A stretch of 64,000 nt of DNA, taken from contig CM034550.1 in assembly GCA_020055645.1 (NCBI GenBank), forward strand, positions 14,769,001 to 14,833,000, in the 5' to 3' direction. The notes under the pieces are model-generated. The model was not told the origin of the DNA and did no database searches. It saw nothing but the letters and a program-made list of their open reading frames with translations. Shown here piece by piece: positions 1 through 64,000 of this stretch. The stretch is from Tomocerus qinae. Taxonomy: Eukaryota > Arthropoda > Collembola > Entomobryomorpha > Tomoceridae. A program made the position numbers and the translations under genes. How positions within the stretch are numbered: position 1 is the first letter of the stretch; every line of letters starts with the position of its first letter.

Positions 1-3000
1 AATGCATTTGACTAAGTAAACATTAAATCAATAGTCGATTTAGGACATGATCTAGTATTATCTTGAATTTTGCATTTGCATCAGCTTTTGCATTTGGATA
101 TCCGTCGAATTGGGGTTAGAAATAGTTAAAAATACAATAAAAATTAATGACCTAAGTGATTTTATGTTTAAACTATGAATAGTGTACCATCTGTACATTT
201 TTCCGTATAACTGATAACAATAGAAGCGTATTTAGCAATTGTTGGAACAGCCACAAGTTAAATCTGCTGTTATAATGTTACCGCAAACTAATCTTGTTCT
301 ATTTAGCATGAGTATTGCCATTTTTCGGTCGAAACGTGTTAGTTGACATAATGCACAATACAAACAGCTATGAAAAGTTGCAAAATAATGAGAATGAATG
401 TAGTAAAAGGAAGTGAGATTAGTAAACGTTAAATTGCATATTATTATTCAACTAAGTACAGTACTTTAGTACTAAACGATAAAAAATTGTGTTTATCATT
501 ACGAATTTAGTATAACTAGAACCTTGATGATTCTTATATTATTATGACTATACACGTGATAAACATAATTAAAACTCATATAAAACATTTTAGGTCTTGA
601 TAGTGCAATTCATCATACTTCATAGAGAAACATTTAGTGAATGACAGTAACTCAAGATTAAATCTCTCTATACTGAGTATATACAGCATGTTGTCATTCT
701 AAACACAAAAGATGATATTGCTTGACATAGTAAGCTTCGAATGGAATTGTTATGCAAGATGATTAATGTTTATCCATTCTGGAATAATACAAATAGGACC
801 AGACAGGCTATCCATTATTTATGACATCATTTCCATTTGAGTATCCGTCCGTTGGTAGATGATAGCATCATGTAAGTAAACGGACGAAGACGAACACGGC
901 ATTATAATTCATTTCTGCTGTGTTTACCCTTCCTACCTACTAACTGACTAATTTAACTTCCAGTTTCCCTATCCACTGATGACCTAATCCCAACAACTGC
1001 CAACCACTACTACTAATGAGCCCATCCTTATAACACTCATGCTAATATCTTTCGTCATTCATGCATCTTCAAGAATAATCATCCTCTCGCTAAATTTTGA
1101 CAGCCACTACTGTTAGTAAGCACCAAATACAAATACACACAGGATGCAGACATGTAGACAACTATTTATGATATAAGGGCAATGCAACAAAAAATCTAGC
1201 AAAAACTGGATTGGACTGGACTTGGACTAAATTGAAAACGAATCGTGTAAATAAATAGATTAGGAAATGGGTGCATCAATAATGAGAATAGGTTAGAATG
1301 GTAGAAAGTAGTAAAAGGGGAGAGACAATAAAAGATTATTCTTTTCGCTTGGTTTATTTTTTATATCAACTTTTGCCATTTAGTAGCCTCCAGTTTATTG
1401 TTTGGTTTCCTATGCTAAAACTTATTAATTACCTTAAAGTAGATTAATAAGTCTTTGTCATTTCATGTATAAGCTTTCTACATTAGAAATAAAATTTTAG
1501 GCAATTATTTAAAAAATTGCGCACTAATGCTTCTTTATACATTGGAGATTGGAGTCTATGTAAAAGACCATAATTGTATTGAACTGGCATTAATTTTATC
1601 TTTCACAATTAGACATTTATATCTCAGATATTAAAAATGTGCAATTTAGAGAGTTTGTGTTATCAACTATTGAATGAAAATAAGTCTTAAAGCAGGAATT
1701 TGGTATGTAGGTTGATGGGGGTGAGTTACCTAAATAATTTTCTATTTTGATTACTTTTTGTTCAACCGGATGTTTTTCTAATGTAACGGTTGAAAATCTA
1801 ATTGTTTCTTTGCATGAACATCAAACAGCAGGATGCATGCACTTTCATTTCAGCCCATAAAATAGTTTTAAGGTGGTGCCTCTAAACACTAATAGTAGAC
1901 ATACCAAATAGCAATCATTATGCAGTTACTAGTTGCAGTTCTAATTGTTTACATAATACTACTTACAACCACAATCCTAAATAAAATTGCTTAATTTTGA
2001 AATGAACGATCATAATACAATTTTAAGTACGTTTGTATATCTGCCAATACAATCTGAAATGTAAGAGTGCAAATTAAGTGTTTTGTTTTGGTACACGAAT
2101 TGGTTAACCGCTTTTCTCTAGTTATTTCTGGTCTCATCATTTTTGCACTCACATTTCTCCTTTTCTTTCCTTCAGTTGAGTTTTACAAAGCAATTGAAAT
2201 GGACGCAACTGACGGAACAAGAACAAACATCTGGAATATCCATAGAAAATAGTTATGTCATAGCTTGCATATAAAATCCATTATATGTGTATTTACTACG
2301 GTCATAAAATGTTAACGTTAGGCCTTGAGGGCGGTGGGTGAGGGTGACGAAGATCCTTTGATGACTAATAAAGAGAAATACTCTCAGTGGAAAATTGCAT
2401 ACTTCACTATATAGTTATTGCAAAGAAGTATATGTGTACACGGTAAAAAAAAGATGAGTCAATAAGGTAAAGTGGACACTGAACTGTATACTCTGCACTG
2501 ACCATGAAATTATTGTAATATACTTACAAGAGATATACTTTTATAGCTCCTTATGTTTATTAGGTTCTTTTACAGCTATGTAGTACCAACCCACATACTT
2601 TTCCCAAATACTACCATTTTGTTGAAAACCTAGCAAATAATCCCTGTACTTTTTTGCTCTTATACCCAAACTCATGAGAACATCTTAGTGACTCTCTTTG
2701 AGAGGATGATCTCATATTTTCCGTATCTTGCATTGGATCATTTCTAAAAGAAAATCCATATCTGACCAAACTTAACTATATACCACAACAGTATAATGTT
2801 ATACAGGATTAGCATAGTAATGATATGGATAAAAGCTCTATAATGATATGTACTAGACATTTTAACCCTTTATGGTTATGTACACACATTCTTTGGGCCA
2901 ATTACACATGTAGTACAATGGATACTAAAAACCATAAGAGACATCATACCATCACGCAGGAATACTGTCAAATTAGATTTTAAATTACAACTTAACGCAT

Positions 3001-3062
3001 ATGAAAATTAAGGTATTATGTAGTTAAAACAATTTTAATAATTTAATCTGATTTATTTGTAG
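1..3062. other. Upstream/intronic region of calponin gene, no exon recognised
   Basis: AT-rich sequence with only short ORFs. The calponin-family gene that follows lacks its N-terminal exon, expected to be about 15-25 codons ending in phase 0. I looked for it here and could not identify it, so it may lie in this stretch or beyond the window edge. No tandem repeat or clear mobile element was seen. Confidence 0.5.
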
Positions 3063-3737
3063 GTAAATGAAAAGTACAGTGAGGAACATGCTCACGAGGT
3101 TTTGGAATGGATTAAGCAAATTACCAACGAGGACATCGACACTGCAGGCGACATGGACAACTTCTACAATGTTTTGAAGGATGGCACTGTTCTTTGCAAG
3201 TAATGAATTCATAATGTTATAAAAAGAATGACAAAAATGATCTGAAGTGAGTTAAAATGATAAAAATGTTTTGTTTTCGCAGATTGGTAAATCAATTCAA
3301 GGAAGGATCGGTCAAGAAGTTAAATACATCTACAATGGCTTTCAAATGCATGGAAAATATTAACAATTTCTTGGCAGCCGTCACATCTTTTGGAGTACCA
3401 TCCCAAGAACAATTCCAAACGGTTGACTTGTGGGAGAAGCAGAACTTGCACTCTGTTGTCATTTGCCTGCAGTCTTTGGGTCGTAAAGGGAGCAATTACG
3501 GACAACCTGGAATTGGCCCCAGAGAATCTCAAAAGAATGTTCGCAACTTCACTGAAGAGCAAATGAAGGCTGGTGACGGTAAGAATCATTTTACTAATCA
3601 CAATTAAATGTACATTATCTAGCTATTAGGTACTATAATGTTTTTATCATTTTACAGGAGTCATTAGCCTACAGTATGGATCCAACAAAGGTGCCAATCA
3701 GTCCGGAATTAATTTCGGCCAAACACGTCACATGTAG
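3063..3737 (+). CDS. Calponin/transgelin-family (Mp20/Chd64-like) actin-binding protein, 5' incomplete
   Basis: Three exons, 3063..3199, 3283..3578 and 3658..3737 (TAG), join in frame into 170 residues. The N-terminal exon is missing. The visible part is most of a single type-3 calponin-homology domain (EWIKQIT, NVLKDGTVLCKLVNQF, SFGVPSQEQFQTVDLWE, NLHSVVICLQSLGR), followed by one C-terminal calponin-like repeat (GVISLQYGSNKGANQSG). This is the architecture of transgelin and insect Mp20/Chd64, which bind F-actin in muscle and cytoskeleton. With a normal first exon the protein would be about 190 aa, the usual family size. Splice sites are TAG/GTAATG, CAG/GTAAGA and CAG. An AATAAA at 3952 could be the polyadenylation signal. 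I am confident of the family, but cannot say whether it is the Mp20 or Chd64 orthologue. Confidence 0.9.
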
Positions 3738-4920
3738 AAAAGAGACACTGGAAAAGTGGAGACTTACTTTCATAAAACAATACTTCAATTCGCATTGCAA
3801 TTATATTATATTAGTATTATGTTAATTTAAAAACAAAAATGATCTATTTATGAAAATTATTATAACTACATACTTTCTTAATGTATGGTTCAGATAAATC
3901 CTCCCGATGAATATTTTGATTTTAGGTTATAACATTTCAGAAATCAAATGAAATAAAAAATTCGTATTATTGTTAAAAATTCATTTAAAACCTACATTAC
4001 TAATTGGGTCTTAAATCTAAAACTCATATATGAAATAAAATCGATGCGAGGGAAAGCCTAAACCTATTAGCTTTTCATGTCTGGCATATAATTACAGTTA
4101 TTTCCGGTTGACCAATATCTGTAATTTGAAAATAAATATTTATTTAATTAAGCATTGCACAATGAGATTCTTTATATAAATACACTCTCACTCGTGGTAC
4201 TTTTTAAAAGAAAATCAAATACAATAGTTCAGACGACTACTATTACAACTAGTCATGAAACTGATTCAATGATGTAATGTAATCATCAGGTCATAGTAAT
4301 TTATTTGATTGAACGTAAAATATCATTCATTAGTAGCTAAATATTTTTAAACTCTTATTTACATCAAAGGTTCTGGAAACACTTGTTGAACAGGGCAAGC
4401 ATAAAATACATATATTATTTATGGAATATATGAGCTAATATAATGGTAAGTACAATGTTTATTGAGAAGACAAGCGTAATATAGCATAACTACTACTAGC
4501 CATACATACAATTAGATTTATCAGATTCTGAGACGACTATTCTGCCAGGGTTTTATTGTAGATATAGTAAATGCTACAAGAACTTTGAACTCGATGTGGA
4601 AGAAGGGTCAATAAGGAGTCCAAAGCCTTTGTACTTGCATTGGAAAATTGTCCAGAAATACAGATCATTTAATTATATTTATCAGTTGACTAAACTTTTT
4701 TGTCACGCACGGGTAACGATTACAATAAATTATTGCGTTAATTGTTGCCATAAGTTAATAATGTTGACAGAGTATATTCTATTTCTAACGAGTGACAAAA
4801 TACATGGTTTTAAATACATTATCATCTTTACGTGGCTTAAATGCTCATCTTTTGCAACAGTAGTTTTCAGGGTGGCACAAGACGATAAACTGTTATGGCC
4901 GTTATGACTATCTTCACTTT
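3738..4920. other. Region between calponin and desaturase genes (convergent 3' ends)
   Basis: Probably the 3' UTRs of the two convergent flanking genes. AATAAA at 3952-3957 fits the calponin transcript. A 103-codon ORF at 4596-4907 has no recognisable domain and runs into the desaturase 3' end, so I treat it as chance. Confidence 0.5.
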
Positions 4921-6376
4921 TTAACTAGTTTTGGAATGGATTTCAGCAGCTTTCTTATTTTCAATTGCCATTTTAAGATTCTTCCTTTTAATTCTGGCGT
5001 AAGGGCCAATTTCAGGATCAGTGATAAAGTCATAAATCACCTTTACCCAAGAATCATGATGGGGCAGGGCATTGTAATACTCCTTTGCGATTTCTCTCAC
5101 CTATGGTCAAAAGGAAAAAAATAATACATATTTTAGTACATAAATAGATTGTAATTAAATTATATTAAATAAAAATTACAAAGAAGAAGCAAAATTAACT
5201 CCCAACCTTTGGAAGGTTGCATCCGGGTACAGCTGGGAAATCGTGATGCTCATTGTGGTAACCAACATTGAAGGTCACGTAATTGAGCGGTCCATAATAT
5301 GAGTAAGTTTCGAAACCCTGTCATATGAAATAAAATACGTTATTATATTTCTTCCAACATTAATGCCATACATTACAAAGTAATGAAATGGAAAAAAATT
5401 CAAACGCTTACTTTACGGAACATGTAATGCTCTGAAATGAAATGTCCAGCAACCGGATGAAGTCCCATGGCCAGCAGAGATCCTCCAAATAGATATATTA
5501 TGGCCTTCACGCCAAAGTAGTAGTACACCACAAAATTGAAGCTTAATTGAATTATAACATTGATGATTTCCAAATTGCTCGGAGGTTTTGGGTATGTGAT
5601 CACTGGTCTCAATGCGTAAAACAAGGGCTGCAAAAATACCCAAAAGAGTTTTCCCAAAGTGTTGCAGAACAATCTTGCTTCGAGGTTGGTAGGGATATCA
5701 GTGTCATATTTCTCATCTCCCTGATACTAAAGCAGAAAAATTAAATTTTAAGTACATACTTATTGTTCATCTAATTTTTTATTCACTGATTTCAAAAATT
5801 CTATAAAGTTGACTTACTCTGTGATGTTCCAAATGATACTTCTTGAAGGATACGGAGAATGGAATTGCGATAGGAAGATTAGCAAACAACCCAAGCATTC
5901 TGTTAGCTAGCGGTCGGGCATGACCATAAGACAAATTATGAGCCAGTTCGTGTATCGCTATTTGAAACAAAAAATGCATTTAAAAATTATCCCGAAGTTA
6001 TGATATATTCAGTTTTTTAAACATAAATAAAATGACACCTTACCTAACATAAGAGCGTGGTTAATTACACCTCCGAAGCAATAAGCAATGAGAAAGAGCA
6101 GACCCCAGCTCATATTTCCAACAATCGGTATCATAGCGAATTGAATAAATACTAAAAACAACACTTTCCATTTGAAAGTTGTGTCGAAACCAAAGAGTTC
6201 TTTTATTTCCGGATATTTTTCTGTTAAAAATCAAAACATTACTCATATTCAAAAGGAAAAAAAACATTTGAGAAAATTATAAATTAAATCTTACTCAGGA
6301 TTTCTTTACGGCGACTGGCATGTGGTTCTTCTTGATCAGTCCATTCGAAATCTGTTCTTGAGACGTGCTGACCCAT
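4921..6376 (-). CDS. DEGS1: Sphingolipid delta(4)-desaturase DES1 (dihydroceramide desaturase)
   Basis: Six exons on the minus strand (6376..6295, 6220..6044, 5957..5818, 5726..5412, 5317..5207, 5100..4921) encode 334 aa. The start matches the family N-terminus ([20 protein letters not shown]; orthologues begin MGxxVSRxDFEW), with a possible N-myristoylation glycine. Three histidine boxes bind the di-iron centre: HELAHN (exon 3), HLEHH (end of exon 3) and HNEHHDFP (exon 5). Hydrophobic stretches in exons 2 and 4 fit ER membrane segments. The enzyme inserts the 4,5-trans double bond into dihydroceramide to give ceramide, the last step of de novo ceramide synthesis; the fly orthologue is infertile crescent (ifc). 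Length agrees with the family (about 320-330 aa). All introns are GT-AG. The gene looks intact. Confidence 0.97.
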
Positions 6377-9300
6377 ATTGATAAAGATGCAATCAAAGCG
6401 GTCACTTTTGTCCCTAATCAAATTGTAAAAAATAATTCGTTTCGTAATTTAAAATGAGGAAATTAAATTAATTTACCAGTAAAAATATATCCAAATCCCG
6501 TGCTAACGCTGGCTGACTAAATGCACGTAGTCAGAAGAAAGTACTCGTCCAATGTCCAACTATCGCGAACTGTCAATAAAAAATAGAATGAGCATAAACA
6601 GCCAGACAATAGTAAGTGATAGTGCATAATGGAGATAATACAACACGCTCTGTGTACATAAGTAGTCGGTCGGTTGAGTCGATTCTTAGTATTTTACAGA
6701 GTTAGCAACAGCACAAAGACAACTAAAACATTATCATTCGCCCAATTTTACAACAAAAGTATTTTTGCTATTTGAATGTGATATTCTTTTAATGATGATA
6801 ATAATATATTTAAAATATTCTTCCTTTGACTATTATAAGAAGGACATTTATGTATAGGAATAATAGGAAATAATCAATTATTTTACCATAGCCGATTACA
6901 CAACGTTTAAACCAATAGAATTTTAGTATTATCTGTCTAACCTACATGTGCCTTGTTAGTGCCAGTTCTAAGAGCTTTTTATACACCTTTACGTGTTCGC
7001 TTTAGTTTATTTTCCTTGTGCAAACAGCACAGTAATATTGATAGAGAAGAAAATATTAAGCACTACTGCATATTTAAGGAGGGCCAAAGCAACAAGGTAC
7101 AATACTTTATCGACACAAAACTCAATCTATGTAGATAGCCGGACGATGTGACTCTACAGATTTGACCATTTTAAACAATTGGTAATGTGAACATGATAAA
7201 ATTCTTACTGCTATGCAATTTTCATGGCCGTAAAGTTTTACGTACTTCAACTTACTACCTGCACAATCATTCTTGAATTGAATTAGCTATAAGCGAAACT
7301 CCTACCAAATCAGCAGAACATGGTGAATTAAATGTAGTATTATTCAGAATCTAATCTCAAGTCTGATTAAACTTTATATACTATACTATATTCCGTTATG
7401 TCTGCACTCTTTGTCCCAATCGACATAATGACGTTGACACAACTTTGTTAACTAAGTAAGTGAACTGAATTATGTAATGCGAAGCTATTATCAGGCATTA
7501 AAATTGATACACATGGACACATAATAAAAGTGTCATAATCAATCAAATGTGTACAATTCTATGCTATTCTTCCTACAATATGTAAAATTAGAAAAATCGA
7601 AGCACCTCCGTTACAATTACTGTCTTGTGTACCTTATATGAACATTTCTTTTGGTAGGCAACGATATTAAGTACCTATTATTTATTATTACGATGTAAAA
7701 CAGGAGGTTACTTATTAACCCTAAATATCAAAGTTTTTGATACAATAGGTTCAATCAAGCTTCAACTTTATAAATCTACTGCACTGGGACAATATAGTAC
7801 ATAAACTAATGCCATAAATATGTTGCATGGATTGGTGAAACGAAAATAAACCGAAAACATATATTTCGTTTCTCGGTTCTACACGCACAACAGAATGAAT
7901 AATTAAATACTCCAAATCACCCATGTTAAACATGCAGTATGACAAAAAAGGAAAAACAATGACACAAGCACAATACACAAAGGAGAAAAACAATTTTAGT
8001 GGGGAGAAAAAGGTCTAAGTATTGCATGTTTATAGTAGTCACAATTTACAATGTATCGTCATCCTGTCGTGTAATATGTAAACGTTCTGTCAACTTTCAT
8101 GAACTAATTTCACATTAGACTCCAACTTTTACCGACATGGGCGTGTAACTAGAAACATGCCATCTAAAATAAAAACTGAATCATACTTACACGCTTGACA
8201 ATGCAATACCATATAAAATTTGAAAATACTATTACTAACTTACTAATATTTAGCCAATTCAATTTAATTTCAATATGCAAAATTATGGATTCTTTTGCAC
8301 ATAGAGCTGATTAACACATGAATAACGCATGTATAGGTATAGCAATTACAGTTAACAACACACTTGCACTTACTTCATATTATATTGATTGATTATTTAA
8401 AATTAAATTAAAATGGCAAAACTGATCAAGTTACTATCAAGACCAACCTACCTAATATTTAAAATATGATATGTAAATTATGTAGCAATAATTTTCTGTA
8501 TTGTATAAACTCATTGATCATGGCTACAATGACAACTTAACGAGTACATCTCTTTTTAGTAGATATTAGTATTTATTTTGTGGAAGAAGATTACTTCTTA
8601 ATTTAGGCACGAAATATCAAAAATCTCTTCAATAGGACTAATAGGAGGGAGGAGGCAGTACGACTACGAAGAAAAATTACTTTATAATAAGAGAACTGGA
8701 ATTTGCAACATTATTTTTAACACCATCCAGCATTACCACCCCTGTAATTAAATGTGACTATATTTTGTAGAAATCAGAATCAATGTTAATTTGATGAAAA
8801 ATAGCAAAAATAACGAAAACTTTGTTTTTTTCGCTTATGGGTAGGCAGGGAGGGTTATAGTAAGCAATAAGCATAAATATTAGGTAAACGTGAAATGTGT
8901 CAAAGAAACATCCACGATAGCCATCCATTTATACTGTCATTGAGATACTTAATTAAATTACATTTATATATCGACTCGGACACGACTACATTACATAGAA
9001 TGTTGAGAATAAAAAATAATATGTATAAAAATTAGTATTTAGTAAGTAAAGATTATACAATACCTTGTGGGCATCTAGCGAAAAGGTATACCAATTTGGA
9101 AGTCAGTCAGAATCAGATCAACCAGTGTACATGTGCCAGAAATAGAAATTCCGGTTCATGTTCCACAGGACTTTGAAAAAGGTAATAAATTAATCACCAC
9201 ACCACTAAATGAAAAACTTGAGCGAAGGACTGCAGTCGATGTGACAATGTGAGTGTTGTCTGTAAATAGAAAAAGTTCAAAGTTTGTTTTAGTGTCATTT

Positions 9301-10265
9301 CGTACATCTCTGACTAAGTAAATGAAATTTTTTATGCACCAATTACCGTCTAAATCAAATAATATGGATTTCAGTGTCCAGTAGCGTTACTTCGATTGTT
9401 CAATATTGCAGGGTGTGTCCAGCCTAGTCCAGTCACTACTAACCAGTTCCTAAAATGAAACTCAAAAGTATGTAAGTTGTATGGCAAATGTATCATTTTA
9501 TTTTTAATATTATAAACGTAACTAATCTTCTCATTTTGACATTACATTAAATTATGTGCACAACTTTTCCCGTTATCTTCACCTGTTGTCTATCACAAAT
9601 ACCAAATACCCATCAACTTACCATCAACTGGTACCGCTGACAAATAATATATTATAAGAAGGCAATTAAACTAAAATATAGTCATCAAAAAATTAATCTG
9701 TCAGTTAAATGCATTTTAAACTTACCAATGTCAACGATGGATTGCCAATTGTAAAGAGATTCCAGAAAATTGAAAAGTCAAAACAGTCACAACAAGCGAG
9801 GAATAGTGAACTTGTCTGTCTCACACAAAATATACAGCTTAGACAAGTCGAACTCACCGCTCCATAAATTCACTCGCCGCTATCACTGCGATAAATCTAG
9901 ATCACTCGCACTCGTGGCGAACTCGACCATTGTTCCCGTCATCTGTTGAAAGCTAATCAGTTAATTTTTAACTGCACTTTCCATTTATTTTTATTCCATG
10001 TACTAAAGTTATTTTGGACGTCTCATTAAATTTTGATGGTCATTTACTGTACATAAATATAGTAGTGATAGTTATGTTATGTTAATGTAGGTTCCTTTCT
10101 TCTTTTGTATTTTGTCATAAAGGGGTTGTGTTTAGGGAAACATATGGTTCATATCTCTCAGACAGCTGATAGGGAAGTTTTATCAGTAGTAAAGGAAAGC
10201 AACGAATCGTTATAATATAGGCGATAATTAAAATTACCATTCATTCATCATTAGCAACTTTAAAA
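6377..10265. other. Intergenic region between DES1 and UFC1, no gene recognised
   Basis: This holds the promoters of two divergently transcribed genes. DES1 5' UTR probably begins just above 6376, and the UFC1 promoter lies shortly below 10266. The remaining 3.9 kb is AT-rich with short ORFs only, none resembling a known protein. I saw no strong inverted or tandem repeat. Confidence 0.5.
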
Positions 10266-11294
10266 ATGGTAGACGAAGCTACTCGTAAAACATTAAGCGG
10301 AATACCACTGCTAAAAACAAAGGCTGGTCCTAAAGATGATCCTAAATTATGGATACAGCGACTGAAAGAAGAGTACCAAGCACTTATTAAGGTAAGGTAT
10401 GTTGTTTAAACTAAACAGTCTTTGGAGAATACTGGCTTGCATCATTAAAATGTCTCAAAAACTAAAAATCTGTATTTTATTTACTGCAGTATGTGGAAAA
10501 TAATAAAGCGGCTGACAACGACTGGTTTCGTTTAGAAAGCAATAAAGAAGGAACAAGATGGTTTGGGAAATGCTGGTATGTCCAAAATATGCTGAAATAC
10601 GAATTCGACGTTGAATTTGACGTAAGCAATAACAGCTTTTTAATTTTAATTAACTAAAGCCATACTCTGTGGAAGTTTGGAACATGTACGATTCAGTAGT
10701 TGACTGCACTTTCACTTTCCATATGCTAATTCCAAGACTTTCACCGACCTTTCACCGATACTTTACCCTCAACTCGAAAGTGGTGCGGTGAAAGTTGGGA
10801 ACCATTTCATATGAAGAAAGAGTAATGATGTCACTACCTTAGCTTATTATAGAGCTCTTATAGTTTTCGAGGATTTTCCTTAAAACTTAATTATGAAAAT
10901 GATTTACTTTTGGGAAAAGATTCCAGTAACATACCCAGTGGTGGCACCGGAAATCGCATTACCTGAACTTGATGGAAAAACTGCTAAAATGTATCGAGGT
11001 GGAAAAATTTGTCTTACCGACCATTTTAAACCTCTATGGGCCAAAAATGTACCGAAATTTGGGATTGCCCACGCTATGGCTCTAGGGGTAAGATATCGTT
11101 ATTTTCTCTGCTTGGTTTGGGATTAGGATGTTGGTTGTTGGGATATAGATGAAGCTTGAAGAGATATAAATGTAGCTTATTTTTTGTTACTATAATTTTG
11201 TAATAAATCTTTTCTACAGCTGGGACCTTGGCTTGCAGTTGAAATTCCAGAAATGATCGAGAAAGGAACTATTGTTTATCAAGAAAAGAAATAA
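10266..11294 (+). CDS. UFC1: Ubiquitin-fold modifier-conjugating enzyme 1 (UFC1)
   Basis: Four exons (10266..10391, 10490..10621, 10920..11087, 11220..11294) encode 166 aa, one residue short of human UFC1. UFC1 is the E2 of the UFM1 (ufmylation) pathway: it takes UFM1 from UBA5 and works with the UFL1 ligase, mainly on ER-associated ribosomes. The sequence follows the family almost throughout: [53 protein letters not shown]. The catalytic cysteine is Cys117, in the [14 protein letters not shown] segment. The start matches the conserved M-x-DEATR N-terminus. AATAAA signals lie at 11613 and 11623. COG1 converges on it from the other strand, so the two 3' UTRs may overlap. The gene appears intact. 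Confidence 0.98.
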
Positions 11295-11754
11295 CCCTTC
11301 CAGACCACAAGCCTATGATATTTCCTGTGATTTTCAAAATTTTGTGCAATTGTCTAAGTATTGATTATATGACTCTAAAATCTTGATAAGTAATTTGCTT
11401 AACATGGGAATTATATATATTTCGGTTTTTTGCATTACACTATTGTTCATATTAATAATATAACGGATACATTCGACTTTTAAATTCTCGTTATCGATTT
11501 GTATCGTTCATTGCCTGAAAGTGAGCTTTCGAACTATATAAAAGTAAAAGGTCAATATAGTATCTTTTGATTGGACTGCGAATCAATATTATTCCGCATA
11601 TTATGTAACAAGAATAAAGAACAATAAAAACAAATTACGTTTTCACTTAAACATCTATAAATGGTTCATTTCGGGTTTTAGATATTTTGGTGATAATCAG
11701 CTATATCCATTCATAAATATTTAATACACTGATTTTAAATAATAGATACTTATT

Positions 11755-14680
11755 TTACACTGGCAACAAAGGAAGTGGTGTTGCGAGGGCAGGGTTGCAT
11801 TCAGGGAATACTTGGTTTTGTTTGGTTTTGAAATTTTGGGCTATGAAACTGTGACTTTCTTCGGAAAACAGTAACCCCAGAGTCAACTACACAAAATATT
11901 TTTATAATTAGTGTCAATTAACCTAACCAAAAATAATGTTAGAGTTAAATGAAATATGCTAACCACGAAAAGTGAACTTACATGGGTTTCAAACAAAAAC
12001 CTTTTCAAATTTATCTTCAAGCGAGGACTAACGATGTCCCAATCGAATGGGTCCACAATTCCTTGCAACTGCTGCGATAAAGGATCCACAACTTCTGCCA
12101 ACTTTTGATGAAACCATTGCACGAACTTCATGTCAAAAATCAACTGAAAAGCAACTTGTGGTGGAACTACATCTACCTGTCCAGATGATTGTTTTGCTTT
12201 TAGTAACTTATCGTAACAAGCCACTACATTCAGACCAACATCTTTGCGAAGATTTTCACGGACAGCCTTGGGAACTGATTGTGGGCCAATTCGAGCTAAT
12301 TCGACACAGATGTAAAATAATTGGGTGTGCAAGGCATGTGATATTTGTAAAGGAACTCGAATGGAAGGCTTAAAACTATCCTCTCCTTCCGAGGCATACA
12401 ATTCGCCAACAGGCATCACCATTGTAATATTTGCATCGTCCAAATTGTTAATTTTACTTTCTAAATCCACAGAAAACTTTGATAACGTGGAGTCACTCCA
12501 ATCCGTCCAGCACTTTTCACTCAATACATACAATGACTGGCGAAGGGATTGTCCGTCCTAAATGAAATAAGGAAACAGTATATTATATAGTCGTACTAAG
12601 TATAATATTAATTATGTATTACATTTTTTGAAAGGAACTTCCATAAAGTAGGGCAAAGGTCTTGAATAGCGGTAGCAAATCTTCCTGAAAATAAATCTGT
12701 TTGGCCAGACTGTTTAGACCGAATAAATATTTCGAAGGCGTCAACAATTTGAGATGATATATATTCTTTCAAGAATTGATCTCCTAAACATGCAAAATCT
12801 TCCATAAGCTTTTGGAATTGTGTTTCTAGCTCTTGGCATAAGTCAGCAACATGGGGTGACAAACATTTTAACTTCAAATGATCGCCGTTTAGGGTAGTCT
12901 TTTCTGTTATTAAAGATGGCTTCCACAGAAATGAAACAAGATCAAATTGATGATCTAATCTGTACCATTAAAATAAATTATACAATTTATTATTGGACTT
13001 AATTAAATCGTATGCGTTTAAAAATAATATTTTAAAGGAAACATACTTTTGAAATCTTGAGAAAGCATCTTCAGTTAAAAATGCGAAAATTGACGATATA
13101 GAAATTCTGGCCACATCTTGACTCTTTTCTTTGAATACAGGGTAAAACACTTCGCTCCAAAATGTTTTGGTTGTTCCAAGGACAATTCGCATTAAGTCTT
13201 CACATTTGGATAAAGTCGCAGTGGTAGTTCTCCTGTAACTTTCCATATCTTTAAAGGAAGAAGGTTCAGTCAAATAAACTTTTCCTCTGTAACTCCTTTC
13301 CAAAATTGACTGCAGCGGTACAATGTAAAACTGAAGGATTAATTCCACCAATTTCGTCACTCTTGGTGGTTCTTCCACAGAGATGATATCATTCCTGAAG
13401 CTTTCAACACTTTCAGGAAGAAACTTCATACCGTAATCATCCATGCACAGTTTTGGCTTCCGAATTTCTTTAACAGCTCCATTATACAATTGTGGATCTA
13501 TAAATAAAACCGAAGATTAAAATTTAATATTACTATCACTATTTACACAATAGTAGTACACCGGAAATGATAATAATATAAAAGTTACCTATGAATATGC
13601 AATGAAGACTGTGAACAGTCAATGCTACATTTTCCACAAACGAAGAATCGTTACTAATAAGATCCGCTTCTGAAAGTTCGACTCGTTTGGACAAAAATCC
13701 ACTAATAACGCTTTCACAGGACAATTTCAAAAGTATTTGTTTCGAAACGATGCATTCCACTAAGAGCTACAAATATAATACGCAAAAATGTAAAATCTTT
13801 TAGAACTCTTAGAATCTGCACAAAATAGAACACTAAATGCAATAGTACCTCGGGAGAAACTTGGAAGTTTGAAAACGCTTCATCACAAGAATTTATTATC
13901 AAATTATCAGTATTGAAAGCTGGATTTGTCAAATTCTCTTCATATGACGAAACAAGAAAAGGTACTTTGTATTTCATTAACTTTGGACTTAATTTCTGGG
14001 TATACAACAGAGACAAATGAGTTGCTTCGATGATATGCATTTTTTCCAACTTCTGTTGTATTTGCCGTGAAGTCTCCAAAGATAATTTCAACTCGGCAGC
14101 AGTTTCCAATTCATGTGAACTTAATTTACTGAAAATAACATTAAAGAGGCTATTAAATCTGCCTTCAACTATTAATGAAAACCACCATTTTCATTTTCAA
14201 ACATTTCATTTGAAATAATAATGTACTTTGCAACGTCGACTTTCGGCCCCTTCGCACTGTTCAATTGTGTAGGCAGCGATCCAATTTTGTGTCTCAGTGA
14301 TGTAAGCTTATCAAAAACTGAGGATGAACTTGTACGCATTGTTCCAATAGTATCAGCAGCATCTATTAAATCTCGGTATCTCTCCCTGAAATTATAAATA
14401 GACTCTAATGTAGCTAAAAATTAATATCACAAGATATAGAATTATTTTCAAAAGGTTAATTCTAATTGGATACGTAAACATGCTATAAAAATGAAATGGT
14501 GATAGTAATCATCTTCAAAAAAAATGCCAACCCGACAAGCATTCGCAATTCTTCTCGCTTCCTTTCGATTTCTAAGTTAACTCGCTTATGAATTTCCGTT
14601 GCTTCTTCAACTGTATGTTTTTCAAAGAGTTCTCTGACATTTAAGTCGACATAAACGGAAACTCTTGTTGGAGAAATCAT
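11755..14680 (-). CDS. COG1: Conserved oligomeric Golgi complex subunit 1
   Basis: Eight exons (14680..14532, 14385..14227, 14128..13849, 13766..13589, 13497..13047, 12959..12623, 12557..11982, 11886..11755) join without a phase error into 753 aa. COG1 is a lobe-bridging subunit of the COG tethering complex, which guides retrograde intra-Golgi vesicles. The N-terminus is diagnostic: RELFEKHTVEEATEIHKR, EIERKREELRMLVGERYRD and LIDAADTIGTMR match the COG1 family (Vps51/CATCHR-type start). The C-terminal part ends with the family-like DPFDWDIVSPRLKINLKRF, then a short tail whose exon was found by phase and position (THLTLGLLF...LPLLPV). The protein is shorter than vertebrate COG1 (about 980 aa), mostly in the C-terminal tail. 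Some 5' splice sites are weak (GTTGGC, GTACAT, GTACTA) but phase supports each. Confidence 0.93.
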
Positions 14681-16092
14681 TTTCGTGTACAGTAATCGTT
14701 ACAAAGATACAACAACAATAACAACCCTGAAACTGAAAACAAAACAAATGCTTTTAATTTTATGTTTATTTTAAATATATAATTACGTAGTTAAAGTTTT
14801 TATACTCTTACCAACTTTTCGCTTCACGTTGTGAGCTGTTGGTAAGAGTTAAAGGACTGACTGTGGCCCAAAATTGATAATTTTAGTAATAATTTTATTA
14901 CTCCGTTCACGTTTTTGGTCGGTTTTGAATGATTTTTTGCTGTGACTTTTCATGAGCTCAGCCACAGGATAGTGGTCATCAGTGGTATAGACCGTAGACA
15001 AGTGCCTGTCAATTTTAGACTGCTTAAATTTTATACAGTTGACACGCTGACAGTTATTTTATTGTCATTTTTTAACTCATCTTTCTTGAGTTCCTTGATG
15101 TTGAGTTGTCAATTAGTTGAAATAAGCGCCTCGTGGAAGACATGTGAAAACTTTTGAAGTTGTAGCAATACGAAGAACTCAATGGTCTTTTCCATAGAGT
15201 TCACAATTTCGCATCTAACGCACGGAACGTCCTAACGACTTGTTTTAATACATCGTACAGGGTGATTCACAAACACCCATAGATCCTTTTCATTCCGATC
15301 TGTGATACGGCCGGATAAAACGGGAGCGTCTCTAGTAAATGGAAAAATCATTAAAGAGAAGTAAAAGTTTAGTTTTAGTAAAAGTGTACAATTTTTATAT
15401 TCTTTAAAAATTCCTATAGATAAAGGTACCAACGGTTATTCCTTAATAGCTTTAGCAGGAGCTATAACCTAAATAAGTAAACAGGCTCCACCAATTAAAA
15501 TACAAGTGAGACTTTACTAAATTTTGGATGAATTTTGTGTGAAATAGTACACATTTTCTAGGATACCTGACTGATAATAAATCTTATTTCATTCAGGGCA
15601 GTTTTTCCTACACTGTTCCATTTCCTACGGGAAAAAAAACTCAACCCGTCCATCGTCTAACTATAAATCATGAAATATCTCCATATTATAACCACGATCT
15701 TAATACAGCAATAAATTTACCTAAATATTACAAAGCACTAAACTTTGCTGTGTTTCATTTAATTTAATTTTAAATTAAAACTTTAAATTAAAAGTTATTT
15801 TTTTCAAATTTTGAACAGAAGAGATCTATTTCACATCTCTGTATTATAATAAACACAATCTGAGATGAAGAAATGAATTTACTTACATAATATCATGACT
15901 ATAGTATAAACGTAAACTGGCCCAAACGCATTGGATAATTCTGTATGTTTGTATGTCAGTATGTTTGTACCCATATAAGGTCTATTGTCTACATATTTCA
16001 AAAAAATTTTAGCATACGTGCTAGGTTTCTGCTAATCTATGCATAATAGTTTCTGTGGTTATTGGTTAGTGTTCAGAAGGATTTTGCGTTAT

Positions 16093-16142
16093 TGCGCAGG
16101 CGCAAGCAATTTTAATGCCAATGTAAACCACTGCGCGTGCGC
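16093..16142. promoter_or_regulatory. Pair of NRF-1-like palindromic motifs
   Basis: TGCGCAGGCGCA at 16093-16104 and TGCGCGTGCGC at 16132-16142 stand out in an otherwise AT-rich region. Both are close to the NRF-1 (insect ewg) consensus YGCGCAYGCGCR. They could mark a broad promoter for the downstream palmitoyltransferase transcript, whose coding exons start 4 kb further on. This is a motif-level inference only. Confidence 0.35.
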
Positions 16143-17074
16143 TTGCACTATGTAAGACTTCATTTAGGGCTCCACAAACACAGTCAGTACCATATAGTTT
16201 GCAAGAATTTTGTAACTTTTCACCTGTTTATGGGTTTGCACAATTTGCACTTGCACATTAACCTTGGTAAAATATAAATAAACGGAGACATCCATGAGAC
16301 ATGTAGCTTTGAAAGACACTGTAAGCGTAGTAAATGTAATTACTATTCTTAAAATTAGCAGGATTGCAGCACAGTAGGGTAGCCAAGTGAGGTGAGCAAA
16401 GTTATAACACACAAAGGATAGGGAAGGCACTTGCACTTTGGAGAATCACTTTTTGGTGCTGTTCGTTCGTTGTATTTTATAGTTCAGATTTTGGTCTTCT
16501 TCACGAAAAGTCACTTCTTCATACTCACTTACACAAACATGTCTGTATACCCTTCTGTACATCTAAGCACTTGTATGAGTGCTGTGCAGTGCAGTGTGCA
16601 GTTCTTGTGAGTGCAGGTAGTGCTGTGCATTTCATTGACGACTGTTGTTGTTGATTTTGTCTGACAATTTTGGCACACTTGGCAGGCCGTCATCCGTTTG
16701 TATCGTATGGTATTTTGTTGGTGAATTCGTTCGGATTTCGGATTCGATTTTCACCGAAGTATGTTACTCACCTCGCTTGACTAGGCCAACAACCACAGAC
16801 TCGCCACTCACACACACACTCAAATGGTAATGACTCAACATTCAATGATGATTCAATACAAGGTCAGTAGTAAACAAACAGGACAATTATTATTATTAAC
16901 ATCAATAGGAAGTACAAGATTTTAATTAGCCATTAATTTTTACATTCTTTGTGCATGGATATGTTTATTAGCACTTAAACTTACAACAATAGTTACAATT
17001 ACAACACAACTGACACTGAATTCAATATTTCACATAAAACGGACGGGTAGGGCATAGGGGTAATCACAATCAGT

Positions 17075-17226
17075 CATACACCGAAACCCTGCCTACGTAT
17101 ACTACCTGAGTACCCCCCCTAGAAAATACCCAAGAACATTGCCAGGGTAGTACCCCCCCTGAGCCCTGGCCACTGGCGGTAGTACGGGGGTACCCCCCCT
17201 AGGAAGGCTGAGGGTTTCGGTGTATG
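17075..17226. mobile_element. 152-bp MITE with 8-bp target-site duplication
   Basis: The element begins CATACACCGAAACCCT and ends with the exact reverse complement AGGGTTTCGGTGTATG. It is flanked on both sides by the same octamer CAATCAGT (17067-17074 and 17227-17234). The interior carries three copies of a TACCCCCCCT-type motif and another near-palindromic stretch, with no coding capacity. Perfect terminal repeats plus an 8-bp duplication fit a non-autonomous hAT-type element; P or Merlin families also make 8-bp duplications. Confidence 0.9.
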
Positions 17227-20200
17227 CAATCAGTAGTGAATTTTCTCTCGTACTTGGCACACTACCTACCCACTTGGTTTCAGTTCTGGTGTCAGACACC
17301 ATTTGGTCCTGATCTGTCCACTGTCAACTGTGACTGTAATGCCTGTCATTTGTGGCATGTTCATTAAATTAACCCTACCTTTTAAATTGAATTATCCGCA
17401 TTTAATATTTTTGATTTTGTAAATTACCCTTGCCACTTAAGGACACTGAATTTTTCTTTGTTGGCTGATTGCTTATTTTCAATGTCAACTGAATCCTTAC
17501 ACCTAACATCCTGGAAGTGGAACCACCCTTCCGACGTTCCGACCAATAACTCCAAAACCTGAATGTAAAGAAATGATAGTTTCATTGTTGTGTGACAAGC
17601 TTATAAATTTGTACATTATATCATTGTATGTCATAATAATGTGAATGTGTATTTTGTGCCCATTTGTGCATTATTTTAATGTTTGTGATCGTGATATCCT
17701 GATATATTATATCTACTAGCTCCCAATGTATTTGTTTATTGACATTCAACATTAATAGTAAATAAAATATATGCAAGGTTTTCTCAAATAATTTTGAAAT
17801 GATTTTAATATATTATTTTTAAGAATATGGTATGTTTTTTATTTAAGGTTTTCATAACGGTGAAAGTTAAAAACACTTAAATCAAGCTACCAAGAAACAT
17901 CGCCTGAAAACAAAACAGCAAGACGTCATTATTTAGTAAAGCAACGATACAGGGATATCTATTTCTGTATTTTGAGTTTTACTCAAGAACAAATTAAAGT
18001 ATGAGGCCTTCGTGAATGTTCTAAAACGGAACGGAGAGGAAATTCGCCACATTTCCGTAACGAACTGACAAATTGTAAGTGAACATTATTGAGTTTTTTT
18101 ACAATGCATTTTTTTACAAATAAAAGCATTTAAAAGCTAGTTCTTTTTATTAAAAAATTTATATAGGTAGCTTGATCACAAAAAATACCTCAGAAAAAGA
18201 AATCAAATGCAAAATAAACCAAAAACCATTCTATTACAATTTCTTTTAAATATTAGGCATTACGGCCTTTGCGGTCCAATGTTACATAGTTTTCCTTGTC
18301 AAAACGTTACAGATTTCATTTTTTGAGTTCATTAAAGAGAAAAGTAGATTAGTGTCGTCTATTTAGTTGTTTTGCGTGATTGTCTTCGTTGGAATTAGAT
18401 TAGAACTAACACAAATCTGACCGTACCCAATCGGTATCATTATAATTTATTTTAGTTTTAGAATATACAGACATTGACGTTTGTCAAATTGAGTATAATA
18501 TAATGCCAAAATAAAAATCATATTTTTGATTTAAATTTTTGATTAAATGTTAAAAGTTGAAATAAGTAAAACTTCAAAATTGTGAATGCATTGTGCAAAT
18601 ATAACACTTCTAATTTTAAAATTTATTAAAACAAGATTAAATAGTTTGATTAAAATGTTGAAAATACAAAAATGGATAGGAGTAAAGGAAGTTATAGTAA
18701 TCAGTTTTTAAGGCGGTCTGATGTGTTAAATAGTTAATATTTAGGAGGTGTAATGTGTTTTAATTAGACAATACGACACGAATCAGTGGCTTGCGAAATA
18801 AAGCATGGCTTTCTTTCAACTTGAGTTATGGCATTGAAATGTTGGTTGACATTATAATTCAAACGATGTAGACTGTCGTTGACTTGTTATTGTTAATATT
18901 ATTATGTTTACTAAGAAGGAAATTCTGCAAGCAAAGGTTTTTTAGTGTAGGCAAGACAGTTTTATCATGGCTGTAAGTCTGTAAGTATTACCGTGTAACC
19001 TTGCATCGTCAAACCTAACACGCATATAATAAGTAACACATTTCAAAGTATATAGGTAAGTAATATATAATATGTGTTTAAACCTAAAACCTAATATATA
19101 CTACAGTAGGACAGTTGCCGACCTGCATTACTGTGCTGGATTCTTTGGTGCAAAGCTTAAGTAGTCGTAAATTCGTAAGTAGTAGTGGACCTCTCGCATC
19201 CTAGAAATGGAAATGCTAACAAGGGCAAAGGCACTTATAGCATGCTACACCATAATACGGCGAAACTATCCATGTCCACAACAGTTCAACAGCCAAAACA
19301 TTCAAAACAACTTTCCACACAGTTTTACATTGATCTGCAGAATCTGCAGTCTATAAGTAGCAAAAGCAACAAAATGATTTCATGCCCAGTGTGAGCGAAA
19401 CAACTCTTTTATGTTTGTACAGAAGGAAAGCGTAAAACTGAGTACGGCACATTCTTTTATGATTCTTTGTCAGGATTTTCTTTTCCAACTCAGTAATTTA
19501 ACATTCTTTGTATAGCCGTTACAAGTAATTTTGTGTAAACTAGGCAAAATTATTGAAGCCTTTAGGAGTTGTCGGGGATGTTTATTTTACTCCGTTGCAA
19601 ATTCAGACAACAGCAACAGATATATAGAGGTGTGTATAGTTGTCAGTTAAATAAACCATTTCTAAATAATTCAAGCTATATCTAGTGTGTTATGAATGTT
19701 TTGTTCAGCAAGTGGTGGGTATGGTATTTAGGTGCGTTTGGCAAACTTAAACAGCACAGAAGAACATTTGGCAAGCTAAAGTTAACTTGGTAGCTTCTTG
19801 GTTGGGATTTTTTGTTTATTTGCATAGGATTTTATGATGTGACAGTTGAGGAATTCAATGTGCTTGCCTGTTACAGTATTGAGTTTTATTTCGAGATAAA
19901 GTATCTTAAATGTATCTGAACTTGTAAGTGCTAAAACAATTTCATGTGATTTTGCAGACATTATGGAGATTTTGGAGATTACAAATTAAACTGGGGAATA
20001 GGGGAGTGATTCAAGATTAGAATAAATCTTGGGAAGAGGAAGTGCAAGATGAAGAATTTTTCACATCGTGTGTGATCGAATTAAATGATACTATGGCTAC
20101 AAACAGGATATTGTGGACTTGCATTTGCAAGTTGATTCGACACGAAGAAGATATCAGTTCAGTTTGGTCTACTTGATCTACGCTCGAAATCTAACTCTAT

Positions 20201-20355
20201 ACATTGCAAGCGATGTATTTCTAAATTAAATGACTGTATTTCGTTTATATCCCCTATGATCAGGTTTCGTTTGATTAGCCAATGATAGAGTGAAGAACTA
20301 CAGTACCCATCCCTTTATAACATTACATATCCAGCAATTTCAAAGTTCGTAAGCA

Positions 20356-23033
20356 ATGGATAAATCAACACTTCAAATGCCCAGTTCTCCAGTTAAAACA
20401 ACTGAATCTTCTGTGGCAGTTCGCAAAATACTTCAAGACGATCCCGACGAAATGAGAGGCATGCATGCAGTTCATAATCATAATCAAAGTAGATCAAGAT
20501 GTGCGCGATGTGGTCGTCAAAAAGAAAATGTCAGTAGTGATGGAGGTTCTTGTAGTTTTTGCCGTTCACATGTAATAATTCAACCTCCCCCTACTAAAGA
20601 CGACAACAGTATAGTAACAGTGGAGCCAATTTATGACGTTACTACTTCGATAAGTAACGATTTGTACGATGAAACTTATTTTCGAAACGGAAAGGCTAAT
20701 AGTAATTATACCCCTAGTGAAATTCCCACACTTGGAAGGAAATGGAGACATTTTCCTGGAAAAAATAAATTCTATTGCGAGGGTAGAATTATGACTGCAC
20801 CTAGCATTCGGTTTTGTGTTCTTAGCTTTGGCCTTATTATCTTAACGTTCGTACTTTTCATTATTTTTGAGTAAGTAACTTTTTGAACTTTAAACAATCT
20901 ACTCAAATTTAAATCATACCTTGTGCAAATTGGAGTTTTGTAATGTAATTTGTGTATTAAATTTGAAATGAATTTTTTCAGTGGGCCTTATTTAGCAGAA
21001 AAGTTGACTCTAGCCATACCAATAGTTGGAGCATTGTTGTTTTTAAGTGTCGTGGTGAATATGCTCAAGACTAGTTGCAGTGATCCCGGAATTCTTCCTC
21101 GTGCGTCGCAGCAAGAATCGGAGTATATTGAAAAGAGCTATGGGGATGCCAATAATTCACGGCCACCTCCCAGGACCAAAGATATTGTTGTAAATGGACA
21201 AACCGTTAAGTCTAAATATTGTTTTACGTGCAAGATGTTCCGACCTCCTAGAGCTTCCCATTGTGGTGTTTGTGATAACTGTGTTGGTAAGAAAGCTAAC
21301 TTTGTTTTGCTTAGCTCATTGTCCGACTTCACGAAATGGCCCTATTTGTGTCGTTTTGGCTCAAATGTCAGTTATATATTTATTGTTACTAAAAATGTTT
21401 AAAAACTTTATCCAGATCGATTTGATCATCATTGCCCTTTTCTGGGTAATTGCATCGGGAAGCGCAATTATAGGAGTTTCTACGCATTCATTGTATCTCT
21501 AAGTCTTCTTGCCGTTTTTGTGCTTTCTTGCTCCATAACACATCTGGCTCTGTGTAAGTTGTTTCCTGTTTAAATTCTGCAAAATATGAAATGATGTGTT
21601 TATCATATTGGCATTTGTGTTGTTTGATGCAGTGAGCAAAGAAACGGGAAATTTTTTGGACGCGTTAAGGGATTCGCCAACAAGCGCGGTTGTCGTTTTA
21701 ATTAGCTTCTTTGGTATGTGGACTGTAATTGGTCTGGCCGGCTTTCACACGTATCTAATTGCTATGGAGCAAACTACAAATGAAGATGTACGGTTATACC
21801 TTTTGTTGCGATCAATGTTATAAAATGATTTTAGATCGTTTGATGATAGATATTATACGTTTGAATAATTTACAGATTAAAGGTATGTTTGGAAGAGCCA
21901 ATTCAAAAAATCCTTATTCAAGGGGAAACTTTTGCCAAAATTGCTGCTTTGTTTTATGTGGCCCTGCTCATCCCAGTCTTATAGGTAAAGTTTTCGGTCA
22001 TGATAAATATATTTTATTGGCTCTAGTGACTGTCTTGAAAATAGTTTCCTAATTTAATTTTAAATTGTACACAGATCCAAGAGGCTACGCTACATTAGAT
22101 TTCCTTGCCTCATTGCCGAAAGTTAGTGACCCGACTGGAACAGCTCCTAATAACAAAACTACATCGATAAAAGCCAACGTACTAAAATATATCCAAATGG
22201 CATAATTTTTTGTAATTATCAAATGTACTCATTTTACTTTAATTTTGTTTTATTAGTGTACTGAGACAAGAAACACATCGCAAAATCATGGCCAAACGCA
22301 GCAAGGAGGGGGCCAAGGTCAGAGCCAAATGATATCTCCTGGAAGTCAATTCAACAAAAGTCTCCCTCCCACAAGTCCAACAGCCACAGTCCCGAATTCA
22401 AATGGGAAGATATTGTCACCACTCCACAATCCACAATCTGCAACATTACACTCGACCACTTCAGGAGGTAAGGTTGAACTAGATCAGAATTCCACAACAA
22501 TAGTAACAGTAGTGAAAGAGAAAAGCAACAAGGATAGTGTAAGATCATCTCGTAGTGTAACTCGTAAGCTATCAGGACCACTTTTGGGTAGTAATGGATC
22601 ATCTTCAGCACGCGTTCAATCCCAACACAGTAGTTCGTACCGCAAGTCCCAAAGTGTCACAAATTTTCGCAATTTTTCTGCTCAACAGAAAGGGTCACGA
22701 CTTGTTCGACCGACAGTGAAATCCAATTCATTTCTTGTTTTAGAAAAGGGAGATGTTTCTTCAAATAATAAAAGTGGATCTGATAACCCACCTGCCAAAG
22801 TAGTTGGAGCTAGGGAAATGCAGTTTACGAAAATAGGAACTCATACCGTAGTCAGTCATTTTGGGAGTAAGTCAGAGGAAACTAGTGTGAATAATAATTA
22901 TTCAGGAGCAGGTTTCACCAGCAGTGTCAGTGAAGGGGCCCAAGATTTTGGGACAGATCCAGGGGCCAATAATTGCCCTAAGGCCAAGAGTTGTAGAAGT
23001 TTATCTGTTATCGAAGTGGAAGACATTGTCTGA
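20356..23033 (+). CDS. app: DHHC palmitoyltransferase, ZDHHC9/14/18 class (approximated-like), short-intron isoform
   Basis: Seven exons (20356..20870, 20982..21286, 21416..21553, 21633..21787, 21876..21984, 22075..22178, 22257..23033) encode 700 aa. A polar N-terminus of about 140 aa is followed by two membrane segments, the cysteine-rich DHHC domain ([20 protein letters not shown] then [19 protein letters not shown]; catalytic Cys280) and two further membrane segments. The TTNE motif and [14 protein letters not shown] segment follow on the cytosolic side. The class is recognised by [17 protein letters not shown] before TM1. The Ser/Thr/Gln-rich tail ends SVIEVEDIV. The enzyme S-acylates membrane proteins at the Golgi or plasma membrane; the fly orthologue controls Fat/Dachs planar polarity signalling. 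ATG 20356 is the first in-frame methionine after stops. An alternative C-terminus is listed separately. Confidence 0.95.
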
Positions 23034-26000
23034 CGTATTCTAAGAGACTTGCCTTTCTATTAGTTTTGACGCTCTGCAAAGCATTTTATTTTATTCCATT
23101 TTCTCCAGTGTTTTTATTTTGCCCCCATGCAAGTTTCTGCTAACCTTACGTCCAAACCCCCGCAAGATACTATAAAACTCTTCTCTTTCAATTGCAATGC
23201 TTAGCTGTAGATTCGTTCTGCGTCTTATGCATTACAAATTTCACTATGCAAGCAACACACAATATTTCGTAAGTTAAAACTATTAGGTTAATAATGTAAA
23301 TAATTATCTGGTACTCTGCGTACCAAACTAAATGATGAGTACATGTTACATAACTACTAATTGTAAACGTGCATATACTTGCATACCCGTACTATTGTTA
23401 ATGTATTGATGTAATGTAACTAGCCAGAAAAATGAAATTATTTAGGTTTAGAGAGGGGACTTTAAAATAAGTATAAGTAGGTACAGTAGGTAGGTGATCT
23501 TAGTTAATTCCTTTCTCAGGTCTCAGGAAGTATTTAAAAATACATAGATAAATAGTTTATTTCATTAGAGTGAAATGTTTCTTTTGTTGTAGTTTGTATT
23601 TTGTATTATGACCGCTGTATGATGCATATTGTCAAAAAGAATTATTAATAATGATTGAAATTAGTCAGTTAATTAACCAGTAAGATATTATCAGAGAAAT
23701 GAGGAAGGTAGTTTTAGTAAGAAAATGTGTGATGTATTATGTTTCCAATTATCTCATTATATAAAAATATATGTATGAAACAATTTTCACAAAAGCTTCC
23801 ATTAACATCGCTAATGGTTTATCGCTTCACAACGATTTGGCAAAGATTGAGAAATGATAATATTTAATCAGTAAATCGATTATACAGTACTAATTACTAA
23901 TACTAAAAAACTTTAATAGTATTAGTTTTGGGAACCAAAAATGAGCTGTATAGATACTATGTAGAAGAGTAAAATCCGATTTTCTAATGTGATAGACGAT
24001 AATATAATGATGATAGTGATAGCACAAAATGGTTATTATAGGCCTAGCTAGTTAAGATGAATTACTACCTCCTCATACAACACGGCACATGTTTCTGAGA
24101 AATAATGAACAGATGCTAGTTGACGACGGAGGAGTTAGTTAAGCCAGAAATAGTACCAGATAATGTAGCGGATATTAACATACGTATCATCCACAATCCA
24201 CACACAACTTACACAAAAAGTATAACTGTTGTAAGCATGATGAAGCCACAGAGGCAGATAATAAGCACATGCATATACAAATCAATGCAAGCTTGCGTAT
24301 AAACAAATATTTTAGCTTTAGCTTTATTTTTGGACAACAAAGCACAGAAGACACTTTAGAAATAGAAATTAGATCAGAAAAATATTATAAACATCCTTAC
24401 TTTGACCCTTTGTCCTATCTCATCTATCACTCATCGGCTTATCCACGTTAGTGCAATTTTAGATACTAAAGTATACATTACATGAAAAGGAACTATATAT
24501 ACCTACTCCTTATAATACTTATTGAGACAAAATGCCAATATGCAACATTAGATAAATATGAATTCCTGTTTCCAGTATGTTGAAATTAATCTATAAGAAT
24601 CTTTATAATAGGTTTGGCGAAGATGACTTAATCTTTCGGCCATAAAATACTATTTATCTCTTCTATACTCTTTGCATAGCTCTTAAATGAGCCTGTGTGG
24701 GAGTTTGAAAATGCACTTCCTTAAAACTTAGGTACTTCTTTCAGAAATCTGGTTCTTGTTCTGATGGGAATGAAAGGGAATGTATTCATTTTCTAATTGT
24801 CGTTAGTCAGTCTTTGATACGATCAATAATTGGGTTGACATATTTAAAATTTAAGTACAAATCAATTAGTCTTAGAGGCTAAAACGTAATTCTGTATCTA
24901 TCTATTACTAATATTGTCTATATAATCTATCATTATTGAGTGGGGCTTTCTCTTGAGGCTCATTTTTTCCTACCGAGACAGACAAAATCAATGTGATTGT
25001 ATACATCCATAGTTAATCAAATAATCCTCAGATCAGATACCAGTCAGAATTATAAAATGAGAACATGTATTATTAGGAAAGTTGATTCTGATGACTAAAT
25101 AGTCACAAATCAGCCTATAGGCCATAAGTCATTCTAACACACTTGGTACTATTGTCTACCAATTGGTCTATTACGGTATTCACAATGTAATGATGATTCT
25201 GTACAAATCAAGATTAATTTTAATAGATGAAACCTGTTGAAACCTTTGCATTGGAGATTGCAGATATTTATTAAACAAATGTATATATATATCATCAAAG
25301 TTGGCAAAAATTTGTTAAGAATCCTCATTTACTGTCTTGAATATCAAACTTATGGCCATTTGGAAAAGAAACATTATAAAGACCGTGACTCAGATGTTAA
25401 ATTAATGACTACTGACCTGACCTGATTACTGGCTACAATTTTTGACAGTCAACCCCGTAAATAATTTCGTTATCCGTAGAAATAGAAATAGATGTGTATT
25501 TCCTGTGAGAATATTTTTTAGATTAACATACATCAGGTGAAAGAATTGGAAAAAGAATCAAGGAACAAGTATTTCTATTTGATATAGACATTGCTGTAAA
25601 TATATTATTATTCATATTTAAACCTCTTTAGGTTTAACAAAACAAAAAATATCAACAAAATGAATACATATAAAAGTGCTTCTCTTTCTTAAATTGTTCA
25701 ATAATCACTTCACTATGAATTTGCATTCTGGGACTCGCTTATAAAGACTTAAACAGTTTCTGTGCATTAGCACAATACTAATTAAGGTACCGTATAAATT
25801 TCGATATTGTCTGTTGAGTTAAGATTGGCTGTACAATTTCTGCAGCTTCACTAAGTAGATTAGTAAGGAATAAGATGAGTATTACAAATTGTTGCGTGGA
25901 CAGAAATGTACTTTTATTGTAAAGTTTATTTTTTGTCTTGAAAAACTTATCGAATCGAATGAAACTAAAAAAGTCTTCTAAGGTTAAAAGTAAAATATTA

Positions 26001-26638
26001 TAATGACGAATATGACGTAATAATATAATATATTATATAAAGTTAATTGTAATTGATGTGCCTCTCTGCTATGTACATACATTGTATATTAATTAATTGA
26101 AAAATGACATTAACGACTAAAGATGACTGTAAGTACATTTAAACTCTTCACGCCTAACTATTATTCGTTAAATTATAATTGTCTGTGTTCAAGTAAGGTT
26201 TTTAAAGTTGCATTTCTTCATGTCACTCTATGTAGTTTGAATAGTAGTAGTTGTGAACGTAAATTGTAAAAACCTTGAAAAAGCAATCAATTTACATTTA
26301 TGATTACATTTAATGTGATGTCAATGAACAACTTTTAATTTCCTTCTTGTGATTTGTGAATAAACATGGTACAATACTAACTAACAAAGAATCATTATAA
26401 GGTATTGACTAACATGCTTTGCCATGCATTTCTCTTTGTATATCAATGCTTGCACTAAAGTTGGAATTTGTTCAACTGGTAAGTTGTAGTTTGATGGCTT
26501 ACCATTATCCATATCCTAAAATTACTACCCATACCCCTCCCTCCACACTGTCACACATAAATTATGCAAAATATAGTCTATAGATTAATAAATTGACAAT
26601 TGAAACAAAGATATTAATGTTTACTTTTTGTTTTTTAG
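23034..26638. other. 3' UTR of isoform 1 / last intron of isoform 2
   Basis: Long AT-rich stretch with no recognisable coding exon. For the isoform stopping at 23033 it would start as 3' UTR. For the isoform using the donor at 22468 it is intronic until the acceptor at 26637-26638 (TTTTTTAG). Short ORFs here have no family signature. Confidence 0.5.
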
Positions 26639-27189
26639 TGTTTTCCGGGAAATTCCCAACATATCTTCGGGATCAACGTCCAAAAGGGAGAAATCACATC
26701 GAAGGTATTCCTGCTGCTGTAGTTAATCAGCCGTCCTCATCAATGGTGACCATGGTAGACATGGATCAGAATCGTCGTAGTTATTCATCTGGTCTCCATT
26801 TGTATGAAAATGACGATGGTTCTAATGGGAATTTAAGTGGCAGCGCGTGCAGTAGTGGCAGTAGTATTTGTGAGCATTCTCAAAGCAACGGCAATGGTCA
26901 AGGCCATGGTCATGTTTCTTTGTCAATGGTAAAATTAGATTTTGATAGCCCTAGAAGAACGAGAGATGGGACGAGTACAAGTAGTAGTGGTACTCATCCC
27001 AGAGATTCTGGAAGCCTGGAATCTTCATTACCGTCGACTAGCTACCATAATCACCACACAAATAATACAAAAGAGCCCTGTCCCCACACAAAATCCAAGC
27101 AACATCGTCCAGCTGTTAGTCATAATGGTGGCCGTTTGGAAAATATGACTATGATCAACTCCCCATTACACTTAGACACAATTATGTAA
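26639..27189 (+). CDS. app: Alternative last coding exon of the DHHC palmitoyltransferase
   Basis: An open exon of 551 nt after a polypyrimidine tract and TTTTTTAG. It encodes FSGKFPTYLRDQRPKG, then a Ser/Gly/Asn/His-rich low-complexity tail ending PLHLDTIM and a stop at 27187-27189. Its phase needs one incoming nucleotide. The last main exon of the palmitoyltransferase holds a strong internal donor at 22468 (TCAGGAG|GTAAGG) that leaves exactly one. Joining them replaces the last 188 residues with 183 others and yields a 695-aa isoform. Composition resembles the alternative tails of ZDHHC14-type enzymes. The exon is clearly coding-like; its assignment to this gene rests on phase, strand and position, without transcript evidence. 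Confidence 0.7.
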
Positions 27190-29780
27190 TTTTGACGCAC
27201 AATCTTTTAATTGTATAGCTCTTGTCAACTGTCATATAAATAATATGATTTGCATCCAGTCCTTTTCTTCAGTTATTGACTCAAGAGAAAACCAACGAAT
27301 TTTTTCTATCTGTACAAAATGATTAATCTCCAGTAGTTTGTGGTTGTTAGTCATTTTTCATCTTTATTTTCTTAATTCGTGTCACATTTTTCCACTAAAT
27401 TTTCTATATCTACCGTTTAAAATGACTTTTTAGTATAGAAAATGAAATTGTGTTCTTTTCCCACGTGTAGCTCTCTATTCTAAATTATTTTCTTACTGTT
27501 GTACAACATGTACCCTTTAATTCCTATTTTATCTTGATCACAGTGCATTCCAATGAATACCTGTTTCGTTTGACAATCGTTCAAGATCGCTTTTTCGTCC
27601 TAGATTACGCAAGCATACAATCATATCACATAGTTTTGTCCTTTTCAGTGCAACCAACATTTCCGCTCGTTTCCAGTTCTAACATTCTTTTAAGATACCC
27701 TTATATTTCTATATTAGACATATTTTCGATTTATACGGTGTCCGTAGTTTAAAAAATAATTACTTGATTTGATAATATGTTAATGTCTATAATATGGGCA
27801 TATAGACTAGACTAATTGGCTTTCGATGCAAATAAATTGCAGAATTCAATTGAAAAACAGAGAACCAATTTACTTTACTGCTTTAAATGTTCAGAGTCCG
27901 GGGATTCCTAAAATTGTGCTATGACATTTTCTACTGTATCAACCAAGTCAGTTTTGGAATTAAGAAAGCTCAAAAAAGTATCTCCTACCAATGAAATAGT
28001 TCAAAAATCTTCGAGGTGTTAGAATAAGAAGGAAAACGTTCATAAGTGCTTCAAAGTCGTAAAAATTGAAAACATTATAAAAGGTAACTCTTTATAGTAA
28101 AATTGCACATGTTAGAAAATATGGTCATTGATTAGGTATTTGACGTTAAACCAAGAATAAAAACAGAAACAATTGGTTTTTTACTGAAAGTCCCAATATT
28201 GATAGTAACTACTGTAAGCAGGTGCTTAAAAAATTTTCATTTTGTTTGTAGTTATTTATTCTATTGTGAAAAAGTTTGATTTAGTTGCGTTATTGTTGTA
28301 TGAAGCATCAATTTACATTCTTAAAACTGTAATATATTTGTTTTGCACAATGTGATGTTACTCTAATTGCCGTGATAAGCAATAATTTTATAAAATTATT
28401 CAAAACTGTTCTGTGAATGGCTACTGAAAACAATCTTAATCTTAAATATTTTCTCGTGTTAACAAAAGTTTATATAGGGCTCGTACTTGATCTTTTGCAT
28501 TCCTCTTAATTATTTGCACGCGTCTTTGTCGATGTTGCTAAAATATCATTTACGATAACAATTACGATATTATTCGAAAGCCTGAGATAGAAGTAGAAAG
28601 AAATGTATGCGCTATGATTATATTTAGTAAAATTATTTTGTGTAGTTTGTCAGTGTCTGTTCTGTGCGTGACTATAATAAATTCTGCCAATAACCGATCT
28701 GTAATGTTAAGGATAATAATTATTTATTAAGTGTATTTAGGAAATAGAAATGAATCCATAATTTTTATTATGATCAATGAAAGTCCTGTCTTAAAAATGA
28801 TGTCTTTTCTCAATTTTTTGTATATATTATGAAAAAAATTATGCACAAATTACATTTATGCATTCGAGTGGACAAGACATGCAAATGCCATATTTTTCCT
28901 TTTTGGGTGTATTATGATTATGATGTATCTTGAGTGATATGTAATTATAATTGTATATAAAATGAAGTTATAAGTGAAAATATTGAAATAATTGCGAATT
29001 TCGGGTTCTGATTCCGGTGCCTGATTACTATAAGAATGAAATCAACGAAAAGAACGTTAGTATTATTAGTTTTTAACAATAGATTAAAATTAAATCGTTA
29101 ATTGAGTTAATTAGCTTGCGATTATTGAACGAAACGAACAATATGTACTTAATTCTATTTACTAGTTGATATTCGATTTTCTATTGTATTCTTTACTCCA
29201 ATTTGAAAGTCAACTGATGGACATTAAATCTAGGTTTCGCAGACAAGGCATGAAAAAAGTTCATGTAAATTCTTATAGACACAAATATCTTATTACCGTG
29301 TTACAGAACACAAACGAGTTGAAGGTAACCAAATACAAGCTTACATAGTTACATATACAGATAATTTTTTGCTGTACGTATTTTTCGCATATATGAACTT
29401 TTTGTTCGCTTTGTTCTGGAAATCCTCATTTTCATTACTTTATATACTCCCGTAAATACTAAAACTATATAACTATATAAATGACTAATGACCACTAGAA
29501 TTTACTATATTTGTGTTTAATAGTATGCAGATATGAACGATGATATTCTTGATTGAAACAAAAATAAATGACAAAATGATGAATAATTTAATTCGCGATA
29601 AGTAAAGCAAATCTTAATTTTCAAAATGATAAAATAAAAATTGAAAATCATTCCGAACTGAAAACAAAGTGTATACGTCTCAATTTTGTACGTTTATTTA
29701 AAACCGAACATCCATTTCAGCTTCAAGGAATCAAAATGACACTATAATATCCGTATGTTAGTAACCTATCATCATCATGC
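27190..29780. other. 3' UTR/intergenic region, no gene recognised
   Basis: AT-rich sequence downstream of the alternative palmitoyltransferase exon, probably including its 3' UTR. ORFs of 60-72 codons (for example 27534-27752) lack any domain or codon signature. No clear repeat was seen. Confidence 0.45.
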
Positions 29781-29784
29781 TTGG

Positions 29785-29916
29785 TGACGTCAAAATGACG
29801 TCATGTCTCATTGGAAACAAATTTTGGTAGATTGAAAATCAACTGATAGTTACGTCACAAATCGTGATAATGATAGGAATAGGAATAGTATTAGTAGCAC
29901 AACGCATACATAAAAG
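29785..29916 (+). promoter_or_regulatory. Promoter with two perfect CRE sites, inverted CCAAT and TATA-like box
   Basis: Two full TGACGTCA palindromes lie at 29785-29792 and 29796-29803, one helical turn apart (11 bp). An inverted CCAAT (ATTGG) follows at 29810-29814, a third CRE-like TTACGTCA at 29850-29857 and a TATA-like CATAAAAG at 29909-29916. This ordered cluster sits about 210-340 bp before the F-box ATG on the same strand. It suggests CREB/ATF control and transcription starting near 29940. Confidence 0.6.
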
Positions 29917-30126
29917 CGCAGTACTTCCCATCAAAATTCTTGCAAAACTGGAAATTCGCATTCTTGTCTTGAAAAAGAAACAAGAACCAACTCGTCGTGA
30001 AAAGAATTTGAAAGTATTGCAAAAGAATCTGAAAACTGAACTTCGAACGCTATCTTTATCGCTAACTATATTAAAATAGATATATCTGGTAGATTAAGAT
30101 CTACTCTTGACTGTATTGGCCTCAAG

Positions 30127-31829
30127 ATGTCCACTAGTAGAGCTGTAACAGAAATACAGGTTCTTTCCCATTTCCCTGGTTCATTAAAGAAATATTTTAA
30201 ACAAACATCTTATTCTGTTGTTCAATGGGAGTAGAGTAGAATGTTCAATTGTTTGATTTTATTTTGAATATTTTGAACTTTAAACAGGAAAAGGTGATAC
30301 CTACACTTCCATATACAACAGTTGTAAGAATTCTCCAATTCCTACCAACAAAAGATCTGAAGAACTGTCGACTCGTTTCTTACAATTGGGTTTGCATGGT
30401 AGATGTTTATGTCGGTCTGGGATTGAAACTGAATAAAACCAACAAAGCAAAACTCTTTGCCTCACATTTAATTCGATCTTGTACAAAACTAAAAATCTTT
30501 CAGAGTGCCGGGCTGCTGAACTGGTATGCCTGCTTCTTTAGCCCTTGGAAATTAAAATGTGTTGAAATTCTTGAAAATATACGAGAGGACAATTGGCGTC
30601 TTTTGCTGACGCAGTGCAAGGGAATTCAGAACATCACACTGACAGCTCATATAGTGTCTTTTAGTAAGACAACGAAAGTGTTTACCAGGAAAGATAACTC
30701 TTTTGATTTTGAGGATGAGATCCCTGAAAAAGTCGATCATTGTTCCCTACGAAGACTCTTTTTTAAAAATATGGACTATTCTGACTCTGACCCTGAAATA
30801 GAATGGAGCGATTATCAATCAATAGCAAGTGTTTTGAACACAATTGGGATTGCCCCCCAGTTGCGCCAAATTGTTATCTCATCATATTCATGGAGAACCA
30901 TATTTTTTCCTATTGACGCTATTTTGAAAGATTCTGTCGTATCCCTGATGCAGCGTAATCCAGGAATAAATAGTTTCGGAACGGTGATTCCGTGGTTTTC
31001 GTCTTATCATGATATAAAATTATGGGATACGTTTCTCAAAGAAGATCGAGCATGCTTGGCACATATTAGTGGGGTTTATGATGGATGGGTGGAACTTTTC
31101 AACAATATGCTCAGTGTTAACACACTTTACTATGGAATCTTCACATACGTAAACTGGACTGGGTTCAGCACTTTGATGGCAAACATCATAAGAAAATCTC
31201 GAAGTCTAAAAACATTGTTTCTGGCAGTTGGTAGTTACTGGGACGCTCCTTGGGTGCTAAATTGCCAAGACATACAACAAGGGTTGCAAAACCTAAAGGA
31301 ACTATCTGTGCGGATTTTCCATGTAAGCAATTTTGATCCAGAAAGTCCGACTCTTCAAAATTTGAATGTGTTAACGAGTAGCAACACCCTCCTTGAGTAC
31401 TTGGATATTTCCCTGCAGCTTACGGAAGAAGATTTAACAGCCATTCTTAATATACCAAGATTGGCTGAGCTGCACATTCGTCTTCAGAAATCTGCGGAGG
31501 TTTTTAATGAGCAACATCGTGAAAAGATTCTAAATCATCTCACTCTAAAACTTATTTTTTGGCAGCAGAAGATGCAAACAAAATGGAATCAGTTAAACGA
31601 AGGGGTTTTGCATCACAATTGGCAAAATGTGGAAATGCAAGCAAAAAAGTTTGAGCCATTTAAATTCAGCACTCGTAAATCTGAACCAATGTATTTACCA
31701 TTTACAGACAACGGATTGTTCGCTTTAAAAACCTGGACTAAATATGGATTCGCTCATACATTTGCTCTTTTCCACAAAGAAAGGGTTACAGATAGTGACA
31801 GACATAAACTTCGGGAAGATTACTACTAA
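30127..31829 (+). CDS. F-box protein with divergent leucine-rich C-terminal region
   Basis: The main exon (30288..31829) begins after TTTAAACAG and opens with an F-box: LPYTTVVRILQFLPTKDLKN followed by CRLVSYNW. F-box proteins bind SKP1 through this motif and present substrates to SCF ubiquitin ligases. The rest is about 450 aa with irregular Leu/Ile-rich repeats (LKTLFLAVGS, LKELSVRI, LEYLDISLQLTEEDL, LAELHIRL) like an FBXL-type LRR fold, then a basic C-terminal tail. The main exon has no in-frame ATG ahead of the F-box. A small upstream exon (30127..30159, MSTSRAVTEIQ, donor CAG|GTTCTT) joins in phase 0 and gives a 524-aa protein. That first exon is my inference and its donor is weak. The substrate is unknown. 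A likely polyadenylation signal AATAAA is near 32161. Confidence 0.8.
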
Positions 31830-34800
31830 AAGACCACTATTTGGAGCGTAATAAATAGTTATTTGCATGTGAAGCATCCATATAGTAATTCCTGCTTCTA
31901 ATCAACTAGAGACCATGCAAATCTTCGAAATTCGATTGTATGAACAGTAAACAAGCATGATAATTAAAAAATTGTTAGTTGTAAAGGATAACAATATTCT
32001 GACGATTCACAGTATTATATTATGTAATAAATATTACTACTATTCTGTTTTCTATAAGGCGTCTTCACCTCCATTAGAAAGATATACCTAACTATAAATA
32101 CCTACAAACTATTGACATGTTGTATATATAATTAAATATTGTAACTATTGTCACTCAATTAATAAACATTAATGCTTTTATCAGTAATTGTGTAAAATGT
32201 TTTGATGATGATGTGCGGTTGTAATGCTGTACGGTTGTTAGTAATTTGTTAGTTTTGGGTTAATGAACATAACTTTATAACTCATACGAAGTATTTTTAA
32301 CCATTTTTATTGACGAAACCTTACTTCATGGTACAACAATTTGTTTTTGTGAAGATATTTACAATATTAATATTTTTCATTGTTAGCTTAATATAGGTAT
32401 TAGGTATAACAAATAGAATATAAATACATAACATGGTGTCTCGTTAAGTTACTTCGGTTAATCGATCTGGTTTAAAATCGATTTTTCCGTTTCATGAGTT
32501 TTTATTAATGACCGATTAAAATTGTTACAGACGATAAGAAGTTTAATGCTACAAATTAAAATGTAAGTTATCGATATCGTAGAAAATAGGAATTTATATT
32601 TATCGTTTATACAGATGTAGAATGGAATGAATGATAAATGATATTATTTACTAATTTATTTACCAAATAGGACAGGAAGTTATTTTCTTAGAGATACTAC
32701 AGGTCACATTAACCGAGCTACAAATAACATAATTTAATTTGTGACTTTAATTCGTTAATTATTAGGTACTTGGATTTTAGATCTAGACTAAGACTAGAGA
32801 CTGTACTACAAATACATTATGCATTTGCTCGCGTTCGTGAATTAAAGCTTTATCAGCTAATATGATTGTTGTAGGAATATAAACTCCGATATTATTGAGG
32901 TTAAACCATCAAATTATCATCCATGGAAGTTTTTTTCTGTACTACAGGTCAGAAAAACCAACATTATATTTTACAACAGTTTTCCACAATCAATTAGAGG
33001 AGGATTTCTTATTAAATCGCTACTTGCATATTATTATAGATTTGATTTTAGGTTTGTTAGGGACTATATAGTACTTTCATCTGATTCAATAAAGACTACA
33101 TTGTCTTAATTAACTATTTATGTCAACGACACTTGATACATGTGTGGATATGGCACATTGTTCTTATGAAGACGTCTATATCTCCAAGAATTATGGTTTT
33201 AGTGCTGAAAAGTTTGTTTTCTATCTATCTCAATTAGATTATGTTTTTAAATACACAAGAAGTGTTATTTTTGATTATGTATGGAGTACAATAAATTGTG
33301 TACAATTTGTAATATTTTAGGTACAGTTTACACAACCCCTTTATGCGATAGACGGAATGCGAGTAGTCTTTTTATGTATATCCTCTGGTTTAAAATTTAT
33401 GTACTGAAAATACTTAAAAAGTTTAATTTAAAAAAATTGTATTGTTCAAGAAAACCACATTCACATGTTTGTATATGAAGGGTACAAGAAATATGACACT
33501 ATGACCTATTTAGTTACAATTTTGAGATTAAGGTTTTGTTTTGCAAAATATATAGACCATCAACTATTGAAAATCTAATGAGTCCAAATGCTTAAATTTA
33601 AACTGAACTATTTTTAGTTAACTCTCTTTACTTTAGTTAATTTACTTAAGGAAATTGTAAATAGCAAGAATTTTAGACCAGAGGACATTGGAATGAGTAG
33701 AATTCTATACTTCATATACCCTTACTTAGATTTACTTAAAATGTTATTGGATTAGTTTAAAAATTGCATAGAAGTCTACCATTGCATTAATTTTCATTCA
33801 GGAATTACATACACTCTTCTACATTCAATCTCAGTAAATGCTCGCAGAATAAACCAAAAATTGACTAGAATACAATAACACATTTAACCCAAACACTTAC
33901 AAAAAATATACTTGAATTACTTAACCTATTCTAATTATTATAGGTATTTTTTACATGTAATCAGGTATATAGATAGTTTCTTATATTTTCTAATACTATA
34001 TCTTAAGATACAGTGTTGAATCATATAAATTAAATAATACTAAAAGGCTCGTTTCAAGTAATGTTTAAAAATGCTCATTTTACAGCTATGATTGCAAAAA
34101 TGTGATATTATTTTCTTTTACACGCCGTACCTACGTGCTGGTACTTATAGTATGTATAATTATATTAAAATGCATTATCAAATGGGCTAAACTGCTCAGT
34201 GTAATATTAGTTAAAATTCTTTCGTGTATGAATAGTAGATTCTTGTGATGTTTAAAATCGGATTGTGTTTGTGTACTTGCTTTGTGTCCATTTGGTGATT
34301 GTTCAGTGTTTCTTTACTTCAGCTGTGATCCCAAAGTTGATTTAATTTTATATAGAAAGTCTTTTAAAGGGCATTTTAAAGTATGTGTCATATTATGTAC
34401 ATTAATATGGGATAGATATTTACACGCAGGTATTTCGTATTATCTTTATACAAAACTCAAGTCTAATAAATGGCATGATTTCAGTTTTATATGCTAATAG
34501 TTCAAACTAGCTGGAATGACAACTACATTATTTGCTTTCGGTCAAATGTAGATATAGCACCTGAAACTAAACAGCTGATTTTCTGTTTCCTTCACATTAT
34601 AAACTACAGTTGTTACACATCTCTAATGAGATATGTCTAACTAAATAGACTAAAAGCATAGCCCGACTATGGAATCTACATGTTTATAATTTAAAAACAA
34701 AAAAATCTCTCTACTATTACATCATTGGAGGGCAGGTTGATACAATCACGATATTTTGACGAAAGACTGAATGTCTGCAGAGCAATTCAGATTCAGACAG

Positions 34801-35995
34801 CCTAAGAAATATTTATAAGCTGAGGCTGATTAATCCTATATAGATAAAAATCAAGTCAAGGAAAAATGGTCGAAGTGACCAAAAAATTAAAAAGTGGGTA
34901 GCCGCTGCAAAACGATTTAGAAATTGTAGAGCTTTATACGTAATAAATCAAAGCTCTTCTGTGGACGAAGACATGAGCAGAGCTTGATATTCTTCTTTGT
35001 TTGGAATGATTTGTACTCCGTTGCCATTCAGCTGATGTGACTCAATCTGTATATCAAGGGAGTCGGAAGAATCCCGAAAGTCCTGGTTATTTATAAACCT
35101 AAAGATCAAATCACTGTAGTCAACATACTTGTCAATTAAGAATTACTAGAGGATGCACCACCACCATGACCATAAAAACCTTATGATTCTTTAGGGCACT
35201 AAAATAATATAATGTATGTTCTAATTTATGTGTCAAATATGTAAAAACATTTGCAAACAAAATGCTTACTAATTGATGCCATAAAATATTCGTGGCTGAG
35301 TTTGAGTGGGCAAAGTTGCATTTTACAATAATGTGCATGAGAAAAAAAGCATTGACCAAATAAATACCCTATTTATTGATTGTTAGATAAAATAGATAAA
35401 AGCAACATAACAAAGCATTAATAAAAATTACAATATCAATAATAAATATGCAGAATCAACTAAATAATAAAACGTTTGGGTTTAGGTATTACATTATCTA
35501 TTAAGTAAATCGGACTAGTAGTGTATTGATATTGAACCATGAAGTTCCTACCATTTGCACTCATTTACATTTTTTTGTGTTGAGTTATGACCAGGAGGTG
35601 ATAGAGAAGAAAATATTACACATAGCCATTGAAGATCGACATGTCCTTACAAATTGAATTGGAGATAAAATTTTGAATCATTATCTTTTCTTTCACTTTT
35701 CTGTCTCGATTTTAAGATCAAAAACGTAAGTTTTTGATAATTACGATTTTTTATTACAATGCGCTATTTTTTCTTCCCGATTACCTTATGGTCGTAACTC
35801 AATAATCGACACAATCCTTTCTCCAGTAGTTCCGGAAGGTGGATAAAACGAAAAGGGTATTCTGAGCATATAACATTAATGTTTTTAAAGCTTAAACGTT
35901 CTTTATATGTTTTCGTATTCGGTACCTAGCAAACAATTTTACATTACAATTTGAAAGTATTTAAAATAGACAGTATTGAGCTCCTACTTCCATTT
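31830..35995. other. Intergenic region, no gene recognised
   Basis: AT-rich, with ORFs of at most 75 codons and no domain signature on either strand. The first 350 bp are probably the 3' UTR of the F-box gene. No RNA gene or strong inverted repeat was recognised up to the foldback element. Confidence 0.45.
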
Positions 35996-36196
35996 TCACC
36001 GAAAGTGTCACCGACCCCCTCCGATTACGACCAAAATCGCTGAGCATATGTCTAAAATAGAGTAATTAACGAAATGGACCTTCAAAATTTTTTAAAAAAT
36101 AAGAGGGGGCGTGGGGGGTAAGGGGAAGCTTTTCCATTGGGAAGAAAGATTGTGACCAAACGGTAAGTCATAAAATTCTTTAGTTTTTTTCTAAAA

Positions 36197-37773
36197 CTAG
36201 TAATAGGCCCGTTCTCCGAACGGGAAACAAATACAATGCTTATCGAATCAGCATAATAATAGTGAACCAAATTCAACATCATTTAACTAAACACCGAAAT
36301 TAAAGCAAATGTTGAGTTTCATTATATTATCATTAATACTATATGGACATAATATTTTAAATCACCCCGTCAGTTTACATCACCCCGCGTCGTTTTCAAT
36401 TACCCCATCATTGTAAATAGACGTCATTTTAAATAACCCCGTCATTTTAAAAAACCCTGTCGTTTTAAATAACCCCGTCATTTTAAATAACCCCGTCATT
36501 TTAAATAACCCCGTCATTTTAAATAACCCCGTCAATTTAAATAATCCGTCATTTCAAACCCCGCCATTTTAAATATACGTGAATTGTTTTGTGAAGAAAA
36601 GAAAGAAATTTTTGCCTTAAAACCCAAAATATTCTATTCCCCCCAAATTTTTTTCTGGCTACGGCCCTAATAAATGACACTGCCATTTTAAATAGACGTC
36701 ATTGTAAACACCCCGTCATTTAAAATAGACGTCATTGTAAATACCCCGTCATTTAAAATAGACGTCATTGCAAATGACCCCGCCATTTTAAATAGAAGTC
36801 ATTGTAAATGACCCCGTCATTTTAAATAGACGTCATTGTAAATGACCCCGTCATTGTAAATGACCCCATCATTTTAAATAGACGTCATTGTAAATGACCC
36901 CGTCATTTTAAATAGACGTCATTGTAAATGACCCCGTCCATTTAAATAGACGTCATTGTAAATGACCCCACATTTTAAAAAGACATCATTGTAAATAACC
37001 CCGTCGTTTAGAATCACCCCTTCATTTTGAATAACTTCGTTGTTTTAAATCTATAAATGTCATTTTAAAACATCTCGTCATTTTAAATAACCTCGTCATT
37101 TTAACATTCCTGCCATTTTAAATATTCCCGTCATCTTAAATATTAAGTCATTTTCACCTCATCATTTTAAGTAGCTGTGTTATTTTAATTAGCTACCACT
37201 ATTTTAATCGTCATCGTTATTTCTATCTATTTTCTCACCCCGTTGCATTAACTAATTAATTCTGTGTCAAGTCAAGTCAACCTGTTCAATCCACAACCAA
37301 ATGATACAAACTAAATAAACATCGCCTTGCTATTAATAGTTTGACTCCGTTGCGGTCGCCCCGTTCGAGGTAAAAGGGACTAATCCCTTTACATAGCGGA
37401 GACCTGCCTGCTTAAAGAGTAAGACTTTGTCAAATTTTTGAAATTCATTGGCAAAATATTTTCTACTAAAAATTAAAAAACTGAAGTGGCTACCGTCTTC
37501 ATTATTAAGTCGAGTAAGTCAGGAAAAAGTTTGGTAAAGATCGGATGAAAACTGTAGGAGGAGTATTTGAACAAAACGTGACAAATCGGAGCGTTTTCTC
37601 CCACTCCTTCAATGTTAAAATTCGAAATTCAAAAAATCGTAAAACCATTTCTATGAAAGATATCATTTTGAAACTCGAGGTTTGGGGTTCTGACTATGAT
37701 GTGCCCATCCAGTAAAAATTTGAAAGTCGTAGATTGATGTTAAAGGGGAAATGAATTGCTATTATTATATAGA
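36197..37773 (-). mobile_element. Non-autonomous Helitron, 1,577 bp
   Basis: On the minus strand the insertion starts TCTATATAATAATAGC (37773 downwards) and ends CTATTACTAG at 36197. It therefore has the TC 5' end and CTAG 3' end of Helitrons. Eleven bases before the 3' end lies a GC-rich hairpin, CCCGTTC-GGA-GAACGGG. The intact right arm of the surrounding foldback element gives the empty site CTAAAA^TAGCATAG: the insertion is exactly between A and T, without target duplication, the Helitron hallmark. There is no Rep/helicase ORF. The interior contains a minisatellite. Confidence 0.93.
36361..37175. repeat. Minisatellite, 17-18-bp and 34-bp units, inside the Helitron
   Basis: Many tandem, slightly degenerate copies of CCCCGTCATTTTAAATA. 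The middle (about 36690-37000) alternates with AGACGTCATTGTAAATGA to form a 34-bp higher-order unit. Internal minisatellites are common in non-autonomous Helitrons. Confidence 0.9.
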
Positions 37774-38063
37774 TAGCATAGATAGGTGCTTCATCCTGGC
37801 AAGGTATAAATTTTATTCAATTCGAATATTTTGGCGCGAAAAAAAATCGGTGAACCTGAAATTAGCAATAATTCAAACATTGTGGGTTGAAAATGGCACA
37901 TATCGACTAAATATTGAATATAAAAGATGCTAGATCATCTTAAATCTCCTTTCTAAGCAAGAACAAGGTTACATGTCCAAAATTTATTAACCCCTGTCCG
38001 GGGAAGCGGGGGCGAGATAAGTTTGGATATTTAATTTCTCAAAATCTATTACGCCTAAAGACT

Positions 38064-39205
38064 TTAAACCACCGCCAAACAACTCAGCATCATGTAATGC
38101 ATCATGGCAAGGTGGTGTATTGTGTGTCACCCCACCCCCTGAGGGGTGTGTAGGGGAGGCTTAAGTTTAGAATCCCAATATCTCCAAAACTATTTGACTT
38201 ACGGACTTGAAACTACCGCCAATCAACTCAGCATCATGTAATGCATCATGGCATGGTAGTATATTGTGTGTTTCCTAACCCCCTTGTGGGGGTGTAGGGG
38301 AGGCTTAAGTTTGGAAACCCAATATCTCCAAAACTATTCGACGTACGGACTTGAAACCACCGCCAAACAACTCAGCATCATGTAATGCATCATGGCAAGG
38401 TGGTGTATTGTGTGTCACCCCACCCCCTGAGGGGGGTGTAGAAGAGGCTTAAGTTTGGAAAGCCAATATCTCCAAAACTACCAAACGTACGGACTTGAAG
38501 CTACCGCCAATCCACTCAGCATCATGTAATGCATCATGGCATGGTAGTATATTGTGTGTCACCACACCCCCTGAGGGGGGTGTAGGGGAACCCAATATCT
38601 CCAAAACTACTCAACGTACGGACTTGAAACTACCGTCCATCAACTCAGCATCATGTAATGCATCATGACATGGTAGCAGGGTAGCCCTCAGTGGGTGTGG
38701 TGACACACAATATGCTACCATGCCACGATGCATTACATGATGTTGAGTTGATTGGCGGTAGTTTTAAGTCCCTACGTTGATTAGTTTTGGATATATTGGG
38801 TTTCCAAACTTAAGCCTCCCTTACACCCCCACAAGGGGGTGAGGAAACACACAATATACTACCATGCCATGATGCATTACATGATGCTGAGTAGATTGGC
38901 GGTAGTTTCAAGTCCGTACGTTGAGTAGTTTTGGAGATATTGGGTTTCCAAACTTAAGCCTCTCCTACACCCTCCTCAGGGGGTGGGGCGACACACAATA
39001 TACTACCATGCCATGATGCATTACATGATGCTGAGTTGATTGGCTGTAGTTTTAAGTCCGTACGTTGAGTAGTTTTGGAGATATTGGGTTTCCAAACTTA
39101 AGCCTCACCTACACCCCCCTCAGGGGGTGGGTGACACACAATACACCACCTTGCCATGATGCATTACATGATGCTGAGTTGTTTGGCGGTGGTTTAAAGT
39201 CTCTA
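38064..39205. repeat. Inverted arrays of about 130-144-bp tandem units at the foldback core
   Basis: In the left half, the motif AACTCAGCATCATGTAATGC recurs at 38091, 38225, 38369, about 38512 and 38642. Each copy is followed by a GTGTCACC...CCCCTGAGGGG stretch. The right half carries the same units in reverse complement (for example around 38745, 38885, 39030 and 39170). Each unit itself contains short palindromes such as CCCCTGAGGGG. Confidence 0.88.
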
Positions 39206-39867
39206 GGCGTAATAAGTTTTGAGAAATTAAATATCCAAACTTATATCGCCCCCGCTTCCCCGGACAGGGGTTAATAAATTTTGGACATGTAACCTTGTTC
39301 TTGCTTAGAAAGGAGATTTAAGATGATCTAGCATCTTTTATATTCAATATTTAGTCGATATGTGCCATTTTCAACCCACAATGTTTGAATTGTTGCTAAT
39401 TTCAGGTTCACCGATTTTTTTTCGCGCCAAAATATTCGAATTGAATAAAATTTATACCTTGCCAGGATGAAGCACCTATCTATGCTATTTTAGAAAAAAA
39501 CTAAAGAATTTTATGACTTACCGTTTGGTCACAATCTTTCTTCCCAATGGAAAAGCTTCCCCTTACCCCCCACGCCCCCTCTTATTTTTTAAAAAATTTT
39601 GAAGGTCCATTTCGTTAATTACTCTATTTTAGACATATGCTCAGCGATTTTGGTCGTAATCGGAGGGGGTCGGTGACATTTTCGGTGATAACGAATACAC
39701 GGGCCCTATTGGAAACTGTATCACCACTCCATAGAGAGAAAACCAGTTAAATAAACTTTACGAGGGAAGAACTTAGCTTATAAATATACTACCTAATACT
39801 TAGTCACACAATAAATTTAGCTTAGCTATACCATGTGTTAGTAGTTTTAAAAAGTTTATAAGAGGTA

Positions 39868-42435
39868 CTACTGCTTATCAATATCAACATAACCATACCT
39901 ATAACCACCTTCTGCCAACAAAGACTCTCGATGATTTCTCTTTCTAGACACCATCAGGGACATAATTCCAAGCAAAATAGTAAGACCAAGAATTAGAGCT
40001 GCACCTAAAAATAAATAAGTTATGTTATCAAGGATTATTTAACTATTTCTGGAGAATGGCAACATTGGCAATGATGCAGGCAATAACAATGAATGACAAT
40101 TTTTTATCTTACCGAAAACCCAACCTACTGGGCTTGTAATGCTGAAGCCTTTCTTTGCTAAAATAGTGCTGACGTGAGCTAATGTCCCATTGTTAGGCGG
40201 CATAGATAACTTCATAATTTTGCAGATCAAAGGATACAAATCAATATTCTCGAAAGGTGATGCTTCGTATCCAGATTTGAAAAGTGGCCCATGTGCCACA
40301 AAGAATGGATGCATAGGCATCAACAAGTTGTCATATCCATGAGCTCCGTACACATTTGTCGGATTGGCTAAATTAGAAAACACTTAATGAATCAATGATA
40401 CACAAAATGAACAGAAAATCTTCAGAGAAATTATTACATATTTTAGTAGTAGAACAAACAAATAATTATTTGACATGTTAGAAGCACGTATTTAGTAGGG
40501 GATGGGGGGGGGGGGCGCAGCGCCCCCCTAAATCTGAGAAAAGGAGAATTTTTTTCTCAAAAATAGCCTAAAATTGCAAAATTTTTTCGCGGTTCGCGCG
40601 AATATGTCTTATTCTTGGTATAATTTTTGCTTCCGCCCCCTTGAACAAATTTCTAGATATGTGCCTGTTAGAACACATTTTAATTCAAAATATGCAGCAA
40701 TGTATTTATTTACCTGTTCGATTATACTTTTTGTTATAGGAGTCCATACTTTCATAAAAGTCATCGAAGACATATCCCAAATCAGCGACTAGAATTATTG
40801 GCATAATCCTGCGATTCTTTGAGTAATGCCAATAAGGTGGAATTTCTTCGTTTTTGTAGACTTGGAAATTGTTTCCTTGTGAAGCCTTTTTAAATGCGTT
40901 ATAAACTTCATCTAGTTTTCCTGAGAGGACAATTAATGGCAATTCCATAATTAATTTGTGGTAATACTAATAAAATAAATGATTTTTACTATGATAATCT
41001 ATTGATAGAAATAAATTCTACCTTCTTTTGGATTTATCTGGAGCATTGGAGAAGATCCGTATCTATCATAGAAAGATTTATCAATGATATGTGTCGTATT
41101 TATTATATGATCCTGGCGGACTTCCTGAAAACCATGATCACTTAAAAACATCAAATTCACACGATTGAAGATGCTGAGATTCTTCAACTTTCTTATAAAA
41201 TATCCTGTAATGTTGTCTAGCCTCTCGATTTGTTTGATGGCTTCTGGAGACTCAGGACCGAAGCCATGAGCATATTCATCTGGTTCTTCGAAGTACATGT
41301 AAACCAAGTTTAGAGGATTTTCCTTATCGGTTATCCAGGATATAACTTGGTCAACGCGCCACTCAAATGGCAAGCTACTATTCCAGCTTACCATACGATA
41401 AGGTAATGTATTCTTGACTCCGTATGGATGGTTTGACCCCGGCCACATCATCACCCCACTTCTTCGACCCTCTCCCTCCAATTCATTTACAATCTGAAAA
41501 AAAAATCTTTATTATTCACTATTGTATTCATTTAATTATTAATACTTTATTTTTTGAACTTCAATTCGGTTTATGTAAAATAAATAGTATACATAATCGA
41601 TCAATTATACATCATAATATTATTACTTACCCAAAGGGGCAAGGTTGTGTTATCGAAATTCCACATTTCTTCGTCAGCTACGTTCAGTGTTTTATTTAGT
41701 ACTGGATCGTAAAACCAATTGTCAACTACTCCATGAGCTTCTACATACAATCTAAAAAGGAAATAAATTAATAAATAAAGAACTTTGCCATTATCAAGAT
41801 AATTAAGAATGAATTTATTAAAATGAATTTGATACCGCGATTATAAACATATATCTAGCACACAACTCACCCGGTAGCGATGGACATGTGGTTTGGAAAC
41901 CTGGGCATATGAACACAATTTTAATGATAATCAAAGATGTAAAAGTAGAGATGATATTACTAATAATGCTTAATATTTGGACAACTTACGAGTATTTGAC
42001 ATTTTACGACTAGTGAGTGAGTTACACTACTTACGTTTTAGTCAAAAATTGATTTTTCATGTAAGGCACATGGCTTCCAGATTTCTTCAATCGATCTAAA
42101 TTAGGGGTTCCATTTTCCGGTTTATCAAAATAGTTATAACGGAATCCATCTAAGGTAAATACAAGTAGTTGTATTTATTAGCACTTTGTACCGCAGGCAA
42201 ACGCCTGGTAATTTTCATTATAATGCTTTATAATTTAATTTTATCAATTGGCATTATGAATTTTGTTTTACTTACCAAAGGATACCACAATCAATACAGG
42301 GTATTCTGATAAAGTCACATTGTTTTGCGGGGCACTTCTATCACTTGGCTCCGGTTTTTCATTGTAGGCTACTATACTGACAATATGGAATGTCATAAGA
42401 CATACCACTGATGACAAGGACAAATCCAACTTCAT
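39868..42435 (-). CDS. Ectonucleotide pyrophosphatase/phosphodiesterase, ENPP4/5-like
   Basis: Eight exons (42435..42276, 42149..42035, 41900..41871, 41751..41631, 41493..41022, 40920..40714, 40367..40113, 40004..39868) encode 498 aa. A hydrophobic signal peptide starts the protein and a membrane segment (about residues 455-473, AALILGLTILLGIMSLMV) precedes a short basic cytosolic tail, giving a type I ectoenzyme. All active-site groups are visible: Asp54 (VSFDGF), nucleophile Thr92 (KTFPNH), Asp214 and His218 (EEPDEYAHG), Asp261/His262 (SDHGF) and His378 (GAHGYDN). These bind two zinc ions and hydrolyse phosphodiester or pyrophosphate bonds of extracellular nucleotides. Several N-glycosylation sequons occur. 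Length and tail fit ENPP4/5 (about 450-480 aa) rather than ENPP1-3, since there are no somatomedin or nuclease-like domains. The exact substrate is not deducible. Confidence 0.95.
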
Positions 42436-44671
42436 GGCAGCATAAAATAATCGTCCGCTTAACTCTCCCTTTCGATTGTCCGCTTGCAGTTAATTATTTG
42501 CTGGCAGGTACACCAGACTGAAAACATGGCTTTGCTCGTAAAATCAATCAAAATTATATTGGCTATTTTTCCAGGAAGATTGGATGTTTGATGTTTGTTC
42601 AATTTTATTTTCTTGTCAATGTCTATTATTGACTATATTATGTAAAAATGTCAACTGGTTCACTGTCTAAAAAAGCTATTATAATCTAGAATTGCATCCG
42701 CAGATGACAGAAAGTGAGCAACAGGTCTGCGCTTTGTTTATCCTGCAAATTAAAACATTTTTACATAAAACCCATTAATTAAGTTATTAAATAGTCAGAT
42801 TGTACGCAATGCAAAACCTATAAGCTGATTGCTTACAGTAAGAAAAAACTTCTCAAACGCAAAGCAAGTTACTTACATGCACACTAAAACATAGGTCAGA
42901 AATTAATGTTAATGAGCAAAAAGAATACTCAGAAGTTAAATCCAATGGAAAATTAACAAGAAATAAATTGTGTCTTGTATTTATCAACAGCTCTCAATTC
43001 CCAGATTCCCACAATCTATAAATAAATGAAAGTATATGAAATGAAATGAACTATCAACTATAAATTAAGTAATGACAAACCTGAACCAGTGACACTTGTC
43101 AGATTGCAGTGCTCGTGTCGGCTGGAAATTAAATGTTGCAAAAAGTTGGGAATCATAAAATGACTATGAATACCTAACAAACTAGCAGTTATCGAGCGTA
43201 TGGAAAGGAAACAAAAGGAGGAATATTTTATTTACAATTCCGTGGTTAGTATAGTAGTATAGTATGTAAACAGACGAATCAGAACAGAAGGCAAGAGTTA
43301 AAAAGTGCATTCACTTCAACATTTCCTTCACTCTAAACTAAACTAGACATTATGTTTGTTAAAATAAATACATTTTACATTAATGAATACAATGTATTTT
43401 TTGACGAAAAAACTTTTAGTAGCAAAAATATAATAAAATTAATTCAAATTGAGCTTCAAAACTTATCCTAGTACTATTTGACATTTAAATACCTTAAAGT
43501 TACCGGGAAATTGTGGCGTATTATAAACTCTATGCACACCAAAAACTATTACAGGTTTCATGTAGACTGTAGACTTCCGAATTCAGAATAGATGCAGAAT
43601 AAAAAAAGACAACGATACGAATGTTTTTCTAGTGATAATTTGCTAAAAACCAGTCATCTTGCTAAAAACTATAATTTCCAAAAAATCCAAAATCCTTAAA
43701 TCTGTAACCTTCACTTCATTGATTTCATATCGTTGTCTCCAAAATCGTAAGTGTATAAATTAGTACGATTAATGATCACGTCTTCTTTTTTTTATTGTGT
43801 ATGGCAATAAAAATTTTGGGCATAATCATCGAGAGGATTTTTCCAAAAACAGTAGAAAATAGTAAGACAATAAAATTGTCCTACTATTTTCTATGTATTT
43901 CTTTTTTTTTTTAATTTCTTGGATACGTGCATGGAAGTTGCCATAAAAATACCACGAATACTATGCAATATCCATGCATATTTGTTACGACCACAAAAAG
44001 CATAAACTGTAGATAAACTCAACTGTAGCTTCTTGGTTGCAACTTAAGACATTAATATTATTAGTAAATATAAAATAATAATATGATAATTTAAGACATT
44101 ATTCACGATAAAGAAAAAAAATTATGAAATGATTTCTAAATTAAATTTTATACATTTTAAAATTTTATTAAAGATAAATATTGAGATCCGATCCGACAGT
44201 TATATTCACAAATATTCAATATCAATACAGTACAAACATAAACAAAATCATAGACTGGATAGACTCTAGGTTTAAAGTTCCGATTCTAATACTCTACTCT
44301 CTACGTAAGTAGTTCATTATTCAGCTTGACGTGGTAAAAATCAACCATTCTATTACGTGTATAAAAAGTATAAAGTATGCCTTAACCACTATTTAATTAA
44401 ACCTTCAATTAATTCAAAACCCCTTAAATCTCCGTTTTCAATGATCAAAATATGTGCCACATATCATCATATAATAATACGGATCACGATCTAAAATTCG
44501 TTGAGCATAATCTTAAAGCTATTTTAATGATAATTACTACAACTACCTTTAAAATCTAATTGTAATATTATGGATATTTGAGCAAACAGTACAATCAAAG
44601 ACAATTTTTCTAATCTACAATATAACAATTTGATTTACAAAAAATAAATGAGCGAAAGAAAAGCAAATTAC
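42436..44671. other. Region between ENPP gene and coiled-coil gene A, no gene recognised
   Basis: Contains the ENPP promoter (just above 42435) and the 3' flank of coiled-coil gene A. AT-rich, with no ORF of interest. A compact hairpin occurs at 43854-43892 and is listed separately. Confidence 0.45.
43854..43892. repeat. Short perfect-looking hairpin, 18-bp stem
   Basis: AGAAAATAGTAAGACAAT and its reverse complement (one G-T type difference) are separated by only three bases. It could be a miniature element remnant or a small structured RNA; nothing else supports either. Confidence 0.4.
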
Positions 44672-47600
44672 TTATTTGTATCTCTGTTGGCACTGTTGGC
44701 TTTGTGTGAATGGTACAGATTTAACGGAAGAACCTTTGCTTTTTTTCATAAAATGGCGATTATTTTTGATGTTTGTCACAGCGTTCATAAATGCCGAATT
44801 TTCATCATCCCCGTATCCTGCAAATTAAGCAAAAAAGAATAGTCACCAAAATCAACGACCATTTGTACTTTTGCATTGCCTGGAATATTTAAAAACTTTT
44901 CGGCCACTTACCATAGCTAAATACTTCTGAAATATTCGTTTCTTCATTTTCATCGCCGTCATTGCCCTTTGATATAGTAATCAATGAAACACACTGATCT
45001 TTAATAAGGGTGTCCTCAATCTTCAATTTCCTTTGAGTGACATAGGTTATTGCTTCGAGAGCCAAAATAAAATCTGGATTGTCCAAATCAGTAACTACAA
45101 TTACAAACAAAAAAAACAAATACCACCAAATAAAAATAATAGTCGCACTTTAGTCTTTGGTAACGGTTATATGTAACGATTTCTATTTCTTACAGAAAGA
45201 TGTACAAAGCTTTTCTTTAAAACTCTGGAAGACTTCGGTCCCTGCTTCTTCCCTAACAGATTGCTCCCTTTTATTATCCTCTTCAGCAGGTAATAAGTGG
45301 CAGTATCTGCTTCCCACAGTAAGATTCCACTGCCTTATCACGGACAAATCATCCCTAGCCTGCTTATTAATCTTCCTGCTTTCCAGGGCATTAACTTCCA
45401 TTTCATTTTTCAGCATTCCAAATTTATTAAATATATCAGCACACTTTTTCAGCTTCTCTTGGGCAGTTTTCTTCAAAACCTTTTCTTCTTCTTTCATGGC
45501 ATGAACTTCCTTACCATAATTTGCGACAACATCTTCTGCACGATTTATAGCGTCATTTTGCAATGACGCGAGTTTTGCAGTAATTTGTGCGGTACATTCA
45601 TTATGAATTGTGTTAATTGCCTCTTTGTAATGGTTCATAAGCTTCTCATTCTTCTCCAACAAGCGTTCGGCGCCTTCCGTCAGTAGAGTCACAGCTCTCC
45701 GCTCTACTTTTATATCCGCTTCTAGTTTAGTTTCTCTATCTTTTATTTCCTAGTTCAAAAATAAATAGTACAATAAGGCAATAAGAGAACTTGTAAGAAA
45801 TCTGTACAAATATATTTGACATCATGTACTTAAATTTTAGCAACGTTAAATTGCATTAAGTGCAAGTGAATTTATAAGTTATAAGCATCTATGTAATAAA
45901 AATATGTTGATAATGTTCAAATATTAACATATTATAACAATTAATGCGTATATAAAAAAGGAATGTACCTATAAATATAAATAAATATTAAAAGAATGTA
46001 CACATAAATATAAATAAATATTAAAAGAATGTACACATAAATATAATTAAATATTAAAAGAATGTACAGATGAATGTAAATAAATGTTAATAGAATGTAC
46101 AAATGAATACAAATAATTGTAAATAAATATTAACGGAATGTACAAATGAATGTATACATAAATGTATATAATAAATAAATTATGTTTAAATACAACAAAA
46201 GTAACAGAGTTACCTTTAAAGTTGTTTCATTTGTTTTCATTATCTTATATGCATCGTCCAAATCTCTTACAGCGTTAGCATTATTCTAAAATACAAATTA
46301 GATAAGCCTAATTTAGTATTTCCTTAATTGGTGACATACCAATGCAATGCAATGCCCTTCAAACTTTTCTTAAGGTTGAAACCAGTTTTACCATATTTAA
46401 ATCTGCAATTGACTGATTCGCATCCCTGAGTAGTTCATTCATTGTATCTTTCTGCAATTGCAACTCGTTCAGTTGAAACTTACAGTCCTAGAAAAATTAT
46501 AAAGGTTTATGGAAAATTACAAATAAATAAAATATTAACACAAACATTGAAAGTTGAGGAAAAACCTTTAAATCTGCTTCTTTTGTTTTTATCATCTTAT
46601 TTGCATCTTCCAAATCTCTTACCAACTTAGCATTATCCTATGACATAAAAAAGCGTTCGTTAGTTATTCCTTAACTGTTTACATATATCCAAAGTCTAAA
46701 TGTATGCTTCTTTATTATTGAAATCAGTTTTACCATCCGCAATTCTGCAATGGACTGATGCGAAATTTTCAGTAGTTTATTCAGATCGTCTTTTTCCGAT
46801 TGAAACTGATCTTGCTGGAACTTCAACTCCTGGGAAAAAATATTTAGGTCAATGAAGAATTACTAATAAAGTAGCTAGAACAATTAAAAATGGCATACAC
46901 ATTCAAAATTAATATTGTCATTAATTATAAAACCTGTTCACGAAAACAATTTGAAAACACGAAAGTACGTTTAATTACTTCGCTACCGTCAGTAAATTTA
47001 ATAGTATTTATATTATGGAATTAAAAGTACATGATATTCGTCATCACGAGTTTTGTATAACGTTTGTAACTCCGTCATTGTGGCTGTTAATTTTTCGACA
47101 GTATCAGAGAAACTCTCGGCATCGCCTTTTAGTTCTTTTATTTCCGCTTGCAATTCCTTAAATAGAAAAAAATTGTCATGGTGGATTTAAATTAAACATT
47201 GAAACGAATAACATGCTTTACTAAAAAATTAAACCTTTTGGCATGCTTACAGAAATTAGGTTAGATTTTCCAACATTATCAATAAAACATGCTTCGTATT
47301 GCTGCAATTGTAAATAAAACATTAGATTCTTTAGTAATTATTAATCATCAATCAATTTACCAATTAAAACAATCGAAAAAGAGTAAAAAGTAAGAGATCA
47401 CGCAGGCTGGGAACCGATTGTAACAGACGAAGTTGACAATTTCAACATCTACTCTACTTTAGGATATGAAAAAACTAATTTCTCGAATTTTTTTTAAAAT
47501 CCGCTGTTTTTTTTGAGTTATGGCGGTTTTTATTCAAACATTTTACATGAGAGTAATTTCGAAACTACTTAACCCATTTTCACGAAACTAGTGTCAAAAT

Positions 47601-50600
47601 CATCGCAAGTCTTTTGTCTACTTACATGGTGATCGCGATAGTGTATGAATGCAGAAAGTTTGTAAGGCTTTCCTATACATTAACTCATAAACTATTTTAT
47701 TAACAATTAAATACTACAATGATTTACATAAATCAGTTATCAAAAAGTGATTTAGCAGTTATTCAGTAACTGTCTCAGGAGTTCGTGCTACTTTCATCGT
47801 AGATTGCAGAGAACTGAGTAAGACCCCAGATCAAGGCGGGCTAAATTTCTATAGTGACGCTTGTTTTGCTTATAGACAGGTGGGGAAAGGACCTTTATAT
47901 CGGTGGACAAACTCTGGGACAAAAATATGAATTTTTGTCCCAGCAGTCCCGTCCCCATCTTAGATGCCTGGTATGCATATTTCTCATATTAACAGGCGTC
48001 TATTGTCCATTGCTGGAATTAGCGAAGGTTAGGTGGTGTGCTGTCAAGTGTTGCACAAATTTAAAAGGTAGCCCTTCTGCTACAGTATTTTATTTTCCAA
48101 GCGTACAAGAAGAATGCATGGTTGGATGTTGTGCTTTGTTGTGGAGTTTTTAAATCGAACCTCGCTAATTTTGGCGTCTGTAAATTGCATTTTATATTTA
48201 CATGATTTTATTATTCCGAGTTTGCGGTGGCTCCCGGCTAAAACATTTTTTCGTGGAACTTCCTCAGTCAAATTATATCCTAGGCTTTTCAGTTAATGGA
48301 TTCGTTGACTACTTATTTAGGTGTCGCATTTATAATTTAGAAGTGCCTATTTCAGATTGAACTTTCTCAAGAAGTTCGCTGGGCTTAATCTCTGAGGTTC
48401 ACATGGGGTCAGGTCAATGAGTTTGGAGGAACTGAGAATGAGATTGAGGATCATGATCACTGAGCAACTCCCATTGCCCCGGAGCGGAGGCTGGAGTATG
48501 GACTCCGTTTGAAAATCTTTGATAACCAGTGACTAAAATGACCGGCCGGTTGAAATGTAGATTGAGTAGATTAATAGTGTCGATTTCAGAATGGCCCCCT
48601 AACTCACGCCTGTGGGTTAGGGGGCCAATGAGTCAAGTTGTACAGTGGATTATAAAAATTTAGCACATTCCCTGCTGCCCAGTGAGGCTCGAGTTGGAGT
48701 GAGAGCGTGGAGTGGAGTATGGACGAGGACAAGTAGGGAACGAGAATTTCACTATTTATTTAATTATTTCTGAAAACAAATTACAGTTAAGCTCTCAGAA
48801 TTTCCACCTCTATATATTCGTACTTTAGCATTTAGGGACTTGAAATTGTCATAAAACGAGGTTATTAAAGTCTTTTTCATTGGTGGATGCATTTTGCCAA
48901 TGGGATTGCAGATTTCCATGATTGCAATTGTTGCGTGTTCCATTGCATAGATTGCATCGTGAGTTTAATTTGTTGAAAATTTTACGTTAATCTCGATACA
49001 TAAGTATTAAGTACTTCAAATTAATTGGAAACTAAATGACTATTAATTTTTATGGTAATCTCTATGATCATTCGAATGAAAATTAGTTCCTAACTGAATT
49101 TGGATTGGTACCATGAGCTGGGACGATCCGTCCCAGAGTTTGTCCTTATCATTTCAATGGTAATATAGAGTCCTTTCCTCACCTGTGTGTTTACAATAAA
49201 TGTATTGCTATAGAAATTAAGCCCACCTTGCCCCAGATAAAGTGTCACTTCCTTTTCACTTCCTCCGCAAAGGATCATGCATAAATAAAACAAGTGCGTT
49301 GCCCCAGGTGAGGAGATTTTGAATTTTAGACAAAATTAGTAACTGAATAGTCCTCTTTTCAGGAGGAAGTGAAAAGGAAGTGACACTTTAACTAGGGTCT
49401 AAACAAGGTGGGCTTAATTTCTATAGCAATACATTTATTGTAAACACACAGGTGAGGAAAGGACTCTATATTACCATTGAAATGATAAGGACAAACTCTG
49501 GGACGGATCGTCCCAGCTCATGGTACCAATCCAAATTCAGTTAGGAACTAATTTTCATTCGAATGATCATAGAGATTACCATAAAAATTAATAGTCATTT
49601 AGTTTCCAATTAATTTGAAGTACTTAATACTTATGTATCGAGATTAACGTAAAATTTTCAACAAATTAAACTCACGATGCAATCTATGCAATGGAACACG
49701 CAACAATTGCAATCATGGAAATCTGCAATCCCATTGGCAAAATGCATCCACCAATGAAAAAGACTTTAATAACCTCGTTTTATGACAATTTCAAGTCCCT
49801 AAATGCTAAAGTACGAATATATAGAGGTGGAAATTCTGAGAGCTTAACTGTAATTTGTTTTCAGAAATAATTAAATAAATAGTGAAATTCTCGTTCCCTA
49901 CTTGTCCTCGTCCATACTCCACTCCACGCTCTCACTCCAACTCGAGCCTCACTGGGCAGCAGGGAATGTGCTAAATTTTTATAATCCACTGTACAACTTG
50001 ACTCATTGGCCCCCTAACCCACAGGCGTGAGTTAGGGGGCCATTCTGAAATCGACACTATTAATCTACTCAATCTACATTTCAACCGGCCGGTCATTTTA
50101 GTCACTGGTTATCAAAGATTTTCAAACGGAGTCCATACTCCAGCCTCCGCTCCGGGGCAATGGGAGTTGCTCAGTGATCATGATCCTCAATCTCATTCTC
50201 AGTTCCTCCAAACTCATTGACCTGACCCCATGTGAACCTCAGAGATTAAGCCCAGCGAACTTCTTGAGAAAGTTCAATCTGAAATAGGCACTTCTAAATT
50301 ATAAATGCGACACCTAAATAAGTAGTCAACGAATCCATTAACTGAAAAGCCTAGGATATAATTTGACTGAGGAAGTTCCACGAAAAAATGTTTTAGCCGG
50401 GAGCCACCGCAAACTCGGAATAATAAAATCATGTAAATATAAAATGCAATTTACAGACGCCAAAATTAGCGAGGTTCGATTTAAAAACTCCACAACAAAG
50501 CACAACATCCAACCATGCATTCTTCTTGTACGCTTGGAAAATAAAATACTGTAGCAGAAGGGCTACCTTTTAAATTTGTGCAACACTTGACAGCACACCA

Positions 50601-52984
50601 CCTAACCTTCGCTAATTCCAGCAATGGACAATAGACGCCTGTTAATATGAGAAATATGCATACCAGGCATCTAAGATGGGGACGGGACTGCTGGGACAAA
50701 AATTCATATTTTTGTCCCAGAGTTTGTCCACCGATATAAAGGTCCTTTCCCCACCTGTCTATAAGCAAAACAAGCGTCACTATAGAAATTTAGCCCGCCT
50801 TGGGTCTAAATGATCATAATTTTGTGCTTAGGTACTAGATTTGTAAATTAAACAATTGTAAGCTATGGAAACATAATAGGTAATACTAATTCGCAGAACC
50901 ACATGGTAATTTCAAAACATTTTTCAAAAATCCAAAATTTCGAAAAAAATTCGAATATTTTTATGCGCTGAAGACGACTTTACAACTGCATTATAAGTTT
51001 TCATAAACTCAATGCACTATAATATTCGAATTAAAAACATTTTTCGAAATTGTTTCAAAATGTTTCAAAATTTTAGTTTTGAAAAATTTTTTGAATACAC
51101 CATGTAAGAGACAACAGTCTGCGATGATTTTGGCACTAGTTTCGAGAAAATTGATATTAAGTAGTTTCGAAATTACTCTCACGTAAAATGTTTGGTTAAA
51201 ACACAAAACTCAAAAACAGCGGATTTTTTTTAATTCAAGAAATTAGTTTTTTATATACTCATATCCTTAAGTAGAGTAGATGATGAAATTGTCAACTTCG
51301 TCTGTTACAATCGGTTCCCAGCCTGCGTGATCGTGATCTCTTTTGTTTTCACTCAAAAACTACTCGAATGTTAGTTATAAAAACAGCTAATTATGAGTAC
51401 TACCTTTCAAAGTGGTAATTCCATACATGCCACATGTTAATTAGCACTAAGTCCTAACTGCACTACCATATCCAACTTACTACCCTCGTCCAACCGGCCA
51501 ACCGTATGTATTTTTAAAATTACCTGAAAAATGTTTCCCTTTTCATATTCAAGTAAATTAATCTTTTCTATCAGAATTCCATGTTTTTGATTCCACTCTT
51601 CTTCCATAGCGCACTTACTCTGTAACAATAAAATTTTATTTCCTTCATGAAAACAAATAGTCGATATCTGTATTACCTTGGACATCTAGTGTATCTGCAG
51701 GTTTTAAGTGAATTTGATGGCGGGATCCTTCGTATCATGAAGATATTCATCACTAAACACAGTACATCACTAAATACAGTGATGAATATCTTCATGATAC
51801 GAAGGATCCCGCCATCAAATTCACTTAAAACCTGCAGAAACACTAGATGTCCAAGGTAATACAGATTTCGACTATACTATTATTGCCAATGAATACAAAA
51901 TTAACTACTGATAGCCTAAAACTAAAAACACAATACCCATACCTTGCATGCGCTCAGATCCATGTTGCATATAGTTGATAGTATAAATAAATGTGTAAAG
52001 ATTATAAGCGTAAAAAATATCGCATCGTAGTACGGACGGACCCACAACTCACAACTATGCATAACAACTACGTTTATTACCTGTTTAAGGCTTCTATTTT
52101 CATTTTCAAGAGAACTAATTTTGTCCAGATAGCGACTCCATTCAAGAGGAGCATTCATACACTGCAATAAACAAATATTTTTGTTTTAAGAATGAAAAAC
52201 CAATAGTCGATATCTGTATTACCTTGGACATCTAGTGTGTCTGCAGGTTTTAAGTGAATTTGATGGCGGGATCTTTCGTATCATGAAGATATTCATCACT
52301 AAATACAGTGATGAATATCTTCATGATACGAAGGATCCGCCATCAAATTCACTTAAAACCTGCAGACACACTAAATGTCCAAGGTAATACAGATTTCGAC
52401 TATTAACTTCACTTAAATAATAATTCATAATTACACTTTTAAACACTTGACACTAAGTTAAATCATAGTTGATAGTTAAAAAATTGGTTTGCTTATAACA
52501 TAACAGTTGACAGTATTCTGTGTGATGACATATATATATGACCTATGACCTAACAACTTACTGAAATGTCCCGTTGGACAGATCCTTCGGCTATATTTTC
52601 ACAGATATTTAGATTTAAACATTGGTTATTCGGAACTGAGACCAAAACATCCTCTGGGCTTATAGGTTCTAATTTTAATCGTTGGGTTGACGCGGGGGAA
52701 CTGGTCATCATACCCGGGCTGTTATCATCATAGGCTTTGGGCTTGACCTCGACATCGCTCAGAATATACGATCCGCTGCTATCCGTATCACTTTCTCCTT
52801 CATCGTATAGCAGCGATCGCTTTTTTGAATACAAGATAAAGTGCAAATAAAAAATTAACACAAATGCTGAATGTAATGTCAAATGATAAAAGACAAACAT
52901 TGAACACAGATGATGTCAGATGTAGGATGTCAGAAGCAGGAATATTTTAAAACTTACGCGACCATTATTTTTCGATTCACTCAT
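44672..52984 (-). CDS. Unrecognised coiled-coil protein, copy A (left arm of inverted duplication)
   Basis: Thirteen exons on the minus strand: 52984..52958, 52819..52562, 52161..52081, 51619..51524, 47301..47251, 47156..47031, 46829..46734, 46637..46566, 46487..46392, 46285..46214, 45749..45194, 45094..44912, 44817..44672. They give 619 aa. The first ten exons are all multiples of 3 and in phase 0. The order is a short basic start (MSESKNNGR), an acidic Ser-rich region (GESDTDSSGSYILSDV) with several SP sites, about 230 aa of heptad-like coiled coil, a second charged helix region (residues about 326-500), then a compact C-terminal segment ending MNAVTNIKNNRHFMKK. No enzyme motif. Function unknown; I do not recognise the family. 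Compared with copy B it lacks the equivalents of B exons 7 and 12. The largest intron (51523..47302) holds nested mobile elements. Confidence 0.75.
45940..46180. repeat. AT-rich tandem repeat in intron of copy A
   Basis: Five or so units of about 37-40 bp around TTAAAAGAATGTACACATAA, alternating with ATAAATAAATATT. The matching intron of copy B (58580-58800) has the reverse complement of the same repeat, so it predates the inverted duplication. Confidence 0.8.
48013..48260 (+). pseudogene. Decayed THAP-type zinc finger, left arm
   Basis: In one frame the sequence gives VRWCAVKCCTNLKG then TVFYFP, matching the C-x2-4-C half of a THAP domain. In the next frame it continues KKNAWLDVVL and VCKLHF, the C-x2-H half with the conserved Trp. 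A frameshift near 48105 separates the halves, and stop codons follow. THAP domains are the DNA-binding modules of P-element-type transposases and of host THAP proteins. I infer a relic of a P-like transposase; nothing of the catalytic domain is visible. Confidence 0.6.
48593..48627. repeat. GC-rich hairpin in THAP element (left arm)
   Basis: TGGCCCCCTAACTCAC and GTGGGTTAGGGGGCCA pair around a 4-base loop, with one G-T pair. The mirror copy lies at 50007-50041. It is one of the few GC-rich segments in the arm. Confidence 0.65.
50374..50621 (-). pseudogene. Decayed THAP-type zinc finger, right arm
   Basis: Mirror copy of the left-arm stretch, with the same frameshift and stops. The damage therefore predates the copying, or homogenisation, of the two arms. 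Confidence 0.6.
51659..51873. mobile_element. 215-bp hairpin MITE, copy 1
   Basis: Almost the whole element is one inverted repeat, from AGTCGATATCTGTATTACC inwards. It is flanked by AT on each side. The other arm of the gene duplication (near 56213-56223) has the sequence without the element (AATAGTATTTG), so the insertion post-dates the duplication and duplicated only AT. Confidence 0.9.
52205..52401. mobile_element. 197-bp hairpin MITE, copy 2
   Basis: Same family as 51659-51873, with a shorter loop that makes a nearly perfect hairpin. It is flanked by AT (52203-52204 and 52402-52403). The empty site in copy B, GAAGTTAATTGG near 55941, again shows a 2-bp AT duplication. Confidence 0.9.
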
Positions 52985-53329
52985 ACTGATGAGAAGTTAA
53001 CACCCAACAATTTTTGACGAATAATTATTTTAAATCGGCTGACCTTTTCACCCTTGCTAAAAATGAAGAACAAGAAATTGACAGAAGATTGAGACGGATT
53101 ATTAATGCAACATGGAACTTGGAACTGAAAAATGGAATGACAAATGGAATCTACAACTCTGCTCTGCGCTTGCTCAAAAAGGCTCATGAGCTGATATGAG
53201 AGATATACTTGGGAGACGAATAGAAGCCTAAGCTGGTCTTCCTCTTTATCTACCCAATGCCTTCCCACCAGACACCCGACAGTGGCCAAATCCTTCCCAC
53301 CCCACACCCGACAGCTTACAATCCAACAC

Positions 53330-53792
53330 CCGATGCCCAACCAACCGACGCCTTCCCACCCGACAACTGACGCCCTTCTACCCGACATTTACATTTTTTT
53401 AAACTTAAAATTTCATCATGTAAATTATTTTGCTTATGAGAGTGGCTATGAAACTATGTCTGCCTAAGTCTGACACTTGTCACTGACATGACACTGACAC
53501 TTATCTCTTCAAATAGTTGACGGTAAAATAGTCCCTAACTGTCAAGTAACCCAAAATTATTAAATAGTCTAAACTTTAGACTCTAAGGTTTCTGGCAATC
53601 CGATTTCCCAACTCAAGTTTAGATTTAGGCCTCCAAGAAATATGGGAAACACTTAGGCAGACATAGTTTCATAGCCACTCTCACAAACAAAATAATTTAC
53701 ATGATGAAATTTTAAGTTTAAAAAAATGTAAATGTCGGGTAGAAGGGTTTCAGTTGTCGGGTGGGAAGGCGTCGGGTGTCGGTTGGTTGGTC
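53330..53792. mobile_element. Foldback element rich in CCCACCCGAC motifs
   Basis: 53337-53468 pairs with 53652-53790: CCAACCAACCGACGCCTTCC on the left returns as its reverse complement on the right, and the arms end at CTTAGGCAGACATAG. The loop is about 180 bp. The outer flanks carry further degenerate GACACCCGAC/GTCGGGTGTC units. Confidence 0.75.
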
Positions 53793-54057
53793 ATCGGGTT
53801 TCCGGTAGATGGCTGTCGGGTAGATAGAATGAACCCATCGTGTAAGTGTATTGTAGTATTCTTTCAACATCGATGTTCAGAGAGGATACGATCTTTTCCA
53901 AGGTGATCCATACTCATTGTAGAAAGTCAGGTAGAAAGTAAGGTAACCGATGACATTGTTACCGGAGTGACTACGCCAGTAATCCCTTCCATGCTTACTA
54001 TGGAAACAGCCTAGAGATCATATCCAAAATGACTTTCGTACAGGACAGAAGGGCGTG

Positions 54058-54358
54058 ATCAAGGCAAATAGACTAATTCCCGCTCCCTCCCTCCCCCGCC
54101 CCCTCCCTGGCATCAGGTGGGTTCAGTAGAGGGAGGTCCCATAAGAGAGTTTGAACTTTTATATGGGACTAACAATTTACTCCTGAAGGGTGGGTATCCA
54201 TGGCTACCAGCATCTTAGTCTGGGACCGGAATGGGACTAATTTCAAAAGAAAGTCCCATATAAAATTCAAACTTTCTTATGGGACTTTCTCTACTCTACT
54301 GAACCCACCTGATGCCAGGGAGGAAAACGGGAGGCAAAGAAAGAGTTTATTTGCCTTG
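54058..54358. mobile_element. Foldback element of about 300 bp
   Basis: CCTCCCTGGCATCAGGTGGG at 54102 is repeated inverted ending 54323. Inside, GTCCCATAAG and AGTTTGAACTTTTATATGGG also have mirror partners. The outermost AAGGCAAATA (54061) mirrors TATTTGCCTT (54349-54358). No ORF. Confidence 0.7.
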
Positions 54359-54365
54359 GACGTGA

Positions 54366-54690
54366 CCAAGAAGCATAAACTGTAGTCATAGTGCTGTATA
54401 AGGAGAGTCCAGTAGCGAATTTTGCTATTTAGATTTCTGAAGATTTATAAGGGATTTTTTCTGAGAAAAGTCCCTTACCTATACCTTTGCTATAATATTT
54501 CAACACTGATTATTCCACTCCAGCATCCAAATAATCATTCTGCATTTATTTCGTTTCCAACAATAATATACTAACCACACAAAGTTGGATATTTAGGGAT
54601 AAAATTAGTGAAAAATGTCCCTTATAAACTTTCAAAATCCCTTATGGGAAATTCTGTATTGGACCCTCCATATACAGTTTATGCTTCTTT
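54366..54690. mobile_element. MITE-like inverted-repeat element of about 320 bp
   Basis: AAGCATAAACTGTA on the left mirrors TACAGTTTATGCTT on the right. Next inwards, AGAGTCCAGTAGCGAATTTT resembles the inverse of AAATTCTGTATTGGACCCTC. Two AAGGGA-type motifs are also mirrored. No coding capacity. Confidence 0.65.
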
Positions 54691-54720
54691 AGCGTGGCAT
54701 AGCTTTCACAGGTTAAAATC

Positions 54721-54750
54721 AATTTTACCACACACGTGTGTGGTAAAATT
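54721..54750. repeat. 30-bp perfect palindrome
   Basis: AATTTTACCACACAC is followed directly by its exact reverse complement GTGTGTGGTAAAATT, with no spacer. It includes a CACGTG E-box at its centre. It lies in the promoter region between copies A and B. Confidence 0.95.
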
Positions 54751-55104
54751 GCCCGTACGGTGCGCGGTGTGCCGACAAATCTAACTCTATGTTAAGTTAG
54801 TTATTATAGAAGGGATAGGCTTCCTATCTTTTCTGTACAAAAGAAGTTAGCTGGTGGGGACAATATCGTGCAAAGTGCAGTAATACACAGCAATGTACAG
54901 CGTGCAATCATTTTTGAGCAAGCGCAGAGCAGAGTTGCAGATTCCCTTAGCCATTCCGTTTTCCAGTTCCATGTTGCATAAATAATCTGTCTCACTCAAT
55001 CTTCTGTCAATTTCTTGTTCTTCATTTTAAGCAAAGGTGAACAGGTCAGCCGAATTAAAATAATTATTCCGTCAAAAATTGTTGGGTGTTAACTACTCAT
55101 CAGT

Positions 55105-58100
55105 ATGAGTAAATCGAAAAATAATGGCCACGTAAGTTTTAAAATAAATTCCTACTTCTGACATCCTACATTCATCTGTGTACAGTTGTCAGTGTTTGTC
55201 ATTTATCATTTGACATTCATCATTACATTCACCATTTGTGTTAATTTTTTATTTGTACTTTATTTTGTATTCAATAAAGCGATCGCTGTTATGCGATGAA
55301 GGAGAAAGTGATACGGATAGCAGCGGATCGTATATTCTAAGCGATGTCAAGGTCAAGCCCAAAGCCTATGATGATAAAAGCCCGGGTATGATGACCAGTA
55401 CCCCCGCGTCAACCCGACGATTAAAATTGGAACCTATAAGCCCAGAGGATGTTTTGGACTCAGTTCCGAATAACCAATGTTTAAATCTAAATATCTGTGA
55501 AAATATAGCCGAAGGATCTGTCCAACGGGACATTTCAGTAAGTTGTTAGGTCATAGGTCATATATATATATGTCATCACACAGAATACTGTCAACTGTTA
55601 TGTTATAAGCAAACCAATTTTTTAACTATCAACTATGATTTAACTTAGTGTCAAGTGTTTAAAAGTGTAATTATGAATTACTAGCAGAAAATGTTGAAAT
55701 CAGTAAATTTCTAGCGACTGCGTATTGGCCCGAAATTCATAGACCGTTGATTGGACTCAGTACTGATAGTCTAAGTCTAGTCCTTGCTCATTAATTGCAA
55801 AATATTACCCTTACTCATTAATTACAAAATATTACGGACAAATATACAAACATTAATACATTCAAAAAAAATTCCATGCGCATGTCCCACTTTATGTTTA
55901 AAAGATTACGTTTATGTAGAGTAAAGATTATTTAAGTGAAGTTAATTGGTTTTTCATTATAAAAAACAAAATTTGTTTATTGCAGTGTAAGAATGCTCCT
56001 CTTGAATGGAGTCGCTATCTGGACAAAATTAGTTCTCTTGAAAATGAAAATAGAAGCCTTAAACAGGTAATAAACGTAGTTGTTATGCATAGTTGTGAGT
56101 TGTGGGTCCGTCCGTACTACGATGCGATATTTTTTACGCTTATAATCTTTACACATTTATTTATACTATCAACTATATGCAACATGGATCTGAGCGCATG
56201 CATCATTGGCAATAATAGTATTTGTTTTCATGAAGGAAATAAAATTTTATTGTTACAGAGTAAGTGCGCTATGGAAGAAGAGTGGAATCAAAAACATGGA
56301 ATTCTGATAGAAAAGATTAATTTACTTGAATATGAAAAGGGAAACATTTTTCAGGTAATTTTAAAAATACATACGGTTGGCCGGTTGGACGAGGGTAGTA
56401 AGTTGGATGTGGTAGTGCAGTTATAACTTAATGCTAATTAACATGTGGCATGTATGGAATTACCACTTTGAAAGGTAGTACTCATAATTAGCTGTTTTTA
56501 TAACTAACATTCGAGTAGTTTTTGAGTGAAAACAAAAGAGATCACGCAGGCTGGGAACCGATTGTAACAGACGAAGTTGACAATTTCATCATCTACGAGT
56601 ATATTATGAGAAAACTAATTTCTCGAATTTTTAAAAATATTCGCTGTTTTTGAGTTTTGGGTTTTTAACCAAACATTTTACATAAGAGTAATTTCGAAAC
56701 TACTTAACCGATTTTCACGAAACTAGTGCCAAAATCATCGTAAGTCTGTCGTCTACTTACATGGTGTATTCAAAACATTTCACAAAACAATTTCGAAAAA
56801 CGTTTTTAATTCGAATATTATAGTGAGTTTTTGAAGACTTGTAATGCAGATATAAATTTTTCTAAGTCGTCTTCAACACATCAAAATATTATTCGAATTT
56901 TTTTCGAAATTTTGGATTTTTGAAAACTTTTGAATTTGAATTTGCGACATTCGAGAAATTAGTTTTTTCATATCCTAAAGTAGAGTAGATGTTGAAATTG
57001 TCAACTTCGTCTGTTACAATCGGTTCCCAGCCTGCGTGATCTCTTTACTCTTTACTCTTTTTCGATTTTTTTAATTGGTAAATTGATTGATGATTAATAA
57101 TTACTAAAGAATCTAATGTTTTATTTACAATTGCAGCAATACGAAGCATGTTTTATTGATAATGCTGGAAAATCTAACTTAATTTCTGTAAGCATGCCAA
57201 AAGGTTTAATTTTTTAGTAAAGCATGTTATTCGTTTCAATGTTTAATTTAAATCCACCATGACAATTTTTTTTCTATTTAAGGAATTGCAAGCGGAAATA
57301 AAAGAACTAAAAGGCGATGCCGAGAGTTTCTCTGATACTGTCGAAAAATTAACAGCCAAAATGACGGAGTTACAAACGTTATACAAAACTCGTGATGACG
57401 AATATCATGTACTTTTAATTCCATAATATAAATATTATTAAATTTACTGACGGTAGCGAAGTAATTAAACGTACTTTCGTGTTTTCAAATTGTTTTCGTG
57501 AACAGGTTTCATAATTAATGGCAATATTAATTTTGAATATGTATGCCATTTTTAAATGTAAAGCATTTAATGGATTCATAATATTTAGTAACCTAAGTAA
57601 ATCGTCTACTTGTACTGTTATTTTTGTCACTTAAGGTATCTGAAACTGAAAGGTGTCAGCTGAAAGCTGAAAAAAGCGAACTTTATGAGGCCTTGGATTC
57701 TTTAAAAATGGTAAATGTAATATTATATTTTACATCATTTGGGTAATTAATTTTTTATTTTTGTTATCGTTACTCATGAATTTCGTCTTCTTCTTGTCAG
57801 ACACGTCAATGTTTAACAAGAAGCTATAAAGTAATTTATCAGGAAATTTAATTTCTTCATTCCATTTATTACCTTTTATTGTTCTAAAAACGAGCATTAA
57901 TTGTTCTAGCTACTTTATTAGTAATTCTTCATTGACCTTAATATTTTTTTCTAGGAGTTTAAGTTCCAGCAAGATGAGTTTCAATCGGAAAAAGATGATC
58001 TGAATAAACTACTGAAAAGTTCGCATCAGTCCATTGCAGAATTGCGGATGGTAAAACTGATTTCAATAATAAAGAAGCATACATTTAGACTTTGGATATA

Positions 58101-60164
58101 TGTAAACAGTTAAGGAATAACTAACGAACGCTTTTTTATGTCGTAGGATAATGTTAAGTTGGTAAGAGATTTGGAAGATGCAAATAAGATGATAAAAACA
58201 AAAGAAGCAGATTTAAAGGTTTTTCCTCAACTTTCAATGTTTGTGTTAATATTTTATTTATTTGTAATTTTCCATAAACCTTTATAATTTTTCTAGGACT
58301 GTAAGTTTCAACTGAACGAGTTGCAATTGCAGAAAGATACAATGAATGAACTACTCAGGGATGCGAATCAGTCAATTACAGATTCGCAAATGGTAAAACT
58401 GATTTGAATCATATATAAATTTAAAGGGTATTGGTATTTCACCAATTCAGGAAATGCTAAGGCTTATTTGTATTTTAGAATCACGCTAATGCTGTAAGAG
58501 ATTTGGACGATGCATATAAGATAATGAAAGCAAAAGAAACAACTTTAAAGGTAACTCCTTTACTTTAATGTATTTAAACATCCTTTCTACTTTATATACA
58601 TTTATTTATACATTCATTTGTACAATCTGTTAATATTTATTTACATTTATTTATTATATTATATTCGTTCGTACAATCTGTTAATATGTATTTGCATTTA
58701 TTTATTATATATTTATGTGTACATTCTTTTAATATTTATTTACATTTTCTTTTACATTCATTTTTACATTCTGTTCTGTTAACTGTTAATATTTATATAA
58801 TTATTTTATATACTATGAACTTATTTATTTAGAGTTATGCTCAAGCAATGGACAACGATGCAAAAATGATAAGACATCTGACTGAAACCAATCAGGACCT
58901 TTTGAAGGTAAAATTATAAATGTAAATCTTTGACCTGAAACAAGAGTCATTGAAAACATTTTATTATTGTTTGGTTGAGTTCGTTATATTGGTGTTTTTA
59001 GAAAATTGATGTCATTGGTAAGTATGTGAAATTCATTGAGCCACTTCACCGTTTAGTAGAAAATTGTGGTAATGACAATTTCTCACATGAGAACTGTTCC
59101 CAACGGCTGGAAGAGGATTTCCGTAAATTGTCCCACCATATGTATGATGAAAAGGAGGAATTCCAGAAAGTTTTTCAGAAAAGAAAAGCTTTTCTGCAGC
59201 AAGGGGTAAAAGGCATCAACAACGAAAAAAAGCTAATTGAAAAGATGAAGGAAGATGCTATGTTTTCAGTTGAAGAAATTCACACCCAAGCTAAAAACCA
59301 AAAGGGGTATCTAAGAGAGCTTAAAATGACGCTTGACGAATATACATGTGAGAAAAATTCGGAGATACAACACAATCTAGAAATAGCAGCAAATGAGATA
59401 GAAAGCTACTCAAAAGAAATTCATCAGGTAAATATGGATGAAAAGGAATTAGAAAAGGAGGTCACAAAAAATTCTCTCAGTAACCAATTGAAAGAGTTCA
59501 TGGATGTTGAGAAACGGATTAGTGAAATCTCTTCCAACACCATGGTATTGCGGGATGAAATCAAAGCGGATGTTGCAGAATTGAAATCAATTTTAAATAA
59601 CGAAGTAGAGGAACCTGATGAAGAAGAGGACCTTGAAAATTGCTCATCAACTACGGATTTTGCTCAAAAATTATGCGAAGTGTTCTGTAAGAGACATAAT
59701 AATTATTAATGATGCTGGGTAATATTTTTGTTGTGCATTCTTTATTTTTTTTAGGGGATGACGAAGAAAATCCTAATTATGCATTCGGAATTGAAGCCCA
59801 TAAAATTATGATTCAAAGAAGTTTAAAATTAGAGGAGGTGGTTTTTGGTGATCAATTTGTTTCTTTGCTTGTTATGTCAAAATGTGATGAGCCAGAATCT
59901 ACCTGTTCGAAAGAAACTTTAGCAGTGGGTATGTCACAGCGTTTTATGTCAATGTCACACAAAATATTCATTAGAGTTTAGAGGTGAGGTGAGAGCGAAA
60001 TCCATTACCTCAAAATAATCTAATAAGTAAAATTGACTTTATTTGCAGGTTATGGTAATGACAAGAAGTCTTCATTTATGAATGCTGTGGAAAACATCAA
60101 ATCCAATCGTTTATTCATGAAGAAACGCAATCGGGCAGCGTCTGTAGCCTCGGCTTCAGAATAA
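55105..60164 (+). CDS. Unrecognised coiled-coil protein, copy B (right arm of inverted duplication)
   Basis: Fifteen exons: 55105..55131, 55280..55537, 55986..56066, 56259..56354, 57137..57187, 57283..57408, 57636..57710, 57955..58050, 58147..58218, 58297..58392, 58479..58550, 58833..58907, 59002..59686, 59755..59928, 60049..60164. They give 699 aa. The first twelve exons are phase 0 and carry the same acidic N-terminus and coiled coil as copy A, almost identical in sequence. Exons 8/10 (32 codons each) and 9/11 (24 codons each) are tandem duplicates of one another. Exon 13 encodes a long charged helix ending in an acidic patch (EEPDEEEDLEN). The C-terminus (SSFMNAVENIKSNRLFMKK) is homologous to copy A but diverged. 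AATAAA at 60294 is a likely polyadenylation signal. Function unknown; its build suggests a structural or scaffolding protein. Confidence 0.78.
55681..55927 (-). mobile_element. 247-bp Helitron-like insertion in copy B intron
   Basis: On the minus strand it starts TCTTTACTCTACATAAACG and ends TTTTCTGCTAG. Copy A shows the empty site: GAATTA^TTATTTAAG. The insertion sits between A and T with no duplication and has TC/CTAG ends, all as for Helitrons. The 3' hairpin is weak and AT-rich (GAAAT...ATTTC, 15 bases from the end), so I rate it below the 1.6-kb element. It is unrelated to that element in sequence. Confidence 0.7.
56538..57043. mobile_element. MITE in intron of copy B, orthologous to the one in copy A
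   Basis: Starts GAGATCACGCAGGCTGGG and ends with the inverse CCTGCGTGATCTC. The inner boundary of the right terminal repeat is shortened relative to the left, so this copy has an internal deletion. It occupies the same intron (between exons 4 and 5) as the interrupted element in copy A. Confidence 0.85.
58580..58800. repeat. AT-rich tandem repeat in intron of copy B
   Basis: Repeated TTTATTTACATTTATTTA and ACATTCTTTTAATAT motifs, the inverse counterpart of the array in copy A at 45940-46180. Close identity of the two arms ends just beyond this repeat. Confidence 0.75.
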
Positions 60165-62085
60165 GCGTGTTTCGTTAAAAGACAGTAATTTTGCTAATAT
60201 AACGAGTATGTATAGAAAAGGAATAGCCATTATGTTAATGGTACGGGCAAGACACTTTGAGGTATAGTTGTTTAAAGATCTGTTTGTATGAAAAATAAAG
60301 TTAGCTAGTTATTTGGTATTGTAGTAAACACTTAAAAAAGAAAAACGGTTGTAGATCTTAAGTTATAGTTTTTACCAATTATTTTTTGGTATTGTTATTC
60401 TGTAGTTAATAGTCATTGGCATTATTAGTAATTTGGTATCATTATGTTAATTAAATATTTGGTTGGAGTTAATGAAGATACTGCTGCGGCTGAAAACAAA
60501 TATTGTAATATTGATATCCTCTATCTCTGCACTTCAACCCTTTAAAAATATTGTGATTGTGGTAGATGTCATTATTAGTATAATATTATGTTCTACGTCT
60601 CAAATGGTTAGAGTTTTTAGCGTTTGATCATAGTAATAAATAGATTAGTAAAATGTGAAAGAAAATGGATTGATGTCAGTGGCATTGCATATTTTTATAG
60701 CTTTATTTTCATCTCGAATTTCTAAAAAGGTTAATCAATGTATTTCAGAAAATTCAGATATACTTCCATTTCCATTCATGAAGTGACAATAATATATCGT
60801 TGGTACATAATTTTCACTATAAATCAATGACAGTTTTAATGTAACTGCAGATATCAGATAATGTTGCAATTTACAATATTTTATTACAACATTACCCTAC
60901 ACACGAATAATTTGCAAATTCCTCACAACTTACATTAGATTGCACCAACATTAAAATCTATACCCTGGGTACATGTGCACATAATTAATAATATATTAAC
61001 ATTAAAAATTCGCCGTAGCCATATTTGTTATAAGTTAATATAATAAAAATGCAAATGCATTTAATTTTCGTTAATAGTTTTTTTTCATTTGATATTAAGA
61101 TACTATCTAACTTTATGATTAGATGCCATTATAAACCATTGATATCGCAAAAGTCCACAGTGACAAAAATTAATCTGTTTGAATTTACACTTACAACGAC
61201 AACGTACGACTACAACTTCGATCTACAATCCTAAATCTCGAATCATAAGCATATAAAGAGCTAGTAAAAATAAAATATTTTTGCGGTTAGTGTATTTATA
61301 GCATGTATTATGTATTAACATAATATTAATATTAAGTAGTCTATATCTGTGATTATACGGAGGTTTTCTATTTATTTTGGCTTGGTTTATACAATTTCTT
61401 CAGATTATTATAAAGACTATCTTAATGACTATTGTGGTTAACCTTACTATATTTAACCCGTGAAATGACTGTGATGGAATTTCGATCGGTATTATAAGGA
61501 CATGCTCATCTAAGTCTTTCATCAAGTATTCATAATTCATACTGATAATAATATAAGCACTACTGTATAAGTATTAGATACGATAGATATTAAATTGTTA
61601 ACATACATTTTTTAGAAAGTTTGAAGAGCTGCGAAAGATATAAATTTACAAATCAGCTAAATTATAATCTATAGTAATAGATTAAGTTATGCAACTTAAG
61701 AAATTCATTTTGCATTCGTCATCAGCATAATGGTAAAATTATGTACTATCTTTCTGATCTCGTTTGTTTATTCGGTTACAACATTGGATAATATTCTTTA
61801 AAATAGACTACTGAGTAAAAATCACAAGCAGAAAGTACATAAAGTACGAATCATTATAACGAAAATACGAATACAAGGTCAATGGACACGCTAGAAGAAA
61901 ATAAACAGAATATTGGTATATGTTTACGTGATTTACGACTAAATCTACAATTCGACAGATAAAGATAACCTGTTGTGTACGGTAAGAAGACGGACACGAT
62001 TCACGATGTAATAAAAAGAATATAATTGGTAATAGTAAAATGTCTGGATCGTTCATTTTTAGAATTCTTAATTTGTAAGGCTAGA
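60165..62085. other. 3' flank of copy B and RAB33 3' flank, no gene recognised
   Basis: Convergent 3' ends of coiled-coil gene B and RAB33. AT-rich, with ORFs of at most 82 codons and no domain signature. AATAAA at 60294 probably serves copy B. Confidence 0.5.
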
Positions 62086-63255
62086 TCAACAGTAACAAGA
62101 AGATGGTTCTCCAGTAGGAGAATGTTCTACTGCTGTAACGTCAGCCCTGTGAAGTACAATCGACGGAGGAGTGTCATCTGTGGTCATTGGCCCCATCATT
62201 GGTTTGCTAGCTTTTAGCTTGTGAGCTATCATTGTTAAAATGCATACATACCATAGTTAATTAAATCAATTCTTCCCTTAAAATAATAGTTTAAATCAAA
62301 AATAATAGAAACTTTACCTAATGTTAGAAATATTGATTCAATATGATTCGCATGACTATCATCTAAAGCTGACGTTTCAAAAAGCTGTAAAAAATAAACA
62401 AGTATTAAAATATTATAGCAAAATCCTTCGCAACTTTAAAAACTCCAAACAGCTGTTATGAATAATGTCCACAGTGCTTACAGGCATGTGGTGAATATCT
62501 GCAAACTTTTGGGCTGTTTGAGTAGGAACCAATTGTTCTCCACAGTCTAGCTTATTTCCAATTAGTATTCGGGGCACCGCTTTGGTTAAGTTGTACTTCT
62601 CACATTCGTTAATCCTGGAATTATGTAAATGTCATTACTGTAACTCAAGGAATAATTGCGCTAATAATATTTAGATTACCACAGAGGAAGAGAATCGAAA
62701 GTTGAGGTATTAGTCACATCGTATACAAACACCACAGCATTAACATTTCTATAATAGTGCTGAATCATTGATTTTCGAAATCTTTCTTGGCCCGCTGTAT
62801 CCCAAAGCTGTAACTAAAAATAATATCGACGCATTAAAATCACAACCACATTATAATTTATTCAAAAACAAATAAATGTACGTCTATACCTTGATGGTTT
62901 CATTTTCTATGTCAATACACTTCTCGCGAAAGTCGACACCGATGGTAACTAAAAGTGAATATAAAATAAGATTTACATTTAAACGAAAAACCCTACTAAC
63001 TAAATAGACTATAGGCAAGTTGGCTTAGATATTTATTTACTTATATGTATTTTTCACATTTGGTTTGATTACGGACAAAATTAAAAAAATACATTTTGTA
63101 CTAAACATGATCACAGAAATGATACTAAAAATACCTTCAGTCTTTCCAGGAAATTTCCCAGAGCAAAATCGAAATGTGAGGCAAGTCTTTCCAACGCCGG
63201 AATCTCCAATAACTATGATTTTAAAAACCCTCAAGTCGGATTTTTTTGAAGCCAT
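62086..63255 (-). CDS. RAB33: Small GTPase RAB33
   Basis: Six exons (63255..63135, 62948..62890, 62813..62680, 62614..62482, 62384..62318, 62225..62086) encode 217 aa. All G motifs are intact: P-loop [11 protein letters not shown], switch I/G2 [10 protein letters not shown]3 [14 protein letters not shown]4 NKLD and G5 ETSA. The run VQHYYRNV-type ([19 protein letters not shown]) and [17 protein letters not shown] are characteristic of Rab33. The protein ends SSCYC, a Rab C-x-C double-geranylgeranylation signal. Rab33 acts at the medial Golgi in retrograde traffic and, in vertebrates, binds Atg16L in autophagy. The start is the first ATG before the P-loop, and the N-terminus is short ([12 protein letters not shown]). 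Confidence 0.96.
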
Positions 63256-64000
63256 TGAAACCGCAGGCTACCGGCAACCTTAAGTTACGTAGTTATATGC
63301 TGGATTCTAAAATGTAGAAAGCAGTACAGATTATATAGCAGCTATAATTTTTCTTTTCAAAGGCAAATCACGATTGAGTGTTAAACAATTCTAGTTCCAA
63401 TATATTAAAATGATCACAAAAACATTTATTAAAATAAATACGGATTAGCTGTCATTGTGAAGACTATATTATATTATAATTATTAACAGTATTAATAAAT
63501 AGGTACATTTTAAACAGGAACACTTTGGTATAGGTCTTTGGTAGGTCTTTGGCAACTTCCGGTGGGGTTAGATTTAACAGGTGACAGGCTTCACCGTTTC
63601 GTCTCTCGCTTAAATGATAATAATTACTTAATCTTAATTGACCGTTGATTCTCAACTCTTTTAATCTAGTTGCTCCAGTCCAGTAAGCTCAGTCTTTTAG
63701 CTCCGTCTGATACTCCGATTCTGAAGAATTTCGTTTCTGAATGAGATGTTCTATATTAGCCATTGCTTATTCATGCTGCTACACGATAATAAACCCTCGT
63801 TATTGTATCGCCACTATACGCATTTCAATAAAAATTAAATCAAGATTAAATCAATCAATTATCAATTCATTCATTCATCAGTTCAATATACAATATATTA
63901 CATCTTTTTACTTCCATCTTACATTACAGTCAAAATATATTCGCCTTTGACTTGCCCAGAATTAAATTATTATTATTATCATCGATTAGATAGTCTGATT
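63256..64000. other. Upstream region of RAB33, no other gene recognised
   Basis: AT-rich promoter-side sequence of the minus-strand RAB33 gene. ORFs at 63464-63655 and 63741-63950 show no domain. A TCA/ATTCATTC-rich low-complexity run lies near 63840-63890. Confidence 0.45.

Follow-up and report, generated by a model that had tools for sequence, protein, structure and literature searches.

A mirror-image pair of coiled-coil genes in Tomocerus qinae, alike over the 5' two-thirds and diverged at the 3' ends

The closest described systems are two sets of palindromic genes in Drosophila, as portrayed in passages of PMC3924832. The Hsp70Aa/Ab and Hsp70Ba/Bb pairs are presented there as old linked paralogues kept alike by ectopic gene conversion (PMC3924832). 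The amylase pair Amy-p/Amy-d is also palindromic; its homogenisation has distinct boundaries, and its concerted evolution is described as confined to coding sequence (PMC3924832). The genes considered here, L on the minus strand and R on the plus strand, lie head to head in the window, the whole 64,000-nucleotide stretch of DNA that was analysed. They resemble the Hsp70 pairs as old linked mirror-image paralogues between which ectopic gene conversion seems to have acted, and they resemble Amy-p/Amy-d as a mirror-image pair apparently homogenised with distinct boundaries (PMC3924832). In contrast to the Hsp70 pairs as those passages present them, L and R are alike only in their 5' two-thirds, introns included, their 3' ends are deeply diverged, and the protein matched no known family. 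Unlike the Amy pair as characterized there (PMC3924832), L and R seem homogenised beyond coding sequence, in introns, in a mobile element and in the proximal 5' flank, up to a limit inside the gene. Of the features that mark pairs of the Hsp70 and Amy type, L and R show close inverted linkage, an age beyond their apparent identity, and long identity tracts. The pattern appears to be of this known kind; what is particular here is its restriction to one protein module, in a family that was not recognised.

The 3' thirds of L and R are old paralogues, and the 5' two-thirds, including the introns and an intronic mobile element, are recent mutual copies with patchy divergence. The near-identity of the front two-thirds probably comes from copying of DNA between the arms. 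Judged from the sequence, we think it likely that L and R are old, diverged paralogues in head-to-head orientation whose 5' two-thirds were homogenised by repeated arm-to-arm conversion.

Gene models and protein content

Coordinates of the genes and other features are collected in Table 1. Both reading frames are intact with a single terminal stop each, every intron of both models has GT...AG ends, and the models bear out the start codons that had been placed at 52984 (minus strand) and 55105 (plus strand) in an earlier note on this DNA. That note had also seen few differences in the N-terminal exons, and indeed exon 2 (86 codons) differs at 6 residues, exon 3 (27 codons) at 1 and exon 4 (32 codons) at 0; exons 8 and 10 of R, also of 32 codons, do differ between R and L. 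Plus-gene exons 7 and 12 are absent from the gene L model.

Table 1. Positions of genes, arms, insertions and related features (window coordinates, except for the third family member)
Feature	Position	Strand	Basis or remark
Gene L, 619-aa coiled-coil protein, 13 exons	44672..52984	-	spliced model open to stop; GT-AG junctions
Gene L exons 1-7, high to low	52984-52958, 52819-52562, 52161-52081, 51619-51524, 47301-47251, 47156-47031, 46829-46734	-	
Gene L exons 8-13, high to low	46637-46566, 46487-46392, 46285-46214, 45749-45194, 45094-44912, 44817-44672	-	
Gene R, 699-aa coiled-coil protein, 15 exons	55105..60164	+	spliced model open to stop; GT-AG junctions
Gene R exons 1-8	55105-55131, 55280-55537, 55986-56066, 56259-56354, 57137-57187, 57283-57408, 57636-57710, 57955-58050	+	
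Gene R exons 9-15	58147-58218, 58297-58392, 58479-58550, 58833-58907, 59002-59686, 59755-59928, 60049-60164	+	
Left arm, putatively homogenised inverted repeat, broken by L-only insertions	45990..53180	-	self-BLAST, repeat finder
Right arm, putatively homogenised inverted repeat	54911..58763	+	self-BLAST, repeat finder
Right-arm core	55538..58296	+	26 differences in 1730 aligned; 51 in 2022 with intron-4 middle piece restored
R segment with exon 7 (25 aa), missing from L	57552..57896	+	L junction at TTAA common to both
L-only insertion, intron 4	47832..50802		2971 bp; two identical 1399-nt head-to-head copies of dispersed element, 173-nt spacer
L-only foldback element, intron 3	51657..51875		repeat finder, self-BLAST
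L-only foldback element, intron 2, same family as in intron 3	52203..52404		repeat finder, self-BLAST
Dispersed inverted-repeat element, R intron 4; parts also in L intron 4	56523..57059		self-BLAST
Central spacer, arms non-homologous	53181..54910		self-BLAST
Local inverted repeat in central spacer	53306-53821		
Two dispersed elements in central spacer	~54059-54359 and ~54366-54689		
Old diverged 3' third of gene L, exons 11-13	44672..45749	-	saturated tail dS, dN 0.49 vs R; shuffles
Old diverged 3' third of gene R, exons 12-15	58833..60164	+	alignment, dS/dN, shuffles
Third family member, 9 exons, 445 aa	G000:C4:6362998-6365470	-	modelled in this analysis

The protein had not been recognised in the earlier note, and the protein searches proposed there likewise matched it to no Pfam family and no solved structure. 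In Pfam-A, no family exceeded its curated cut-off for R, L or an unlinked third gene, here called C4. ATG16 (E 2.8e-4, L), VAPB_antitox (E 9.7e-4, R) and CENP-F (E 0.0055, R) all fell below their curated cut-offs and look like coiled-coil resemblances. Searches of the PDB gave nothing significant with the sequences of the C-terminal parts (best E 0.33) or with tail profiles (best E 0.15), and the complete R protein had no match there even at an E limit of 1. Among the titles listed in literature searches made without a gene name, none dealt with a mirror-image pair carrying this protein. In each of R, L and C4, none of 200 shuffles reached the score for heptad hydrophobic periodicity (a simple in-house score), and single-sequence models of the mid exons of both genes are long and almost wholly helical (mean pLDDT 66.8 and 83.0). 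The products would be filamentous coiled-coil proteins with a common N-terminal and first-coil module and with differing distal coils and C-terminal boxes. Both may be in use, as suggested by the conserved tails and by recent exons free of indels. Among orthologues of a synaptonemal complex transverse filament a conserved coiled-coil length is expected; the lengths are unequal among the paralogues R, L and C4, and a filament of that type is a lead only. A nuclear structural role, suggested by the basic C-terminus, is a guess.

Extent of the inverted arms and the interval between the genes

The five longest BLAST pieces of the arms have 87-98% identity, and four arm pieces have E = 0.0, far beyond chance. 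An inverted duplication had been proposed for the full span 44672-60164. The arms at 45990-53180 and 54911-58763 are real, but the close similarity between L and R starts about 190 bp upstream of the ATG and reaches no further than plus-gene intron 11, where it ends near R58763 / L45990 within an AT-rich stretch. Past this 3' limit the DNA aligns at 37-62% per 150 columns and the distal introns do not align. The description of the locus as two copies of a gene in a giant inverted duplication is wrong for the 3' third, and the locus is not a uniform palindrome. The arm exons were found only at R and L: a DNA search with the exon 1-2 region gave 2 matches, and a protein search gave near-identical matches at these genes alone, with one further place at E 9.4. 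The intron-4 element is present in both arms and has many copies elsewhere in the genome; since parts of this mobile element are found in both arms, the introns were copied along with the exons.

A fold-back or haplotype misjoin during assembly could also produce a mirror image, and the perfect 1399-nt palindrome inside gene L is the kind of structure that would fit it. However, a comparison of the arms shows 107 differences in 2793 aligned bases overall, and the arms are also unlike in several insertions, exon content, 3' ends and flanks. Because the arms differ in bases, insertions and distal parts alike, we regard an artefactual gene pair as very improbable.

Bidirectional promoters are by convention assigned where the starts are less than about 1 kb apart; the ATGs of L and R are separated by 2120 bp, across the 2.1-kb centre. 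A shared divergent promoter, inferred by the earlier reader, is unsupported: each gene has its own homologous flank of about 190 bp, dispersed elements lie between them, and nothing shows a single promoter serving both.

Divergence along the arms

Differences between the arms are unevenly spread: 13 of 189 bases (7%) in the 5' flank, 0 of 176 in intron 3 and 29 of 204 (14%) in intron 11. Heterogeneity across the arm pieces gave a chi-square p of 4.6e-18; p was 3.7e-4 when the 5' flank, intron 10, exon 11 and intron 11 were left out, and 3.5e-18 once the left-out intron-4 piece was restored. The gradient of divergence is not clean. In the middle of intron 4, which lies outside the main count, 25 of 292 bases differ, and in intron 7 plus exon 8 the figure is 7 of 154. 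The longest difference-free run, 402 columns at R55991-56408 in the core of the right arm (16 unaligned bases omitted), is longer than expected, the maximum in 5000 permutations being 391 with intron 11 excluded.

Divergence this patchy is in better accord with gene conversion repeated between the arms than with a single duplication. A single recent partial inverted segmental duplication would have copied the segment from the 5' flank to intron 11 beside the old paralogue in one step, the copy replacing the 5' part of that paralogue and becoming fused to its 3' end. As a single event this is the simplest account, and similarity does end inside the AT-rich stretch of intron 11; yet it predicts uniform divergence, whereas the non-coding pieces range from 0 to 14%, and it requires the copy to have landed in frame, in the right orientation and in the paralogue's matching intron. 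We consider it rather unlikely. Conversion between the arms, already raised in the earlier note, is supported by their heterogeneous divergence together with the old tails. In that process the inverted arms would have been repaired repeatedly from one another by ectopic gene conversion, leaving tracts of different ages, the youngest perhaps lying for the most part from intron 2 to intron 9, the oldest at both edges. By then the 3' ends may have differed too much to pair, and so have escaped. Part of the uneven divergence could stem from local mutation rates, from repeats or from the low complexity of intron 11. The usual proofs of conversion are shared polymorphism and comparison with orthologues; the case made here is drawn from one haplotype of one genome.

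Exons carry 0 indels beside 31 substitutions, and cleanly aligned intron pieces carry 12 indels of less than 60 bases beside 32 substitutions (exons versus introns, Fisher p = 0.001). The exon substitutions fall evenly on the three codon positions (10, 10 and 11), and selection on the recent part has therefore been weak or mixed. For exons 1-11, R against L gave dS 0.047 and dN 0.029 over 975 nt.

The 3' ends and the third family member

For the end of the large exon plus the last two exons, dS between R and L is saturated (3.2) and dN is 0.49. Protein identity over the last two exons is 49% (tail 44/90). The R-C4 tails match at 34/87 (39%) and the L-C4 tails at 39/84 (46%), and the R and L tails are split from each other almost as deeply as from the tail of C4, an unlinked gene. 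From tails as diverged as these, it follows that the pair is old and that its 5' part is alike only recently. The tail difference cannot be put down to positive selection alone, since the distal introns are unalignable and dS is saturated too. In the mid exons, the alignment of R with L does not stand out clearly from chance (its score is matched or beaten by 25 of 500 shuffles, and is lower than that of the reversed sequence); common origin over the full length therefore rests on the tail, the exon phases and the C4 gene. In R, L and C4 the last three exons have start phases 0, 1 and 1. C4 shares with R and L these phases, a related tail box and one 32+24-codon exon pair, but it has 9 exons and 445 aa and the search with it found no near-identical partner. 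No match of the C4 N-terminus and coil to R or L was clearly above shuffles.

The large exon of R still resembles that of C4 (score 125, reached by 0 of 300 shuffles), whereas that of L does not (137 of 300). This would agree with a recent full-length inverted duplication of the gene and a later replacement, in one of the copies, of the 3' end by that of another, diverged family member, as would the head-to-head symmetry about one centre. Against this, searches of this genome turned up no donor whose 3' end is L-like, and past the left arm only the diverged tail can be aligned to the 3' end of R; we hold this history to be quite improbable.

Two clocks run in this gene pair, recent in the front two-thirds and saturated at the back, and a tree or date from the whole genes would mislead. 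Selection might keep the N-terminal and first-coil module alike through conversion, allowing L and R to pair or to have partners in common, with specialisation left to the distal coils and C-terminal boxes. Such module-wise concerted evolution seems to us unlikely; if true, the locus would make products with one shaft in common and two unlike ends, members of a filament family that evolves fast and is specific to the lineage. In a small space, the locus lets one ask if arm-to-arm conversion in a mirror-image pair is a purely mechanical outcome or serves to hold one module in common between two proteins that are diverging.

COX1-like copies read with the invertebrate mitochondrial code, and TTAGG repeats (184 forward and 216 reverse, with 0 and 0 for the control), point to an arthropod genome. 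Three members of the predicted coiled-coil family (R, L and C4) were found in this genome. The search with the C-terminal part of L gave eight weak places on C1 and C3 (E 1.2-7.8), matching L C-terminal residues 180-269 at 32-34% identity and lying within open frames 366-1947 codons long, and the search with C4 gave coil-like places on C1, C4 and C13, with E from 0.005 upwards.

Gene models and extent of the mirror image

Contig C5, one of 115 that make up a 334-Mb genome, contains the window. An earlier note had described a giant head-to-head inverted duplication carrying two coiled-coil genes, the minus gene (L) and the plus gene (R). Its start sites at 52984 (-) and 55105 (+) were correct, both leading into spliced models that run to one stop and in which every intron begins with GT and ends with AG; its comparisons of L and R exons also held. 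Comparison of the window with itself gave inverted matches between the two arms, with the five longest pieces 87-98% identical. The mirror-image pair is real, but the mirror image falls short of full gene length. In a gene-wide alignment, high identity ends at about R58763/L45990, within intron 11 of the plus gene; beyond this, identity is 37-62% per 150 columns (the 62% falls where the last exon begins), and the non-homologous centre gives 40-45% in the same alignment.

Exons 7 and 12 of R (25 amino acids each) have no counterpart in the minus gene. At the missing exon 7 the L junction lies at a TTAA, which the R segment has at both ends. Ahead of its ATG, each gene carries a separate copy of a flank of about 190 bp. 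The centre shows no homology between the arms and contains two dispersed elements, with at least 62 genome matches, the window's own counted (40 scored of 1704 candidates).

Features of the mirror-image locus, its relatives and its surroundings
Feature	Coordinates	Strand	Remarks
Minus gene (L)	52984-44672	-	13 exons, 619 residues, single terminal stop
Plus gene (R)	55105-60164	+	15 exons, 699 residues, single terminal stop
Left arm	45990-53180
Right arm	54911-58763
Centre	53181-54910		spacer between arms
Doubled exon pair, R	57955-58550
Doubled exon pair, L	46829-46214
Insertion, L only	47832-50802
C4 gene	C4:6362998-6365470	-	9 exons, 445 residues
Second mirror-image structure	36354-39691
Minisatellite-like array	36354-37154
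144-bp tandem array	38060-38676, 38685-39205		two inverted halves
Inverted copies	35993-36196, 39488-39691		99% identical
DHHC palmitoyltransferase gene	20353-27189	+	Pfam match within 20944-21402; wider extent by eye
F-box protein gene	30240-31829	+	Pfam; wider extent by eye
Nucleotide pyrophosphatase/phosphodiesterase gene	40039-41508	-	match within 40999-41508; wider extent by eye
COX1-like stretch	C1:36670928-36672268

Divergence between the arms

In five aligned blocks the arms differ at 107 of 2793 bases. These blocks cover neither the large insertions nor the exon 7 segment, and they skip the central part of R intron 2, 16 bases of intron 3 and roughly half of intron 4. The intron-4 middle piece, one of those omitted, differs at 25/292 bases, and its addition to the core (intron 2 to intron 9) gives 51/2022, or 2.5%.

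Difference between arms by segment
Segment	Difference
5' flank	6.9%
Exon 1 + intron 1	6.3%
Exon 2	3.5%
Intron 2 to intron 9 (core)	1.5% (26/1730)
Exon 10	5.2%
Intron 10 + exon 11	9.6%
Intron 11	14.2%

Because intron 3 has 0/176 differences, yet intron 7 plus exon 8 has 7/154, divergence within the core is patchy, with no smooth gradient. A uniform rate was rejected for the five blocks (p = 4.6e-18), with the intron-4 middle piece included (p = 3.5e-18), and still after removal of the 5' flank and of the stretch from intron 10 to intron 11 (p = 3.7e-4). With intron 11 omitted, the longest difference-free run was 402 columns, above the maximum of 391 among 5000 permutations. A dispersed intron-4 element with at least 170 genome matches (40 scored of 178 candidates) is found in both arms, so the copying extended to non-coding sequence.

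Where the genes match, 10 exons can be paired (975 nt, with R exon 7 unpaired and excluded); of their differences, 9 are synonymous and 22 non-synonymous (dS 0.047, dN 0.029). Over the tail (the last two exons) together with the final 10 residues of the preceding large exon, 49/105 aligned residues of R and L are identical, with dN 0.49 and dS saturated. The last two exons align with a score of 195 (0/500 shuffles), and the large-exon alignment is not clearly above chance (25/500 shuffles reach its score; reversed sequence, 67 vs 64). The pair consists of old paralogues in mirror image with recently homogenised fronts.

A single-step duplication predicts one divergence along the whole arm, but the arms show patches of differing age alongside old 3' ends. 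Repeated ectopic gene conversion between the mirror-image arms would leave such patches, and probably explains why, as judged from sequence, they are mostly young in mid-arm and oldest at the two edges, with 3' ends dating back almost as far as the divergence of a third family member. Support for conversion is slightly lowered because the intron-4 middle piece diverges more than the rest of the core, and this reading rests on one genome. In PMC3924832, the Drosophila Hsp70 and Amy pairs, mirror-image like L and R, are described as homogenised by ectopic conversion, and it is argued that deleterious products of crossing over add little in palindromic pairs while conversion keeps homogenising. 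L and R are a new instance of this known kind of gene pair, with an unrecognised protein family.

The protein family

The C-terminal part of L, used as a genome query, gave two adjoining hits of low significance on contig C4 (E 0.125 and 0.37), from which the C4 gene was modelled. Start phases of the last three exons agree in all three genes, and tail identities are 44/90 (R-L), 34/87 (R-C4) and 39/84 (L-C4), with 0/300 shuffles for each. The C4 large exon matches that of R (score 125, 0/300 shuffles) and not that of L (137/300 shuffles reach the score). Neither the C4 N-terminus (score reached by 37/300 shuffles for R, 70/300 for L) nor its coil (5/300 and 2/300) clearly matches R or L. Genome searches with the whole C4 and R proteins found no further convincing member, leaving only weak places. 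Eight weak matches to the L tail region on C1 and C3 (E 1.2-7.8, 32-34% identity, open frames of 366-1947 codons) may represent a repeated element or chance.

A simple heptad score of our own exceeded 200/200 shuffles in each of the three proteins, and single-sequence predictions modelled two mid exons as long helices (mean pLDDT 66.8 and 83.0). R and L each contain two tandem copies of an exon pair of 32+24 codons (8 heptads, 56 residues), of which the C4 gene has one; in R the copies are exons 8-9 and 10-11, identical to each other at 66/96 and 56/72 nt. No Pfam family scored above cut-off for the three proteins, and sequence and tail-profile searches with the C-terminal parts and whole R gave no significant match to solved structures.

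Differences in the recent exons (975 bases) fall 10, 10 and 11 by codon position, with no third-position excess, and the exons change no slower than introns (31/975 vs 32/1385, p = 0.2). The exons have 31 substitutions and 0 indels, whereas the intron pieces that align cleanly have 32 substitutions and 12 indels (p = 0.001). Reading frames are kept and residues held loosely. The basic C-terminus allows a guess at a nuclear structural role; a possible resemblance to synaptonemal-complex proteins is a lead.

Dispersed elements and neighbouring sequences

The left arm carries elements absent from the right. In the L-only insertion, a dispersed terminal-repeat element occurs as two head-to-head copies of 1399 nt whose arms are 100% identical; the element has at least 67 genome matches (40 scored of 301 candidates), and other full-length copies among the matches listed are 85-98% identical. 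This palindrome may have formed recently or may stem from the assembly. By eye, the 173-nt spacer between the copies has a further 28-bp inverted repeat.

The window also holds a second mirror-image structure and three neighbouring genes (see the feature table). Elsewhere, inside the 140-Mb contig C1, a long COX1-like stretch is stop-free in the invertebrate mitochondrial code and may be a recent nuclear mitochondrial insertion or a misassembly; other COX1-like places from the same search are shorter or have TAA/TAG stops.
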